From assembly GCA_027068915.1 (NCBI GenBank), contig JAMOLT010000010.1, positions 248,001 to 312,000 on the forward strand: DNA of 64,000 nt. The letters are read 5' to 3'. Each line of letters starts with the position of its first letter. The first letter of the stretch is position 1. The notes under the pieces were generated by a model. It ran no database searches. It was not told where the DNA came from and saw only the letters and a program-made list of their open reading frames with translations. The DNA comes from Sedimenticola sp. Lineage in GTDB: Bacteria; Pseudomonadota; Gammaproteobacteria; Chromatiales; Chromatiaceae. Both the position numbers and the translations under genes were made by a program. This document shows positions 1 to 64,000 of this stretch, piece by piece.

Positions 1-1308
1 TTCTGCATCCCGGTTACGCCAGCGCGACAGCTTATACACCATGGTCTTGAACACGTCTTTCAGCGGAGCAAAACCGCCGGCCATATCGCCATACAAGGTT
101 GCATAGCCCACGGACATCTCGCTCTTGTTGCCGGTCGTCAGCAGCATGCGCCCGCTTTTGTTACTGATCGCCATGAGAATGATGCCCCGGCAACGCGCCT
201 GGATATTCTCTTCGGTAACATCCATGGGCTGCCCGGAAAACTCCTCCCGCAGCATTTCCAGGAATGCATTGAAGGCGGGCTCGATGGGGATGATGCTGTG
301 CTTTACTCCCATGCGGCGCGCTTGTTCCAGAGCATCTTCATTGCTCATGTCGGCGGTATAGCGGGACGGCATGAGCACCACTTCCACCTGGTCTGCCCCC
401 AGGGCATCGACGGCAATGGCCAGGGTCAATGCCGAGTCAATACCTCCGGAAAGCCCCAGCACCACACCATGGAAGCCGGTTTTTCCCACATAGTCACGAA
501 CTCCCGTCACCAGGGCGCGATAGATCATCTCTTCTTCATCCGGGCAGGGAGTCACTGTTCCCGGCAATGGCTGCCCGCCCTCCCTGAACCGGATCGCTTC
601 GACGGATTGTGCAAAAAAAATGCTGCGCTGAAGGATTTTTCCTGCCGCATCCACGACGAAAGAGGCGCCATCGAAAACCAGTTCATCCTGCCCGCCAACC
701 AGGTTCACATAGATCACTGGAAGACCATTTTCCCGGGCGCGCCGGGACACCATCTGCTCCCGCTCCCTGCCTTTCCCGGTCTGGTATGGCGAGGCATTCA
801 GATTGAGTATCAGCTGCGCCCCGGCGGTGGCGGCCTTGCGGGCGGGCTCAGGCAGCCAAATGTCTTCACAGATGGTCAAGCCTGCGGGAATCCCCGCGAC
901 ATCCACCACGCAGGGATTTTCGCCCGGGGTAAAATAGCGCTTTTCATCAAATACGCTGTAGTTGGGCAGCTCCGCCTTGAAGTATTCCGCCACCAGCACA
1001 CCGTCACGAATAACCCCGGCTGCATTGTACAGCTTCCCATCCTGCCGCCGGGGATAGCCAAGCACCAGATCAATGCCGGAAATCTGCTGCCGTATGGACG
1101 TCAGTGCATCTTCGACAGCAGAAAGAAACTCCGGGCGCAGTAGCAGGTCTTCCGGAGGATAACCACACAGGCAAAGCTCGGGAAACACCACCGCGGACGC
1201 TCCCTGCTCATCTCGCGCCTGTACGGCAAAATCCAGTACCCGCCGGACATTGCCCCTGATATCTCCAACCAGAAAATCACCTTGGGCAAGGGCAATGGCT
1301 GCTGGCAT
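1..1308 (-). CDS. nadE: Glutamine-dependent NAD+ synthetase (3' end beyond window)
   Basis: Makes NAD+ from nicotinic acid adenine dinucleotide, ATP and glutamine-derived ammonia in the cytoplasm. Reading leftward, the protein begins MPAAIALAQGDF. The N-terminal half is a nitrilase-type glutaminase: FPELCLCGYPPEDL carries the catalytic Glu, YFKAELPNYSVFDEKRYF the Lys and LTICEDIW the Cys. The C-terminal half is the ATP-PPi synthetase domain with the LGLSGGIDSALT loop and TGNKSEMSVGY. 436 codons are visible and the frame is still open at base 1, so about 100 residues are missing. The ATG at 1308 gives a full glutaminase domain. It is transcribed divergently from the PP0621-pilSR group. Confidence 0.95.
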   Translation of the reverse strand, partial: MPAAIALAQGDFLVGDIRGNVRRVLDFAVQARDEQGASAVVFPELCLCGYPPEDLLLRPEFLSAVEDALTSIRQQISGIDLVLGYPRRQDGKLYNAAGVIRDGVLVAEYFKAELPNYSVFDEKRYFTPGENPCVVDVAGIPAGLTICEDIWLPEPARKAATAGAQLILNLNASPYQTGKGREREQMVSRRARENGLPVIYVNLVGGQDELVFDGASFVVDAAGKILQRSIFFAQSVEAIRFREGGQPLPGTVTPCPDEEEMIYRALVTGVRDYVGKTGFHGVVLGLSGGIDSALTLAIAVDALGADQVEVVLMPSRYTADMSNEDALEQARRMGVKHSIIPIEPAFNAFLEMLREEFSGQPMDVTEENIQARCRGIILMAISNKSGRMLLTTGNKSEMSVGYATLYGDMAGGFAPLKDVFKTMVYKLSRWRNRDAE

Positions 1309-1385
1309 CTGGCGACATCTCCAATTCTCGGGAAAGAGTGATAAAGTAACACAAAGAATCAGGGTTTTTTAGTATCCTTTTATAC

Positions 1386-1595
1386 ATGAAAATAATCTTT
1401 CTGTTAATTGCCGTGTTCCTCATCTGGTGGGTTCTTCGAACCTTGCGCAGCGGGCGAGCCGCCGCATCCAAACCGCAAATCAAGGATATGCTTTCCTGCA
1501 AATATTGTGGCCTGCATATTCCGGAAGACGAAGCAGTCCAGCACAATAGCAAGTCTTATTGCAGCAAGGAGCATGCACAAAAGGACAACCCCTGA
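1386..1595 (+). CDS. PP0621-family small zinc-ribbon-like protein
   Basis: A 69-residue protein with an N-terminal hydrophobic segment (about residues 3-17) followed by a Cys motif CKYCGLHIPEDEAV and a later YCSKEHAQ. This CxxC...C pattern looks like a small zinc-binding ribbon tethered to the membrane. Proteins of this kind (PP0621 family) are found just upstream of pilS in pseudomonads and relatives, and the same arrangement is seen here. The stop codon TGA shares its last base with the ATG of pilS (TGATG), so the two are translationally coupled. Function unknown. Confidence 0.85.
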   Translation: MKIIFLLIAVFLIWWVLRTLRSGRAAASKPQIKDMLSCKYCGLHIPEDEAVQHNSKSYCSKEHAQKDNP

Positions 1596-3223
1596 TGCGC
1601 GCTGACCGCCTGGCAGAACGACTGGTTATCATGCCGGAGCCCCAGGCTCGCAACAAGCGATTGATGCGCCTGTATTTTACCTACCGGGTCATACTTTCCA
1701 TCGGACTGCTGGTCTTCAGCATGGCAAATACAGGCTCTTCCTTTCTTGGCGCCACCGCCCCCGCCCTCCATATCATCACTATCCTGGCTTACCTGGTTCT
1801 CGCCATCGCTTCTCTGGCGCTGAGCTTTTTCGATCTGGATTCCATGCAGTTGGAATACGCCTTCGCCATGCTGGTTGACAGCGTTGTGATCAGCATCCTG
1901 CTGTATACCTCCGGGGGAGCAGAATCCGGATTGGGGATACTGCTGGGCATCTCCATTGCATTTGGCGCCCAAGGCATGCCGACACGCATCGCCATGCTTT
2001 CCGCAGCCATTGCCGCTGGCGCCATTTTTCTGGGGGCCTATCTGGAGTCTGTCATCCACGAACAGCCATTCAACAACTTTACGCTGCTGGTCATGCTCGG
2101 CAGTTCCTATTTTGCCCTGGCCTTCCTGTCCCATGAGCTGGCTGCCCGCACCCAGCTCAGCGAAAAGCTGGTAAAGCAACAGGGCAAGGATATTGCAGAC
2201 CTTACCGAACTGAATGACCAGGTCATACATCATATGCAAACTGGCGTGGTGGTCCTGGACAATGGTGGCCGCATCAGGATGCTGAACGATGCGGCCTGGC
2301 AGTTTCTCGGTCGCCCGATCAGCACTGTGGGCTACTCCCTGAGCCAGATCAGCAGCGACCTGGCGCAATCTCTGGTGAACTGGGAAAAACAACCTTATTC
2401 TCAACAACGCCATTTGCATACACATACGGAAGGCAGCGACCTGCTGATCAAATTTCAGCGTCTGGGCGAGAATGAAAAAACCGGCACCTTGATTTTCCTG
2501 GACGACGCATCCAGAGCCGCCGAAGCGGCCCAGCAGCTGAAGCTGGCCTCGCTGGGCAAGCTGGTCGCCAGCATTGCCCACGAGATCCGCAACCCTCTCG
2601 GGGCCATCGGCCACGCAAGCCAGCTGCTCCAGGAATCCAAGCACCTGCAGGGAACAGATCGGCGCATGACTGAAATCATCAACGGGAATACTTCCCGCCT
2701 GAATCAGGTCATTGAAAACATTCTTTCCCTGTCCAGGCAACGTATAGTCAAACCGGAGAGAATCAGGCTTGATATATGGCTGGGCAAGCTGTGCAAGGAA
2801 CTTGGCAACAGCCATCAGCTACAGCCTAAGCAGATGATCTCCTATGTATCACCCCAGGACACAACGCTGGCATTTGACCCACAGCAGGTATTCCAGATCA
2901 TCAGCGCCTTGGTCGAAAACGCCGTCAAGCACCAGTCACACAAGGCCGGAGACCTGCTCATCTCTCTTACCGGGGGTATGGATTCCGGAATTCAGGAAGG
3001 CTATATTGCTGTCATAGACAATGGCAAACCCATCCCTTCGGACGTGGTAGACAAGGTATTCGAACCTTTTTTCACCACCAGCAACCAAGGCACCGGCCTG
3101 GGTCTCTATATCGTCAAGGAACTATGTGACGCAAACAACATCCGCATCAGTTATCTGCCAGTATCCAGCGGCGGCAACTGTTTCAGGTTAAAATTCACCC
3201 CTGGCAACAAACACGACACATAA
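1595..3223 (+). CDS. pilS: PilS-type sensor histidine kinase
   Basis: Membrane sensor kinase of the type IV pilus two-component system. About six hydrophobic segments lie in residues 25-180. They are followed by a PAS-like region, the dimerisation/phosphoacceptor helix ASIAHEIRNPLGAIGHA (His about residue 330) and a HATPase domain with NAVKH (N box), DNGKPI and GTGLGLYIVKELC (G boxes). An upstream start at 1559 is possible, but the ATG at 1595 overlaps the preceding stop as TGATG and gives the usual PilS N-terminus, so I prefer it. It is followed 13 bp later by pilR. In the family, PilS responds to membrane pilin levels and controls pilA through PilR and sigma-54. Confidence 0.9.
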   Translation: MRADRLAERLVIMPEPQARNKRLMRLYFTYRVILSIGLLVFSMANTGSSFLGATAPALHIITILAYLVLAIASLALSFFDLDSMQLEYAFAMLVDSVVISILLYTSGGAESGLGILLGISIAFGAQGMPTRIAMLSAAIAAGAIFLGAYLESVIHEQPFNNFTLLVMLGSSYFALAFLSHELAARTQLSEKLVKQQGKDIADLTELNDQVIHHMQTGVVVLDNGGRIRMLNDAAWQFLGRPISTVGYSLSQISSDLAQSLVNWEKQPYSQQRHLHTHTEGSDLLIKFQRLGENEKTGTLIFLDDASRAAEAAQQLKLASLGKLVASIAHEIRNPLGAIGHASQLLQESKHLQGTDRRMTEIINGNTSRLNQVIENILSLSRQRIVKPERIRLDIWLGKLCKELGNSHQLQPKQMISYVSPQDTTLAFDPQQVFQIISALVENAVKHQSHKAGDLLISLTGGMDSGIQEGYIAVIDNGKPIPSDVVDKVFEPFFTTSNQGTGLGLYIVKELCDANNIRISYLPVSSGGNCFRLKFTPGNKHDT

Positions 3224-3236
3224 AAGGATTTTCCAC

Positions 3237-4610
<1,374 letters not shown>

Positions 4611-4621
4611 GCAGAACGCCA

Positions 4622-5608
4622 ATGGCAACTAACGGGCTGGCTTATGAGGTAACAGACGCACACAGCTGGTGCATAGACACCGGCCTGAACCGCCCCCGGC
4701 ACACCGCCTGCTACCTGCTGCATGATGATGGCAAACTGGCTTTTATCGACACGGGCACCAGCAACAATGTTACAGGACTGCTGCAGCTGATTCAGGAGCT
4801 CGGCTTTTCCACTGACCAGGTGCGCTGGATTCTGCCCACCCATGTGCATCTCGATCATGCCGGAGGCGCAGGCGCCTTGCTCAACCACTGCAAGAACGCA
4901 ACTCTTGCGACCCACGCCAGGGGGCTGCCACACCTGATCGATCCATCACGCCTGCAACAGGGCGCCATAGCCGTGTATGGCAAGGAAATGTTTGAACGAT
5001 CCTTTGGCTCCCTGATCCCTGCGGCGGAAAAACGCTGCCATGCCCTCGAAGATGGGGAACAGCTTGTATTGGGGAAACGCCATTTATCGTTCATCGACAC
5101 ACCAGGCCACGCCAATCATCATGGCTGTTTTTTCGACTATGAAAGTGCATCGCTGTATACCGGCGACAGCTTTGGCTTGCATTACCGGGAACTCGACTAC
5201 CAGGGCGTTCCCTGGCTCATGGCCACCACCACCCCCGTTGCCTTCGATCCCGAGCGCTGGATGCAATCCCTCGACACCATGATGGCTCTGGAGCCGAGAC
5301 GGGCCTGCCTGACCCATTTTGGCCCCCTCGACGAACCCATGAAATGGCAGGAGCAACTGCGCCAGTCCATCCAGGATCATGTGGAGATTGCCCTGGAAGA
5401 GGAACGCTCAGGTGACAAGGAAGGCAGGAAAGAGCGTCTGGCGCAGGCGCTCATGAAGAAAATGCTCTCCCGCCTGGAAGAACACAATCCACAGCAGGAC
5501 AGGAAGCTGGCGGAAGAACTGCTGCGGGATGATATCCGCCTCAACAGCCAAGGGCTGGAAGTCTGGTTGATCAGGCGGGAGAAAAAACGCGCTGCCAATA
5601 CTGGTTGA
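4622..5608 (+). CDS. Metallo-beta-lactamase-fold hydrolase
   Basis: 328-residue cytoplasmic protein (no signal peptide) with the metal-binding motif THVHLDHAGGAG (about residue 75), a downstream GHANHHGCFF His, the Asp of LYTGDSFG and a C-terminal THFGPLDEP His. The fold is that of the glyoxalase II/MBL superfamily. The residues after about 240 form a helical, Glu/Lys-rich tail that is not part of the MBL core. It starts 11 bp after pilR and could be read from the same transcript. The substrate cannot be deduced; thioester hydrolysis or a persulfide-related role would both fit the fold. Confidence 0.85.
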   Translation: MATNGLAYEVTDAHSWCIDTGLNRPRHTACYLLHDDGKLAFIDTGTSNNVTGLLQLIQELGFSTDQVRWILPTHVHLDHAGGAGALLNHCKNATLATHARGLPHLIDPSRLQQGAIAVYGKEMFERSFGSLIPAAEKRCHALEDGEQLVLGKRHLSFIDTPGHANHHGCFFDYESASLYTGDSFGLHYRELDYQGVPWLMATTTPVAFDPERWMQSLDTMMALEPRRACLTHFGPLDEPMKWQEQLRQSIQDHVEIALEEERSGDKEGRKERLAQALMKKMLSRLEEHNPQQDRKLAEELLRDDIRLNSQGLEVWLIRREKKRAANTG

Positions 5609-5681
5609 ATACCCTGCATTGATCTTCAGCTATCCCTGAACTACGCTTAAATCTGCCCCATGACACCAAAGGAATTTGACC

Positions 5682-6785
5682 ATGAGAATAACTCACTTTC
5701 ATTCCAGGACACTGCCTGCCCTGTCCATTCTGCTCGGCTGCCTCATCTCGACAACCGCAAACGCTGGCAACCTTGGTGTTGAAGGACAAATCTCGGCAAG
5801 CTCAGTAACCCCATCCGACGAGACCCTTCCACCGGAAGACAACGCGGTTGTTTCAGGCGTAAACACCACTCCCCCCCCGGGAGACTCGCAGACCGTTTAT
5901 GGTGTTTTTGGACAGACAACGGATAACACGAATAATTTCAACGAACACCAATCAGCAGGTGTATTCGGAAGGGGGCACGGAGCTGCTGCCTATGGTGTAA
6001 AAGGAATTGCCGGGGATATCACTGGCATCACCACTCCCTTGGGCCCCATCGGCGTGGTGGGCATTGGGCAAAACAGAGGCATCGTGGGCTCAAGCGCTTC
6101 CGGCACCGGCATATTTGCCTCGAGTAACACCAATTACGGCATCTGGGGACAGAGCGCCAGCTATCGGGGCGTTACCGGCAGAACAGGCAGAGCGGACAAC
6201 AACTACGGCCTCTACACGCCTGACAACCTTTTCACGAAAAACTACAACTCCACGGGAACGACCAGCCAGGTATTCAAGTACACGGGGGAAAGCGACATCT
6301 TGCCCGGCGATGTCGTCAGTTTCTCCGGCATTCAGGCCATTGGCGGTCTGGACGATGATCCCGTCGTAACGGTCGCCAGCACGACCGCCCTGCCGGAGGC
6401 CGCCATTGCCGGGGTCGCGGCCAGCCGTTTCAACATGGATGCGGTAAGGGATGACGAAACAGCCAGCACCCTGGATCCAACACCAGCAGGCGCCATACGC
6501 CCCGGTGACTATGTGCTGGTGGTTGTGCGGGGGGCCACACCGGTGAACGTGGACATGGATACCTCCCGGATCACCCCCGGCTCTTTGCTGGTGAGTGATG
6601 CCGAGGACAGAACCATCGGTGCCGTATCACCGAACAGATATTCACCCGCCACTGCTGCCCCGAGTACCGGGCAGACCATCGGCGTGGTATTGGGTGAGTT
6701 GGCGCTGCCGGCAAAGAATGGCGATCGATCCGTACAGGAAGCGGCCCGCCCCCGGCAAGTGTATGTCTACGTCTCACCCAGATAA
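5682..6785 (+). CDS. Exported protein with G-V-x-G repeats, function unknown
   Basis: 367 residues with a Sec signal peptide (MRITHFHSRTLPALS... ending about SSTTANA, residues 1-30). The middle third is a run of short beta-type repeats such as YGVFGQ, GVFGRG, YGVKGI, GVVGIG, GIVGSS and YGIWGQ, a pattern also seen in tail-fibre and G2-peptidase-associated shaft regions. The C-terminal 150 residues form a separate domain with PGDVVSFSG, IRPGDYVLVVVRG and GQTIGVVLGEL. I chose the ATG at 5682 over an in-frame TTG at 5676 because AAAGGA sits 8 bp before the ATG. No enzymatic motif is visible. It may be a secreted or surface structural protein. Nothing in the neighbourhood informs its role. Confidence 0.75.
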   Translation: MRITHFHSRTLPALSILLGCLISTTANAGNLGVEGQISASSVTPSDETLPPEDNAVVSGVNTTPPPGDSQTVYGVFGQTTDNTNNFNEHQSAGVFGRGHGAAAYGVKGIAGDITGITTPLGPIGVVGIGQNRGIVGSSASGTGIFASSNTNYGIWGQSASYRGVTGRTGRADNNYGLYTPDNLFTKNYNSTGTTSQVFKYTGESDILPGDVVSFSGIQAIGGLDDDPVVTVASTTALPEAAIAGVAASRFNMDAVRDDETASTLDPTPAGAIRPGDYVLVVVRGATPVNVDMDTSRITPGSLLVSDAEDRTIGAVSPNRYSPATAAPSTGQTIGVVLGELALPAKNGDRSVQEAARPRQVYVYVSPR

Positions 6786-6894
6786 GTCTGTAGATACATG
6801 AGTATGCATTCATCTGAAGCCTGAAGACGGCATTTTCATTCGACTGATTAGCTGCGAAACTCAGCAAACCGGAAAATCGATTGTTGGTTATTCC

Positions 6895-6974
6895 TGCGCA
6901 TGCCCCATCGTGAACCATGGAACTCGACCTCAATGCTGGCTTCCTGCTTCATTCTACCTTCCCGGGGCATGCGC
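6895..6974. repeat. Intergenic inverted repeat
   Basis: The 234-bp gap after the repeat protein contains an 11-bp inverted pair, GCGCATGCCCC at 6896-6906 and GGGGCATGCGC at 6964-6974. A looser pair, GCTTCCTG (about 6943) and CAGGAAGC (about 6990), straddles the right arm. There is no convincing coding sequence here. It may be a degraded palindromic element. Confidence 0.4.
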
Positions 6975-7019
6975 CAGGGGTGACGAACCAGGAAGCAAAC
7001 AGCTAAGCTTTGTAGCTCA

Positions 7020-7523
7020 TCACCATTCTTTAAGTATGCGCGCCAAAAACAGCTCCTGGCCCTGCTTGTCTTCAACACAGACTTCGTCACAAAGAACGAG
7101 TTCGGGATAATTCGTTTTCACCCATGCGGCAAAGATGCCATCAAAATTCGTTTTCAGGAGGGCAGCTTTTTCATTGAAAAGGGGAGTGGTTCCCAGCCCG
7201 CAACTGGGCGAGCGGGACTTGAAGATGATGCCATCCAGCACTTGCAATTCCCCCGCCTGCATTGCCGCCCATTGGTGTAACACATCTGTCACGTCCAGGC
7301 GGGGATCTTCCACGCAACGGGCATGAATACGGGCATCATCGCCACGCACCAGCTGCACCGCCGGCCGGGGAACAGCCAAGCCAGCTCCGATCTCCGGGCA
7401 GAAGGGCCGGATCTCTGCATATCGGGGCAGCTGATCCCGAATCCAGGCCTGGGGCCGGGACGCACCATCATAGCGCACCGCCTGTCCCAGCAGGCAGGCG
7501 CTCACGCCAACCCGGGGCTTCAT
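7020..7523 (-). CDS. DUF523 family protein
   Basis: 167 residues starting MKPRVGVSACLLGQAVRYDG. The N-terminal V-S-A-C-L-L-G and central FKSRSPSCGLG motifs are hallmarks of the DUF523 family, in which the conserved cysteines are thought to bind metal or an Fe-S cluster. The function is not established. The ATG at 7523 overlaps the TGA of the upstream SoxH-like gene (ATGA), so the two are co-translated. An open frame runs 28 codons further upstream, but the family N-terminus and the ATGA coupling fix the start here. Confidence 0.88.
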   Translation of the reverse strand: MKPRVGVSACLLGQAVRYDGASRPQAWIRDQLPRYAEIRPFCPEIGAGLAVPRPAVQLVRGDDARIHARCVEDPRLDVTDVLHQWAAMQAGELQVLDGIIFKSRSPSCGLGTTPLFNEKAALLKTNFDGIFAAWVKTNYPELVLCDEVCVEDKQGQELFLARILKEW

Positions 7524-8470
7524 CAGAATTCTGCTGCTTCCACTTCCAGATAGGCGAGGCTGATGTGGCTGCCCACGAGACTGTCGAAATCCACCCAATC
7601 CTGCCACTTGCCCAGGCGGGGCAGCAGCTTTGGCTTGATCTCGAAGTCACTGAGATCATCCTCAAAAAAGTCCTTCACACCATCGTAAACAGCCTGCAGA
7701 TAGTCCCGGTACTCGGTGGCCGCTTCCGGCCCTGCCGTGGGACCATGTCCGGGCACAAACACCGTGGCGCCGCTGGCGACCGCGCGATCGAGGTTACGGA
7801 TATTTCCCAGGAAGCTGCCGTCGTTCAGGCGCAGCATGCGGCCATAACCGGCATTGTCGCCAAGAAAAACAACTTTCTTCTGCGGCAGCAGGATCATGAT
7901 GTCATTGTCGGTATGGGATTTGCCGTCATGCAGCACCTGAAAAGCAACGCCGCCAACCTCTATGTTGCCACCATCGTTCACGGAAGTATTCGCTGACATT
8001 ACCTTGGTGCCCGCCGTTGCGCCCTTGGTCAAATCCATCATCACTTCCAGCCACTGGACGCCGGCGCCTTGTTCCACCCGCTCCATCATCTTTGGATGGG
8101 CATAGATTTTCACCTTGGGAAACGCCTCGAAAACCGCCTGATTTCCCAGCCAGTGGTCACCATGTACATGGGTGTTGAATACCGCCACTACCGGCTTGTC
8201 CGTATGCTTGCGGATCTGCGTCAGCACCATTTCCCCGACCTGGACACTGCTGCCGGGATCAATAACGACCACTCCGGCAGGGGTTACAACGAAACCGGGA
8301 TTGTTCATAAAGCCCTGGTTTTCCGGTGAAGGAAGGCCTTTGGGGCCATGGATGATAAACACCCCGCCCGCAACTTCCTTGGCCACATAATCCGCCTTCA
8401 GGGGGAGCGCCTTTTCCGCGACAACCACCTGGCTGACGAGTAATGCCGCCAGAAACAATACTATTCTCAT
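7523..8470 (-). CDS. Exported SoxH-like metallo-beta-lactamase-fold hydrolase
   Basis: 315 residues with a signal peptide (MRIVLFLAALLVSQVVVA) that places it in the periplasm. The metal site is NTHVHGDHWLGN (about residue 105), with later His/Asp in HTDNDIM, FLGDNAGYG and VPGHGP. This matches the periplasmic MBL proteins grouped with SoxH and with quinoprotein-associated hydrolases. The ATG at 8470 has a GGAGAG Shine-Dalgarno 6-10 bp upstream. The 72 codons open before it run into argG and are not credible. It overlaps the DUF523 gene by ATGA. Its substrate in sulfur-oxidising bacteria is not settled. Confidence 0.85.
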   Translation of the reverse strand: MRIVLFLAALLVSQVVVAEKALPLKADYVAKEVAGGVFIIHGPKGLPSPENQGFMNNPGFVVTPAGVVVIDPGSSVQVGEMVLTQIRKHTDKPVVAVFNTHVHGDHWLGNQAVFEAFPKVKIYAHPKMMERVEQGAGVQWLEVMMDLTKGATAGTKVMSANTSVNDGGNIEVGGVAFQVLHDGKSHTDNDIMILLPQKKVVFLGDNAGYGRMLRLNDGSFLGNIRNLDRAVASGATVFVPGHGPTAGPEAATEYRDYLQAVYDGVKDFFEDDLSDFEIKPKLLPRLGKWQDWVDFDSLVGSHISLAYLEVEAAEF

Positions 8471-8525
8471 TTGCTCTCTCCTCGAATTATTCTGTGCAGC
8501 TTCGAGCCAGAAACCCGCCCCGAAG

Positions 8526-9746
8526 CTATGTCTGCCTTCTCGCCGCCACCCGCAGTCGCAAGGCATTGAGCTTGATGAAGCCCTCTGCATCCTTCTGATC
8601 ATAAGCCCCCTGGTCGTCATCAAAAGTGGCGATGGCCTCATCGAACAGGCTGTTGGTATCGGACTTGCGCCCGGCAACGATGACATTGCCCTTGTACAGC
8701 TTTACCCGCACCACGCCGTTGACCACCTGCTGGGTCTGGTCGATGGCCGCCTGAAGCATTTCCCGCTCGGGAGACCACCAGAAGCCGTTATAGATCATTT
8801 TGGCGTAGCGGGGCATGAGTTCATCTTTCAGATGCGCCACCTCACGATCCAGGGTCAGGGACTCCATGGCCCGGTGGGCCTTGAGCATGATGGTGCCCGC
8901 CGGGGTCTCGTAACAGCCCCGGGACTTCATGCCCACGAAGCGGTTCTCCACGATATCGTCCCGGCCCACGCCATTCTCGCCACCCACCTTGTTCAGGTGT
9001 TCCATCACCTCGGCGGGAGACATGGTTTTGCCATCGATAGCCACGATGTCGCCTTTCTCATAGCGCAACTCCACGTAGGCGGGCTCATCCGGCGCCTTTT
9101 CCGGAGAAACCGTCCAGCGCCACATGTCCTCTTCCGGCTCGTTCCAGGGATCTTCCAGAATATCGCCTTCATAGGAGATGTGCAGGAGGTTGGCGTCCAT
9201 GGAATAGGGCGATTTCTTTCCCGCCTTGGCGAAATCCACATCGATGCCATGATCGGCGGCGTATTTCATGAGCTTTTCCCGGGACAGCAGATCCCACTCC
9301 CGCCAGGGGGCGATGATCTTCACGTCCGGCATCAGGGCATAGGCGCCCAGCTCGAAACGCACCTGGTCGTTACCCTTGCCCGTGGCGCCGTGGGAAATGG
9401 CGTCCGCGCCGGTGGCCCGGGCGATCTCCACCAGGCGCTTGGCAATCAACGGCCGGGCGATGGAGGTGCCCAGCAGATACTCGCCTTCGTAGATGGCGTT
9501 GGCGCGGAACATGGGAAACACATAGTCCCTGGCGAATTCCTCGCGCAGATCCTCGATGTAAATCTCCTTCACTCCCATGGCTTCGGCCTTGACCCGGGCC
9601 GGCTCCACTTCCTCGCCCTGGCCGATGTCGGCGGTGAAGGTCACCACTTCGCAGCCATATTCATCTTCCAGCCACTTGAGGATCACGGAGGTATCCAGAC
9701 CACCGGAATAGGCCAGCACTACTTTGTTTATGTTGTTTTTGGACAT
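8526..9746 (-). CDS. argG: Argininosuccinate synthase
   Basis: Catalyses the ATP-dependent condensation of citrulline and aspartate, the penultimate step of arginine synthesis. 406 residues, the usual length. The PP-loop ATP site is [15 protein letters not shown] near the N-terminus. [25 protein letters not shown] and the C-terminal EREML region are family hallmarks. It is divergent from proS across a 102-bp gap that should hold both promoters. The gene ends with TAG at 8526-8528, 55 bp before the SoxH-like gene in the same direction. Confidence 0.97.
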
Positions 9747-9848
9747 TTCAAGCCACCAACCACACTCGATTATGGGGGTAAATAGTAAATTATACCTGCT
9801 GCACCCGATTTCAGGATAAAATTAGCGTTTTTTGCTACGGAGCAACTC

Positions 9849-11564
9849 ATGCGCACCTCCCAGTTTCCCCTGCAGACGCTGAAGGAAACACCCGCTGACG
9901 CCGAAATCCCCAGCCACCGCCTGATGTTACGGGCGGGCCTGGTACGCAAGCTGGCCTCGGGGCTGTATGTGTGGCTGCCCCTGGGATTGCGCGCGCTACG
10001 CAAGGTGGAGCGCATCGTGCGCGAGGAGATGGACAGATCCGGCGCCCTGGAGCTGTCCATGCCCGTGGTGCAGCCCGCCGAGCTGTGGCAGGAATCCGGC
10101 CGCTGGGACGAGTACGGCCCGGAGCTGCTGCGCTTTCACGACCGCCACAACCGGGCATTCTGCCTGGGGCCCACCCACGAGGAGATTATCACCGACCTGG
10201 CGCGCAACCAGCTCAAGAGCTACCGCCAGCTGCCGGTGAGCTTCTACCAGATTCAGACCAAGTTCCGCGACGAGATCCGCCCGCGCTTTGGCGTCATGCG
10301 CGCCCGGGAGTTTCTCATGAAAGACGCTTATTCTTTCCATGTGGATCAGGAATCCCTGCAGCAGACCTATGACCTGATGCACGCCGCCTACAGCCGCATC
10401 TTCGAACGCTGCGGCCTGGACTTCCGGCCCGTGGCGGCCGACACCGGCTCCATCGGCGGCAGCGGCTCCCATGAGTTTCATGTGCTGGCGGACGCCGGCG
10501 AGGACGCCATCGCCTTCTCCACGGAAAGTGACTATGCCGCCAACGTGGAGCTGGCCGAGGCCATCCCCGCCGTCAACGAGCGCCCTGCACCCGCAAAGGA
10601 CATGGAGCTGGTGGATACGCCAAACGCAAGAACCATTGCCGAACTGGTGGAGCAATTCGGCCTGCCCATGGAGCAGATGGTGAAGACTCTGGTGGTGGAC
10701 GCTGCGGAAAGCGGCCTCATCGCCCTGCTGGTGCGCGGCGATCATGAGCTCAACGAGATCAAGGCAGAGAAACTGCCCCAGGTGGCCTCACCCCTGCGTT
10801 TCGCCACGGAAGAGGAAATCCGCGAAGCCGTGGGCGCCGGGCCCGGCTCTCTGGGCCCCGTGAATCTGCCCATCCCCACCATTGCCGACCGCTCCGTGGC
10901 CGTGCTGGCGGACTTTTCCGCCGGGGCCAATATCGACGGCAAGCACTATTTCGGCATCAACTGGGAGCGGGATGTGCCCCTGCCCGAGGTGGCGGACATC
11001 CGCAACGTGGTGGAAGGCGATCCCAGCCCTGACGGCAAGGGCACTCTCACCATCGCCCGCGGCATCGAAGTGGGGCACATCTTCCAGTTGGGCAGGAAAT
11101 ACTCCGAAGCCCTGAACGCCACGGTGCTGGACGAGAACGGCAAGGCCGTGACCATGACCATGGGCTGCTATGGCATCGGCGTATCCCGTGTCATCGGCGC
11201 CGCCATCGAGCAGCACCATGATGACCGGGGCATCATCTGGCCCCTGAGCATTGCGCCCTTCCAGGTGTCCCTGCTGCCCATGCAGATGAAGAAATCGGAA
11301 AAGGTGCGCGAGGCGGCGGAAAAGCTCTATCAGCAACTCCTGGCGGCAGGCATTGAAGTCCTGTTCGACGACCGCAATCAGCGCCCCGGCATCATGTTCG
11401 CCGATCATGAGCTTATGGGTATTCCCATGCGCATCGTGGTGGGTGAGCGCAGCCTGGACAGGGGCGAGGTGGAATTCCGCGCCCGCACAGATGAAGACAA
11501 TACGATGGTTCCCCTGGAAGGGATTATCGATCACATCAAACAACAAATGGAATCAAACTCATGA
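9849..11564 (+). CDS. proS: Prolyl-tRNA synthetase (bacterial, with editing domain)
   Basis: 571 residues, the length of the long bacterial ProRS with an inserted YbaK-type editing domain (about residues 230-385) between class II motifs 2 and 3. Visible motifs are [20 protein letters not shown] near the N-terminus, [25 protein letters not shown] (motif 2) and [20 protein letters not shown] (motif 3). The C-terminal anticodon-binding domain ends [11 protein letters not shown]. The stop codon overlaps the fabA ATG (ATGA), a tight pairing of translation with fatty-acid synthesis. Confidence 0.97.
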
Positions 11565-12076
11565 CCCGAGCCAGCTCCTTCAGCAAAGAAGAACTGATCA
11601 AATGCGGCCACGGCGAACTCTTTGGGCCTGGCAACGCCCAGCTCCCCATCGACAAGATGCTGATGATGGACCGCATTACCCACATTGCCGATGAAGGTGG
11701 GCAACACGGGAAAGGATCGATCACCGCGGAACTGGATATCCATCCCGACCTGTGGTTCTTCGCCTGCCATTTCCCCGGCGACCCGGTAATGCCCGGCTGC
11801 CTGGGCCTGGACGCCATGTGGCAACTGGTAGGGTTTTATCTTGGCTGGCTGGACAACCCGGGGCATGGCCGCGCCCTGGGCGTGGGCGAGGTGAAATTCA
11901 CCGGACAGGTTCTGCCCAAGGCCGGCATGGTCAAATATACCATTGATATAAAAAGAGTTATTGCGCGAACATTGGTGCTGGGCATTGCTGATGGAAAGCT
12001 GGAGGTGGACGGCCGGGAAATCTACACCGCCAGGGATTTGCGTGTGGGCCTGTTCACATCTACCGAAGGCTTCTGA
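11561..12076 (+). CDS. fabA: 3-hydroxydecanoyl-ACP dehydratase/isomerase
   Basis: 171-residue hot-dog-fold enzyme that dehydrates 3-hydroxydecanoyl-ACP and isomerises trans-2 to cis-3, opening unsaturated fatty-acid synthesis. The active-site region [19 protein letters not shown] carries the catalytic His (about residue 69) and Asp (about 83). The length is normal. It starts inside the proS stop codon. The partner fabB, often adjacent to fabA, is not next to it; cpdA follows after an 82-bp gap. Confidence 0.96.
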
Positions 12077-12158
12077 GCAGGGGTTCACATTCTGCGGACA
12101 CGGGTGTGTCAATCGTTAATTTTCGGGTATAGGCTGGGTATTCTCGATACTTAACTGA

Positions 12159-12968
12159 ATGCCCATGAACAACGAAAGTCAAGGATCAGACCTGCATATA
12201 CTCCAGGTCAGCGACTGTCACTTATATGCAGACCCCGCCGGAACGCTGCTGGGATTGAATACCCTGGATGCCTTGCAACAGGTGCTGTCCAGCGCCTGCG
12301 TCGAAACAAACCCGGACATGGTTGTTGTCACCGGCGACCTGGCGCATGATGGCTCGAAGGCAGGCTATCATTCCCTTGCCAAAGCCCTGGCTCGCACTCA
12401 TTGCCCTGGCGCCGCCATCCCGGGCAATCATGATCATGTGCTGAGCATGAAAAATGTGCTGGAAAAGCACCAGATCCCCACTGGCGGAAAAATTGACCTG
12501 GGAAACTGGCGCCTGATTCTGCTCAACTCCCAGGTGCCGGGGAAAGAGCGTGGCCACCTTTCCCGAAGCGAGCTGGATATGCTGGATAGCGCATTGGAAA
12601 ATGCACCGCCTCATATCCTGGTTTTTCTGCACCACCAGCCCGTACCTGTGGGCAGCAGCTGGCTGGACAATATCGGCCTGGACAACAGCCGGGAGCTGTT
12701 CTCCCGAATCAAGGACAATCTGGCGGTAAAAGGCGTTGTATGGGGGCATGTGCATCAGCCCTGGGAAGGCAGGCTTGGGCATTTGCAATTGCTGGCCACC
12801 CCCTCCACCTGCATTCAGTTCTCACCACGGCAGGATGAGTTCGGCCTGGACGCACTGCCTCCCGGATGGCGCATGCTTACCCTGGGCAAGAATGGTGAGC
12901 TGCGATCAGAAGTTCATCACATTCCGCACATGCCCAAGGGACTGATTGCGGATTCAGCCGGCTACTGA
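12159..12968 (+). CDS. cpdA: 3',5'-cyclic-AMP phosphodiesterase (CpdA-like)
   Basis: 269-residue class III cyclic nucleotide phosphodiesterase of the calcineurin-like fold. The dimetal ligands are all visible: QVSDCHLY, VVTGDLAHDG, PGNHDHV, FLHHQPVPVG and GHVHQPWEG. It would hydrolyse cAMP and so lower Crp-type signalling. The start could also be the second ATG at 12165. The last 15 bp overlap the end of the convergent sfsA. Confidence 0.92.
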   Translation: MPMNNESQGSDLHILQVSDCHLYADPAGTLLGLNTLDALQQVLSSACVETNPDMVVVTGDLAHDGSKAGYHSLAKALARTHCPGAAIPGNHDHVLSMKNVLEKHQIPTGGKIDLGNWRLILLNSQVPGKERGHLSRSELDMLDSALENAPPHILVFLHHQPVPVGSSWLDNIGLDNSRELFSRIKDNLAVKGVVWGHVHQPWEGRLGHLQLLATPSTCIQFSPRQDEFGLDALPPGWRMLTLGKNGELRSEVHHIPHMPKGLIADSAGY

Positions 12969-13670
12969 CAGATCCACTGGAACGATTTCTGCGCTGACGA
13001 TCCCGTTATCGGTATGGTGTAAGCGCAACGCAATTGCCTCCACACCCTGCTCCACCACTTTACGCAGGAGCCGGCCGTATTCGGGATCCACATCATCCGC
13101 AGGACGGAAACAGCAGCCTTCCGGGCGGTTCAGGGCATACAGAATCACGCCCCGGCAGCCATCTCCCACCAGTGCACCGAGATCCTCCAAATGCCTGCTG
13201 CCCCGCGCCGAGACCGCATCCGGAAAAGACAGGCAATCCCCCTGCAGCAGGGTTACGTTTTTCACTTCCACCCACGCATCTGCGCCAGTCCCGTGCTGTA
13301 GAAAAAAGTCCAGGCGGCTGCGGCAGCCTTGTAACGGCGGCGTCGCTTCACGGCGGATTCTGGCATAGCCCTCAAGCCCCGGTATCCGCTCCTGGCGCAA
13401 AGCCTCTTCTATCACCGGATTGGTACGCTGGGTATTGACGCCAACCCAGCCACCCCCCATATCCACGCGCTCCAGGGTCCAGGCAAGCTTACGCCGGGGA
13501 TTGTCACTGTGGCTGAGTTGCACAGCCGCGCCCGGCGCCCAGCAGCCGGTCATGCGTCCGGTATTGGGCACATGCGCCACCACCAGCTCTCCGCCATCAA
13601 GCTCCACATCTGCCAGAAAACGCTTGTAGCGCTTTAAAATGCGGCCGCTGGCCAGTGCTGGCAATTCCAT
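12954..13670 (-). CDS. sfsA: SfsA family DNA-binding/nuclease-like protein
   Basis: 238 residues with the SfsA signature blocks KRYKRFLADVEL, VAHVPNTGRMTGC, VEVKNVTL and FPDAVSARGSRHLEDL. The last two resemble PD-(D/E)XK nuclease motifs (D..., EVKN). E. coli SfsA was linked to maltose metabolism regulation, but the molecular role is unclear. The 3' end overlaps cpdA by 15 bp in convergent orientation. Confidence 0.94.
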   Translation of the reverse strand: MELPALASGRILKRYKRFLADVELDGGELVVAHVPNTGRMTGCWAPGAAVQLSHSDNPRRKLAWTLERVDMGGGWVGVNTQRTNPVIEEALRQERIPGLEGYARIRREATPPLQGCRSRLDFFLQHGTGADAWVEVKNVTLLQGDCLSFPDAVSARGSRHLEDLGALVGDGCRGVILYALNRPEGCCFRPADDVDPEYGRLLRKVVEQGVEAIALRLHHTDNGIVSAEIVPVDLSVAG

Positions 13671-13713
13671 GAAAGCGCTTCCAAATCTGTGGGTTTTCAG
13701 GCAGGATGAGTTG

Positions 13714-13877
13714 AACCTGAATCCGTGGGTTCATCAGGGCACATAGCACAAGCTCTTGATTCGTCTGGCATAATGAAAAATCTCACCAGACCTGGGGGTA
13801 TGGCTGCGATTTTTCATTATGCCATTCAAATCAATATCTTGCACTCTGCTCTCCTTCTGAACCCACGGATTCAGGTT
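13714..13877. mobile_element. Nested-palindrome MITE-like element
   Basis: This 164-bp noncoding block has perfect outer arms of 20 bp (AACCTGAATCCGTGGGTTCA at 13714-13733 and its complement at 13858-13877). Inside them is a second perfect 17-bp pair (TGGCATAATGAAAAATC at 13766-13782 and its complement at 13808-13824). Each outer arm can also fold on itself (TGAACC...GGTTCA). A diverged copy of the arm lies at about 13684-13700. It is folded end to end like a non-autonomous palindromic element; no transposase is present. Confidence 0.6.
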
Positions 13878-13922
13878 GAAACCGGAGTATAGGGGTTCAG
13901 GCGATAAAAAGGTCAGTAAATT

Positions 13923-14459
13923 ATGGATTCCCTTAGCAAATCAATACTCTTTTCCAGCATTGCCGCAGGAATTCTGCTGTACAGCCTGCATGCACAGGGG
14001 GCCGAACCCTCCTCCCCCATACCCGGCACCTATCGGCCGACCGGGGAATTTCCCAGCCAGGGCAATCAGCAGTTCGCGCCTTCCAGCCGGAGGAGCCCCC
14101 AGGCAGGCGCTTACCAAACCTTTCCTTCCCGGGACAATCAATACCCCTCTGCATATGGCACATTCCCCTATGCTACCGGAAGCAACACGGTTCCCTATGG
14201 CTATCCGGCGGATTCCTTGCCAGGGAATATTGCACCAACCTATGATCCATCACCGCCCGCCATCATGCCAAAGTGGAGCAGCCAGCCCTATCATCCACCC
14301 GGGTCTCCCGTGTACGGCCAGCAGCCCACCACCCCAGCGCCTAGGCCTTTCGCCAATCCAGCGGAAGCGGAAAATACCTTCATGCAGCGCCCCGACAATC
14401 CCGGCTTCGGCCGGAACGACAGCCGCTTCCGTCCCCCGGAATTGAAAGGAACACCCTGA
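13923..14459 (+). CDS. Exported Pro/Gly/Ser-rich low-complexity protein
   Basis: 178 residues: a hydrophobic signal-like N-terminus (MDSLSKSILFSSIAAGILLYSLHAQGA), then a disordered, proline- and tyrosine-rich stretch with repeated short words such as GTYRPTGEFPSQG, YQTFPSRDNQYPS and AYGTFPYATG. The C-terminus is RFRPPELKGTP. I recognise no family. Composition points to a periplasmic or envelope-associated disordered protein. It lies directly after the palindromic element, which may carry or disturb its promoter. Confidence 0.65.
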   Translation: MDSLSKSILFSSIAAGILLYSLHAQGAEPSSPIPGTYRPTGEFPSQGNQQFAPSSRRSPQAGAYQTFPSRDNQYPSAYGTFPYATGSNTVPYGYPADSLPGNIAPTYDPSPPAIMPKWSSQPYHPPGSPVYGQQPTTPAPRPFANPAEAENTFMQRPDNPGFGRNDSRFRPPELKGTP

Positions 14460-14469
14460 CGTTTTTCAG

Positions 14470-14545
14470 CCGGTACGAAAGCCCGGGCGCGGCGTATATC
14501 CCGGAACCACACACCCTGCACGCGGCCGGAAACAATGCAGCGCAC
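14470..14545 (-). pseudogene. Truncated acylphosphatase remnant
   Basis: Reading leftward from a GTG at 14545, six bases after the adaptor stop, the frame gives VRCIVSGRVQGVWFR. This is the acylphosphatase signature, including the phosphate-loop GRVQGVWFR with its catalytic Arg. After DIRRARAF the similarity ends and the frame runs into sequence antisense to the low-complexity protein. Only about 20 of the roughly 90 residues remain, and the catalytic Asn strand is gone. I read it as a deletion or rearrangement scar. Confidence 0.6.
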
Positions 14546-14550
14546 ACAGA

Positions 14551-15276
14551 TCACTCCAGCCGCACCCTCACTTCCATTCCCGATTCGGCTTTCAGGCTCT
14601 TCACCCAAGCCTCGAGCCGCCAGGAAGATCCTTCCCCCGCCACTGGCGTCAGCACAAACCTGGCGGCCTTTCGCCATTGATCACCAATCAATACCTGGAC
14701 GGCATCAATCCGGGGCCTTTCCGGCAGCAGCAGGGTGAGTTTCAGGGTATCCACGGCGGCGAGCACCAGCAGAGGCTGAATTTCCAGGGCGTTCTGCAGT
14801 GGCTGGCCTTGCCACGCCAGCACCTCCAGTATGCGGCCATCCACGGGGGCGATGATGCGCGAACGCTCCAGGTTCAGCTTTGCCTGCACCAGTTCGGCTG
14901 CAGCATCCTGCTTTCTTGCTTCGGCTTCCAGTCTTCCGATCTGGGCCTTTTGCATTTCATGATCTGACAACAGGGTTCTGTCATACAACTCCCTGGCCCT
15001 GTTTTCCTCCCGCAGCGCTTCGCCCAGCAGGCTTTCTGCCCGCGCAAGCCTGGATTGCGCCCGCCGCTGTTGCGCCAGAAACTCCCGCTGATCCAGTTGC
15101 AGCAGCAATTCCCCCTGCCGGACCATCTGCCCGGGCTGGACACGCACTTCCCCTACAACGCCGGAAACGAGCGTGCCCAGAACCAGTTGCCTGCCTGGCT
15201 CCAGATGCGCCTTGTATTCTTCCGCAACTGCCAAGGGCATTGCCAGCAGCAGAAACAACAATGTGAAATACCTCAT
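14551..15276 (-). CDS. Periplasmic adaptor (HlyD/RND membrane-fusion type)
   Basis: 241 residues with a signal peptide (MRYFTLLFLLLAMPLAVA). The barrel-sandwich/lipoyl halves are GVVGEVRVQPGQMVRQGELL (about residue 43) and the returning APVDGRILEV (about 140). Between them lies a helical hairpin rich in Glu/Arg/Ala. It is short and lacks much of the membrane-proximal domain of full adaptors. The ATG at 15276 overlaps the TGA of the TolC-like gene (ATGA). No inner-membrane RND or ABC pump is found beside it, so the pair is orphaned. Confidence 0.85.
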   Translation of the reverse strand: MRYFTLLFLLLAMPLAVAEEYKAHLEPGRQLVLGTLVSGVVGEVRVQPGQMVRQGELLLQLDQREFLAQQRRAQSRLARAESLLGEALREENRARELYDRTLLSDHEMQKAQIGRLEAEARKQDAAAELVQAKLNLERSRIIAPVDGRILEVLAWQGQPLQNALEIQPLLVLAAVDTLKLTLLLPERPRIDAVQVLIGDQWRKAARFVLTPVAGEGSSWRLEAWVKSLKAESGMEVRVRLE

Positions 15277-16553
15277 CCTTCCTGCTCCTCCTGTTGTAAC
15301 AGCTCGCCTGTGAGCATCCTGATTTGCACCTGGTTGATCATCCACTGGTACTGCACCTTCGCCATCTCCAGCTTTACCGCCGAGATCTGCACCATGGCAT
15401 CCCCCAGATCCGTGGTGCGTTCCAGGTCGTACAGGGCACGGCTGCGATCGAGATAGAGATCCCGGTACTCCTCACGCACCTGCAATTCGTCCAGCTTGCG
15501 GCGCAGGATATCCTGCTCCAGCCGCAGCTCCAGCACCTGTTGACGCAACTCGAGCTCCAGTTTCCCTTTCAGGGCCTGGTATTCCATCAGCTCCGCCCGG
15601 GCCTTGGCCGCTTCCGCTTGCTCACGAGCGCCGTTGTATAGTGGCATTTCCAGCACCAAAGCCGCACGAAATGGAGCAGTGGAGCCGGTGTCCCTGTGGT
15701 ATTGATAGGCGCCGAGCTCCCCCCGGAGCACGGGGCCATAACGCTTTCGCGCCGCCGCCAGCATCTGCTCCGCTGCCACAATGCGTTTTCGCAGGGACTG
15801 CAGGGCGGCGTTATTCTGCAATGCCTTTTCGGCGAGAATTTCCACTGTGGGCAACGTCACGCTCATGTCCGGCATGGCCGGGGGAATCAGTTCACTGGGG
15901 ATCTCACCCGGACGATTCAGCGCCAGGGCAAGGCGCAGACGCATGCTGCGCTGTTTCGCTTCGGTTGCGGTGCGGCGACTCAACGCTTCCTCATACCGGC
16001 TTTGATTTTCCAGCAGGTCGATATCCGACAGTTTCCCCAGCTCATGCTGGTTCCTCAAATTGTTCAGGCGCACATAGGCAATGGCCAGGGCCTCGTTGTC
16101 ACGCACATATTCCAGGTCCACGAGAAGCACGTCCAGAAAGGCTTGCAGCACCCGAATATGCTGGCGCTGCCTCTTGCTCAAACCATCCCAGCGGATCGCT
16201 TCCAGACTGGATCGGGCGGATTCCCGCCTGGCTCTGGTATAGCCAAAATCATACAGCCGTTTTTCCACCAGCAATCCCAGCCGGCTATCGTTGTTTTCCT
16301 GATAACTCGAAAGTGTCGATGGCTCCAGATACTGTAGGCGGCCTTCCAGCAGAATGCGCAGGTCGTCACTGCTTTCCTCAGCCAGGAGCACCGCTCCCGC
16401 ACCCGCCTCCCTGGCCCTTGCTTCCTGGATGGCAGGATGATGCGCATCCGCCAGATTCAGTGCCTGAGGCAAAGTCAGCGGCTGGGGCAAGGGCTCCGCC
16501 AGTAATCCGGTGGCGGCAAGCAGCAAGCCGGACAGTATGAGCACTCTTCCCAT
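15273..16553 (-). CDS. TolC-family outer-membrane efflux protein
   Basis: 426 residues with signal peptide MGRVLILSGLLLAATGLLA. The two-fold repeated outer-membrane-factor architecture is visible: LPQALNLADAHHPAIQEA in the first half and a second helical repeat around ALQNNAALQSLRKRIVAAEQML. Long Arg/Glu/Leu helices would form the periplasmic tunnel. It starts 1 bp after the upstream thioredoxin gene and overlaps the adaptor. With that adaptor it would make two of the three parts of a tripartite exporter. Confidence 0.88.
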   Translation of the reverse strand: MGRVLILSGLLLAATGLLAEPLPQPLTLPQALNLADAHHPAIQEARAREAGAGAVLLAEESSDDLRILLEGRLQYLEPSTLSSYQENNDSRLGLLVEKRLYDFGYTRARRESARSSLEAIRWDGLSKRQRQHIRVLQAFLDVLLVDLEYVRDNEALAIAYVRLNNLRNQHELGKLSDIDLLENQSRYEEALSRRTATEAKQRSMRLRLALALNRPGEIPSELIPPAMPDMSVTLPTVEILAEKALQNNAALQSLRKRIVAAEQMLAAARKRYGPVLRGELGAYQYHRDTGSTAPFRAALVLEMPLYNGAREQAEAAKARAELMEYQALKGKLELELRQQVLELRLEQDILRRKLDELQVREEYRDLYLDRSRALYDLERTTDLGDAMVQISAVKLEMAKVQYQWMINQVQIRMLTGELLQQEEQEG

Positions 16554-16554
16554 C

Positions 16555-17076
16555 TCAGCGCTTGGCGGCCTCCCGCTTGTAGCGGGTGAAACTGGTGCTC
16601 AGATATTCCTGCTCTACGATATATTTGCCCAGCAGCATGAATTCCTCGCTATCTTTGGTCGCGCCAGTATAGCGTCCGCCCTTTATGGGCTCTCCCTGCA
16701 GGTCAAAAAACTGGAACACCGGGGTGGCGCGTACACGAAGCTGCTTGAATGCAAAATCTTTCATCGTGGTGGGCCTGCCCTTGAAGTCAGTAATCTCTAT
16801 GCCCCCTTCGATGTCCACACTGAAGATCAGGAAGTGTTTCTTGTAATAGTCCTGCACTTCCGGTTGATTGAGCACCGTGGTTTTCATGCGGTGACAAAAT
16901 GGGCATTCATCCATCTCAAACATAATGAGGATGCCCTTCTTTCCTTGTTCACGGGCAGTCTGCAGTTCTTCGGTGAAATCGCCGAAGGATTGATCAAAAA
17001 AATACTGTTCCGCATCCCTGGGGCTGGCAGACGCCCCAACAGACAGCACCAACAACAACGCCAGCAGTGCTTTCAT
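16555..17076 (-). CDS. Periplasmic thioredoxin-fold protein (SoxW-like)
   Basis: 173 residues with signal peptide MKALLALLLVLSVGASA. The thioredoxin-fold active site is MDECPFCHRMK, a CxxC motif, and the cis-Pro loop is RATPVFQFFD. The protein resembles the SoxW/thioredoxin_2 family acting as a periplasmic thiol-disulfide reductant. It overlaps the TlpA-like gene by four bases and precedes tolC by 1 bp, so four genes form one leftward operon. Confidence 0.85.
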   Translation of the reverse strand: MKALLALLLVLSVGASASPRDAEQYFFDQSFGDFTEELQTAREQGKKGILIMFEMDECPFCHRMKTTVLNQPEVQDYYKKHFLIFSVDIEGGIEITDFKGRPTTMKDFAFKQLRVRATPVFQFFDLQGEPIKGGRYTGATKDSEEFMLLGKYIVEQEYLSTSFTRYKREAAKR

Positions 17077-17567
17077 GGGTTTTCTCCTCCTTCATTCTTG
17101 TAGTTCGAAATAAAGCTTTCTATGGATTTGCCATCGATATACCCAATTTGACGGGCAACGACTTTCCCACCCGGAGTTACCAGAAAGGTGGTCGGCAAGC
17201 CGGGAACCTCGCCCAGCACCTCTTCCGGGCGACTACCTGCCCGCAAAACAGGAAAGGACAGAAAGCGCTCCTGTACGAAGGCGCGCAGTTTGTCCAGCTC
17301 GATATCCTCCATATTCAGCCCCAACACTAGCGCATCCCTGTCTTTGTGGCTATTGTGGAAAACCTCAAGTTCCGGAAGCTCTTTCAGGCAGGGCGGACAC
17401 CAGGTCGCCCAGTAGTTCACGACCACCCATTTCCCCCGGTAATCTGACAGTTTATGCATCTTTCCATCCAGATCCGGATAGGAAAAATCAACGCCCGAGG
17501 CTGCAGTTGCCTGGATACACGTCAGTAGGAACCAGCTGAAAATAACATTTTTGTATACCCGCATCAT
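17073..17567 (-). CDS. TlpA/ResA-like periplasmic thioredoxin
   Basis: 164 residues: a short hydrophobic signal or anchor (NVIFSWFLLTCIQATA), then a redoxin domain with active site WATWCPPCLKELP and cis-Pro GLPTTFLV. Proteins of this type reduce disulfides in apocytochrome c or other periplasmic targets. Two adjacent ATGs (17567, 17564) are possible, and GAGG lies 9 bp before the first. The frame stays open 46 codons further upstream but that stretch is not protein-like. It is the first gene of the thioredoxin-TolC-adaptor operon. Confidence 0.87.
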   Translation of the reverse strand: MMRVYKNVIFSWFLLTCIQATAASGVDFSYPDLDGKMHKLSDYRGKWVVVNYWATWCPPCLKELPELEVFHNSHKDRDALVLGLNMEDIELDKLRAFVQERFLSFPVLRAGSRPEEVLGEVPGLPTTFLVTPGGKVVARQIGYIDGKSIESFISNYKNEGGENP

Positions 17568-17661
17568 TTTTATTAACCTCTGATGGCGTTTCTGATAAAA
17601 TTCGTGCATGTGAGCCACTGGGAATTGTTGGCCCGGCAACCCTGGCGGCACAAACAGTTCT

Positions 17662-17678
17662 CTAGTGTACTGCGTCGG
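17662..17678. repeat. Solo CTAGTGTACTGCG repeat end
   Basis: A 17-bp match to the terminal inverted repeat of the element at 32292-32456 (CTAGTGTACTGCGTCGG). I see no partner arm within a few hundred bp. It lies about 95 bp upstream of the TlpA-like start. Confidence 0.55.
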
Positions 17679-17827
17679 GAAGAAGCACAGCAGGTGAGCC
17701 ACCACAACGTGAAGCCGTTCCTTGATTTCCCGTCGTTGTTACCGATAGTCTTGTACATCAAGTTCTATCCATTAAGACAAATACAATTATCACGGACTTG
17801 GGCCTGTGGGGTATTTTGCACTTAACC

Positions 17828-17910
17828 AAGACAATCAATGATATTCAGTACGCCTTGTGGCTGAACGCACGGAAGCCCGCTGAATGTGGCTTTACTATTA
17901 TGATTGTCTT
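17828..17910. repeat. Imperfect palindrome upstream of the PstS-like gene
   Basis: Outer arms AAGACAATCA (17828-17837) and TGATTGTCTT (17901-17910), with inner arms ATTCAG/CTGAAT, enclose a GC-rich centre. The 430-bp gap between the TlpA-like and PstS-like genes is otherwise without recognisable coding sequence. Confidence 0.4.
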
Positions 17911-17997
17911 AGTACACCCCACATGATCTCACCCATTGCAAGCTCGTTCCATTACTACCTTGCCCGTAACAAAAAGGTATATCGCAGGAGAAATTTG

Positions 17998-18948
17998 GTG
18001 AAAAACAACCTGGTCATTGTGCTCGGATTTCTGTTAACCATTACCGGAGCTCAAGCCGCTGAAAATCAGACAGACTCGCTCCCGAATATCAATGATGACC
18101 CTCGCACCTTGCGCTGGGCAGGCTGCGGCATCACCAAAAAAGCCTTCATGAAAGAGCTGGCCCTTGAATATGAAAAAATCTATGGTGTGCACTTTATCCT
18201 GGAGGGGGGAGGAGCCACCAAAGGCATCCGGCGGGTAAAAGATCGCAGCGTCAATATCGGCGGCGCCTGCAGGACAAAAATTGCAGGCGCCGCAGAAGAA
18301 CGCTTCGTGCGCATGACCCCGGTCGCCTGGGACGCCCTTGTGGTAATGGTGCACAAGGACAATCCGGCATCCAACATCAGCCTGAAACAGGTGAAGGATC
18401 TGTACGAGGGCAAGATAAGCAACTGGAAAGAACTGGGAGGAAACGACGCGCCCATAGAACTCCTGATTCGCAAGGGAAAAATATCCGGCGTAGGCAGCAC
18501 CCTCAGGCAACTTGTATGGGGAAACCCTGATCAGGAATTCACAGGGTCGGCGGAATATCCATCGTCCGGGCCACTGGAGAAAGCCGTAGTGGAAAACCCC
18601 AACGCCATCGGAATCTCCGGCATTTCCAGCGCCAGAAAACGTGATGTCAAGCTCCTTGCCCTGGAAGGAAAAACACCAGATTACGAAAACATCAAGTCCG
18701 GACATTACCTGCTTTACCGGCCCCTCTATGTCACCTACATGACGCGTGACAACCCACATTTGAAAGAAATAAAACGCTTTATCTCCTTTGCGCTTTCCAG
18801 AAAAGGCCGGGAGATCATACGCGCCCAGGGGGTCGTACCCTATCTCGATGCAATTGCGCTTACATCGAAACAAAAAGAGCAGCGCGAAATCGTACGCCAG
18901 TTGCAGGAACAACGAGCCGCCAAAGGCGCAGCAGCAGGAGCCCCCTAG
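17998..18948 (+). CDS. PstS-like periplasmic phosphate-type substrate-binding protein
   Basis: 316 residues. The GTG start at 17998 has GGAG 7 bp upstream and gives a clean signal peptide (VKNNLVIVLGFLLTITGAQA). The mature part has the PBP type II fold of PstS relatives: WAGCGITKKAF, ILEGGGATKGIRRV (the GGG-T phosphate loop), NIGGACRTK, VMVHKDNPASNISLKQVKDLY and WKELGG, then GVGSTLRQLV. It has no pstCAB neighbours, so it is an orphan binding or signalling protein. Frames opening further upstream lack a ribosome-binding site. Confidence 0.8.
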   Translation: MKNNLVIVLGFLLTITGAQAAENQTDSLPNINDDPRTLRWAGCGITKKAFMKELALEYEKIYGVHFILEGGGATKGIRRVKDRSVNIGGACRTKIAGAAEERFVRMTPVAWDALVVMVHKDNPASNISLKQVKDLYEGKISNWKELGGNDAPIELLIRKGKISGVGSTLRQLVWGNPDQEFTGSAEYPSSGPLEKAVVENPNAIGISGISSARKRDVKLLALEGKTPDYENIKSGHYLLYRPLYVTYMTRDNPHLKEIKRFISFALSRKGREIIRAQGVVPYLDAIALTSKQKEQREIVRQLQEQRAAKGAAAGAP

Positions 18949-18996
18949 CCCGGATGTTTCACTCAGGCGTCCGATGATCGTGCTGAGATTGTCGTT

Positions 18997-19061
18997 CAGA
19001 GGCGGATTTCCGATTGAATCAATAGCCCAAGCTATTGATGATTGAGGAAATATCGTCTCTG
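18997..19061. repeat. Long imperfect hairpin after the PstS-like gene
   Basis: A 65-nt palindrome: a perfect 8-bp core (TCAATAGC...GCTATTGA around CCAA) extends outward through ATTTCC/GGAAAT to CAGAG/CTCTG. No U-run follows, so it looks more like a palindromic repeat element than a canonical terminator. The rest of the 300-bp gap shows nothing else. Confidence 0.45.
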
Positions 19062-19211
19062 GGCGGCAAGATCAGTGCGAGGGCGGACGCAAGCCGTGAC
19101 CCGGTTCCACTTTGTACTAATATTCCAACAATATCCATAGATAACATGCGCTTATCTTTATTTCTCGGTGACTGGGTGAAATATCCTGGCTAGGGCCTGT
19201 TAACACTACTT

Positions 19212-19251
19212 CTAGTGTACTGCGCGTCGGAATTTCGGCCGCAGCACACTA
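19212..19251. mobile_element. Minimal CTAG-family inverted-repeat element
   Basis: Two terminal repeats fused head to head: CTAGTGTACTGCG(c)GTCGG, then AATT, then TCGGCCGCAGCACACTA, about 40 bp. The right end supplies the TAG stop codon (19249-19251, minus strand) of the yihY-like gene. The ends match the 165-bp element at 32292-32456. Confidence 0.6.
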
Positions 19252-20445
19252 TTTTTCCTGCTCCAATGAGGCAAGAGGCTGGCTGAGTATTTCCGCAAGG
19301 GAGACATCCACCCGCCGATACAATTCCCCCAAAACCGAGCCTTTGGGCCAGGCCGGCTCAGAGGCAACGGGCAACCGGTGGTCTGCCGCAAGATACACCT
19401 CGTACAGGGTGATATCCTGACTGCCCCTGGCCAGCAACCAGCGCCCTTTTTCGTTGCGCTCCACAAGCTTGCACGCCCGCAGCTTCGCCAGCAGATGCTC
19501 CGCATCTGCGCTGCAGTGCTGCAGTTTGCGCAGGGCCAGTGCGGTACCTTTTTTCTGGGTACGCGCAAGTTGCAACAGCAGACAAAGCATATTCTCCAGT
19601 TCGGCCGCCGCATCATCCCCATGCCGCACCAGCTGCCGGTATACACCCAGCCCATAAGTAAACTCCGCCCCAAGCAGCACCACCAGCCAGGACAGATAGA
19701 TCCACAACAAAAAGATAGGAATCGCCGCCAGCGCCCCATAGATGGCTTCATAAGTGGGAAAGGTGGTGAGATACCAGGCAAAACCCTGTTTGGTAAACTC
19801 AAACAATACGGCAGCAACAGCGCCGCCCAGCATTGCATGCCAAAACCTGACCGGCCGATTGGGCACCAGCCAGTACAGCAGGGTAAATGCCACGCCGGAA
19901 GTCAGGGTCGGCACCCACTCGAGCAGGGTGCGGCCCATGCCGCTGGCAGTAGCCTCGGAAATCATGGGCAGCGAAATCAGGTAGGAAGTGGCCAGCACAC
20001 TTGCCCCAACCAGCACCGGCCCCATGGACAGAACCGCCCAATACACCAGAAACTTGCTCAGCGCCCGCCGCTTGCGCCGGACTTTCCAGATCGCATTGAA
20101 GGTCTTGTCAATGGTGGCCATCAGCATGATGGCCACCACCAACAGGGCCAGAAAACCCACACCGCTGAGCCGGGACGCCTTGCTGCTGAATTCCAGCAAA
20201 TACTGATGCACCACCTCCCCGGAAGCAGGCATGAAATTCTGGAAGATGAAATCCTGCACGATCTCGCTGACTTTCTCGGCAATGGGGAATGCCGACAGGA
20301 TGGCAAGCACCACTGTCATCAAAGGCACCAGCGACAGCAGGGTGGTATATGCGAGAGAACCCGCCCTTTCCAGCCCGCCGTCAGCAAGAAAACGCTTCAT
20401 GACGCGGTGCAGGAAAACAGCGGCTGTGGACAAAAATCCTGGCAT
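19249..20445 (-). CDS. YihY/virulence factor BrkB family membrane protein
   Basis: 398 residues with about six membrane segments in the first 290 residues. The family blocks are SLAYTTLLSLVPLMTVVLAILSAFP, FNAIWKVRR, LLYWLVPNRPVRFWHAMLGG and PIFLLWIYLSWLVVLLGAEFTYG. The C-terminal ~130 residues are cytoplasmic and winged-helix-like. Once mis-assigned as RNase BN; the real role is unclear. The start MPGFLSTAAVF at 20445 has AGGA 6 bp upstream. The stop codon lies in a short inverted-repeat element. Confidence 0.88.
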   Translation of the reverse strand: MPGFLSTAAVFLHRVMKRFLADGGLERAGSLAYTTLLSLVPLMTVVLAILSAFPIAEKVSEIVQDFIFQNFMPASGEVVHQYLLEFSSKASRLSGVGFLALLVVAIMLMATIDKTFNAIWKVRRKRRALSKFLVYWAVLSMGPVLVGASVLATSYLISLPMISEATASGMGRTLLEWVPTLTSGVAFTLLYWLVPNRPVRFWHAMLGGAVAAVLFEFTKQGFAWYLTTFPTYEAIYGALAAIPIFLLWIYLSWLVVLLGAEFTYGLGVYRQLVRHGDDAAAELENMLCLLLQLARTQKKGTALALRKLQHCSADAEHLLAKLRACKLVERNEKGRWLLARGSQDITLYEVYLAADHRLPVASEPAWPKGSVLGELYRRVDVSLAEILSQPLASLEQEK

Positions 20446-20565
20446 GGTGAATCCTGAAAAATACGGGTTTTCACAGGGTACTGAAAACCAGCAGTTTGTG
20501 ATACCCCTACACCCCACCCATATTCCCGTTTACAATCTGTACATCAGGCAATAAAGGATCCCCAA

Positions 20566-22194
<1,629 letters not shown>

Positions 22195-22204
<10 letters not shown>

Positions 22205-22752
22205 CCCGGCTGGCCCACAGTATTCTCGGCCAGCACCTTCAGCCTGGCGACTTGGCAATCGATGCCACCGCCGGCAACGGCCATGACTGCTGCTTTCTCG
22301 CCCGGCAGGTTGGATCCACAGGGCGGGTTTTCGCCTTCGACATTCAGCGGCAGGCACTTGAGAGCACTGCACAACAGCTGCAGGAACAGGGGTTGGCAGC
22401 ACAGGTGCAGCTCCTTCATCACGGACACCAGCAGATGCGGGACAAACTACCCGCCGACACCCACGGAAAAATCCGGGCTGCCGTCTTCAATCTGGGCTAT
22501 CTGCCCCACGGCGACAAAAACACCATCACCACCAGCGTCACCACCCTGCCCGCCTTGCAGCAGGCCAGAGAGTTGCTGTGCCCGCTAGGCATCATCAGCG
22601 TACTCGCCTATCGGGGGCATCCCGGCGGCAGGGAAGAAGCCTCCGCAGTGGAGCGACAGCTGCAGAAGCTGGCCACAGACAAGCTGCAACTGAGCCGTAT
22701 CGAATCCTCCGGCCCGGTGCTGTTTTTGCTCGCACCCAACAGACATGATTGA
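22195..22752 (+). CDS. Class I SAM-dependent methyltransferase (YtqB/rRNA methylase-like)
   Basis: 185 residues. The SAM-binding motif I is AIDATAGNGHDCCFLA (Gly-rich loop), motif II is VFAFDIQ, and the putative catalytic motif is FNLGYLPHGDK (NLGYLP). This set defines the YtqB-like small methyltransferases annotated as rRNA methylases; the bona fide substrate is uncertain. It overlaps hda by 10 bp and yqaA by 8 bp. Confidence 0.85.
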
Positions 22753-23176
22753 AAACAGCGGGCTGTGGGGACTGTTCTTCAGCAGCTTTCTGGCGGCAAC
22801 CCTGTTGCCAGGCGGCTCTGAAGCGATACTGCTGTGGCTGAACTACCAGCAGAGCTACAGCCCCACACTGCTGTTGCTCACTGCGACCCTGGGCAACACC
22901 CTGGGGGGACTCAGCAGCTGGGGCATTGGCCGCTGGCTGCGCTATCGTTTCCCTGAAGCGGGATTGCACAAACCGCGTCAGAAAAAAGCCCTGGCCTGGC
23001 TGGAAAAGCACGGTTCGCCACTATTGCTGCTGTCCTGGGTTCCCATCATCGGCGACCCCCTGTGTGTAGCCGCTGGCTGGACGCGCATGCCCTTGTTCCA
23101 GTCAGCCCTGTTCATCGCCCTGGGAAAGGGGGCTCGCTATGGCCTGTTGCTGTGGGTATCATCAACATCTGGCTGA
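22745..23176 (+). CDS. YqaA/DedA-like membrane protein
   Basis: 143 residues with four or so hydrophobic stretches and the YqaA signature: FLAATLLPGGSEAILL near the N-terminus, LGNTLGGLSSWGIGRW, and PIIGDPLCVAAGW in the re-entrant region. A DedA/SNARE-associated superfamily member, probably a lipid or ion transporter in the inner membrane. Translationally coupled to the methyltransferase upstream. Confidence 0.88.
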   Translation: MIENSGLWGLFFSSFLAATLLPGGSEAILLWLNYQQSYSPTLLLLTATLGNTLGGLSSWGIGRWLRYRFPEAGLHKPRQKKALAWLEKHGSPLLLLSWVPIIGDPLCVAAGWTRMPLFQSALFIALGKGARYGLLLWVSSTSG

Positions 23177-23191
23177 GCACTATCAACACCC

Positions 23192-23833
23192 ATGCAAACT
23201 ACCACCTCCATAAAAACCACGCGCATCGACCTCATCCGCCACGGCGAGCCTCAGGGGGGTAGCCTGTACCGCGGCGCCAGCATTGACGACCCACTCAGCG
23301 AAAAGGGTTGGCGGCAAATGTGGCAAGCCGTGGGAGAACAGAACCATTGGGATCAGATAATAACTTCGCCCATGCTGCGCTGCCTTGCATTCGCCCGGGC
23401 GCTTGCAGACAGGCATGAATTACCGGTAGCCGTGGAAAGGGATTTTCGTGAAGTGGGTTTTGGCGACTGGGAAGGCCACAGCCCGGACAGCATCAGGCAA
23501 AGCCATCCCGGGGAATACCAGGCCTTCTACACCGACCCGGTGAACAACCGCCCCCGGAACGCAGAAGACCTGTACCAATTCGGAACCCGCGTAGCAACGG
23601 CCCTGGAACGGGCAGCCTCAGAATCCGGCGGCCGGAACATCCTCATTATCGCCCATGCCGGCGTCATACGCGCCGCGCTGGGTTATGTCATGCAGGCGCC
23701 TGCTGCTGCCTGGTATCGGGTCAGGGTCAACAATGCAGGCATCAGCCGCTTTCAGTTTACCTCACTGGGGAAACAGCTTGTTTTTCATAATCTACCTCAT
23801 CTTCCGGACGGAGAAGCAGATCCGCCGGGATAA
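23192..23833 (+). CDS. Histidine phosphatase family protein (CobC-like)
   Basis: 213 residues. The catalytic motif LIRHGEPQGG (RHG) is near residue 15. A second basic site is TSPMLRCLAFA, then FREVGFGDWEGHS and the late catalytic His in IIAHAGVIRAAL. The FGDWEG block resembles alpha-ribazole-5'-phosphate phosphatases, but no cobalamin genes adjoin, so the substrate stays open. Its last 77 bp overlap the 3' end of the convergent membrane-protein gene. Confidence 0.85.
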   Translation: MQTTTSIKTTRIDLIRHGEPQGGSLYRGASIDDPLSEKGWRQMWQAVGEQNHWDQIITSPMLRCLAFARALADRHELPVAVERDFREVGFGDWEGHSPDSIRQSHPGEYQAFYTDPVNNRPRNAEDLYQFGTRVATALERAASESGGRNILIIAHAGVIRAALGYVMQAPAAAWYRVRVNNAGISRFQFTSLGKQLVFHNLPHLPDGEADPPG

Positions 23834-24971
23834 ATTCCCCCGCAGACACGGCCAGCACCTGAGCATTCTGTTGCAGCGGCAGAAAACTTTCATCCAGGAC
23901 TTTGGCATATACCTGTTGCAGGGATTCTTTCAACTGCTCCTGCTGAACCGTTATGGCGGCATGTATATCATCCTCGAACACCTTTCGGTTCAATGCCTCA
24001 TCCAGCTCTATTACCACCTTGTCAATGGCCACCCATGCCACCAGGCCACCAATTGCACCACAAACCAGTGCCGCCGGCCCCGCCGGGCTGCAGACCAGCG
24101 CGCCTGCACCGGCCCCCGCCAGCGCCCCGCCACCCTTGACTGCGGATTTGGCCGCCAGCTTGACAAGAAGCGCGGAAGCCGCATGAAAGCTCTTGGTTGC
24201 TGCAATGTCTGCCACGGTCTTTTTCACCACAGCCGCACCCATGCCCTTGGCAAGTGCTGCTCCCGTCCCTGTAGCTGCCAAAGTGGCGAACACTTGCCGG
24301 CTCACATCTGTCGTGCTGAGTTGCAAGTTGGAAGAAAACAACTGATCCAGATCCAGGCTGTCGCCGATAACAACCTCCCCCGCGTCTGACGGTCGGGAGT
24401 TGGCCGCAACAAACAACTGTAATTTTGCAGCCAACCTCCCCCCTGACTGTTGCATCCCTTGCAGCAATCCGGCATTCAGATCCGCCAGCATGGCATCCAG
24501 GTTTACATCCAGTGCCGCAGGCAGAAAAACCGTCTCCTTGAGGCGTTGCTCCAGATATTCTGCCATATCACCACCAACAGCATGGGCATAGCGCATGTAT
24601 TCACCGGTAAGGGAGTAGTACCAGTCTGCAAAATCACCAACATGCCCATGCACCGGCGCAAACGCCACCGCCACGGCAGCATCTATTCGTTGTTGCAACT
24701 GCTGCTGCAGTGTTTTTCGCTCGGCATCCACTGCATCTTGCATGTCCAGGGAAAGCTGCAGGCGGCTGGCTTCGGGGACTACCCTTCGTTCCCCGTTTAG
24801 AATCACATACAGTAGAGCCTGAACCGGCCCTGCCTGCTGCTGCACCTGCTTTTCGGCCAGCTGCTTGCCTCCGCGCAACAGGGCAAAACTGGCGAGCAGA
24901 GCCAGCAGCACGATCATGCCGAAGAAGCCCAGCCATACCAGCTTGGTGGAAGATGTATTACCGCGATTCAC
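23757..24971 (-). CDS. Uncharacterised membrane-anchored protein with glycine-rich hydrophobic C-terminus
   Basis: About 404 residues. One N-terminal membrane segment (LGFFGMIVLLALLASFALL) is followed by a long helical, Gln/Ala-rich periplasmic region. The second half has a hydrophobic, Gly/Ala-rich stretch (ALAGAGAGALVCSPAGPAALVCGAIGGLVAWVAIDK) that could insert in membranes. I prefer the GTG at 24971, four bases after the TAA of the upstream gene, over a TTG at 24992; it has a GGGG ribosome site. Family not recognised. It is paired with the next gene, suggesting a two-component membrane unit. Confidence 0.7.
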   Translation of the reverse strand: MNRGNTSSTKLVWLGFFGMIVLLALLASFALLRGGKQLAEKQVQQQAGPVQALLYVILNGERRVVPEASRLQLSLDMQDAVDAERKTLQQQLQQRIDAAVAVAFAPVHGHVGDFADWYYSLTGEYMRYAHAVGGDMAEYLEQRLKETVFLPAALDVNLDAMLADLNAGLLQGMQQSGGRLAAKLQLFVAANSRPSDAGEVVIGDSLDLDQLFSSNLQLSTTDVSRQVFATLAATGTGAALAKGMGAAVVKKTVADIAATKSFHAASALLVKLAAKSAVKGGGALAGAGAGALVCSPAGPAALVCGAIGGLVAWVAIDKVVIELDEALNRKVFEDDIHAAITVQQEQLKESLQQVYAKVLDESFLPLQQNAQVLAVSAGEFIPADLLLRPEDEVDYEKQAVSPVR

Positions 24972-24975
24972 AGTA

Positions 24976-25749
24976 TTACCCCGCTCCAGCAAAATCCGGT
25001 TTTCGGATCAGGGTTCCCAGAAGCGCGCGGCTCCATGCCCAAAGGGAAAGACCAGACCAGAAAAAAAACAGCAGCCAGCCTGCTATCCTGCTCCACGCAT
25101 GATCAACAGATTCCAGCCCCTGATGGACAAAACGCGCAGCCAGGGCATGCTGCACAGCCTGCAGCCGCACCAGTGGCGACACCAGGTCACAAGCCAGCCG
25201 TTCCTGCTGCGCCGCATGTAGCACGGTTTCCTGCCAGGACATGTTTTTGTACGCAATCTGTTTTTCGAACATCTGCCCGCTCGCCAGCAATAACGCCAGC
25301 AACAAGGTATTGACCGTTACCAGAATGCGCCGGGCGATAATGCCAGATTGCCCCGGCTTCACCTGGGTCTGCAATAACGCCCGAAGCCAGCCATGAATAG
25401 TGTACATGAGAATAACATTGGCGAGCAGCACCCACCAAAACCACAGGGGCCAGTCCAGCGCTTCAAGAAACAGGACAAAGGTAAAGAACGTGGCCTTTAC
25501 AACCTGCCACAGCATCAGGAGCATTTTCCGGGACAGCAACCGGGACAGCCAGCCGTCATCGCGCAGATACATACCCACCATGGCGCGCCGTCGCATCAAC
25601 GCCACTTCCAGCATGTTCAGCGCGATCAGACCCAGAACGGGAAACATCAGCGCCAGTACAATCAGGCAGGGGAAATTGTCCTTCCCCAGAAACCAGGCGG
25701 CCAGCGCCACGCCAGGCAGGAACATATATAGCAAGCCGGCTAACCGCAA
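24976..25749 (-). CDS. Uncharacterised multi-spanning membrane protein
   Basis: 257 residues with about five or six membrane segments (for example LIVLALMFPVLGLIALNML, WPLWFWWVLLANVILMY, ILVTVNTLLLALLLASG and the C-terminal WLLFFFWSGLSLWAWS). The central region with MSWQETVLHAAQQERL would be periplasmic. The start may be TTG at 25749, right behind the DUF3820 stop (TGAGTTG), or ATG at 25725. Family not recognised. It lies just before its partner and is probably co-transcribed with DUF3820. Confidence 0.7.
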   Translation of the reverse strand: MRLAGLLYMFLPGVALAAWFLGKDNFPCLIVLALMFPVLGLIALNMLEVALMRRRAMVGMYLRDDGWLSRLLSRKMLLMLWQVVKATFFTFVLFLEALDWPLWFWWVLLANVILMYTIHGWLRALLQTQVKPGQSGIIARRILVTVNTLLLALLLASGQMFEKQIAYKNMSWQETVLHAAQQERLACDLVSPLVRLQAVQHALAARFVHQGLESVDHAWSRIAGWLLFFFWSGLSLWAWSRALLGTLIRKPDFAGAG

Positions 25750-25750
25750 C

Positions 25751-25978
25751 TCAATGCACCGTGGGAAGCTTTTTCAGGGGTTCAATCAGGTACTCAAGGC
25801 CATTAATCTTTATCTCCAGGGCAAGCTGCATTAACTCCCCCAACTTCCCCTCAGGAAAGCCTTTGTTGGAAAACCACAGCAAGTAGGGCTCGGGAAGATC
25901 GATGAGCGGGCACCCCTTGTACTTTCCAAAGGGCATGGAGGTTTTGGCCAGTTTCAGCAGGTCTGTCTTGTCAAACAT
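25751..25978 (-). CDS. DUF3820 family protein
   Basis: 75 residues, MFDKTDLLKLAKTSMPFGKYKG..., with the family motif MPFGKYKGCPLIDLPEPYLLWF that resembles a single-stranded nucleic-acid or exonuclease-associated module. Small cytoplasmic protein of unknown function, widespread in Gammaproteobacteria. First gene of a three-gene leftward group. Confidence 0.88.
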   Translation of the reverse strand: MFDKTDLLKLAKTSMPFGKYKGCPLIDLPEPYLLWFSNKGFPEGKLGELMQLALEIKINGLEYLIEPLKKLPTVH

Positions 25979-26020
25979 GATAGGAATGGCAGGTACTTTC
26001 AGGTTTTACCATAACAGAAA

Positions 26021-26043
26021 AAGGGCGGCCAATGGCCGCCCCT
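26021..26043 (-). terminator. Rho-independent terminator of the idr operon
   Basis: A near-perfect GC hairpin, GGGCGGCC-AAT-GGCCGCCC, lies 27 bp past the stop of the molybdopterin subunit. On the minus strand it is followed by a U-rich run (TTTTTC). Well placed to end the four-gene iodate-reductase-like transcript. Confidence 0.8.
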
Positions 26044-26069
26044 TGTTTTCCCCCTCAGTTAGCGGAAGC

Positions 26070-28763
26070 TTACACTACATTACGCGGCGCAAAAGACATG
26101 TGCGTAAACTCATGCTTGTACTTGGATTCCCCGATCTTCTTGACTCGGGAAACCCCCATCTTGAAGTTGTAGTTTCCGCTGATCTGGTCAGGCACCCGGC
26201 CTTGCAGGACGTTGGAAGGCTGGCTGGTATTAAGGAAGTAGGAATACATGGTTCCCTTCTTCACATGAGGCGTGACAATAGCTACTGCTTCCACAGCGGC
26301 CTTGTTCAGCTCGATCCAGCCATTCTTCAGCAACTCAGCAAAGTTGAAGTCTGACCCATGCACACCCTTGATGGTCTGGCGGAAAACCGGCACACGATCG
26401 GTATACAGCAGGATCTTGTCTCCGGATTCGATACCCCGTGCGGCGGCATCATCAGGATGAATCTCCGTCCAGTTTTCCGGCCAGCGCTGGGCGATGTAGG
26501 CGCGACGATCCACATCATCAAAACCGGACTGCCAGATTTCATTGATGCGGCCGTTGGTATGCCACAGTTCGTCCTTCTTCGGGCTCATCCACTCCCAGTA
26601 ATCGGAGAACAGGCTCCAGGGATGCTTCTGGATGTTGACCTTGCCGGTTTGGGAATTGAAATGGGTCATTTTCTTGTTGACCATATTCGCACCCTGGGTG
26701 CGGCCTTGTGCTTCCATCATTTCCGGTGTCATCTCGGTATCGTGCAAACGCACACTACCCATCAATTCACCAGTCTTGTAGTTGTAGAAAGTCGGCCCCT
26801 GGATGCCTTCAGTACCCATCTCGCGTAGCTTCTCATGCAGGGTCTTGCCCTCCTTGTGAGCCGCCACCTTGATCATGTGATAGGCCTTGCGGTTGCCACG
26901 GCTGAAGCGCGAAGACTCTTCGCAGACTTCATTGGAGTTTTTCCAGTCATAGCCATCGAAGCCCATGCGCTGCGCTATCTGGGAGACGATCCACCAGTCC
27001 GGCTTGGCATCACCCGGAGCATCATAGAACTTGGAATACAGGCGGATGCGGCGCTCGCCGTTGGCCCGTACAAAGTCCTCCTCACCCCAGGTTGCTGCCG
27101 GCAGCACGATGTCGGCAAACTTCGAACCAATGGGATCACGCAGGTAGATATCCTGGTTGAGCACCACTGTGCCGCCAGAATCCATACGCTTCTTCAGCGT
27201 GTCGATAATGGCCTGCTTGTTGGAAGAACGAACCTGATTGGGGTTATTGGTAACCAGTTCCTCAAACTTGTTGTTCAACCCCTGGGCTCCGCACATGGCC
27301 TGAATCCAGGTAGTGCCGACCACATGGGCAAAGCGGGTGAGACCGGAGTAGAAGTAACGGTCACAATCCATAGCCTGACGACGGCGACCGGGACGCTTCT
27401 GTGGGGACTTGTTGCGAGGAAGACCGGCACCGCCGGTACCGCCACGCTGGTGCCCGCCGAAACGACCAACCACCTGACCCGGACGTCCACCTGCACCACA
27501 AATAGTAGCCAGTGAACTCACCGCATTGGTATTACCGGTATTATTGCTCCAGTAGAAGCCTTTCTCGATGGCCAGAGAGGTTTTGGGACGGCTGCCGTCC
27601 GCCTTGGGTTTGGCCATCCACTCTGCAGCCTGATAGATCTGCTCAACAGGAATGTTGGCGATCCTGGCAGCTTCTTTGGGATCATATTCCTTCTGGGCGA
27701 GGTTCCATTTCTTGTAGTCGTCAACACCCTTGGTCTGGAACTTGCCCCAAGTGGTACGCCACTGCCAGGGAGTGTTACGAGTGCCCTGACCGAAACCGGA
27801 ACTGGACTCCCATTTGTTGTTGACCCATTTTTTGATCCAGTCAGAGTCTTCCCAGCCATTTTCGAGGATGACCCGGGCGATAGCACCCAGGACGGGGACA
27901 TCCGTACCGGGATCAACCTGGATGAACAGGGCATTTCCCCTGCTCTTGGCATAGGCCAGACCGGCAGTTTCCCGCACATTCAGCCAGATGGTTTTCTGCC
28001 CCTGATCAATGGCCGGTTTGATGAACTGGTTGAAGATCATGGTCTTGGTTTCATACGGGTCGGTTCCGCAGATCATCAACACTTCCGCATCACCCCAGTC
28101 CCGGTACGACGGACCAAAGTTGTCAAAACCCGCATCCCGGAATCCGGGCGTCGAGGTAACATCAGCCGGCGTATCATGGAAGGTGAAATTCGCGGTATTG
28201 ATGTCACCCTTGGAAAACTTGCTAAGGGCGTAGGTGTTTTCCACGAACTGGTAGGAGAATGTTTTCATCCCGTAGGCATTGGCACCATGCTCCTTGACCG
28301 TGTGCCTGATCAACTCTGCGGCCACATCCAGGGCGGTATCCCAGGAAACCGGCTGCAAAGTACCATTGATGCGAATCATGGGTGACATGAGGCGATCTCT
28401 GGTGGGTTTCTTGGGGTTATAGCACTTCTCGGCGATGGTGCCGCCACGAATGGAGGAGTCACCACCAATGTTGACCACCTTGGAGTTCTTGTCAGGAACG
28501 ATGACCACCTTGTGTGGCTTGCCGTTATGCATCACCACATTATGCTGTGTAGGCGCCACCCAGGCCTGCATGGGGCCGGCAGGAAAGTCCACACCAAAAG
28601 CATTTTGCGAAGCCTTGGGGCCACCATCTTTTGCACTTGCCGGCCAGCGGTAGACCTTGTAACCGCAGGCGACGATACAATAGTCACAGCAGGTTGTCAG
28701 AACTTCCGCATTCTTGGGAGGCAATGGGGTTTTATCTTCTGGAACATAATCGAGTATAGACAT
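26070..28763 (-). CDS. idrA: Iodate reductase-like molybdopterin catalytic subunit (AioA/IdrA family)
   Basis: 897 residues, no signal peptide. The N-terminal Fe-S motif TTCCDYCIVACGYKVYRWP gives C26-x2-C29-x3-C33, with a Ser region (GGDSSIRGG) where a fourth Cys would sit, implying a [3Fe-4S] cluster as in AioA. Mo-bis-MGD-binding blocks include MICGTDPYETKTM and FADIVLPAATWGEEDFVRANGERR. By eye the AioA arsenite-pocket His block (RIHNRP...ECHATRE) is replaced here by FTFHDTPADVTSTPGFRD, while GRFGGHQRG is kept; this favours iodate over arsenite. The partners (Rieske plus two di-heme peroxidases) are those of the published idrABP1P2 cluster. Export would ride on the Tat signal of IdrB. A GGAGG ribosome site precedes the ATG. 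Confidence 0.8.
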   Translation of the reverse strand: MSILDYVPEDKTPLPPKNAEVLTTCCDYCIVACGYKVYRWPASAKDGGPKASQNAFGVDFPAGPMQAWVAPTQHNVVMHNGKPHKVVIVPDKNSKVVNIGGDSSIRGGTIAEKCYNPKKPTRDRLMSPMIRINGTLQPVSWDTALDVAAELIRHTVKEHGANAYGMKTFSYQFVENTYALSKFSKGDINTANFTFHDTPADVTSTPGFRDAGFDNFGPSYRDWGDAEVLMICGTDPYETKTMIFNQFIKPAIDQGQKTIWLNVRETAGLAYAKSRGNALFIQVDPGTDVPVLGAIARVILENGWEDSDWIKKWVNNKWESSSGFGQGTRNTPWQWRTTWGKFQTKGVDDYKKWNLAQKEYDPKEAARIANIPVEQIYQAAEWMAKPKADGSRPKTSLAIEKGFYWSNNTGNTNAVSSLATICGAGGRPGQVVGRFGGHQRGGTGGAGLPRNKSPQKRPGRRRQAMDCDRYFYSGLTRFAHVVGTTWIQAMCGAQGLNNKFEELVTNNPNQVRSSNKQAIIDTLKKRMDSGGTVVLNQDIYLRDPIGSKFADIVLPAATWGEEDFVRANGERRIRLYSKFYDAPGDAKPDWWIVSQIAQRMGFDGYDWKNSNEVCEESSRFSRGNRKAYHMIKVAAHKEGKTLHEKLREMGTEGIQGPTFYNYKTGELMGSVRLHDTEMTPEMMEAQGRTQGANMVNKKMTHFNSQTGKVNIQKHPWSLFSDYWEWMSPKKDELWHTNGRINEIWQSGFDDVDRRAYIAQRWPENWTEIHPDDAAARGIESGDKILLYTDRVPVFRQTIKGVHGSDFNFAELLKNGWIELNKAAVEAVAIVTPHVKKGTMYSYFLNTSQPSNVLQGRVPDQISGNYNFKMGVSRVKKIGESKYKHEFTHMSFAPRNVV

Positions 28764-28777
28764 CTTATATATCCTCC

Positions 28778-29353
28778 CTAGGCATCCATCAGGTTTTCGT
28801 TACGGCCGAACAACAGCCCCATAATGCCAACGGCGTATATATCATCGCCATCGACCTCCAGCAATACCTGAGGGATACTCTGGTAAGCCTGCCCGGACAC
28901 GATAATCCCGTGGCGGGTCAAATCATAGGTGGACAGGTGCAGGGGACATTGCCCCAGCACGCGGTGCTCGCCCACGGCCTGATACTTGCCATTCATCGGA
29001 CCACCTTGGTGCGTGCAAAGGTAGCTAAAAGCCACCACATCACGCTGGGAACCAACACCACCACCCGCTTTGGCGCCGTCCATCTTTACGACGAAGCACT
29101 GGGAATTGGGGCCGTCATCAGGATAGTTGAAATCCACAGGCTGGTTATCTTTTAACTCACTCAGGCGAGCGACCTTCATGCGTGGATAAGTTACCACCCG
29201 CGCCTTGGCCTGGGCCTCACCCGGGAAAAGGCTGATAGATATGGTGCTGGCAGCTACAGCCGTAGTACCTGAGTACATCAGGAATTGCCGGCGATTCAAC
29301 ATGCATCGGCCATGATCAGCCGCTGTTTCATCTTTTTTCTTTGTATCGCTCAT
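28778..29353 (-). CDS. idrB: Rieske [2Fe-2S] subunit of the iodate reductase-like enzyme
   Basis: 191 residues with a twin-arginine signal: NRRQFLMYSGTTAVAASTI after a charged leader. The Rieske ligands are CTH (LCTHQGGPM) and CPLH (GQCPLHLSTYD). This is the small subunit of AioBA/IdrAB-type enzymes. It takes electrons from cytochrome c and passes them to the Mo subunit's Fe-S cluster, and it carries the signal-less large subunit through Tat. Its ATG overlaps the preceding stop by one base (TAATG), and idrA begins 14 bp downstream. Confidence 0.85.
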   Translation of the reverse strand: MSDTKKKDETAADHGRCMLNRRQFLMYSGTTAVAASTISISLFPGEAQAKARVVTYPRMKVARLSELKDNQPVDFNYPDDGPNSQCFVVKMDGAKAGGGVGSQRDVVAFSYLCTHQGGPMNGKYQAVGEHRVLGQCPLHLSTYDLTRHGIIVSGQAYQSIPQVLLEVDGDDIYAVGIMGLLFGRNENLMDA

Positions 29354-30579
29354 TATTTTTCCTCCTGTGCAGCTTCCAGTTCAGCCCTGGTGAACAGAGG
29401 TGCATATTCCGGCATTGCCGGCTTCTCCATCAACATTTCCTCACCAGAGAAGGCCTCCAGGAACGCTACCAGATTCTCTTTCTCTTCATCAGTCAAACCA
29501 AGGGGCTTGATCAATTTGGATTTGTTTTCGGGAAAGGCAGTGGTACGACCATCTTCATCGAAGCCGCCGCGGTTGTAGAAGTCCACCACTTCTTCCATGG
29601 TGTAGAAGACCCCGTTATGCATATAGGGCGCAGTGAATGTCGTATAGCGCAACGATGGAGTACGGAACTTGCCTTTGTCCCATTTGTTTTTACCACGGAA
29701 ATAGAAACCAGGATCGGCCTTGGTGGTTCGATACCCTTCTTCGGTCATTCCTTTGGCATAAAGCTCAAAGCGGAAGGTAACCTGAGCCAAACCATCTTCT
29801 TCCCAGCGCGTGTTGGGCGGCACACCGATGTTGTAGTAATCCTGGTCAGATGCCAATTCACCATTGTGGCACTGGATACAGCCAGCCTTGCCGTTGAATA
29901 ACGCCATACCCTGCACCTGTTGTTCGGTCAGGGCGCTCTTGTCGCCCAACAGGTATTTGTCCAAGGGGGTGTCACGCTGCACCAGGGTGCGTTCAAATGC
30001 TGCGATAGCTTTCCAGGCATGGCCGATAATCGGCCATTCGGTGCCAAACACCTCCTTGAAACGCTTACGGTATTCGGGAATCAGCGCCAGGCGGGATTCC
30101 ATGATGTCGTTTTCACCATTACCGGCTACACCACCTTTGGCGGCGGAAGGAGCCTGTTTCTCCAGCGAAGGCACAGAACCTGCCCAGAAATTACGCGCAT
30201 AATAAGCGCTGTTGATGATGGTCTGGCTATTGCGCCAGTGAACCGTACCGGGGTAGCCGCGGGAAAAATCTTCCGCCCAGGCCCAGCCCTGGTCAGGCTC
30301 ATGGCAGGTGGAACAGCCGGTAGAGGCATCACCGCCAAGACGGGGATCAAAAAACAATATCTTGCCCAGTTCGATCTTGGCTGGCGTCTGCTTGTTGTCC
30401 GGCGGAATCGGCGGCGCACCCAGGGGGGCCAGTGGCGGCGGACCGGATTGTGCGGTCTTGGCAGCCATGGATTTTCCGGATGCAGCGCTTCCCGTTTTGG
30501 TCTCCTGCGCCTGACAGGCTGTCAGAACAGTCGCAACGGCAACCGCAACGAGGGTAGGAGCGATCTTCTTTATACTCAT
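29353..30579 (-). CDS. idrP1: Di-heme cytochrome c peroxidase family protein (IdrP-like)
   Basis: 408 residues: a lipoprotein-like signal (VATVLTAC lipobox, Cys about residue 22), a Pro/Ala linker, then MauG/CCP domains with two haem sites CSTCH (about residue 89) and CIQCH (about 235), and family blocks LGKILFFDPRLGGD, FRTPSLRYTTFTAPYMHNG and FYNRGG. In iodate reducers the two IdrP proteins are proposed to remove hydrogen peroxide or reactive intermediates formed at IdrA. I assign the P1 name by adjacency to idrB only. Confidence 0.8.
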   Translation of the reverse strand: MSIKKIAPTLVAVAVATVLTACQAQETKTGSAASGKSMAAKTAQSGPPPLAPLGAPPIPPDNKQTPAKIELGKILFFDPRLGGDASTGCSTCHEPDQGWAWAEDFSRGYPGTVHWRNSQTIINSAYYARNFWAGSVPSLEKQAPSAAKGGVAGNGENDIMESRLALIPEYRKRFKEVFGTEWPIIGHAWKAIAAFERTLVQRDTPLDKYLLGDKSALTEQQVQGMALFNGKAGCIQCHNGELASDQDYYNIGVPPNTRWEEDGLAQVTFRFELYAKGMTEEGYRTTKADPGFYFRGKNKWDKGKFRTPSLRYTTFTAPYMHNGVFYTMEEVVDFYNRGGFDEDGRTTAFPENKSKLIKPLGLTDEEKENLVAFLEAFSGEEMLMEKPAMPEYAPLFTRAELEAAQEEK

Positions 30580-30593
30580 GACATTCTCCTCGA

Positions 30594-31700
30594 TTAGTTA
30601 CGGACCTGCGTCCAATTTTCGATTACAGGATACTCAGCCGGATAGGGCTGATCCCATACGTATTTGGGACTGGTCAGCGGATCACCGGAAAGAGACTCTA
30701 GAAACGCCACCAGATCTTTCTGTTCATTGGCGCTCAGACCAAGAGACTTGAGTTTCTTGCTCTTGTTGCTGTCCTTCCCTCCACCATTGTTGTAGAACTC
30801 GACCACTTCGGACAGCGTCTTGATCACGCCATTGTGCATGTACGGAGCACTGTACTTGAGTTCCCGCAGGGATGGGGTGATGAACTTGCCCATATCCTGC
30901 TTCTCCAGGGTCACATTGAAGTATCCCGGGTCTCGCTTCAGGTTTCTGTAGTCCGGCACACCCTGGAACATGGTAAAGGCCATGAATGCCTGGTGATTCA
31001 TCGGGTCCAGGAATACATCGAAATTCTCCGGAACACCAGTGTTGTGGGGCTTCAGGTCGCTCAGCAAGGGGCCATTGTGGCACTGAATACAGCCGGCCTT
31101 GCCCTTGAACAATTTCATGCCACGTTTTGCAGAAGCAGACATTGCGCCCTTGTCGAACGGGGAGCCGGTAGAAGTGAGGGTTTTCAGATATTCGGGAATC
31201 GCCTTGCGCACAGAGCCATTGGAAGGTTCACCGTAGCCAGCGTCCTTGAACATCTTGACGTACAGAGGATCCTGCTTCAAGCGTTCCTGCATGATACGCA
31301 TATCCATGTTCATGATGTAATCTTCCGTGATCATCTCACGGGTCATGTCATTCAGGTTGGTGCCGATGCGGCCATCCCAATTCCAGATGTTTTTGTGGGC
31401 CGTATTCACCAGGGAAGAGGCGTTACGAAAATGCCCGTTTCCAGGGTAACCCGGAGACAGCGCCTCCTTGCTGCCATACGCCTTTTCAGGCACATGGCAT
31501 TCAGCGCAGGAAATAGCTGCGTCACCCGACAGGCGATTATCAAAGAACAGGCGTTTGCCCAACTCGGCTTTCGCCTTGTCGATTTTTAACTGCGGTAAGG
31601 GTCCGATATCCGGATAGCTGGCAGCTTGCGCTGTTACTGCCATTCCGACCCCCAGTGTGGCGGCCAGCAAAGCACGCCCCGTTGAGACTCTTACAACCAT
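30594..31700 (-). CDS. idrP2: Di-heme cytochrome c peroxidase family protein (IdrP-like), first gene of operon
   Basis: 368 residues with a cleavable Sec signal (ALLAATLGVGMAVTAQA). Haem motifs are CAECH (about residue 65) and CIQCH (about 205), with LGKRLFFDNRLSGD, FITPSLRELKYSAPYMHNG and FYNNGGG, the same architecture as its downstream paralogue. Soluble periplasmic protein, in contrast to the lipobox-bearing partner. It is the promoter-proximal gene, with a FNR-like site about 170 bp upstream. The order peroxidase-peroxidase-Rieske-Mo subunit puts the catalytic gene last. Confidence 0.8.
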   Translation of the reverse strand: MVVRVSTGRALLAATLGVGMAVTAQAASYPDIGPLPQLKIDKAKAELGKRLFFDNRLSGDAAISCAECHVPEKAYGSKEALSPGYPGNGHFRNASSLVNTAHKNIWNWDGRIGTNLNDMTREMITEDYIMNMDMRIMQERLKQDPLYVKMFKDAGYGEPSNGSVRKAIPEYLKTLTSTGSPFDKGAMSASAKRGMKLFKGKAGCIQCHNGPLLSDLKPHNTGVPENFDVFLDPMNHQAFMAFTMFQGVPDYRNLKRDPGYFNVTLEKQDMGKFITPSLRELKYSAPYMHNGVIKTLSEVVEFYNNGGGKDSNKSKKLKSLGLSANEQKDLVAFLESLSGDPLTSPKYVWDQPYPAEYPVIENWTQVRN

Positions 31701-32291
31701 TGGATTTCCTCCAGGTCTATTATTAATTTGCCGACATTAAAGGGCTTGGTTGCAGCAACCAAAACCCAAAAACAGCCGACAGCCTGGCTAATTCCATGCA
31801 CGAAACAGACCAGTTTCAGAAAGTCCCATCAAAGCCTGTCAAAACCACGCTTTAGGCCGATCTTGTTGAGCCAAATCAAATGCCCATAGGTTTTGTGTTG
31901 AATAAATCGTTCTATCAGCGGAAGACAAGGCACCAATTTATTCAGAAAAAACGGTTACCTGGATTATTTATGCCGCCTGGAAAACAGGAGAATTTTGTAA
32001 TGGAAGATATAAAATAAATTATCCGTTATATCAAATAGTTACTACTGCCAACTTCACCTGTATACCTCGTGCCAAAGAAAAAAATACCTGACAAGCAAAG
32101 CACTGTGATGGCGAAACAGGCACGGAAACAGCTCAGCCAAAATCAGCGATTGATTGTGGATACAGAGTGCAAGATGTTGATTCGGATGGCTACGACTGCA
32201 GGGATGCAGGAGATAGCGCGGCGCAGGAAGACAAAGACCAGACAGATCAACAGCTTGCGCTCTGCGCCTCCATCAATCGTGGGTCTTGGGA
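31701..32291. other. Long intergenic region upstream of idr
   Basis: About 590 bp between the idr promoter side and the MITE. It is AT-rich in the middle (31930-32040) and holds the FNR-like dyad near 31870. A short rightward frame at about 32069-32314 shows no family similarity and runs into the MITE. A second rightward frame (DVDSDGYDCRDAGD) ends exactly at the CTAG at 32292. I count neither as a gene, but remnants of a deleted gene are possible. Confidence 0.5.
31866..31879 (-). promoter_or_regulatory. FNR/ANR-like site upstream of the idr operon
   Basis: On the minus strand it reads TTGAT-TTGG-CTCAA, nine of ten consensus positions of the FNR/ANR box TTGAT-N4-ATCAA. Its centre lies about 172 bp before the first idr start codon. 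This would fit anaerobic induction of an iodate-respiration operon. Inference from motif and position only. Confidence 0.5.
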
Positions 32292-32456
32292 CTAGTGTAC
32301 TGCGTCGGAATTAAAGACCCTTTCAGTGAGTCACAAAAGCGCCAGGACGGTGTTGGGACACTTGCCAAGGGAACAACCATTGCCTGCGCGCCCCGCCTTA
32401 TCCTGGCGCTTTTGGGGGGCTCTGAAAGATCCTTTAATTCCGACGCAGTACACTAG
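32292..32456. mobile_element. 165-bp MITE with CTAG ends (IS630-like)
   Basis: The outermost 25 bp of the two ends are perfect inverted repeats (left begins CTAGTGTACTGCGTCGG, right ends CCGACGCAGTACACTAG). Similarity continues through CTTTCAG/CTGAAAG, and an inner pair CAAAAGCGCCAGGA/TCCTGGCGCTTTTG brings the whole element close to one long hairpin. Each end is CTAG, the known target of IS630-type transposases that duplicate the central TA. No transposase is encoded. The right CTAG is also the TAG stop of the sco gene. Confidence 0.75.
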
Positions 32457-33049
32457 TTTCCATCCATCACATAACGAATGGCCTCGCTGATCACCGTCGG
32501 CGATGTACCGTGCGGAAAAATAAAGCGCAGCTCCCCGTTCGGTGCAATCAGGTAGGTGGCGGCAGAATGATTAACCGCATAGCCAAAAGCCGAGTCTTCC
32601 AGCCCTACCTCATAGTACTGGGCGCCATACAGCGCAGCAGCATCAGAAAGCTCTTTTTCACTGCCGGTTACACCAATGAAGTTGGGATGAAAGTATTCCA
32701 CATATTCATCCAGCAGCTCAAAGGTATCTCTTTTGGGGTCAACACTGACAAAAACACCAACGACCTTTTTCAGCTCTTCATCATTGAGCTCATTGAACGC
32801 CTGTGCCAAATAGGAAAGAGAGGTCGGGCAGACATCCGGGCATTTGGTGTAGCCGAAATACAGCAACACCACCTTGCCCCGATAGTCCTTCAGGGCAAAA
32901 GGCCCCTTGCTGGTATGCAGGATAAAGTCGCCCCCAGGGGGCGCCTCGGTAATTCCAGGTACTTCCGCATCCTCCCCTGGCTGGCTATCAGCCAGCAACA
33001 AGGGCATCCACAGCAGCCAGAAAACCAGCAATACGGTTTTGCGCATCAT
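32453..33049 (-). CDS. SCO1/SenC-type copper chaperone
   Basis: 198 residues with signal MMRKTVLLVFWLLWMPLLLA. The thioredoxin-fold copper site is GYTKCPDVCPTSL (CxxxC) plus the distal His in AVNHSAATYLI, the full Cu ligand set. It delivers copper to, or reduces, Cys of respiratory oxidase copper centres. It is the last gene of the leftward oxidase operon, 17 bp after the tri-heme cytochrome, hinting that the oxidase has copper. Starts at 33049 or 33046. The stop codon TAG lies in the MITE end. Confidence 0.88.
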   Translation of the reverse strand: MMRKTVLLVFWLLWMPLLLADSQPGEDAEVPGITEAPPGGDFILHTSKGPFALKDYRGKVVLLYFGYTKCPDVCPTSLSYLAQAFNELNDEELKKVVGVFVSVDPKRDTFELLDEYVEYFHPNFIGVTGSEKELSDAAALYGAQYYEVGLEDSAFGYAVNHSAATYLIAPNGELRFIFPHGTSPTVISEAIRYVMDGN

Positions 33050-33065
33050 GAGCTTCTCGATGTAG

Positions 33066-35480
33066 CTATGCTTGTTCCTTACGCTGTGATCGCACCAGCA
33101 GCAATCCGGCAAGAAACACCAGAAATCCAATACCAGCCGGCACCCCATACACTTTCAGTGCATTCGTTTCCGGCGGCAGTATCAGCCAGTACCAGGTAGT
33201 CAGGGTATGTCTGCCTCCGGCCTCCCCGTTACTGCCGTCCCAGTTGGCAAAGGATACAGGAATAAACTGTCCTTCATCGAACAATACATCACCATTTGCG
33301 GCATATCTGGGGCGTTTCATCAGCACCTGCCAACGCCCGCCCTTCCACTCACCGGTGGCGCTGAGGCTGGCGTCTTTCTCCCGGGGTTTGAGTTTTTTGT
33401 CCGGGCCGGTGCCATCCAGCAGCATGGCCACGGGCTCTCTTTTCGGTTCCAGACTGCCCGCATTCCAGTACCAAATGGTGGTTTTATGCTTGGCATCACC
33501 ATGGCGGTACAGCGGCTTCCTTACCATGGGTGCAGACGTGTAGGCATCTTCATGGGGAAACTGTATGGCGAATGCATCCGGATGCATTTCCAGATTCTCG
33601 TCCTGCAATTCAGTAAAATATTTATCTCCCGGCACACTCATGGTGCGATCATCCACCTCCAGCAGGAAGGCGATTTCCTCATCGTTATACAACACCCGCA
33701 CAGTAACTGCATCGTTTAGCGGGGTAAACAAACGATCCTCCTTGATCACGTTGGGAACCAGATGCAGGGTTACCGGCGGCGCCTCAGACCATCGCTCATC
33801 ATCTACAGTTGATGGCAGATCGGCCTCCAGTTTCTTGCTGCTGACAACAGGAGCATCCTGGGGCTGAACTGCAGTTTCCCGCAGGCTGTACACGAAGTTG
33901 GAGATATGCCAGCGGTCTTCCAGGCTCACCGGATCCGGGTTGCCTTTTTCCAGGGCACGGTGCGCGGGCATGGGCGTACCGGGGATGCCGATGGACAGAC
34001 GGGAATAGATTGCCTTGATGGTTTCATCCCGCTCCTTGTCGGTGGCGGCCAGTGATTGGGTAGCGCGCCAGGTCCAGGGCTTGGTCAGATCCCGTGGCCA
34101 GATACGGTTACCCCAGTCATCTTCCAGTTTTTTCCCGGACTGGATATTGCCCCGGCCATCATCACCATGGCACTCAGAACAGGATTTGCGGAACGCCAGC
34201 TTGCCTTTTTCCACCGATTCCCCGGAATAGGCGATCTGGCCTGTTATTGGCTCAATCTCGGTAATCACCCGAAAATCCGTTTTGGTATAAAAGCCGTCAT
34301 CGTCGAAGGCTTCCTCATCCGCCTCTTCCGGTGGCCAGGACTGGGTGATGTCAAATCCCTTGATTACCGGAATCAGGCTACGGATCTGCTCATCGGTGAG
34401 CAGGGCGCGCCCCTTGATTCCCCAGCCAGGCATGGCCGTACCTGGCAGCCCGATTTTTATGGTGGCAAACAAGTCCTCATCACGCGGCAGTTGCGTACCA
34501 GGAGAACTCTTGTATTTGAACATGGCCAGGCTGAAATCCCGGGGCTTCGGATACATCAGATCCGCCGCCACACCATCACCAGCGCCAACCTCGCCATGGC
34601 AGACCTCGCAGCGGAATTTGTACAGATCCCTGCCCGTCATGTTCTTGCGTCGCGCCAGCACTTCATCTTTCATGCCGGTTACGGTTCTGGAAATTTCGGG
34701 ATCCCAGATGCGCGGCACCTGTCCGTTGTAATCAAAGATAAAATTGATCACATTCCAGACATCGTTCTCTTCCAGCATTTCATGCCATACGGGCATGGCG
34801 GAATTCCAGGGCGTACCTTCCACCGGCAGCCCCGGACCGCCAGTAACAATGCGCCAGAACAGGAAAGATTCCTGCAATTGCGGGATGATGGTAGGGTCCT
34901 GGAAATTGATCGGCTGGGGACTGAAACCGTGGGCATATTGTCCCTTGCCATCCAGCAGGTCACCGTGGCAATAGAAACAGTTCTTGTAGTAGACATCCCG
35001 TCCTGCGGCTACTGATTCCTGGTATTTGCTCCAGCCCGCCTCCTTGTCCTTTACCAGGGTATCCAGAATATCATGGCGTACCGGGTTCTCCAGTGTCGCC
35101 AGATCAAAGGTCTTGTTGTATGCCTTGACTGCGGAGGGTGGCGCGGGATGCACCTGGCGCAGTTCCACCGGCGCTTCAAGTGACGGCTTGACCGCACCAT
35201 AGATCACATAGGCCACCAGCAAGGGAATGGCTATGAGAAAGAACCCACGCAGCAACGCCCTGTCATCATTCTGCAGGGTGGCCAGTATGGGAGCCTTGAA
35301 TTCGGACCATTTCTTGTCATCAAAGGCAAAGTACAAAAGGATGCCGATAATGGTGATGATCATGTACTGGATCATCAGGGTCTTTGGCAGCACCGGAGGG
35401 AAGGCGTTATCGAAAATCAGCCAGGCCAGTACAGCGGCAATCAAAGCTTGCCAGAATGCAGTAATCCGGAAACCTTTCAT
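33066..35480 (-). CDS. Membrane tri-heme cytochrome c with ethylbenzene-dehydrogenase-type haem domain
   Basis: 804 residues. Three N-terminal hydrophobic segments (residues about 8-25, 35-52 and 80-98) anchor it. Then come three cytochrome c modules with haem motifs CFYCH (about 170), CEVCH (about 285) and CSECH (about 430), each followed by a plausible Met ligand such as TAMPGWG or TPMPAHR. The C-terminal third (about 550-760) resembles the DMSO-reductase-type gamma-subunit/ethylbenzene dehydrogenase haem-b domain (VRVLYNDEEIAFLLEVDD, FAIQFP, TTIWYWNAG). A final membrane helix follows. It overlaps the di-heme cytochrome gene by 4 bp (ATGA). Likely electron entry or exit subunit of the oxidase complex. 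Confidence 0.85.
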   Translation of the reverse strand: MKGFRITAFWQALIAAVLAWLIFDNAFPPVLPKTLMIQYMIITIIGILLYFAFDDKKWSEFKAPILATLQNDDRALLRGFFLIAIPLLVAYVIYGAVKPSLEAPVELRQVHPAPPSAVKAYNKTFDLATLENPVRHDILDTLVKDKEAGWSKYQESVAAGRDVYYKNCFYCHGDLLDGKGQYAHGFSPQPINFQDPTIIPQLQESFLFWRIVTGGPGLPVEGTPWNSAMPVWHEMLEENDVWNVINFIFDYNGQVPRIWDPEISRTVTGMKDEVLARRKNMTGRDLYKFRCEVCHGEVGAGDGVAADLMYPKPRDFSLAMFKYKSSPGTQLPRDEDLFATIKIGLPGTAMPGWGIKGRALLTDEQIRSLIPVIKGFDITQSWPPEEADEEAFDDDGFYTKTDFRVITEIEPITGQIAYSGESVEKGKLAFRKSCSECHGDDGRGNIQSGKKLEDDWGNRIWPRDLTKPWTWRATQSLAATDKERDETIKAIYSRLSIGIPGTPMPAHRALEKGNPDPVSLEDRWHISNFVYSLRETAVQPQDAPVVSSKKLEADLPSTVDDERWSEAPPVTLHLVPNVIKEDRLFTPLNDAVTVRVLYNDEEIAFLLEVDDRTMSVPGDKYFTELQDENLEMHPDAFAIQFPHEDAYTSAPMVRKPLYRHGDAKHKTTIWYWNAGSLEPKREPVAMLLDGTGPDKKLKPREKDASLSATGEWKGGRWQVLMKRPRYAANGDVLFDEGQFIPVSFANWDGSNGEAGGRHTLTTWYWLILPPETNALKVYGVPAGIGFLVFLAGLLLVRSQRKEQA

Positions 35481-36310
35481 CCTTTCTTCTCCGCCAGATA
35501 GTTCACGATCATCTCCAGCTCACTCACCGTCATCTTGGATGCAAAATCAGGCGGCATGGCAGGCGGGAAGCCCTCAGCCACCACCGCATTCGGGTCAACA
35601 ATGCTTTGCCGCAGCTCTTCCTTGCTCAGGCGGGAACCGATATCCACCAGCCCCGGGCCGACCAGGACGTCATTACTGTCCATTGCATGGCAGGAAGTAC
35701 AGGCGTATTTGGCAAGCGCCTCTTCCGCGGTTGTCGCCGGAGCAGGAGCTTTGCCGCTGTCATCGGCAGTTGCTGCCGAAGCCACTTCCGCCGCCGCTTC
35801 CGCTGTGGGCAGGGCCACGGTAACCTCACCACCATCCTTTGCCTCCAGCCAGGCGATCACGGCATCAATCTCTATTGGTGTAAGCTGTATGGGGGGCTTG
35901 TCCACCATAGGCATTGGGGACTCGGTATCATTGCTGCCTTTTTTCCCCCAACCGGCGACAACATATTTGCCGGGATGAAGCAGAGACTCCCGGATATATT
36001 CCTCGGCATTCTTCGCATCTCCCTGGTAGCGTTCATCCGCCAGATGCTTGTTGGCAAGCGCCACCATGTCTTCTCCCCCAATATCCGGCGCTCGTCCCAA
36101 GGGTGCGGGCTGGTGACACAGGGTACAGGTACCCTTGTTGTGGAAGATCTCGTCCCCCAAGGCGATGAAGCTTTCCATGGTCAGGGAACCCAGATCCACC
36201 GCCTTTTCTACCGGAGCCTCACCCTTTACCTGGGGAAGCAGGTAGGTTACCAAGGTAAAGAGCAGGGTCAGTCCCAGGCTGAAGCCCAACGTCTTGAAAA
36301 GTACACTCAC
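35477..36310 (-). CDS. Membrane-anchored di-heme cytochrome c
   Basis: 277 residues with an N-terminal membrane anchor (FSLGLTLLFTLVTYLL). The first c domain has CTLCH (about residue 62) and a Met loop SPMPMVDK. An Ala/Glu-rich linker (about 155-205) follows, and the second c domain has CTSCH (about 208) with PAMPPDFASKMT. This resembles CcoP-like or bc-type electron-donor cytochromes. It overlaps genes on both sides by 4 bp, so it is stoichiometrically tied to the CydA-like and tri-heme subunits. Confidence 0.85.
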   Translation of the reverse strand: MSVLFKTLGFSLGLTLLFTLVTYLLPQVKGEAPVEKAVDLGSLTMESFIALGDEIFHNKGTCTLCHQPAPLGRAPDIGGEDMVALANKHLADERYQGDAKNAEEYIRESLLHPGKYVVAGWGKKGSNDTESPMPMVDKPPIQLTPIEIDAVIAWLEAKDGGEVTVALPTAEAAAEVASAATADDSGKAPAPATTAEEALAKYACTSCHAMDSNDVLVGPGLVDIGSRLSKEELRQSIVDPNAVVAEGFPPAMPPDFASKMTVSELEMIVNYLAEKKG

Positions 36311-38211
36311 GCCTCACCTCCGGCTGCAACAGCGCCAGGCTTCGGCTGTTTACTGCCGCTCAGGTTCGCCACCCAGAACATGAACAGTACGCACAGCAGG
36401 AACAATACAGTCACCAGGGTGATCATGTTTCCTGCATAGCCAATGGTGGGAATGAAGTTATCCGGCGAGTTGTCTTTCATCACGGTATAAACATGCCAGT
36501 GAGTCTTTACCGAAGAGCGCACATAGCCCATCAGCGCCATAAGCCAGGTAAAGGCAATAGGCAGTGCAAACAACGCATACTGCGAACGATCAGGAATACG
36601 ACCCCAATGAGACGGCAGAACCTTGGCTTTCTTGAACATCAGGGAATCGATGACCAGCCCGGAAACGATCACCACCAGAGTAGTAACCACCTGAGCAACG
36701 GAAGAACCCACCTTGTACACGGTATTGGTAAAGTAGCCGTAGTAAACCCCGAGGAAAATGATATTCACCACGGCACCTATGTACACAGCGACCATCAACG
36801 CATTCCCCATGGGCGCCCAGCTCACCGTGGCCACCTTGTCGGAACGACGATAGAGCTGGAAAGAAAGGAAAGTTGCGATCAGCATCAGATTCACCGCAAT
36901 ATTCTTTGCCGGCATGATGCCCAGAGGGCCGAGAATATGATGATGACTCCCTCTCAGCAGAGAGATTTCTGAGGCGGAAAGGATCAGCGTATGAGGCGTT
37001 ACCCAGATCAGGAAGCTCACCACCAGCACCAAGGCAATGACCTTGATCAGCCCCTTGTAGCGTTCCGAACCATCCGTGCGTGACATCCCCGACCACAGGT
37101 AGAAATTGCCCGCCAGCAAAATCGTGCCGATAAGCACCGCCTGCACGATAAACAGCCAGGCGAGAATGCCACCCATGGCAGTAATACCCATCTGCTGTGA
37201 GTAGGCATAGATCTCTGCCATCAGCCAGTAACCCGCGAAAGGCAACGGCAGGAAGGACAGAATCGCGATGAAGTTCGAGGTGTAGCCCATCCAGTCATAA
37301 TGGGCGCGCTTGACTGGATCTTTGGCACTGAGAAACTTGAACGCCGCATATGCACCGACCACCGCACCACCAAAGGCGATGTTTGCAATGAAACGGTGCA
37401 GGTTGATGGGATTCCACAAGGGCCCTTTCATCACCTCCCAGATATTGCCGACAACCGCACCGACCTCGTTCACTCCCGATGGCGCCATCATGAAAGTCGC
37501 CCAAGAATTGGCCAGCACCATAATCGTCAGGCCCGATGCATTCAGCAACAGTCCCAGGGTGAGATGCACCCATTTCAGGTTTCCGTAACGGAGCGCATTC
37601 CATCCATAGTAATAAACATATAAAAAGAAACTCTCAAAAAAGAACAGGCCCGCATATACCAGCCACTGGGCGCCGAACACATTCATCAAATAGCCCATCA
37701 GATCCGGATACAGCAGGAACAGCGCCAGAGCCAACGACCCACCAAAGATGGCGGTAATGGAAAAACCCGTGAGGCTGATCTTCATGAACTCATGCGCCAT
37801 GTCGTCATAGCGGTCATCGCGGGTGTACACCCCGACCAATTCGATCAACAGCACAAACAGGGGCACCGCCAGCACCAGTGCACCAAAAAACAGATGCATC
37901 TGGCCCAAAACCCATACGATGGCCCTGCTGCTGACACCAATATTGGGATAATCGGAACGGCTGGGCTGGGGCGCCGCCTTGAGCTGTGTCTCCTGCTCCT
38001 GGATAGCGGCAGGTTCTGCAGACACCTCAACTGGCGGCTGCCCCGCCAGGCGCACTTCGCCAATTGGCGCAATACGTTCTTGGGTGCCACCCATGCCGGC
38101 ATCAGCCTGGGCCACATCCGCCATGCCAAAGATCAGCAACACCAGCACCGAAAACAGCATTGCCGCCAAACGGCCGCCGCCAATCGTATATATAGATTCT
38201 GTTTGCTTCAT
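36307..38211 (-). CDS. Cytochrome bd-like (CydA-type) integral membrane oxidase subunit
   Basis: 634 residues: an N-terminal signal-like helix (RLAAMLFSVLVLLIFGMADVAQADA), about 75 periplasmic residues, then some 13-14 membrane helices. CydA-like order is visible: WVLGQMHLFFGALVL (candidate haem His), a TGFSITAIFGG segment, FFFESFFLYVYYYGWNAL, and WVHLTLGLLLNASGLTIMVLANSWATFM, which mirrors the CydA LxALWILIANSWM block. I do not see the GRQPW quinol/haem-d motif, and SHHHILGPLG is unusual. There is no CydB gene. It resembles the bd-like oxidases reported from Nitrospira. The c-type cytochrome partners suggest it takes electrons from cytochrome c and not quinol. Confidence 0.75.
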   Translation of the reverse strand: MKQTESIYTIGGGRLAAMLFSVLVLLIFGMADVAQADAGMGGTQERIAPIGEVRLAGQPPVEVSAEPAAIQEQETQLKAAPQPSRSDYPNIGVSSRAIVWVLGQMHLFFGALVLAVPLFVLLIELVGVYTRDDRYDDMAHEFMKISLTGFSITAIFGGSLALALFLLYPDLMGYLMNVFGAQWLVYAGLFFFESFFLYVYYYGWNALRYGNLKWVHLTLGLLLNASGLTIMVLANSWATFMMAPSGVNEVGAVVGNIWEVMKGPLWNPINLHRFIANIAFGGAVVGAYAAFKFLSAKDPVKRAHYDWMGYTSNFIAILSFLPLPFAGYWLMAEIYAYSQQMGITAMGGILAWLFIVQAVLIGTILLAGNFYLWSGMSRTDGSERYKGLIKVIALVLVVSFLIWVTPHTLILSASEISLLRGSHHHILGPLGIMPAKNIAVNLMLIATFLSFQLYRRSDKVATVSWAPMGNALMVAVYIGAVVNIIFLGVYYGYFTNTVYKVGSSVAQVVTTLVVIVSGLVIDSLMFKKAKVLPSHWGRIPDRSQYALFALPIAFTWLMALMGYVRSSVKTHWHVYTVMKDNSPDNFIPTIGYAGNMITLVTVLFLLCVLFMFWVANLSGSKQPKPGAVAAGGEA

Positions 38212-38215
38212 TGTT

Positions 38216-38368
38216 TTAGCCTGCTGGGGTCAAATCCAGATTCAAGGGCAATCCCTGCATACCCATGACAAGATGATCCAGCCCGTAAAAGAACGCCAGC
38301 ATGATGGCAATGGCAATCACCACTGCCGCCAACTGGCTGGCAATTCCCGTATTGTTCTGTTGTTCCAT
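38216..38368 (-). CDS. Small single-span membrane protein (oxidase-associated), 50 aa
   Basis: 50 residues: MEQQNNTGIASQLAAV..., one membrane helix (AAVVIAIAIMLAFFYGLDHLV) and a short polar tail ending DLTPAG. A GGAG-like site (GGAGGG) precedes the ATG and the stop is 4 bp before the CydA-like gene. The size, single helix and position resemble the fourth subunits (CcoQ, CydX) of terminal oxidases. No family assignment from sequence. Confidence 0.7.
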   Translation of the reverse strand: MEQQNNTGIASQLAAVVIAIAIMLAFFYGLDHLVMGMQGLPLNLDLTPAG

Positions 38369-38381
38369 TTTTCCCTCCGCC

Positions 38382-38534
38382 CTAGCCGTGGCTGGCTGTT
38401 ACGCCGCCGGAATAGATCAGCAGCCAGTAGAAAAAAACCAGTAGCGCAATCAAGGTGCCAAAAAAAAGCTTTTTTCCCCAATTGTTTTGCTCCCCTGATG
38501 GCGGGGATTTCACTTCCTCTGGTAACTCGGCCAT
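38382..38534 (-). CDS. Small single-span membrane protein, first gene of oxidase operon, 50 aa
   Basis: 50 residues starting MAELPEEVKSPPSGEQNNWG with one C-terminal helix (LFFGTLIALLVFFYWLLIYSGG). AGGAG lies 8 bp before the ATG at 38534. An ATG at 38555 would add seven residues (MSVRRFS). The sigma-54 promoter candidate at 38593-38608 would start transcription about 50 bp upstream. It is separated by 13 bp from the second small membrane gene. Probably an accessory subunit of the CydA-like complex. Confidence 0.7.
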   Translation of the reverse strand: MAELPEEVKSPPSGEQNNWGKKLFFGTLIALLVFFYWLLIYSGGVTASHG

Positions 38535-38592
38535 GCTGAATCTCCTGACGGACATATAAAGAGCGACTACGGTGCGCCTCCCAGTGATGGTT

Positions 38593-38608
38593 AGCAAAAA
38601 CCAAGCCA
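38593..38608 (-). promoter_or_regulatory. Sigma-54 promoter candidate for the oxidase operon
   Basis: The minus strand reads TGGCTTGGTTTTTGCT, matching TGGCAC-N5-TTGCW with GG and GC separated by exactly 10 bp. Its predicted transcription start falls near 38580, a few tens of bp before the first small gene. Motif match by eye. Confidence 0.65.
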
Positions 38609-38706
38609 ACAGCATGGAGTAGACAATAACCCATTGAAAAGCACCGTAGCCGGGCAAATGACAACACCCATGGGTGCTTACGGGATCAGCATTTTCCCTG
38701 CATTCT

Positions 38707-38721
38707 TGAACAAAGCATTCA
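38707..38721. promoter_or_regulatory. Activator-site dyad TGAAC-N5-ATTCA
   Basis: TGAACAAAGCATTCA, a 15-bp dyad with the same layout as the one at 38857. It lies about 100 bp upstream of the minus-strand sigma-54 promoter and about 210 bp upstream of the plus-strand one, as expected for NtrC-type enhancers. A related half-site (TGAACGAAATCCTTCA) follows at 38737. Confidence 0.5.
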
Positions 38722-38856
38722 CACCAATAGAACAGCTGAACGAAATCCTTCAAATTTCATTGGCATTTGCGCTGTTCAGACTCGCACCGACAAAAGCAAA
38801 CCCGACGCCCAATATTGCACATATCGATGCATCCAGAAGGTATCACGGCAGGTTAT

Positions 38857-38871
38857 TGAACGATGCGTTCA
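38857..38871. promoter_or_regulatory. Activator-site dyad TGAAC-N5-GTTCA
   Basis: TGAACGATGCGTTCA, a 15-bp dyad (arms TGAACG/CGTTCA) 62 bp before the plus-strand -24 element. It shares TGAAC-N2-N-GC-TTCA with the dyad at 38707. Candidate enhancer for the sigma-54 activator encoded at 51001. Confidence 0.5.
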
Positions 38872-38932
38872 GCTCCTCCTGTGGCATATCACCCGACACC
38901 CCCATGAACAAGCACATTTTCGGCCTCCTGCA

Positions 38933-38948
38933 TGGCATGAAAACTGCA
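38933..38948 (+). promoter_or_regulatory. Sigma-54 promoter candidate for the HEAT-repeat operon
   Basis: TGGCATGAAAACTGCA, close to TGGCACGN4TTGCA, with the invariant GG and GC 10 bp apart, followed by TAATTTTTT. The predicted start near 38960 leaves a roughly 35-bp leader before the ATG at 38994. Confidence 0.65.
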
Positions 38949-38993
38949 TAATTTTTTAACCCAGACCCGTCACAGGAATTTCGGAACAAAACC

Positions 38994-41390
38994 ATGACAA
39001 CATACAGAGAAACCGTGGACACCTTGTGCCAGCTTGTTCAAACTGGTGATGAAGCAGATCGCTGCTATGCAGCCCGCACCCTGGGTCTGCTGGGAGATAC
39101 GGCATCCATTGAAACCCTGATTGAACACCTCAGGGATGAGGATCTGGACGTTGCCATCGATGCCGCAGAGGCATTGGGAAATATTGGCTCGCCAAAAGCG
39201 GTGCCAGCATTGGTCGAATCCCTGGAGAACGACCCCAGTGGTGAGGTGTGCACCATGGTGACTGTTGCACTCGGCAAGATCGGGGACACCGATACCATCG
39301 ACCCCCTGTTGAAAATCTGCCTGGAGCGCCCGGAAAACATGGAATGGAACGATGACTGGGACACCTGGTGGGATGTGCAGAAGGCCGCTGTTCACGCACT
39401 GGGAACGCTACAGGCGGAAAAGGCGGTTGATCGTCTGGCTGCTCTCATTGGTGATGAAACCCAGCAGGACATGGAACCCGATATTCTCAATACCCTGATC
39501 CGGATATCCAGCAAGGGCGAAGCCCGGGTCATTGAGCGGCTGCAAAACCAGGACAGCACCTCCATTCACCGGCGCAGGGCAGCCCATGCGTTGGCGCGCT
39601 CACCCTCCAGCAATGCAACCAGGGCCTTGGGGCGTGCGCTGACGGATCCCGCCGCCGACGTGCGTGCAGAAGCGGCCTTGTCCCTTTCCGCACAAAACGC
39701 TATTTCCTACCTCAGTGCCCTGACCCTGCTGTTGCGCGACCCTGACAACCAAGTACGCCAGGCATCGCTCAAGGCCGTTACCCGACTGGCGCAGAACAGC
39801 GACAATGCACCGGACATCGAAGAAGCATTCCAGGACATGCTGGCTGACCCCGACCCTGAAGTGCGTGCCATTCTGTACTCCATGCTGTTGCCCGTTGTTG
39901 CCGACAACCCACTGTCGGAAGAAAATTTTCAGGTAGTGCTCAATCACATCTGCGATGCCGCTGCCGAAACGGCTGCTGCTGCCTGCGCCCTCCTCGGGGC
40001 CAACGGGGACATATCCGCCATCGCACACCTGCTGGAGATAGTAGCCGACAGCAGCGCCCATCCCATGGTGCGAAAAGAGGCTGCCACAGCCATTGGTAGC
40101 CTGGGGCAGATCGATGCACAAGTACTCGGCACGCTGGAAAAGGCCATTACGGATGAACAGCAGGTGGTGCGCCTGGCAGCCCTGGCAGCCTTGATGGAGC
40201 TGGAAAAGACCGGCCTGATTGTACAGCCGGATGATGAAGAGACACCACTATCCCGGCCCCTGGATCTGATCATGGGTGCATTGAACGGAGAAATCACCGT
40301 TCCGGAACCGCCGACCGCCACCGCCCCCGTGGAAGTGACCCTGGACACCAGCGTCGAAGGCGGGGAAGATTTGCACAATAACGAGGAAAACCTGCCAGAA
40401 GCATCAAAACCAGCAGAAGCTGACCTCGATCTACCGGAAACACCTGCCCAAATCGTCACCGAAGGCGAAGTTGCGCCCGCCATGTCCACCCTGGATGCGA
40501 TCAGCATGGCAAATGTGGAAACCATGCTTGCCACGCCGCGTCCGGTAGAGGATATCCAGGACGAAGCCACCTCGGAATACATGAAAATCGTTGAAGACAA
40601 CAAGGAGCTTATGCGGCGCATGCGCTCTAACCGCAAAATCGACGCGCAGCAGGATATACGCCGGCTGGCGGCGCATGTGCTTGCAGATATCGACGAGGCA
40701 GAGGTACTGCAAACCCTGATCCAGGCGCTCAATGACGATGCCGCCCCAGTACGCCGGGAAGCAGCAGAGTCCATCGGCATCATGGCGCAGCGCAACCCGC
40801 TGCTTGCCGACCTGTCCGACGCCGTCGGCACCCTGATCACCCAACTGGCCATTGGCGATCTGGATCAGAAAATTGCCAGCGCCAGAGCACTGAGCCATAT
40901 CGGCAACCGAGCAGCTCTGGTTCCATTGGTGGAAACACTGAAAGCCCCGGAATTCACCCTGCGCATCCAGGCTATTGATGCCCTGGTACATCTATCTCTC
41001 AACAGCCAGGATCCGCTCAAGGCGGATCACATGGTTGTACGCGATGTCCCAGCCCTGAGCATTGCCCGCAGACTCATGGAATGCCTGGAAGACAGTGAAA
41101 TGGGCGTGCGCGTCACTTCAGCCAAAGGGCTGGCGAGGCTGCTGAAGCCTTTGCAGGAGGAATCATTTACCCGCAAAGCAGTCGAAAAGATTATCGATGG
41201 CGTTACCATGGGCACCGGAGAAGAAGCAAGGCTGATTGGCCGTGCGCTACGCCAGTTCGATACCGACCTTGCCAACAGCATATTGCTGGCAAACCTCAAG
41301 CAGGCTGACGACAGCGTCAAACGCAGCGTATATATTGAAATGATAGAAGAATTGCTGACTGCACAGGACAATCCTGAACAGGCAGCCTGA
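38994..41390 (+). CDS. Large HEAT-repeat protein
   Basis: 798 residues made almost wholly of HEAT/PBS-lyase-type repeats (for example CYAARTLGLLGDTASIETLIEHL, AIDAAEALGNIGSPKAVPALVESL, VRRAAAHALARS-like units and a second block after residue 560). The block at about residues 405-530 between the two arrays is acidic and probably disordered. No signal peptide, so it is cytoplasmic. HEAT scaffolds of this kind can bind partner proteins or tetrapyrroles (PBS-lyase relatives attach bilins). First gene behind the plus-strand sigma-54 promoter and 24 bp before the cupredoxin-like gene. Confidence 0.85.
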   Translation: MTTYRETVDTLCQLVQTGDEADRCYAARTLGLLGDTASIETLIEHLRDEDLDVAIDAAEALGNIGSPKAVPALVESLENDPSGEVCTMVTVALGKIGDTDTIDPLLKICLERPENMEWNDDWDTWWDVQKAAVHALGTLQAEKAVDRLAALIGDETQQDMEPDILNTLIRISSKGEARVIERLQNQDSTSIHRRRAAHALARSPSSNATRALGRALTDPAADVRAEAALSLSAQNAISYLSALTLLLRDPDNQVRQASLKAVTRLAQNSDNAPDIEEAFQDMLADPDPEVRAILYSMLLPVVADNPLSEENFQVVLNHICDAAAETAAAACALLGANGDISAIAHLLEIVADSSAHPMVRKEAATAIGSLGQIDAQVLGTLEKAITDEQQVVRLAALAALMELEKTGLIVQPDDEETPLSRPLDLIMGALNGEITVPEPPTATAPVEVTLDTSVEGGEDLHNNEENLPEASKPAEADLDLPETPAQIVTEGEVAPAMSTLDAISMANVETMLATPRPVEDIQDEATSEYMKIVEDNKELMRRMRSNRKIDAQQDIRRLAAHVLADIDEAEVLQTLIQALNDDAAPVRREAAESIGIMAQRNPLLADLSDAVGTLITQLAIGDLDQKIASARALSHIGNRAALVPLVETLKAPEFTLRIQAIDALVHLSLNSQDPLKADHMVVRDVPALSIARRLMECLEDSEMGVRVTSAKGLARLLKPLQEESFTRKAVEKIIDGVTMGTGEEARLIGRALRQFDTDLANSILLANLKQADDSVKRSVYIEMIEELLTAQDNPEQAA

Positions 41391-41413
41391 AACCATACCC
41401 AGGAGACAGCACC

Positions 41414-42154
41414 ATGAAAAAAGCACTCGTTACCCTCAGCATTGCCGGTCTTTGCGCCTTGCCCCTGGCGAGTCAGGCAGCCTACAAGGAGACCAGCGTT
41501 TCCAACGGCGGAACCATTACCGGTAGCGTGAAATTTGCAGGCAAGGATCGCCCACCAAAGACATACACCATTTCCAAGGACAACGACGTATGTGGCACCG
41601 GAGTGCGCGAGATCGACTTTGTACGGGTGGAAAACGGCCATCTGATGGATACCGTGGTGTATCTGGAGAAGGTCAAGGAAGGCAAGCTCTTCCCTGCTGA
41701 TGTAGGCGACGCCACCATTGACCAGAAGGGCTGCGAGTTCAAACCCTTTCTCCAGGTGATGAAAAACAAGGCGGTTCTTTCTGCCGTAAACGATGATCCC
41801 ATCCTGCATAATATTCACACCTATGAACTGATACGTGGTGACGCCAAGGGGCCGAAAAAAACCCTGACCAATGTCAGTCAGCCCAAACCAGGCGTAGTGA
41901 AATCCACGATCAAGGTCAAGAAGGGACCCGCCATGAAAGTGGAATGCGATGCCCACGACTTCATGCACGGATTTGTCTTCATTGCCAAAAATCCGTACTT
42001 TGCCAAAGTTGCGGATGATGGCAGCTTCACCATCAAAGATGTTCCCCCGGGAAAATACACCATCAAAGCCTGGCATGGCATGCTGAAGAACCAGAAAGCC
42101 AAAGTGACCGTGGATGCCAGCGGCACTGCTACCGTTGACTTCACTTTCAAGTAA
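41414..42154 (+). CDS. Exported cupredoxin/carboxypeptidase-regulatory-like protein
   Basis: 246 residues with signal peptide MKKALVTLSIAGLCALPLASQA. A cupredoxin-type C-terminus is visible: MKVECDAHDFMHGFVFIAKNPYFAKV, with Cys, two His and Met as possible copper ligands, then GSFTIKDVPPGKYTIKAWHG, the regulatory-like beta domain. An upstream His lies in ILHNIHTYEL. This architecture occurs in periplasmic proteins near cytochromes and methanol/methylamine systems. A copper-handling or electron-transfer role beside a Sco-equipped oxidase is plausible. AGGAGA precedes the ATG. Confidence 0.8.
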   Translation: MKKALVTLSIAGLCALPLASQAAYKETSVSNGGTITGSVKFAGKDRPPKTYTISKDNDVCGTGVREIDFVRVENGHLMDTVVYLEKVKEGKLFPADVGDATIDQKGCEFKPFLQVMKNKAVLSAVNDDPILHNIHTYELIRGDAKGPKKTLTNVSQPKPGVVKSTIKVKKGPAMKVECDAHDFMHGFVFIAKNPYFAKVADDGSFTIKDVPPGKYTIKAWHGMLKNQKAKVTVDASGTATVDFTFK

Positions 42155-42160
42155 GCCGAC

Positions 42161-42289
42161 ATGAAGTCAGCAACAGTGGCCACAAAACAAAAATGGCGAC
42201 CCAGCCTTTTGGACGGCATGGCTATTATCGGCGGCATCATTAATCTGGTGGTCATCGGTTACATTGTCGGTTACTGGTTATTGCATTGA
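42161..42289 (+). CDS. Small membrane protein, 42 aa
   Basis: MKSATVATKQKWRPSLLDG, then one hydrophobic helix (MAIIGGIINLVVIGYIVGYWLLH), starting 6 bp after the cupredoxin-like stop. The ribosome site is weak (AAG only), but codon use, tight spacing and a clear transmembrane helix support it. It resembles in size the two small proteins at the head of the oxidase operon. Family unknown. Confidence 0.6.
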   Translation: MKSATVATKQKWRPSLLDGMAIIGGIINLVVIGYIVGYWLLH

Positions 42290-42290
42290 T

Positions 42291-42340
42291 ATTCACCCGG
42301 CATCGACCTCCTGCCCAGCCCCTGTTGATGCCGGGTGAAT
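42291..42340. terminator. 13-bp hairpin after the small membrane gene
   Basis: TTCACCCGGCATC pairs with GATGCCGGGTGAA across a 22-nt loop, directly after the stop at 42289. Only AATAAAG follows, no U-run, so it may be a processing or stability hairpin separating the first three genes from the rest. Confidence 0.5.
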
Positions 42341-42372
42341 AAAGCAAGCACATTATCTCACCCCACCTGAGC

Positions 42373-42415
42373 CAGCCGTGAATTGCCATGTCAACAAATC
42401 ACGGCTGATTTTTTT
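42373..42415 (+). terminator. Rho-independent terminator just upstream of the USP-PCP gene
   Basis: CAGCCGTGA pairs with TCACGGCTG across a 17-nt loop and is followed by ATTTTTTT. It ends only 14 bp before the next ATG. That position would block read-through from the HEAT operon unless it acts as an attenuator. Confidence 0.7.
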
Positions 42416-42429
42416 AGGCAGATCCGCTT

Positions 42430-44661
42430 ATGAATGCACGAGCACAAGACAAAACCGAACCAACGCCTGCACTGCCCGGCTACTCGTCCATCCTGCTGGC
42501 TGTGGATTCCTCAGATCATGCCAATCGGGGAACCCTGGAGGCCATTGCCCTGGCGGGGCATTGCCAGGCGCAGCTTACAGCGGCTCATGTATACGCCGCA
42601 AAGCTCCATGATGCACGGTTTCGGCAAATGGAAGGCGGGCTCCCGGAACAGTTTCGTGAGGAGCAGGAACTGGAGCGCCAGCGCGATGTGCATGATGATC
42701 TGATCACCCGGGGACTGTCGATTATTACCGACTCCTATCTGGACCAGGTGGAAACCGCCGCTGGAGAGAAGCTGCAGGTGCAACGCCGCTCCCTGGAAGG
42801 AAAAAACTACCGCGAACTGGTGAATGAAGCCAACAGCGGCAACTACGATTTGCTGATCATGGGAGCCCTTGGCCTTGGCGCTGTCAAGGGCAGCCGTCTG
42901 GGCACGGTCTGTCAGCGGGTATCGCGGCGCAGCAACATCGACACCCTGATCATCAAAGACCCCGTCCGCCAACTCGGTGACGGACCAATCGTAGTAGGCG
43001 TAGATGGTTCTGCAAAATCCTACGGCGGCCTGCTCACCGCCCTGAATCTGGCGAAAACCTGGGGCGCAGAAATAAAGGTGGTATCCGCATTCGACCCCTA
43101 TTATCACTATGTCGCTTTCAACCGCATTGCCGGGGTATTATCGGAAGAAGCGGGCAAGGTATTCAAATTTCAGGAGCAGGAAAAGCTCCACGAGGAAATC
43201 ATCGACTCCGGCCTGGCAAAGATCTACCAGGGACACCTGTCCGTGGTGCAGTCCATCGCCACAGACTACGGCATGGAAGTGGAAACCATACTGCTGGACG
43301 GCAAGCCCCACGAAGTCATCAACCGCTACCTGCACGAGATCAAACCTTCCCTACTGGTACTGGGAACCACCGGCATCCACGCCGACCCGGAACTGGACAT
43401 TGGCGGAAACACCGAGTATCTGCTTAACGATGCTCCCTGCGCTGTACTGCTCAGCCAGCGTAAGCACCAGCCCCAGGTGGACAGGCTGGCATCCGTGAGC
43501 ACATCCTGGACCCACGAAGCGGAAACCCGCATGGAACGGGTGCCCTCATTCGTGCGCAGCATGGCGCGCATGGCCATCCTGCGCTACGCCCAGGAAAAAG
43601 GCCATACCGTCATCACCGAGAGTATCGTCGAAGAAGCCACCGCCCAACTCATGCCCGGCCACGCAGAGCAGGCCATGGGAGAAATCGTCGAAGCCTATGA
43701 TCGTGGCGACCTCAAGCGCAAGCCCGAAGCACACAGCATCATGCGCTGGAGCGAAGCAGCCACCGCGCTACTGCTCACCATCAAGGATCTCAGCCTGCGC
43801 GGCAACCTGAGCATGCGGGCAGAAAAGAAAGCCCGCAGCACAGGCAGTCAGGTCGTGGAGGCCACACACATACAGGCCTTTCTTGACGAGAACGTCCCTG
43901 TTGCCCGCTTTCAGCCGGGAACAGAAGCAGCCGCCCTTCCTGGCAATCAAGACACCGTAGATCTCCAGGCCAACGCAATACAAGCCTCCCTGCAATGGCA
44001 GGCCGCAGCCCTTGCCCGGCTAATGCGCGTACCCGAGGGTTTTATGCGCGACAGCTCCCGGCAGCGTATCGAAAACTACGCAAAAAATCAGGGGCTGACA
44101 GAAATCAGCCTGACAACCGCTGAAGCAGGCCTGGCCGAAGCACGCGAAACCATGGAGGAGCAAATGACTGCCACCTCAGCCACCCAAGAACCCGTCCCGG
44201 ACAGCAATAGTCGCTGCCCCTTCGCCGCAGCCGGAAGAACCGATACGCCGGGCCAGGAATCCAGCTCCACTGCAAAAGTACAATGGGAAAGGGAGGCAGA
44301 AGCCCTGCTGAACAACGTGCCACCAGGGTTCTGTCGCGACATGACCCGCAAGGCGGCTCAGGGAATCGCCGCCCGGAACGACATGAGCATCATCAAACCC
44401 GCATTCGTACAGCAGGTATTGCAAACTTTTCAATCCGGTTCAGAGCAACACAGGGAAACCATGCCCTGGGAAACAGCCGCCAGGGAACGCATCGACAAAG
44501 CGCCGGATATGGTGCGCGGCATGCTGATCAAGGAAATCGAAGACTGGAGCCAACGCAACGGCCTGCAAAGAGTAACCGAAGAGTCGGTAAATGCCGTGAA
44601 GGCCATCTGGATGGAACGCGGCGTTTTTCACCTCAACCCTGATGACTCCCGCAATGGATAA
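42430..44661 (+). CDS. Tandem universal-stress protein fused to five PCP_red-like repeats
   Basis: 743 residues. Two UspA domains span about 18-180 (ILLAVDSSDHANRG; LLIMGALGLGAVKGSRLGTVCQRVSRRS) and 185-345 (IVVGVDGSAKSYGG; LVLGTTGIHADPEL), both with partial ATP-loop features. After them come five repeats, each opening with Trp, near residues 360 (WTHEAETRMERVPSFVR), 439, 522 (WQAAALARLMRVPEGF), 618 (WEREAEALLNNVPPGF) and 679 (WETAARERIDKAPDMVR). These match the proto-chlorophyllide-reductase (PCP_red, BchB/ChlB C-terminal) module. Such modules touch tetrapyrroles in the dark protochlorophyllide reductase, so a porphyrin-binding or scaffold role is inferred. The stop overlaps the radical SAM gene. 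Confidence 0.8.
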   Translation: MNARAQDKTEPTPALPGYSSILLAVDSSDHANRGTLEAIALAGHCQAQLTAAHVYAAKLHDARFRQMEGGLPEQFREEQELERQRDVHDDLITRGLSIITDSYLDQVETAAGEKLQVQRRSLEGKNYRELVNEANSGNYDLLIMGALGLGAVKGSRLGTVCQRVSRRSNIDTLIIKDPVRQLGDGPIVVGVDGSAKSYGGLLTALNLAKTWGAEIKVVSAFDPYYHYVAFNRIAGVLSEEAGKVFKFQEQEKLHEEIIDSGLAKIYQGHLSVVQSIATDYGMEVETILLDGKPHEVINRYLHEIKPSLLVLGTTGIHADPELDIGGNTEYLLNDAPCAVLLSQRKHQPQVDRLASVSTSWTHEAETRMERVPSFVRSMARMAILRYAQEKGHTVITESIVEEATAQLMPGHAEQAMGEIVEAYDRGDLKRKPEAHSIMRWSEAATALLLTIKDLSLRGNLSMRAEKKARSTGSQVVEATHIQAFLDENVPVARFQPGTEAAALPGNQDTVDLQANAIQASLQWQAAALARLMRVPEGFMRDSSRQRIENYAKNQGLTEISLTTAEAGLAEARETMEEQMTATSATQEPVPDSNSRCPFAAAGRTDTPGQESSSTAKVQWEREAEALLNNVPPGFCRDMTRKAAQGIAARNDMSIIKPAFVQQVLQTFQSGSEQHRETMPWETAARERIDKAPDMVRGMLIKEIEDWSQRNGLQRVTEESVNAVKAIWMERGVFHLNPDDSRNG

Positions 44662-46669
44662 CGATCTGTTTCTCATCGCCGTCAACCTGACGCGCCGCTG
44701 TAACCTGGCTTGCACCCATTGCTACATGGACGCCGAAACCCGGGACGCCGGGGGTGACGAGGAACTCAGCACCGCGGAAGTCAAAAACCTGCTGGATGAA
44801 ATTGCATCCCGCAGCAATGAAACCATGGTGGTACTTACCGGCGGCGAACCTCTGCTGCGGCGAGATCTGGAAACCCTGGTCGCCCACGGCAGTCAATTGG
44901 GGCTTTCCATCGTGGTGGGCACCAACGGCGTACTGCTCAGCGAAGCCCGGGTACGAACCCTGAAAGCCGCCGGCGCACTGGGCATGGGAATCAGCCTGGA
45001 TTCCCTGGATCCCGAAAGCCACGACAGTTTTCGCGGCTGCCCCGGAAGCTGGGAAAAAACCCTGGCGGGCATGGATCACTGCCGCCAGCATGCACTGCCC
45101 TTTCAGGTGCATTTTTCCGTCACCGAGAAAAATGCCCATGAAGTGCAACCCATGATCGACTTCGCCCAAGCCAGCGGCGCGCATGTGCTGAATATCTTTT
45201 TTCTGGTCTGCACCGGCCGGGGTGAATCCATGTCCGACATCAGCCCGGCGCGCTATGAACAGGTGCTGAAACAACTGGTGGAAGCCCAGGAAAACACCCG
45301 GGATCTGATTATCCGCGCCCGCTGTGCGCCCCACTACAAGCGCGTGGCCTACGAACACGATCCGGAATCCCCCCTCACCCGCGCCCAGGGCTATGAGGGC
45401 GGCGGTTGCCTGGCGGGCATCCACTATTGCCGCATCACCCCCGAGGGGGGCGTTACCGCCTGCCCGTACATCCCCGATGAAGAAGGCAGTATCCGCAACC
45501 AGGGGTTCTGGGAAATCTGGGACCAGTCCCCCACCTTCGACCGCTTGCGCAACCCGGAGCTAAAGGGCAAATGCGGAAAATGCGAATACCAGAAGCTCTG
45601 CGGCGGCTGCCGGGCGCGCCCCCTGGCCATGGGCGGAGACATCATGGACGCCGACCCCTGGTGCGGCCACCGTCCCAGCGGCAAGGCCATCATCCAGCCC
45701 CTTGTCGAGCAGAGTGCAGGCACCATAAAGTGGTCGGAAGAAGCCAGCCAACGCCTGCAAAGAGTGCCGGGATTCCTGCGCAAGATGGTACGCAAGCGCG
45801 CCGAATCCCATGTGCAGGGGCTGGGAGAATCCATAGTCACCGTGGAACACCTGAGTACGCTCGCAGCCAATCGCTTCGGCGACAACTTCCCCATGCAGCG
45901 CCCGGAAACAGACACCGGGGAAAACACCGCCAAAGCACTGGCCTGGACCACGGAAGCCAAAACCTGGCTGAACGAGCTGCCAGGTTTTCTGCGCGAAGGT
46001 ATCGCTACCGTTGCCGAAGACGTGGCGCGCAACGAGGGCCGCCTGGAAGTCAATATCAAGCTGTTGCAGCGTCTGGAAGAAGGTGACAGTAACGAACGCA
46101 AGCTCCCTTGGGAAAACAGCGCTGAAGCACTACTGGATGAACTACTGGAAAAACGCTCCCCCGCCGCCGCCATGTTTGTAAAACCCAGCATGCAGGCCGC
46201 CGCCGAGCGCGAGGCCAAGCGCCGCAGCGCCATCGTCGTCACCCGGGAAGACGTGGAAAAGGTTTTCCATACGGATCTCGCCGGCGTCAACTGGAGCGCC
46301 GAAGCCCTGCACCGGGTGGAATCCGCACCAGATTTCATCCGCGCCGGCATCAAGAAAGCAGCGGAATTCGGCGCCCGTCGCGAAGGCATTGAACTGATCA
46401 CCCCGGAAGACCTGACTCGCTTTCGCAACCGGGCCATGATGAAGGCGGTACGCCGCATGAAGGGTTTTGGCATGCGGGAATTGAACTTCGACGCCTTTGC
46501 TGTTGCAAAACAGAAGGTGCCCCGGCTGAAGGGAAATGAGCAGGCTGCAAAGCGCTTCTCCGAGATCCAGCACTATGTGGAAGCCAGACAGGATCCGGAA
46601 AATGGAGGCCTGGGGCTTCTCGACCGGGAATTGCTGGATAAAATGAAGGCCGAACTGAAAAACAAGTAG
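44642..46669 (+). CDS. Radical SAM/SPASM enzyme fused to PCP_red-like repeats
   Basis: 675 residues. The radical SAM Cys motif is RRCNLACTHCYMD (CxxxCxxC, residues 20-27), with GGEPLLRRDL and VGTNGVLLS following. The second Cys cluster (GGGCLAGIHYC, TACPYIP, CGKCEYQKLCGGC, PWCGH) is a SPASM-type extra Fe-S region as in NirJ/AhbD haem-modifying enzymes. The C-terminal half holds four PCP_red-like repeats, each opening with Trp, near 363 (WSEEASQRLQRVPGFLR), 434, 489 and 550 (WSAEALHRVESAPDFIR). ATG at 44642 or 44654; both overlap the USP gene. I infer a porphyrin or haem side-chain reaction; a peptide substrate is the main alternative. Confidence 0.82.
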   Translation: MTPAMDNDLFLIAVNLTRRCNLACTHCYMDAETRDAGGDEELSTAEVKNLLDEIASRSNETMVVLTGGEPLLRRDLETLVAHGSQLGLSIVVGTNGVLLSEARVRTLKAAGALGMGISLDSLDPESHDSFRGCPGSWEKTLAGMDHCRQHALPFQVHFSVTEKNAHEVQPMIDFAQASGAHVLNIFFLVCTGRGESMSDISPARYEQVLKQLVEAQENTRDLIIRARCAPHYKRVAYEHDPESPLTRAQGYEGGGCLAGIHYCRITPEGGVTACPYIPDEEGSIRNQGFWEIWDQSPTFDRLRNPELKGKCGKCEYQKLCGGCRARPLAMGGDIMDADPWCGHRPSGKAIIQPLVEQSAGTIKWSEEASQRLQRVPGFLRKMVRKRAESHVQGLGESIVTVEHLSTLAANRFGDNFPMQRPETDTGENTAKALAWTTEAKTWLNELPGFLREGIATVAEDVARNEGRLEVNIKLLQRLEEGDSNERKLPWENSAEALLDELLEKRSPAAAMFVKPSMQAAAEREAKRRSAIVVTREDVEKVFHTDLAGVNWSAEALHRVESAPDFIRAGIKKAAEFGARREGIELITPEDLTRFRNRAMMKAVRRMKGFGMRELNFDAFAVAKQKVPRLKGNEQAAKRFSEIQHYVEARQDPENGGLGLLDRELLDKMKAELKNK

Positions 46670-46672
46670 CGG

Positions 46673-48076
46673 ATGAAGACACAGGTACTCATTGTCGGCG
46701 GCGGTATCTCTGGCCTTTCCACTGCCTGGTGGCTGGCGCAAAAAGGCATTGCCGTGGAAGTATGGGAAGCCGCACAGCGTCCTGGTGGTAAAATCCGCAG
46801 CCGCCGCGAAGCCGGCTATCTTACCGAGGATGCAGCCGCCCTGCTGGTCAATTTCCGCCCCCAGGTTGACCTGCTGGTTTCCAGCCTGGGGCTGGATCAG
46901 GACAAACAGCGGCGTGATGACAGCCTCAACCGCTATATCATCCACAACAACCGCCTCACCCAGGTTCCCATGCTCATGCCTGCATTGCTGGCCTCACCCC
47001 TGTGGAGTCTGCCGGCAAAACTGCGGCTGATGGCAGAACCTTTCATCCCCAAAGGCGCCCATACAGGCGAAACCGTATCCGCATTTATTCGCCGCCGTCT
47101 GGGGCAGGAAATTCTGGACACCGCCATGGATGCTTTCATATCCGGCACCCTGGCATCAGACCCTGACCTGGCAGAGGCGCAATCCGTACTGCCGCGCCTT
47201 ACCGCACTGGAACAGCGGTATGGCAGCCTTACCATGGGCATGTTCATCAACAAGGTAATCAAACGCCGCCAAACCAACCGTGCCGACACCTTTTCCTTTT
47301 CCGGCGGCATGGAGCAATTGGTACAGGCTATCGCCAGCAGCCCCGACATCACCATCCGTACCGGGATAAGGGCCACTACCATCCGGCGGCAGGACAACGG
47401 CTGGCAGGCAGAAGGGACGAGCAGTAGCGGCCCCACACGTATCCAGGTGCCACAGCTGGTGCTGAGCACTCCGGCAGACATCAGCAGCCAACTTCTCGCA
47501 GCCACAGATGAGAGATTGGGGAAACTGCTCGCAGATATCGAATATGCCCCTGTCGGAGTGTTGCACCTGGGGATAAAAAGCCGCAACATCCAGCACAAAC
47601 TGGACGGCACCGGCTTCCTGGTGGCAAAGCACAACCGGCTGGCCATCAATGGCAACCTGTGGATGAGCGCCCTGTTCCCCCACCGGGCACCGCCGGAACA
47701 GGCATTGCTGACCTGCTATATTGGCGGGGTACAGCACCCCGGGCAACTACAACGAAGCGACGACGAACTTACTGACATGGTGCTTGACAACCTGCGTCCA
47801 TTGATGAAAATCAAGGGTGAACCGGACTATGCCAAAGTGGAAAGGCACTATCAGGGGTTGCCTCTGTATCATGGCCAGTATCGCGCCAGACTGGCGCAGA
47901 TTTCCTCCCGCCTGGATACGATGCCCGGCCTGCAATTGAACGCAAATTACATCGACGGGGTTTCCGTTCGGGAACGCATTTATCAGGGGCAACGCACGGC
48001 CCAAACCATTGCTGCCTCTTTGCGCAGCGGCAACTGTGACTGCTATCAGCAGCAGATGCTTACACCCAGCCATTGA
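46673..48076 (+). CDS. hemY: HemY-type protoporphyrinogen/coproporphyrinogen oxidase
   Basis: 467-residue FAD enzyme: Rossmann motif VLIVGGGISGLSTAWWLAQKG at the N-terminus, EVWEAAQRPGGKIRS and a C-terminal LQLNANYIDGVSVRERI FAD block that fits PPOX. Bacterial HemY-type proteins oxidise coproporphyrinogen III or protoporphyrinogen IX with oxygen. It starts 3 bp after the radical SAM gene and looks co-transcribed, which strengthens a haem-related reading of that enzyme. A carotenoid-desaturase-like amine oxidase is the main alternative; the GMEQLVQAI block fits both. Confidence 0.82.
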   Translation: MKTQVLIVGGGISGLSTAWWLAQKGIAVEVWEAAQRPGGKIRSRREAGYLTEDAAALLVNFRPQVDLLVSSLGLDQDKQRRDDSLNRYIIHNNRLTQVPMLMPALLASPLWSLPAKLRLMAEPFIPKGAHTGETVSAFIRRRLGQEILDTAMDAFISGTLASDPDLAEAQSVLPRLTALEQRYGSLTMGMFINKVIKRRQTNRADTFSFSGGMEQLVQAIASSPDITIRTGIRATTIRRQDNGWQAEGTSSSGPTRIQVPQLVLSTPADISSQLLAATDERLGKLLADIEYAPVGVLHLGIKSRNIQHKLDGTGFLVAKHNRLAINGNLWMSALFPHRAPPEQALLTCYIGGVQHPGQLQRSDDELTDMVLDNLRPLMKIKGEPDYAKVERHYQGLPLYHGQYRARLAQISSRLDTMPGLQLNANYIDGVSVRERIYQGQRTAQTIAASLRSGNCDCYQQQMLTPSH

Positions 48077-48078
48077 AA

Positions 48079-48414
48079 ATGTCGGAAAATGCCCCTCAAA
48101 ACCAGGAACAATACAGTGGCTTCCGCCCAATCAGGCTAATACTGGTAATTCTGGGGCTGCTGATCGGCATTTCCTTTGCCGCCCAGTGGTATAGCCGCAA
48201 TATCACCATGCCACGCTACTGTGAATACCCTGCTGAAGAAACCCTGGGTCGCATACAGCAAGTTTTGACCGAAAAGACACCAGCCGGAAGCGGGGATCGC
48301 AAGCCCTATATCATCGCCGCCCGCCTAACCTTCCTGCTTCCCCGCAAACCCGACGAACCACTAAACAGTTACCTGAGTCGGCTACAGCGGCACATTGAAC
48401 AACAATGCCCATAG
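48079..48414 (+). CDS. Small membrane-anchored protein of unknown function
   Basis: 111 residues: a cytoplasmic N-terminus of about 20, one membrane helix (LILVILGLLIGISFAAQW), then a periplasmic domain of about 70 residues with two Cys (PRYCEYP and the C-terminal QQCP) that could pair. The ATG at 48079 lies just past the HemY stop. The final bases overlap the sensor-kinase start. Unrecognised family. Position between hemY and the sensor suggests an input or assembly partner. Confidence 0.7.
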   Translation: MSENAPQNQEQYSGFRPIRLILVILGLLIGISFAAQWYSRNITMPRYCEYPAEETLGRIQQVLTEKTPAGSGDRKPYIIAARLTFLLPRKPDEPLNSYLSRLQRHIEQQCP

Positions 48415-51008
48415 TTCAGCCTCCAGCACAACCAAGCCATCTCGGGCAGATCAGAACCTTCATCAGCCTGTTCCTGCCCATCTGTCTGGTGCTGCTGATT
48501 ATTGGCGGCATGCATTACTACACCTTCTATACCACCGAACACAGCAGCATAGAATCCACAGAATCCCTGAATGTGGATCTCGCCCGGCGCATGGTGCAAG
48601 AAGACATTGCCGACGTGGTAAAAGACTTGCGCTTCCTCGCCGAACATATCGAAAGCCAGGGGTTGCCGGAAGCGTTGCCCTGGACCAGGGAACAACGTAT
48701 TGCAGAAGAGTTCCGGGTATTCGCAAAAAACAAGGGGCTGTACGATCAGATTCGCTATATGGACAACAGCGGCATGGAAATCGTCCGCATCAACTACAAC
48801 GACGGAAATGTAGAGGTTGTTCCCTATGCATTGCTGCAGAGCAAGGCCAACCGCTACTATTTTCGCGAAGCCCTGGCACAGGAACCCGGTGGGATCTATC
48901 TGTCGAGATTTGATCTGAACGTGGAAAACGGGAAAATTGAAGAACCCTTCAAGCCGGTGATCCGTTTTGCCACTCCTGTTGTCAACCATAGCGGCAACAA
49001 AAAGGGCATCGTTCTGATCAACTACCTGGGCGCACGACTGATTGACAACTTCTCCCGTGCGGCAGCCAGCATCGCTGACCATATCGAACTCCTCAATAGC
49101 GACGGTTACTGGTTGAGCAGTCCCAAACACGAAAATGAATGGGGCTTTATGCTCAATAGCGGCAACCGCTTCCAGAATGACAAGCCTGTTGCATGGCGGG
49201 AAATTTCAAATAACGAAAGCGGTCAATTTGAAACTCCAGAAGGGTTTTTCACCTACACCACAATTTATCCGTTAAAAGTCGCATTGGCCGCACTTCCCGC
49301 CACCGCAGAAACTGTCAGCCATGAGGGGGGGCAAAGCCCCCAATGGAAAATTGTCTCTCTTATTCCCTACAGCCAGATCTCTTCCACCTTTCCAATCTTC
49401 CTGAAAAACAACGGTACACTATATCTTTCCATGTTCCTGCTGGTGTTTGTCGGCACAGGATTTCTGGCGCGTACCACCCATTTGCACCGTATCGCCGAGG
49501 CGCAACGCGACTATGAACAGCGGTTCCGGCACACCCTGGAAAATATCGAATTGGCAGCCGTTGCTCTCGACAGACAGGGAAAGCTGACATTCTGCAACAA
49601 CCATTTTCTCGATATCACTGGCTGGGAGAGAAAAGAAATCATCGGCAAGGACTGGATCAGGCAACTGGTGGCCGAACAGGACAAGGAGAAAGTTTCCGGC
49701 ATTATCCGGCTGATGGACTCTCCCCGGCAGTTTCCTTCCCACCTGGAGCTGCAGGTCAAAACCCGTAGCGGCGCACCACGCCTGATCGCCTGGAACAACA
49801 CCCTTTCCTACAACAGCAGGGGGGAGGTTATCGGAGTGACCGGCATCGGTGAAGACATTACCGACATACGGCGCACAGAGAGCGAACTACTCAAGCTCTA
49901 CCAGGCTGTGGAGCAAAGTCCAAGCTCGGTGGTTATCACCAATCCCCAGGGAAACATCGAGTATGTAAACCCGAAGTTCACCGAGGTATCCGGTTATCGC
50001 TCAGAGGAGGTCATCGGCAGAAATCCGCGCCTACTGAAATCAGGGGAAACCAGCAAGGAAGAGTACGGCAATCTGTGGGAGACCATCCAGAAAGGGGGCG
50101 AGTGGCGCGGCGAGTTTCACAACCGGCGAAAAAATGGCACATTGTTCTGGGAGGCGGCAGCAATATCCGCCATTCGTGATGGCAAAGGAAATATCACCAG
50201 CATTCTCGCGGTGAAAGAAGACATCACCGAAAAGAAGCGCCTGGAAAAAGAAGTCGAAAAACAGAACCGGGAGCTGGCACTGGCAGAAACCATGGCCGCC
50301 ATGGGACGTATGGCCAGCATGATCGCCCATGACTTGCGCAATCCCCTGTCCTCCGTAAAAATGACCCTGCAGATCCTGGACAAGAAAGCCGATCCCGCCA
50401 CCAGCGCCGATACGAGGGAACTGTGCCAAATCTCTCTGGAGCAGATCCGTTACATGGAAGAGATCCTCTCAGACATGCTTTCCTATTCCCGTCCCGATGC
50501 CCTCAAACCCGAATGGATTCCCATTGACAAGGTCATCGACCTGGCCATCGGCATGTCCCAGCGCCGCCAATACAAGAAAAAAATCACCTTGCACACCCAG
50601 TACCATTCCGGACTGCCCACTATTTATGCCGATGCCACCAAACTGCGCCAGCTGTTCTCCAACCTGATTGCCAACGCTTTCCAGGCCACGGCAGACAGCG
50701 AAAACCCCCAGATCAGCATCGAAGCCATGATTGAGCTAGGCCATGAAGGAACCAATGTACGCATTGATATCTGCGACAACGGCTGTGGCATCAGCAAGGC
50801 GGATCGGAAGCGAATCTTCGAGCCATTTTTCACCACTCGTGCAAAAGGTACCGGCTTGGGGCTGGCCATAGTGAAACGCATACTTGAACAACATCAGGCC
50901 AGCATTCTGGTTTCCGGCAACACCCCCACAGGCACCTGCATATCGGTAATACTGCCCATTAACCCAACCACCCAGACCAGTGCAACAGCGAGCCACAATC
51001 ATGAGTAA
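48405..51008 (+). CDS. dCache-PAS-PAS sensor histidine kinase
   Basis: 867 residues. Two membrane helices (about 20-40 and 335-355) flank a large periplasmic dCache-like sensor (for example YDQIRYMDNSGMEIVRINYNDG). Then come PAS domains (about 375-490 and 500-610, with GYRSEEVIGRNPRLLKSGETS), a coiled linker, the phosphoacceptor MIAHDLRNPLSSVKMTLQIL and a HATPase domain with NAFQA (N box) and GTGLGLAIVKRIL. It overlaps the response-regulator start. Expected to phosphorylate the adjacent sigma-54 activator. The PAS chain may sense a redox or haem-linked cue. Confidence 0.9.
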   Translation: MPIVQPPAQPSHLGQIRTFISLFLPICLVLLIIGGMHYYTFYTTEHSSIESTESLNVDLARRMVQEDIADVVKDLRFLAEHIESQGLPEALPWTREQRIAEEFRVFAKNKGLYDQIRYMDNSGMEIVRINYNDGNVEVVPYALLQSKANRYYFREALAQEPGGIYLSRFDLNVENGKIEEPFKPVIRFATPVVNHSGNKKGIVLINYLGARLIDNFSRAAASIADHIELLNSDGYWLSSPKHENEWGFMLNSGNRFQNDKPVAWREISNNESGQFETPEGFFTYTTIYPLKVALAALPATAETVSHEGGQSPQWKIVSLIPYSQISSTFPIFLKNNGTLYLSMFLLVFVGTGFLARTTHLHRIAEAQRDYEQRFRHTLENIELAAVALDRQGKLTFCNNHFLDITGWERKEIIGKDWIRQLVAEQDKEKVSGIIRLMDSPRQFPSHLELQVKTRSGAPRLIAWNNTLSYNSRGEVIGVTGIGEDITDIRRTESELLKLYQAVEQSPSSVVITNPQGNIEYVNPKFTEVSGYRSEEVIGRNPRLLKSGETSKEEYGNLWETIQKGGEWRGEFHNRRKNGTLFWEAAAISAIRDGKGNITSILAVKEDITEKKRLEKEVEKQNRELALAETMAAMGRMASMIAHDLRNPLSSVKMTLQILDKKADPATSADTRELCQISLEQIRYMEEILSDMLSYSRPDALKPEWIPIDKVIDLAIGMSQRRQYKKKITLHTQYHSGLPTIYADATKLRQLFSNLIANAFQATADSENPQISIEAMIELGHEGTNVRIDICDNGCGISKADRKRIFEPFFTTRAKGTGLGLAIVKRILEQHQASILVSGNTPTGTCISVILPINPTTQTSATASHNHE

Positions 51009-52389
51009 AATTCTTATCGTCGATGATGATATTGCCAGCAGCCGCACCCTTCAGCTTCATCTCAGCAGCCAGGAGCATCAGGTAAAGCTGGCCGCCGGCG
51101 TCGATGAAGGCCTGGAGCTGGCAGCCGGCTACGAGCCTGACTTGATTATTCTGGACATCCGGATGCCCGGCAGATCCGGCCTGGAAGGCCTGGCAGACTT
51201 CAAGAAGCAACGGCCCCAGATATGCATCATCATGATTACCGCCTTTCACGACATGGACAGCACCATCGAGGCCATGCAGAAAGGCGCTGATGACTACATT
51301 CACAAGCCTATCGATATCGATGAGCTGGATTCTTCGATTAGCAAGCTGCTAAATGCCAGCAAGGACAGCGATGAACTGCTGTTTTCCACCACCCAGGAAA
51401 GCATCAACGGATACCCAAGCATGGTTGGCCGCAGCCGCGCCATGAAAGAAATTTTCAAAACCATCGGCCTGGTGGCAAAAAGCCCTGCCACCGTCCTGAT
51501 CACCGGCGAATCTGGCACAGGCAAGGAACTGGTGGCCAGAGCCGTTCACCGCTCCAGCGAAACCCCAAAAGGCCCCTTTATCGCCATCAATTGCGCCGCC
51601 CTGGTGGAAACCCTGCTCGAATCCGACATGTTCGGCCATGAAAAAGGCGCATTCACCGGCGCAGTAGGCCGCCAGGAAGGGAAATTCTCCCTGGCCCGGG
51701 GCGGCACCATTTTTCTCGATGAAGTAGGCGAGCTTTCCCCCGCCATGCAAGCCAAGCTGTTACGGGTACTGCAGTACAAGGAATACACCCCTCTGGGGGC
51801 AAAGCAGGCCCAGCACTCTGATGCACGGGTCATTACTGCAACCAATGTTGATCTTGCCCAGAAAACACAGGAAGGCAGTTTTCGTGAAGACCTGTATTAC
51901 CGCCTGCAGGTCATCAACATCCACCTGCCCCCGCTGCGGGAACGTAAGGAAGACCTGATGGATCTGATACAAACCCTCCTCGGGCGTATCAACCAGGAGC
52001 TGCACAGCAATGTCACCCACATCTCAAAAGACGTACTCAGTTGCATGGAAGCCTACCAGTGGCCCGGCAACATCCGCGAACTGGAAAATGTACTGATGAA
52101 AGGCGTAGCACTTTCCCATAGCGACACCTTCACCCGGGAACTGCTGCCGGAACAGATACTCTGCAAAAGCAACGACAGCCCGCAGCCCGCAATGGAGAAG
52201 CCCGTTACTGACCGCAGCCTGAAAGAAGTGGAAAAAGAGCACATCAGCAGAATTCTGGAAGCCAACAACTGGCACAGGGGAAGAGCCTGCGAAGTGCTTG
52301 GCGTATCCCGCCCCCGCCTGCGACGCATGATCAACGAATATGGTCTGGTGCCACCACAAGGGCTGGATGACGAGGAAGCAGAAGAATAG
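51001..52389 (+). CDS. NtrC-family sigma-54-dependent response regulator
   Basis: 462 residues: receiver domain (Asp in LIILDIRMPGRSGLEG, about residue 52; KPIDIDEL), AAA+ domain with Walker A GESGTGKELVARAVH, the sigma-54 loop GAFTGA (EKGAFTGAVGRQ) and Walker B GGTIFLDEVGEL, and a Fis-type DNA-binding tail (RGRACEVLGVSRPRLRRMI). ATG at 51001 overlaps the kinase stop by 8 bp. It is the natural activator of the two sigma-54 promoter candidates at 38593-38608 and 38933-38948 and of the TGAAC dyads between them. Inference from synteny. Confidence 0.92.
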   Translation: MSKILIVDDDIASSRTLQLHLSSQEHQVKLAAGVDEGLELAAGYEPDLIILDIRMPGRSGLEGLADFKKQRPQICIIMITAFHDMDSTIEAMQKGADDYIHKPIDIDELDSSISKLLNASKDSDELLFSTTQESINGYPSMVGRSRAMKEIFKTIGLVAKSPATVLITGESGTGKELVARAVHRSSETPKGPFIAINCAALVETLLESDMFGHEKGAFTGAVGRQEGKFSLARGGTIFLDEVGELSPAMQAKLLRVLQYKEYTPLGAKQAQHSDARVITATNVDLAQKTQEGSFREDLYYRLQVINIHLPPLRERKEDLMDLIQTLLGRINQELHSNVTHISKDVLSCMEAYQWPGNIRELENVLMKGVALSHSDTFTRELLPEQILCKSNDSPQPAMEKPVTDRSLKEVEKEHISRILEANNWHRGRACEVLGVSRPRLRRMINEYGLVPPQGLDDEEAEE

Positions 52390-52504
52390 CGCCTTCCATC
52401 TTCCCTATACGGATAAGCCACTCTGACATGCACCAGGAAACCCTATAACAAATAATGCAGGGATTCCCTCTTTGCAGCCAGAGTGGCTATATATGCTAAG
52501 ACAA

Positions 52505-52915
52505 TCAGGCCTTGTTTTTCAGCAGGTCGCGTATTTCCCCGAGCAAAACTTCCTGCTTGGGCGGCTCGGCTGCGGCTTCCTCTTCTTCTTTCTCGCTTTC
52601 CATGGTCGCCTTGGCTTTGTTGATCCCCTTGATAATCATGAACAACACGAAAGCAACGATCAGAAAAGCAATAACGGAGTTCATAAATGTGCCGTATTTG
52701 ATCAGGACTTCCTTACCATCCACTCCTTCGCCAAGAGACAGCGCCAGATTGGAAAAATCAAGCCCGCCGGAAAGGTATCCAATCGGAGGCATAATAACGT
52801 CGTCAACCAGTGACTTCACAATTGTGCCGAAAGCGCCGCCGATAATAATACCTACGGCCATATCCACCATATTTCCCTTGACTGCAAACTCCTTAAACTC
52901 ACTAATCATTCCCAT
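52505..52915 (-). CDS. mscL: Large-conductance mechanosensitive channel
   Basis: 136 residues. The first helix is [33 protein letters not shown] (MscL gate region). The second is [23 protein letters not shown]. The C-terminal helical bundle is Glu-rich. It opens under membrane tension to release solutes on hypo-osmotic shock. The 3' side lies next to the end of the sigma-54 regulator gene. Confidence 0.96.
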
Positions 52916-53441
52916 GACAATACTTCCTCTTCGATAAAATACTTCCTGGTTAGCTGTAACAGCTCGCTAACATCCTTACGTCATTTCACAAATGACTGAT
53001 TCGAGACTATTCCTTGCGCATATCGTTGTCAACGGCGGCGTAACACCAAGTATTTACACCACAAAACATGCACCCGGACTGCACATCCAGGATAGCCCCC
53101 TGTGTCAGCATAGATCTCCGCTCACTGCTTTTCACCCGGGAGGTGAAAGCATGCCCTTTGGTTCACTCCGTCTCTATTGATTGGGGATTCACAGAGCTGT
53201 GTTTTCCACAGCCCTGTGAAATCTTGTGCGGCACATCCAGATTCAAGATCCTGGATCAGAATTGTTTCACCTGGTCTTTGACTATATGGAAATGGCTTGA
53301 GGGAAGCCCGAATTGCTCCTGCGAATGCAGGAATCAATTTGTTGCCGGAATTGTTACGGTGCAGAGAGGGTAACAAGCAGTAATCCTGAGCAAATACAGG
53401 ATATTTGGAAATTAAAGCATATTGTTGCCGGTGCTCGATTA
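52916..53441. other. Non-coding gap between mscL and tRNA-Phe
   Basis: About 530 bp. No credible gene is seen on either strand. It contains small hairpins: GCTGTG-TTTT-CCACAGC around 53195-53215 and TCCTGC-GAAT-GCAGGA around 53317-53334, the latter REP-like. It would hold the mscL promoter. Confidence 0.5.
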
Positions 53442-53475
53442 AAGCATAAAGCCGCCAAACGGCGGCTTTATGCTT
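53442..53475 (-). terminator. Terminator downstream of tRNA-Phe
   Basis: Perfect 15-bp stem AAGCATAAAGCCGCC/GGCGGCTTTATGCTT with a 4-nt loop. On the minus strand it ends in a U-rich run (TTTAATC), 35 bp after the tRNA 3' end. Confidence 0.8.
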
Positions 53476-53509
53476 AAAACGGCAAAAAGCGCAGGCTCAT
53501 TTGAAATAA

Positions 53510-53585
<76 letters not shown>

Positions 53586-53654
53586 ATCGTTGCCGTCCTG
53601 AATAACGGCAAGGCGGCATATTTAAGCCGGACGAGACGGATTAGTCAAGCAAAA

Positions 53655-53924
53655 TCACAGCTTGATATTGAATTCCGGAGGATTGGCGGATCCACCAGCA
53701 AAGAAGTATTTTTCCATCTCTTCCTCAAGAAACTTTCTGTCCTTGGGGTTGACGGGCGACAGGCGGTGTTCGTTGATCAGTATCGTCTGGTGCTTGAGCC
53801 ACCCCTGCCATGCTTCCCTGGATACACTCTCGAATATCCGTTGTCCCAGCTCCCCGGGATAAGGAGGGCGATCCAACCCCTCGGCCTCTTTACCCAGTTT
53901 GATACAATTCACCATTCGGCTCAT
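53655..53924 (-). CDS. yggX: YggX-type Fe(II)-trafficking/oxidative damage protection protein
   Basis: 89 residues starting [17 protein letters not shown], with the family core [20 protein letters not shown] and a C-terminal tail [18 protein letters not shown]. Protects Fe-S enzymes and handles labile iron. The ATG at 53924 overlaps the mutY stop (ATGA), and mutY also protects against oxidative DNA damage. Confidence 0.95.
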
Positions 53925-54988
53925 TTCAATTCCTCTTTCAGTTCCCGCAGTAGCTGCTGCACCGGCGTAGCCAAGCCGCACTTTTGCGTTTGAGAGAGGT
54001 TATACCAGACCTGCCCGTCACCATCCAGCACCTGCCAACCCGGTTTTCGCAGCAGGATTAGCCGCGGATGAATATGCAGGTGGAAATGGCTGAAGCTGTG
54101 TCTGCGCGCCGGCAAATTCCTGATTTTCACATCTCCGGCGGCAGAGCGGGCCTGCAGCCAGCCGGCGGCATTTTCCTCCATGGCCAGCTCGGGAAAGCTC
54201 CACAGCCCGCCCCATATCCCCGCCGGAGGGCGTTTTTCCAGCAGAACCTGCCCCTGTTGATTCATCACCAGCAGCATTTGCACCGAGCGCTGGGGCAAGG
54301 CTCTGGAAGGCTTGGGGGAGGGATAATCCGCCACGCAATCCCCTTGGTATGCAGCACACAGGTCGCGCAAGGGGCAGCATTTGCAGTTCGCCTTGCCGCG
54401 CACACAAAGGGTGGCTCCCAGATCCATGATGGCCTGATTGTAGGCCTGGACATGCTCCACCGGAGTCAAGGCTCGGGACAGTTTCCAAAGTTCCTTCTGC
54501 ACCGCGGCTTTTCCAGGCCAGCCTTCCAGCAGAAACACTCTTGCCAACACCCGTTTCACATTTCCATCGAGGATGGCGTGGTGCTGGCCCAGGGCGAGAG
54601 AAAGGATAGCCCCTGCGGTAGATTCGCCTACACCGGGCAAGGCCAGCACCTGCTCATACACCTCGGGAAAACGCCCTTCGTGCTCTTCCATGACCACCAT
54701 GGCCGCCTGGTGCAGGTTTCTCGCCCGCGCATAGTAGCCAAGTCCGGACCAATGGTGCAGCACCTGATCGGCATCAGCCGCTGCCAGATCGGCAATTCCG
54801 GGAAAAGCCCGCATGAACCGCAAATAATAGGGAACCACCGCAGCCACCCGGGTTTGCTGCAGCATGATCTCGGACACCCAGACCCGATAAGGCGTTTTGT
54901 TCTGTTGCCAGGGAAGATCCTTGCGCCCGTGCAGCGAAAACCAGTTCAGCAAGGCGCGGGAAAATGCCTGGGCATGGGATTTCTGCAT
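53921..54988 (-). CDS. mutY: A/G-specific adenine glycosylase
   Basis: 355-residue base-excision repair enzyme that removes adenine opposite 8-oxoG. The catalytic Glu is in [19 protein letters not shown], the HhH-GPD Asp loop in [13 protein letters not shown], and the [4Fe-4S] ligands in [17 protein letters not shown] (C-x6-C-x2-C-x5-C). The C-terminal NUDIX-like domain recognises 8-oxoG. Normal length. Confidence 0.96.
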
Positions 54989-55203
54989 GGAATTTGTACA
55001 CTACCGGCAAGAAAAAGGCATGATACCCAAATGGAGGCACTTTCACGAACCCAACGCCAATTTCCAGTCGCGCCATTTGGCACAACTCGGCATGGATTTT
55101 CAGAAATATCCCCCCGGATTGATATTTGTCGTATTTACAGGTTTTTTGCAACTGCTACCATCACGTCACTCATGAATTCTTCCTAACGCAATGGAGACAG
55201 CAC

Positions 55204-55662
55204 ATGTTTAAGCAACTATTCCCCGGTCTGTTACTGGGCCTGACCCTGGCAATGCCGGCCTTTGCGGGCACCGCCGCCGATGATATCCAGGTCATCGACC
55301 CCTGGGCGCGGGAAGTTCCTCCCGGCCTGACCACCAGCGCCGGCTTTCTTGGTATGAAGAACACTGGTGACAAGGAGCACAAACTGGTGGCCGCCGAATC
55401 TGCCAACACCGGCATGATCGAATTACACACCCATATCAACGACAATGGCGTGATGCGCATGCGCCCGGTGGAAAACATACCTGTTGCTCCAGGGAGCACC
55501 GCCACGCTTCAGCCCGGTGGCTTGCATCTGATGCTGATGATGATAAAGAAGCCGCTGAAAGCAGGTGAAAAGATGGCCATCACTCTGGTGTTTGAAGATG
55601 GCAGCAAGAAGGACATCGAAGCGGAAGTACGCCATTTCAGCATGGAAAACATGAAGCACTAA
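55204..55662 (+). CDS. Periplasmic PCu(A)C copper chaperone
   Basis: 152 residues with signal peptide MFKQLFPGLLLGLTLAMPAFAG. Met/His ligands are spread along the fold: FLGMKN, MIELHTHIND, VMRMRPVENI and HLMLMMIKK. PCuAC loads Cu(I) onto Sco and the CuA site of oxidases. Immediately followed by a Sco gene, so the pair forms a copper delivery unit. The ATG at 55204 gives a proper signal, and the upstream open frame does not. Confidence 0.9.
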   Translation: MFKQLFPGLLLGLTLAMPAFAGTAADDIQVIDPWAREVPPGLTTSAGFLGMKNTGDKEHKLVAAESANTGMIELHTHINDNGVMRMRPVENIPVAPGSTATLQPGGLHLMLMMIKKPLKAGEKMAITLVFEDGSKKDIEAEVRHFSMENMKH

Positions 55663-55717
55663 TCAGGGCTCTCCGGTGCTGGAACGCGCCAGAGCACCCG
55701 GCACGGGCTATACGAAA

Positions 55718-56308
55718 ATGAAACTATTTTTCCGGCTTTTTCTGGCGCTGCTGATCTCAACCTCCAGCGTCTATGCCTGGTCGTTGTTCTCCGGCTCCGA
55801 GGAGGGACGCTACCCCGGCATGGGCGGGGATTTCACCCTGCAGTCTGCTCAGGGAGAAATATCCCTCAAGGATTTTCGCGGCAAGGTGGTGCTGATCTAC
55901 TTCGGCTACACCTCCTGCCCGGACGTCTGCCCGACCTCCCTGGGCGCCCTGTCCGCCGCTCTGAAAAAACTCGACAGCAAGGAAATGCAGCAGATCCAGC
56001 CCCTGTTTATCAGTGTTGACCCGGAGCGTGACAATGTGAACAAGCTGCAGGAGTATTCCCGTTATTTCCACCCGAAGATGATTGGTGCAACCAGCAACCT
56101 GGATTACCTGCAAGCCCTGGCCAGCCGCTATGGTGCCTATTTCCGCAAGGCGGAAGTGGAGAACTCCTCCATGGGCTATGCAGTGGATCATTCCTCCACT
56201 ATTTTCGTAGTGGGAAAGGACGGCAAGCTGGCGGACATGATCCAGCACAGCGACTCGCCCAAGCGCATCCTGGAGCATATTCGTGCGGTGCTGGGAAAAA
56301 ATATCTGA
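55718..56308 (+). CDS. SCO1/SenC-type copper chaperone
   Basis: 196 residues with N-terminal hydrophobic signal/anchor (MKLFFRLFLALLISTSSVYA). Cu ligands are GYTSCPDVCPTSL (CxxxC) and the distal His in AVDHSSTIFVV. Second Sco of the window; partner of PCuAC upstream. Spacing (55 bp) suggests one operon. The ATG at 55718 gives a standard signal; a GTG at 55676 is less likely. Confidence 0.9.
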   Translation: MKLFFRLFLALLISTSSVYAWSLFSGSEEGRYPGMGGDFTLQSAQGEISLKDFRGKVVLIYFGYTSCPDVCPTSLGALSAALKKLDSKEMQQIQPLFISVDPERDNVNKLQEYSRYFHPKMIGATSNLDYLQALASRYGAYFRKAEVENSSMGYAVDHSSTIFVVGKDGKLADMIQHSDSPKRILEHIRAVLGKNI

Positions 56309-56330
56309 GCTGAAGTATCTGTCTCGAGTT

Positions 56331-56363
56331 CTAGTGTGCTGTGTCAGAATTGCAGTACACTAG
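56331..56363. mobile_element. 33-bp minimal CTAG-family inverted repeat
   Basis: CTAGTGTGCTGTGTCAG, AATT, then GCAGTACACTAG: two degenerate copies of the terminal repeat back to back between converging genes. The right CTAG gives the TAG stop (56360-56362, minus) of the rhodanese gene. A short hairpin here could also end both transcripts. Confidence 0.55.
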
Positions 56364-57100
56364 TACTCATGTCCAGGAACAACGGTAGTCAACCCCCAAA
56401 ATTCCCACATGCGCACACCACCACGGTAGTACTTGATTTTATCGGATGGATATCCTGCAGCAAGGAGGCCGCGGATCCCCCTTACAGACTGACCACAAGA
56501 CGCACCATTGCAAAACAGCACCAACTCTTTTGCATTAGTAAAATCCCATTTTTCATCCTTATAGGTAGCATCAACTATTCCCCACTTTTCCAGCAACGAA
56601 GTGAATAGCCCAATCTCACCACGTTCTTTTGCACCAAAACGCTTCAACATCTTTATCATTTCTGCTGAGCCCGGTTTTTTTGTCAGTTCAGTAAACGGAA
56701 TATTTTGTGCCCCAGGTATAGTGCCTTTCTTGTGCCAGGAGGGTGTTCTGGCATCAACAAGGATGCCCTTGTTGTCTCGCATAGCGTTTTCCATAAAATC
56801 AAAAAGCTCTACCTCACCATATACATCCACACCCGGATTAGGAAACATAGGCTTGAGGCAATGTGGCGGGCAGGGTCGACTGGTTTTTGCCAAATAGCCT
56901 TCTAGCCGATAGTTGGGATTTTGAACACGTTGAACCTTTATGCTTTTCCCGTCGTGAATCACATGGATAAAAGCTTTCTCATTGGTCAGGCCGACAAATT
57001 TGTCATTCGCGCCTTGATCCCCCTGCTCAGCAGCAGCTTGTGAAGTAAATACCCCACTCACAATCAGAACTACAAATATTGAGTACAACCCAATTTTCAT
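56360..57100 (-). CDS. Exported rhodanese-like protein
   Basis: 246 residues with a signal peptide (MKIGLYSIFVVLIVSGVFTSQAAA). A rhodanese domain occupies the C-terminal half: GILVDARTPSWHKKGTIPGAQNIPF and active-site loop LFCNGASCGQSVRGIRGLL with the catalytic Cys. The N-terminal half has CPPHC and conserved basic residues but no known domain. GAGG lies 6 bp upstream of the ATG at 57100. Probably a periplasmic sulfurtransferase; partner unknown. Confidence 0.85.
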   Translation of the reverse strand: MKIGLYSIFVVLIVSGVFTSQAAAEQGDQGANDKFVGLTNEKAFIHVIHDGKSIKVQRVQNPNYRLEGYLAKTSRPCPPHCLKPMFPNPGVDVYGEVELFDFMENAMRDNKGILVDARTPSWHKKGTIPGAQNIPFTELTKKPGSAEMIKMLKRFGAKERGEIGLFTSLLEKWGIVDATYKDEKWDFTNAKELVLFCNGASCGQSVRGIRGLLAAGYPSDKIKYYRGGVRMWEFWGLTTVVPGHEY

Positions 57101-57190
57101 ACCAAACCTCACTATTCAATAAACATTAGGAATTAACATTTCAGCAATAAAAGCCTTTGGCAGGCTATATGCCATACAAGGATATGCGGT

Positions 57191-57253
57191 CATTTTCAAT
57201 GACCATAAGTCATTGAAAATGGAGGGAAGACAAAATCACATTTTTGTCTTCCC
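57191..57253. repeat. Two tandem perfect hairpins
   Basis: CATTTTCAATGA pairs with TCATTGAAAATG (57191-57221), and GGGAAGACAAAA pairs with TTTTGTCTTCCC (57224-57253). Each has a perfect 12-bp stem and a loop of about 6-7 nt. They sit about 90 bp upstream of the rhodanese start. The rest of the 57.1-57.5 kb gap holds a REP-like repeat and no gene. Confidence 0.55.
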
Positions 57254-57454
57254 GGGTTGAAAAAAGCCATGGAAGACTGTTTTCAACATCTTGTTAGGGC
57301 AGCTCTATAAATTGCCGTTCCGGCGCCGAACCCATGGATGGGTAAAGACAGAGCAATGCAGGATAGATACGGGGATGCATCGTAGTAGAACAACGCAGGA
57401 ACAGTTGTCGAGCAATTGCCGAGGCCGGAATCCATAAGTTCTTAAAAACCTTGG

Positions 57455-57474
57455 ACACCAGCCTACGCCGGTGT
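57455..57474. repeat. REP-like palindrome
   Basis: ACACCAGCCTACGCCGGTGT, a short near-palindrome followed by GACG, typical in form of extragenic palindromes. It lies 30 bp past the stop of the next gene. Confidence 0.45.
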
Positions 57475-57503
57475 GACGAAAACTGAATTATTCAAGATAT
57501 CCT

Positions 57504-57884
57504 TTACTCGCTTCTATGCTGCAACTTTAGCTTAATGATCAAGCGCCTTATCTTTCGCATCGACATTCCCGCAGAAAACTCCCGATATACTGCCACCTGA
57601 TCATCTTCTGACAGAGATTGATAGAAAGAATATGTTCCCCTATTCCTTTCCTTCATAAAAGATTCAAATTCAGCTTTGTTCAGCTGCCCCTCTGCCCTAC
57701 TTTTCATCTGGATTACAGGGGCTGGAGCGCCGCCGGGATCCAGTGAATGTGCTGCATCCATTTTTGAGGCCTCTGAATCCACATGCTGGTCAATGTTGTT
57801 TAGATATTCTTCTTCTGATATGGCTAAACAACTACTAACTGCAATGATGCAGGCACCCAACATGGCCAATTTCCGGAATAACAT
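57504..57884 (-). CDS. Exported protein of unknown function
   Basis: 126 residues: signal-like N-terminus (MLFRKLAMLGACIIAVSSCLA), then an acidic stretch (SEEEYLNNIDQHVDSEASKMD), a central QLNKAEFESFMKERNRGTYSFYQSLSEDDQVAVYREFSAG segment and a basic C-terminus (RKIRRLIIKLKLQHRSE). The VSSC near residue 19 is only a weak lipobox. The helical middle suggests a small periplasmic protein. Family not recognised. Confidence 0.65.
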   Translation of the reverse strand: MLFRKLAMLGACIIAVSSCLAISEEEYLNNIDQHVDSEASKMDAAHSLDPGGAPAPVIQMKSRAEGQLNKAEFESFMKERNRGTYSFYQSLSEDDQVAVYREFSAGMSMRKIRRLIIKLKLQHRSE

Positions 57885-57989
57885 TAAGCGGCACCTCTAT
57901 TTCATGCACTAATTCCATACCTATTGTAATGAAATACTTGCACTACCTAAATGGGGAAAGACCCAGTAAAAACAGGGTATCAATACTAC

Positions 57990-58718
57990 CTAATAACAAT
58001 GGTCGTTTAGAGAATTAGCGCTTGTAACAGAATATCTTGAAAGATATACCCACAAAGGGTACAAGTTGAACAAGCACAGATCAGCCTGCCCCCATTTTTG
58101 TACCTGCAACGCCTGGCGGTGCACCCAGGCGGTGGTCATGCCCAGCCGGGCGGCCGGCAACACGTCTCTCTCCCAGTCGTCGCCAACGTGCAACATCTGC
58201 GCGAATGGAACACCGGACCAAAGCCGCACCTGATGAAACATGGCCGGGTCGGGCTTGGCCGCTCCCACCTCTTCGGCGCTCAAGGACAAATGAAAGCAGT
58301 CGCGTAGCGGCGTGGCTTCAATTTGTGCATTGCCATTGGTCAGAGATACCAGGGTATGGCGTCGCCGCAGATACTTCAGTACAGGAAGCACATCACCCCA
58401 GGGGGTTACCTGGTTGCGGGCCTGCCGAAACACATTCAGCCCCTGTTCCGCCAGGGACGGAGGATAGTCGAACTCACGCATCAGGTCTTCCAGGGTTTTC
58501 AGGCGCACCAGGGTGAGGTTATACGCAAGATCGGGGTGCTGCTCCATCCACGTCTGGCGCTGCCTGCGCATGGCCTGGATGGACAGGACATCCGTTACCC
58601 TTGGCGCATGTTGGCCCAGCCAGTCGTATACCCGCTGCTCCGCCGCCATGATGACCGACCTGGTCGGCCACAGGGTATCATCGAGATCAAAGGTGATCAG
58701 GCGGATGTTTTCGAACAT
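57990..58718 (-). CDS. HAD-superfamily hydrolase (YigB-like)
   Basis: 242 residues: motif I ITFDLDDTLWP, motif II SLTNGNAQ, motif III Lys in AAKPDPAMF and motif IV HVGDDWERDVLPA. The last ~30 residues (after WGQADL) read like unselected sequence and pass a 16-bp palindrome ATATCTTGAAAGATAT near 58030. The natural stop may have been lost. The gene overlaps the 3' end of amgK by 22 bp; a murU is absent here. Confidence 0.85.
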   Translation of the reverse strand: MFENIRLITFDLDDTLWPTRSVIMAAEQRVYDWLGQHAPRVTDVLSIQAMRRQRQTWMEQHPDLAYNLTLVRLKTLEDLMREFDYPPSLAEQGLNVFRQARNQVTPWGDVLPVLKYLRRRHTLVSLTNGNAQIEATPLRDCFHLSLSAEEVGAAKPDPAMFHQVRLWSGVPFAQMLHVGDDWERDVLPAARLGMTTAWVHRQALQVQKWGQADLCLFNLYPLWVYLSRYSVTSANSLNDHCY

Positions 58719-59698
58719 AGACCCGGCAGCACCCGTGCTTCGACAAACTCCGCCAGGGGGGCAAGCTCTTCCCTTCTGCCGGCAATCTCCACGATATAGC
58801 CCAGGGTGCGGGGAACATCCGCCAGGTAGCCGATTTTTCCATCCCGGTGCGCCAGGCGGGCAAAGATGCCGGCGGCCTTGAGATGGCGCTGGACGCCCAT
58901 CAGATCGAACCAGCGCAGAAACTGGCGCTCGTGCTGTTCCTGCAACACCCCGGACTGTACGCCCAGCTGGAAATGCCCCCAGGCCCATTCATCCACCTGT
59001 TTTGCCGGCCAGCGAATATAGCAATCCCGCAACAGGGACACCAGATCATAGGTTACCGGCCCCCGCAGCGCGTCCTGAAAGTCGATCACGCCAGGCGGAT
59101 GCACAACACCGGCCATGAGGTTGCGCGAATGATAATCACGATGCACAAACACCTGCGGCTGCTCCAGGGCGGCGTCCGTCAGCACGGCAGATACCTCATC
59201 CAGCATGCTTTGCTCCGCCCCGGACAAATCCAGGCCCAGGTGCCGGCGCAGCAGCCATTGGGGAAACAGGGACATTTCCGCCAACAGCAAATCACGGTCA
59301 TAGTCTGGCAGCCCTTCCGGTTCGACGCAGGCCTGCATGGTCATGAGCGCCGCCAGGGCATCTCCGTACAGGCGATCTACGGAATCTGCATTGAGCGCAT
59401 CAAGATAGGATTGCACACCCAGATCTTCCAGCAACAAGAATCCCTGCTCAAGATCCTGCGCATGAATCAGCGGCGCATGCACACCCATCTTTCGCAAGCG
59501 CTGCGCGATATTGACAAAAGAGCTGCAGTTTTCTTTGTCCGGCGGTGCATCCATGGCGATACGGGTCTCGCCATCCGCCAGGAAAATACGAAAATAACGG
59601 CGAAAACTGGCATCTTCCGAGGCCGGTTTAAGGGTAAAATCAGGCAGGCCGCAATCTGTTCTGAGCCAGCTTTCCAACAGGGATCGACGTTCAGACAT
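58697..59698 (-). CDS. amgK: Sugar 1-kinase of the AmgK type (aminoglycoside phosphotransferase fold)
   Basis: 333 residues: APH fold with ATP-loop region DASFRRYFRI, catalytic FVHRDYHSRNLM (HxDxxxxN) and metal Asp in GVIDFQDALRGP. This is the AmgK family phosphorylating the anomeric OH of MurNAc/GlcNAc in cell-wall recycling. It is divergent from lptD, a common context. The usual partner MurU is replaced by the HAD gene. ATG at 59698. Confidence 0.85.
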   Translation of the reverse strand: MSERRSLLESWLRTDCGLPDFTLKPASEDASFRRYFRIFLADGETRIAMDAPPDKENCSSFVNIAQRLRKMGVHAPLIHAQDLEQGFLLLEDLGVQSYLDALNADSVDRLYGDALAALMTMQACVEPEGLPDYDRDLLLAEMSLFPQWLLRRHLGLDLSGAEQSMLDEVSAVLTDAALEQPQVFVHRDYHSRNLMAGVVHPPGVIDFQDALRGPVTYDLVSLLRDCYIRWPAKQVDEWAWGHFQLGVQSGVLQEQHERQFLRWFDLMGVQRHLKAAGIFARLAHRDGKIGYLADVPRTLGYIVEIAGRREELAPLAEFVEARVLPGLCSKTSA

Positions 59699-59797
59699 TA
59701 TTACTCCGGTAACCAAATATCGGAACAAGCATTGAATCAGCCGCCATTCTATGCGATTTTACCCGCGCTCGCGTGGAAACTACCGGAACAAAGGATT

Positions 59798-62344
59798 TTG
59801 GATTATCGCCTCTATCATTACCACCATCTCGCTGTCCTTGCGTTGCTGTGCCTGCTGTACGGCAACAGCATTGCCAAGCAAAACCGCTGGGAATGCCTGC
59901 CGACAGCCAACGGCGAAAGCTGGCAATGCGGCGAGGCGGGAAGCCCGCAGCAAAAACCCATCATGCCGCCCCAGAAAACAACGCCTGCCCCCAAGACAAC
60001 CCCAGCGGCAGCTCCTTTCCCCCAGGAGCCCGAAGAACAGAGCGGGCAGATGCAGGATTCAACGGAAGAACCTGCTGTAGCGCCCCCCACCCGAAAATCT
60101 GTTGGCCAACCCGCCCCCGTGCCGAAAGCGATCGACTCAGCGCCCACCCGGCAGCAACCCGAGGAAAACACTCCTGCGCCTGCCATTCCCAGACCCTACA
60201 CCAGTCTGCTGGATCAGGGCATGGAATGGGATCAGTGCCACACCCTGCCCGCAGCTCCTCCCGAGAAACCCGCGGACAACCGTATCGTCATAGAGGCCGA
60301 TGCGGCGACTGCACTTCCGGAAGAAGATAACGCAAGCTTCCGGGGCAACGTCATCATTCGCCAGCCAAACCAGACCCTGTATGCGGATGATCTTTTCTAT
60401 GACCATCAGCGGCAACTGATCAAAGTCGATGAGCAACTGCTGATACGGCTGCGCGACCTGCGTCTTCTCGGCAGCCAGGCATGGTTTGACCTGAACAAAC
60501 ACCAGGGAGAAATGGCGCAAATCAGCTACCGCATACCCAGCCGCAAGGCACGGGGAACCGCCAGCAAGATGGTGTTGCTGAACGAAAACCACAGCCGCTA
60601 TGAAAACATCAGCTACACCACCTGTCCGCCGGGTAACAAAGGATTTGTACTTTCCGCCAACAGCATGGAGATCGACCAAAAACGGCAGATCGGCACTTTC
60701 CGGGCAGCCAAACTGCATTTTCTGGGCGTGCCGATTTTCTACGCGCCAAAACTGACGGTGCCCCTCGATGGCGCCCGCAAGAGCGGTTTGTTGGCGCCTT
60801 CTCTGGGCTATTCATCCAGGAACGGGGCAGACGTGACCATCCCCTATTATTTCAACCTTGCACCAAACTACGACGCCACCCTGATGCCACGCCTGCTGGG
60901 CAGGCGCGGGCTACTGGTGGGGGGAGAGTTCCGCTTTCTCACACCAGCCCACCAGGGGGAATTACGGGCCGAGATCCTGCCTGACGACCGCCTCTATGAC
61001 AACCAGAGCAGCCGTGGCGCCCTGCGCGCCCGCAGCCGCAGCAACCTTGCCTTCATCACGCCGGGGCTGACAGCGGACCTGGATCTCAACTGGGTATCCG
61101 ACCGGGACTATCTGGATGATCTGGGACAAAGCCTCACCGTCACCAGCACCCGCCATCTGCGCAGCCGCGCAGCCCTAAGCTGGCGCAACCGCGACTGGGA
61201 TGCCCTGGCGGAACTGCGCCACTACAAAACCCTGGACAGGAACATTCTGCCCCAGGATCGCCCCTACAGCCTGTTGCCCAGAGTGGCGTTCGACTGGCGC
61301 AAACACCAGGGGCCGGCGGGGCTGGATTACGGCTTCAACGCCGAGCTCAGCAACTTCTACCGCGAAGACAGCGTTACCGGCCAGCGCATCGACCTGAACC
61401 CTCGCGTGAGCCTGCCTATGCACCGCGACTGGGGCTTTGTCGAACCAGCGCTCAGTGGCCGCTATACCTCTTACTCCCTGGATGACCAACTGCCGGGAAA
61501 AGACCCATCACCCGCCCGCAGCACCTACAGCATCAGCCTGGACAGCGGCCTGTTCTTCGACCGCGAGACTTCCTGGTTCGGCCAGGCCATCACCCACACC
61601 CTGGAACCACGTGCCTACTATCTTTATACGCCGTATGAAAACCAATCCGACATCCCTCTGTTCGACACCAGCTATCTGGATTTCAACTTCGGCAACCTGT
61701 TTCACGACAACCGCTTCAACGGCCCCGACCGGGTAGGCGATGCCAACCAGCTGACCCTGGCGCTCACCAGCCGAATCATAGCCGGGGACGATGGCCGGGA
61801 ACTGTTGCGTACCAGTATTGGTCAGATCTATTACTTTGAAGACCGGCAGGTCACTCTTGACGAAAGCGACCTGCCGGATGCCAGCAGTTCTTCAGTAATT
61901 GCCGAGTTGTCTACCGGCATTTTTGATCACTGGCTGTTGCGTGCTGCAGTACAGGTTGACCCTCATGCCGATACCGCACTGCAACAGGGACTGGTTCAGG
62001 CAAGCTATCGAGGCAGCAACGGAAAACGTATCCACGCTTCCTGGCGGTTGCGTGAAGGCATACTGGAGCAGACCGACCTGGCGGCGTACTGGCCAGTTTC
62101 CGAAAAAATCAGCCTGATTGGCCGCTGGTATTACTCCATGGAAGAAAGCCATTCCCTGGAAACCGTTGCCGGCCTGGAATACAGCGACTGCTGCTGGCGC
62201 ATTCGCGCCGTGTGGCGCCGCTATCTGGACAGTAATGGCACCGAATACAACAACACCGCCTTGCTACAGCTCGAACTGAACGGGCTGGGCAAGCTCGGCA
62301 ACAATATCGACAACTTCCTGGATCGAACAATTTATGGTTACTGA
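59798..62344 (+). CDS. lptD: LPS assembly outer-membrane protein LptD
   Basis: About 848 residues. TTG at 59798 yields a signal peptide (HHLAVLALLCLLYGNSIA) and a mature protein with an early Cys (RWECLP). The frame has no ATG near; an alternative TTG at 59732 adds 22 residues. A Pro-rich low-complexity linker (about residues 40-145) precedes the OstA/LptA-like jellyroll (VIEADAATALPEEDNASFRGNV). The 26-strand barrel follows. It inserts LPS into the outer leaflet with LptE. It overlaps surA by 11 bp; SurA is its chaperone. Confidence 0.92.
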   Translation: MDYRLYHYHHLAVLALLCLLYGNSIAKQNRWECLPTANGESWQCGEAGSPQQKPIMPPQKTTPAPKTTPAAAPFPQEPEEQSGQMQDSTEEPAVAPPTRKSVGQPAPVPKAIDSAPTRQQPEENTPAPAIPRPYTSLLDQGMEWDQCHTLPAAPPEKPADNRIVIEADAATALPEEDNASFRGNVIIRQPNQTLYADDLFYDHQRQLIKVDEQLLIRLRDLRLLGSQAWFDLNKHQGEMAQISYRIPSRKARGTASKMVLLNENHSRYENISYTTCPPGNKGFVLSANSMEIDQKRQIGTFRAAKLHFLGVPIFYAPKLTVPLDGARKSGLLAPSLGYSSRNGADVTIPYYFNLAPNYDATLMPRLLGRRGLLVGGEFRFLTPAHQGELRAEILPDDRLYDNQSSRGALRARSRSNLAFITPGLTADLDLNWVSDRDYLDDLGQSLTVTSTRHLRSRAALSWRNRDWDALAELRHYKTLDRNILPQDRPYSLLPRVAFDWRKHQGPAGLDYGFNAELSNFYREDSVTGQRIDLNPRVSLPMHRDWGFVEPALSGRYTSYSLDDQLPGKDPSPARSTYSISLDSGLFFDRETSWFGQAITHTLEPRAYYLYTPYENQSDIPLFDTSYLDFNFGNLFHDNRFNGPDRVGDANQLTLALTSRIIAGDDGRELLRTSIGQIYYFEDRQVTLDESDLPDASSSSVIAELSTGIFDHWLLRAAVQVDPHADTALQQGLVQASYRGSNGKRIHASWRLREGILEQTDLAAYWPVSEKISLIGRWYYSMEESHSLETVAGLEYSDCCWRIRAVWRRYLDSNGTEYNNTALLQLELNGLGKLGNNIDNFLDRTIYGY

Positions 62345-63653
62345 TAAAGTGCTGACACGCTGTCTCCTGCTTCTTATTTTGCTTTCCGGCCTGTTTTCCC
62401 TGCCTCCGAAAATCCATGCCGAAGAAAGCGGCCTCATGGATCGTATTGTTGCCGTGGTCAACGATGACGTGGTGCTGTATAGCGAGCTACAAAAAGAAAT
62501 TGCCGCCGTCCGCAGCAAGTTGGCGCAGGCCGGCGCTCCTGATTTGCCCCGGGATGAATTGGAAAAACAGGCGCTGGAACGCCTGATCCTGCTCAAACTG
62601 CAAATGGCGGAAGCGAAAAAACTGGGCATTTCCATTGATGATGAAACCCTGAACACCGCCATGAGCAACATCGCCGGCCAGAACGGCCTGACCCTGGAGG
62701 AACTGGCGGCAGTACTTCAGGAACAGGGCATGTCCATGGACGAATACCGCCGGGAGTTACGCACCGAAATTACCCTGCAACGCCTGCGCAACAGGGAGGT
62801 GATCAGCCGCATCCAGGTCACCAAGGCAGAGGTGGACAACTACCTGACCCACGCCGAAGAAAACCCGGGCGGACGCGATGCCTACCGTCTCCGACATATT
62901 CTCATCGCCACACCGGATGGCGCCTCCAGCGCGGACATTGCCAAGGCGAGACAACAAGCCGAGGAAATCATGCAGCGTCTGAGACAGGGTGAAGATTTTG
63001 CCGCCCTGGCGACGCGCTATTCCGCAGGCAGGCAGTCCCTGGATGGCGGCGACCTCGGCTGGCTGGAAGCCGGGCAGGTGCCCAGCCTGTTCCTTGGGGA
63101 ACTTGCAGAAATGGAGCGAGGAGACATACGCGGTCCCTTCCATGCCGCCAGCGGCTTCCACATCATCAAATTGGAAGACTACAAAGGCGGAGATCGCAAC
63201 ATTGTCAAACAAACCCATGCCCGCCATATCCTGATACGCACCAACGAGCTGACCTCTGACGACGATGCAAGAAACCGTCTCCAGCAACTGTACCAACGCA
63301 TCAAGGGCGGAGAGGATTTTTCTGCCCTGGCTCGCGCCCATTCCGACGACAAGGGCTCTGCCATCAAGGGCGGTGATCTCGGCTGGGTAAGCCCCGGCAA
63401 CCTGGTGCCAAAATTTGAAGAAGTGATGGATGCACTTCCCGAAGACGAGTTAAGCGAGCCCTTCCGCACCCAGTTTGGCTGGCATATCATACAAGTGCTG
63501 GATCGCCGTGATTTCGATGCTACCGACGAAGTCAAACGCAACAAGGCCAAGCTGGCATTGCGCAAGCGCAAGGCGGATGAGGCCCTGCAACTCTATCTGC
63601 GCAAACTGCGCGATCAGGCCTACGTTGAGACGCGCCTGGAAGACGACTATTGA
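62334..63653 (+). CDS. surA: Periplasmic peptidyl-prolyl isomerase/chaperone SurA
   Basis: 439 residues: signal peptide ending LPPKIHA, N-terminal chaperone domain (about 25-175), two parvulin domains beginning YRLRHILIATPDG and THARHILIRTNEL with GGDLGWLEAGQVP and GGDLGWVSPGNLVP, and a C-terminal helix. Escorts outer-membrane proteins, especially LptD, to the BAM complex. The first ATG lies inside lptD. Confidence 0.95.
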   Translation: MVTDKVLTRCLLLLILLSGLFSLPPKIHAEESGLMDRIVAVVNDDVVLYSELQKEIAAVRSKLAQAGAPDLPRDELEKQALERLILLKLQMAEAKKLGISIDDETLNTAMSNIAGQNGLTLEELAAVLQEQGMSMDEYRRELRTEITLQRLRNREVISRIQVTKAEVDNYLTHAEENPGGRDAYRLRHILIATPDGASSADIAKARQQAEEIMQRLRQGEDFAALATRYSAGRQSLDGGDLGWLEAGQVPSLFLGELAEMERGDIRGPFHAASGFHIIKLEDYKGGDRNIVKQTHARHILIRTNELTSDDDARNRLQQLYQRIKGGEDFSALARAHSDDKGSAIKGGDLGWVSPGNLVPKFEEVMDALPEDELSEPFRTQFGWHIIQVLDRRDFDATDEVKRNKAKLALRKRKADEALQLYLRKLRDQAYVETRLEDDY

Positions 63654-64000
63654 GCATCGTCATCACGCCGGGAGAACCAGCCGGGATCGGGCCGGATCTG
63701 GTTCTCCAAGCAGCGCACCAAGGCCTGGGCACGCCCGCCCTGATCATCGCCGACCCCGCCATGCTGGCACAGCGGGCGCGGCAGTTGGAGCTGGACATCA
63801 CCTTCATTGAAGCCCATACCGCACCTGTGCGAACAGCAGAACCCGGCAAGCTCCATGTACACCCAGTTCCCCTGTCGCAACCTTGTACGCCCGGAAAACT
63901 TGAAGCAGGAAATGCCCGATATGTACTGGAGTGCCTGCAGCTTGCAGCAGAAGGTTGCCTGAAAAACGAATACACTGCTCTGGTGACCGGCCCCGTGCAC
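63650..64000 (+). CDS. pdxA: 4-hydroxythreonine-4-phosphate dehydrogenase (5' part)
   Basis: The first 117 codons of PdxA before the window edge. The start is a TTG overlapping the surA TGA (TTGA), giving MSIVITPGEPAGIGPDLV..., whose GEPAGIGP block is the family N-terminus. VTGPVH, the start of a substrate-binding block, is the last visible motif. It oxidises 4-phosphohydroxy-L-threonine in pyridoxal phosphate synthesis. The surA-pdxA order is the classic Gammaproteobacterial one. Confidence 0.94.
   Translation, partial: MSIVITPGEPAGIGPDLVLQAAHQGLGTPALIIADPAMLAQRARQLELDITFIEAHTAPVRTAEPGKLHVHPVPLSQPCTPGKLEAGNARYVLECLQLAAEGCLKNEYTALVTGPVH

Follow-up and report, generated by a model that had tools for sequence, protein, structure and literature searches.

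A four-gene operon in a Sedimenticola genome most likely encodes an enzyme that would reduce iodate in the periplasm, and the explanation we consider probable for the locus as a whole is that this iodate reductase (idr) cluster receives its electrons through a cytochrome bd-like module encoded upstream, both being under AtoSC-type sigma-54 control. The idr core is a member of an already described family, and a Sedimenticola metagenome-assembled genome (MAG) has already been listed as a putative iodate reducer; the module beside it seems to be the new part. Our literature search found no paper joining an iodate reductase with a bd-like protein. Published models leave the electron route to Idr open (the idr cluster of Denitromonas, for example, has no dedicated quinone oxidoreductase; PMC8692401), and the conserved module is a concrete candidate for that route.

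The operon consists of four intact open reading frames on the minus strand of the 64-kb stretch of DNA analyzed here (the window), identified from the list of open reading frames and their translations (table 1). Intergenic gaps of 0–14 bp and a GGAGG-like ribosome site before every gene fit a single transcript. The original prediction of a leftward operon of two di-heme peroxidases, a Tat-exported Rieske subunit, and an AioA-family molybdenum subunit, with both peroxidase genes first and the catalytic gene last, is borne out by the motifs and by the order P2-P1-B-A, and its equation of this gene content with idrABP1P2 agrees with content, order, export signals, and phylogeny. Heme-binding CXXCH motifs lie at residues 65 and 204 of IdrP2 and occur twice per protein in all 82 IdrP1 and all 78 IdrP2 homologs, the latter found at the same place in their loci; the two peroxidases of the window share 39.7% identity. 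Their Sec export signals were judged by eye and with a simple lipobox test, by which 17 of the 82 IdrP1 homologs carry an N-terminal lipobox. IdrB combines the Tat motif RRQFL with the Rieske ligands CTH-X20-CPLH, and both features are present in 87/87 homologs. IdrA shows no signal peptide on inspection of its translated N-terminus and would be exported by riding on the Tat signal of IdrB; it does keep, as had been proposed, the [3Fe-4S] motif (C26-X2-C29-X3-C33-X70-S104). Relatives are up to 96–100% identical, and the complete order P2-P1-B-A on one strand recurs in 67 of 80 related loci (the remainder being end-clipped, split, or accompanied by a second cluster), so the gene set is not a chance assembly. 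Published work describes this synteny as a hallmark of iodate reductases (PMC10989891, PMC8801600).

Table 1. Features of the idr locus, with positions in the window.
Feature	Position	Strand	Remarks
idrA-like molybdopterin subunit	26070..28763	-	897 aa; [3Fe-4S] motif; final operon gene
idrB-like Rieske subunit	28778..29353	-	191 aa; Tat-exported (RRQFL); CxH-X20-CxxH
idrP1-like di-heme c peroxidase	29353..30579	-	408 aa; N-terminal lipobox LTAC
idrP2-like di-heme c peroxidase	30594..31700	-	368 aa; Sec-type signal; operon gene 1; CCP_MauG 9.2e-34
Sigma-54 type -24/-12 site TGGTCTGTTTCGTGC	31798..31812	-	112 bp upstream of idrP2 start
MITE-like palindromic element	32291..32457	.	167 bp; between SCO gene and idrP2
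SCO1/SenC protein	32453..33148	-	PF02630 3.1e-39; longest ORF; same place in 17-18 loci
c-heme/heme-b membrane-anchored protein	33066..35480	-	3 CXXCH; EB_dh heme-b domain PF09459 2.5e-17; c-heme domains; hydrophobic segments; 28 loci
Di-heme c-type cytochrome	35477..36310	-	23 loci
Cytochrome bd-like (CydA-fold) membrane protein	36307..38211	-	634 aa; PF01654
Second sigma-54 type site TGGCACCTTGATTGC	38446..38460	-	full match to scored consensus
Sigma-54 type site TGGCTTGGTTTTTGC	38594..38608	-	upstream of bd-like gene
HEAT/PBS-HEAT repeat protein	38994..41390	+	best NCBIfam matches phycobilin lyases CpcE/CpcF; adjoins idr in ~20 loci
246-aa module protein	41414..42154	+	homologs beside bd or idr in L135, L139-L144, L160
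UspA-PCP_red fusion	42430..44661	+	bd-like gene also in 10/10 carrier genomes
Radical-SAM (NirJ2/AhbD-like)-PCP_red fusion	44642..46669	+	accompanies the module
Protoporphyrinogen-oxidase-like flavoprotein	46673..48076	+	TIGR00562 251.8 bits (cut-off 97.85)
PAS histidine kinase, AtoS-like	48405..51008	+	idr neighbor in ~13 loci
Sigma-54 response regulator, AtoC-like	50980..52389	+	idr neighbor in 17 loci

Arsenite oxidase (AioBA) with added peroxidases is another reading, and AioAB does share fold and cofactors with the enzyme. AioA is the nearest solved structure to the IdrA model (Z 42.9, rmsd 2.1–2.2 over 782 residues), IdrA scores above the NCBIfam arsenite oxidase cut-off (391.9 vs 359), and both TIGR02693 and TIGR02694 exceed their cut-offs among the operon's proteins. 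However, in a quick LG+G4 tree of 60 proteins the 897-residue IdrA falls outside AioA, within a fully supported clade (SH-aLRT 100) whose members share the idr synteny. We take the arsenite pocket of Alcaligenes faecalis AioA to comprise His195, Glu203, Arg419, and His423. The alignment contradicts the earlier statement that the His block of this pocket is lacking, because the two histidines and the arginine correspond to H196, R434, and H438 of IdrA and are invariant in 49/49 Idr sequences, a point in favor of the arsenite reading; Glu203 alone is lost, being replaced in all 49 (by Ser204 in the window). Additional differences are Y171, D197, and Y404 (H, N, and I, respectively, in AioA). The Rieske spacer is 20 residues in IdrB versus 13–15 in AioB, peroxidases are present in the operon, and no aioX-like gene was found by the scans run within the window. 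The His-block argument originally given for preferring iodate over arsenite is thus inaccurate. We rejected arsenite oxidase on the tree, the lost glutamate, and the length of the Rieske loop, and regard it as a highly improbable identity for this enzyme.

We consider it unlikely that the main substrate is a different oxyanion, such as bromate, chlorate, or nitrite, or that the enzyme disposes of electrons or detoxifies instead of supporting respiration. No experimentally tested enzyme is placed in the IdrA subclade of the window, and aerobic Alphaproteobacteria that carry idr do not grow on the iodate they reduce (PMC11445184). The Idr enzymes that have been tested are nonetheless iodate-induced and active on iodate, and the cofactor and pocket residues are equal in both Idr subclades, save that the glutamate position holds Ser, Ala, or Asp. 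The sister subclade includes the IdrA of Azonexus, which is ~48% identical to that of the window, and the Azonexus locus has an IdrB spacer of 18 residues, as reported for Azoarcus sp. DN11, and cytochrome and moaA neighbors, as in Pseudomonas sp. SCT; judging from these sequence features, it is this subclade that probably holds the tested enzymes. Since the nearest clade likely to do so is this distant, iodate is a substrate that we infer. The Roseovarius azorensis IdrA has the exact molecular weight (99.4 kDa) of the protein at locus L150, a match too weak for placement.

Under the iodate reading, electrons would pass from the [2Fe-2S] cluster of IdrB to the [3Fe-4S] cluster of IdrA and on to the molybdenum site, where iodate would be reduced to hypoiodous acid; IdrP1 and IdrP2 would remove peroxide-type by-products, and the hypoiodous acid would disproportionate without chlorite dismutase (Cld). 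No Cld was found in the genome (99.99% complete), and a Cld-dependent model is accordingly not applicable. IdrA is the sole AioA-type protein among the genome's five Mo-domain proteins (NapA, NasA/Fdh-like, NuoG, PhsA-like, and IdrA), none of which is a type II DMSO reductase (NXR included).

The clusters described from Pseudomonas sp. SCT, Denitromonas sp. IR-12, Azoarcus sp. DN11, and Aromatoleum TC-10 have the same four genes in the same order, a Tat signal on IdrB only, di-heme peroxidases, the [3Fe-4S] motif, and a nearby sigma-54 two-component system. The window differs in its Rieske spacer (20 vs X18 reported for DN11), in lacking the moaA and c551 genes within the operon (a cytochrome and moaA are reported for SCT), and in the bd-like module upstream. 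Much closer are the putative idr loci of a Sedimenticola thiotaurini MAG (HyVt-443, L042), Thiodiazotropha, and tubeworm symbionts, which belong to other species and differ in some downstream neighbors, but whose IdrA is 75–86% identical and whose idr order and upstream module are the same. These relatives would place iodate reduction in many sulfur-oxidizing symbionts of clams and tubeworms; the host of the window is itself a sulfur-oxidizer-type marine bacterium.

The original prediction ended at 31700 and did not cover the conserved upstream electron-transfer module, which lies upstream of idr in the same direction in 27 of 49 testable loci. Across 274 genomes, module and idr are strongly associated (8/10 vs 4/264; p = 3e-11, or 5.6e-10 after dropping the genome of the window), and the module adjoins idr in a distant Idr clade too (G125, G291). 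The bd-like protein has an AlphaFold model (pLDDT 78) with ~14 helices that resembles CydA (Z 30–32) more than the membrane subunits of alternative complex III (Z 18–22). Heme ligands are retained in the N-terminal half; the equivalent of CydA Glu99 is an invariant Tyr, however, and the GRQP motif was not found in the ligand check, which makes an ordinary O2 reductase less likely. The C-terminal half aligns weakly to Escherichia coli CydA, so that the alignment only hints at a loss of Glu445 and the Q-loop. The c-heme/heme-b protein resembles the gamma subunit of Mo enzymes. We propose that the module is a conduit from quinol to Idr: in this lineage, electrons would probably run from the quinol pool through the bd-like protein, the di-heme cytochrome c, and the c-heme/heme-b protein.

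A less probable reading is that electrons reach a plain iodate reductase from bc1 and a general cytochrome c, the route proposed for Denitromonas, and that the bd-like genes encode an independent system (e.g., a microaerobic oxidase or NO/O2 detoxification) sharing only a regulator and neighborhood. The module is absent from idr clusters of the Vibrio type and of Alphaproteobacteria and so is not essential for idr; the bd-like gene occurs without idr in six genomes and in only 1/4 further idr genomes of the other (phylum) sample; and idr has its own promoter-like site, with a MITE-like element parting the two units. Set against this are the genome-wide association and repeated adjacency, the departure of the bd-like protein from ordinary O2 reductases, and the gamma-subunit likeness of its neighbor. 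Module presence switches at least seven times on a 35-tip tree, and a plasmid search yielded no homologs of the bd-like protein.

The module resembles one reported from the nitrite-oxidoreductase (NXR) clusters of Nitrospina, Nitrospira, and Kuenenia, which contain a bd-like oxidase, a di-heme cytochrome c, and an alternative NxrC (PMC3578206). Compared by description, the two modules agree in protein types, ~14 helices, and N-terminal heme ligands, and the c-heme/heme-b protein is likened on the same basis to the alternative NxrC of nitrite oxidizers. Both stand beside a periplasmic Mo enzyme, although the partner here is an AioA-type Idr rather than NXR, and the module of the window comes with additional genes of the radical-SAM, PCP_red, PPO-like, and HEAT types. 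At loci L137 and L161 the module's neighbor is a Tat-exported type II Mo enzyme, a pairing with oxyanion enzymes that also lends something to the other-substrate reading. Tentatively, and with more doubt than confidence, we suggest that the three electron-transfer proteins of the module (bd-like, di-heme cytochrome, and c-heme/heme-b) could act as a portable membrane adaptor connecting the quinone pool to various Mo oxyanion enzymes of the periplasm (Idr in this case, type II/NXR-like enzymes elsewhere), and that the adaptor could carry a modified heme whose makers would be the accompanying radical-SAM, PCP_red, PPO-like, and HEAT proteins. Such an adaptor would supply the dedicated quinol oxidoreductase so far missing from iodate respiration in this lineage. 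The conserved module also links the enigmatic bd-like protein of nitrite oxidizers (PMC3578206) to a second, only distantly related Mo enzyme. The module keeps company with tetrapyrrole-type genes; in a literature search, no relevant paper combined PCP_red with radical SAM, Usp, and bd. A homolog of the accompanying 246-aa protein has a carboxypeptidase-regulatory-like domain.

Sigma-54 regulators and promoter-like sites accompany idr, and an AtoSC-type regulator probably governs expression of idr and the module. The pattern TGG-N9-TGC occurs ≤200 bp upstream of idrP2 in 46/77 loci (shuffled mean 2.2, maximum 6), and TGGC-N7-TTGC precedes the bd-like gene in 15 of 28 (shuffled mean 0.19). The strict form TGGC-N8-TTGC had no match before idrP2 because its spacing was wrong; the N7 and GG-N10-GC patterns matched. 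A two-component sigma-54 pair is likewise reported upstream of idr in Azoarcus DN11 (PMC10149662). The SCO1/SenC gene, whose true start is probably near 33049, takes its stop codon from the MITE-like element. The terminal repeat of this element has ~65 copies in the genome, compared with 0 for the reversed control.

Iodate respiration in Denitromonas IR-12 and Pseudomonas SCT either requires the idrABP1P2 genes or is associated with them, and putative iodate reducers already include a Sedimenticola thiotaurini genome (PMC8692401); as of 2022, the confirmed growth-linked strains were all placed in a small, ten-genome clade (PMC8801600). In light of this work and that listed genome, our core finding is an additional member of a known family: the window operon belongs to the already described idr family. 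Its four minus-strand ORFs are intact at the originally predicted coordinates, each is preceded by a ribosome site, the gaps between neighbouring genes are 0–14 bp, and Pfam and NCBIfam recover the predicted content, naming a pair of di-heme peroxidases, one Rieske protein and a molybdopterin subunit that includes a Rieske-3 [3Fe-4S] domain. Both peroxidase genes have been reported always to precede idrAB (PMC8801600), in a "characteristic" P2-P1-B-A order (PMC10989891). The peroxidase genes likewise come first and the catalytic gene last in the window, as predicted, and P2-P1-B-A lies on a single strand at 67 of 80 named loci (best matches from tblastn and pattern scans, with close relatives over-represented); the remaining loci share this order but are cut by a contig end, carry a split ORF or represent a second cluster. 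Nine more genomes of the class, four of the phylum and plasmid loci were also sampled.

The window is part of contig C10 of a 2.83 Mb genome. Closest to it are MAGs that bear the name Sedimenticola sp., with 95–96% identity in IdrA, and an unclassified gammaproteobacterium, with 96% across 821 residues. Immediately after idrA come two ORFs that are conserved in no relatives but the closest Sedimenticola MAGs (L048, L061); one of them matches DUF7262 below threshold. The window IdrP1 and its close relatives carry the lipobox LTAC, where many other IdrP1 differ, and may therefore be membrane-anchored lipoproteins. Sedimenticola hydrogenitrophicus SB48 has two idr clusters ~7 kb apart (locus L046, 7054–22690), and strain SN1189 also carries two (L045, L047). 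Gammaproteobacterial-type IdrA in MAGs named Candidatus Polarisedimenticolaceae (Acidobacteriota; L049, L072) reflects either transfer or binning error.

In a tree of 60 sequences, which bears out the predicted placement, the large subunit falls in a single Idr clade (support 100) apart from AioA. This clade has two main subclades, one comprising Azonexus, Thiothrix and the sampled genomes G125, G291 and G495, and the other the window, Thiodiazotropha, tubeworm symbionts, Thiomargarita, Vibrio and some Alphaproteobacteria. Nearly all of the window's subclade has a 20-residue Rieske spacer, as against 13–15 in AioB of arsenite oxidase; the Azonexus locus, where a c-type cytochrome and moaA adjoin idrA, has 18, the length reported for Azoarcus DN11. 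The predicted IdrA structure best matches AioA (Z 42.9, rmsd 2.1–2.2, 782 residues), followed by NapA (Z 37.7).

The original prediction favoured iodate over arsenite because the AioA pocket His block appeared lost. Guided by NT-26 AioA, we aligned 49 Idr proteins with seven AioA at four pocket positions, which we take to be 195, 203, 419 and 423 in A. faecalis numbering. The window has His, Ser, Arg and His; both His and the Arg are kept in 49/49 Idr proteins, and the second position is Ser in 42, Asp in five and Ala in two, where all seven AioA have Glu. Glu is thus the sole pocket residue lost, and the residue argument needs correcting. Three more positions are invariant within each group yet distinct (Idr/AioA: Y171/H, D197/N, Y404/I). 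We infer that iodate is the substrate in the window's subclade.

Features of the window discussed in the text
Feature	Coordinates	Strand
Two ORFs after idrA	23757-25749	
idrA	26070-28763	-
idrB	28778-29353	-
idrP1	29353-30579	-
idrP2	30594-31700	-
Palindromic element	32291-32457	
SCO	32453-33148	-
c-heme/heme-b protein	33066-35480	-
Di-heme cytochrome c	35477-36310	-
bd-like	36307-38211	-
HEAT	38994-41390	+
246-aa protein	41414-42154	+
UspA-PCP_red	42430-44661	+
Radical SAM-PCP_red	44642-46669	+
Protoporphyrinogen-oxidase-like	46673-48076	+
AtoS-like	48405-51008	+
AtoC-like	50980-52389	+

On the same strand upstream of idr are the bd-like and di-heme cytochrome c genes, one for a protein that combines three c-type hemes with an EB_dh heme-b domain, and SCO; beyond bd-like, divergent genes encode HEAT, 246-aa, UspA-PCP_red, radical SAM-PCP_red and protoporphyrinogen-oxidase-like proteins and an AtoS/AtoC pair. 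The cytochrome module is co-directional with and upstream of idr at 27 of the 49 loci whose upstream DNA extends for 6 kb or more, and adjoins idr in G125 and G291 too, though IdrA there is just ~50% identical. Among 274 genomes of the class, which like the phylum sample are related and hence non-independent, the bd-like gene occurs in 8/10 with idr versus 4/264 without (p = 3e-11; 5.6e-10 with the window genome excluded); across 398 phylum genomes, the window genome again excluded, it occurs in one of four idr genomes (p = 0.03). Module presence requires at least seven changes on a 35-tip tree. In G228 the module is downstream, 3' of idrA, and this single genome carries two distinct bd-like/cytochrome/EB_dh sets after idrA-HEAT (locus L138, 7893–19300). 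In G014 and G120, which have bd-like without idr, the module adjoins a Tat-exported type II DMSO-reductase-family enzyme; the window genome lacks such an enzyme, its other Mo-domain proteins being NapA, NasA/Fdh-like, NuoG and PhsA-like. The module may be present, undiscussed, in neighbourhood figures of the iodate papers.

All ten genomes with UspA-PCP_red fall within the twelve carrying bd-like, so the accompanying genes track bd rather than idr. UspA-PCP_red, the NirJ2/AhbD-like radical SAM-PCP_red and the protoporphyrinogen-oxidase-like gene, with homologs at loci L135–L144 and L158–L161, hint at a modified tetrapyrrole.

The module contains the same protein types as the Nitrospina NXR-cluster set, a likeness drawn from published description rather than sequence: a bd-like oxidase (14 helices, conserved heme-b ligands, neither Q-loop nor quinol-binding residues), a di-heme cytochrome and alternative NxrC proteins with c hemes and a heme-b domain all lie beside NXR, and an alternative-complex-III-like role was suggested (PMC3578206). 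The window bd-like model best matches CydA (Z 30–32), then alternative complex III membrane subunits (Z 18–22). Across 32 bd-like sequences H106, E193, H272 and M433 are invariant, an invariant Tyr aligns to Glu99 of E. coli CydA and no GRQP motif occurs; the CydA alignment is weak, making these assignments tentative.

The bd-like protein would oxidise quinol, with the di-heme cytochrome and then the c-heme/heme-b protein relaying the electrons onward to IdrB and IdrA; an electron feed of this kind seems to us about as probable as not. In the Idr steps, taken from published models, Idr would reduce iodate to hypoiodous acid, which would disproportionate abiotically, with IdrP1/P2 removing side products.

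At 46 of 77 loci the 200 bp preceding idrP2 contain the -24/-12-like pattern TGG-N9-TGC, in the window at -112 (shuffled sequences gave a mean of 2.2 and a maximum of 6, the reversed pattern 1), and TGGC-N7-TTGC precedes bd-like at 15 of 28 (shuffled mean 0.19). Together with the neighbouring sigma-54 regulator, these conserved sites suggest, as a prediction from sequence, sigma-54 control of both units. The 167-bp palindromic element, with inverted ends of ~20–25 bp, belongs to a MITE-like family; its end sequence has 65 copies in the genome (≤2 mismatches; reversed control 0).
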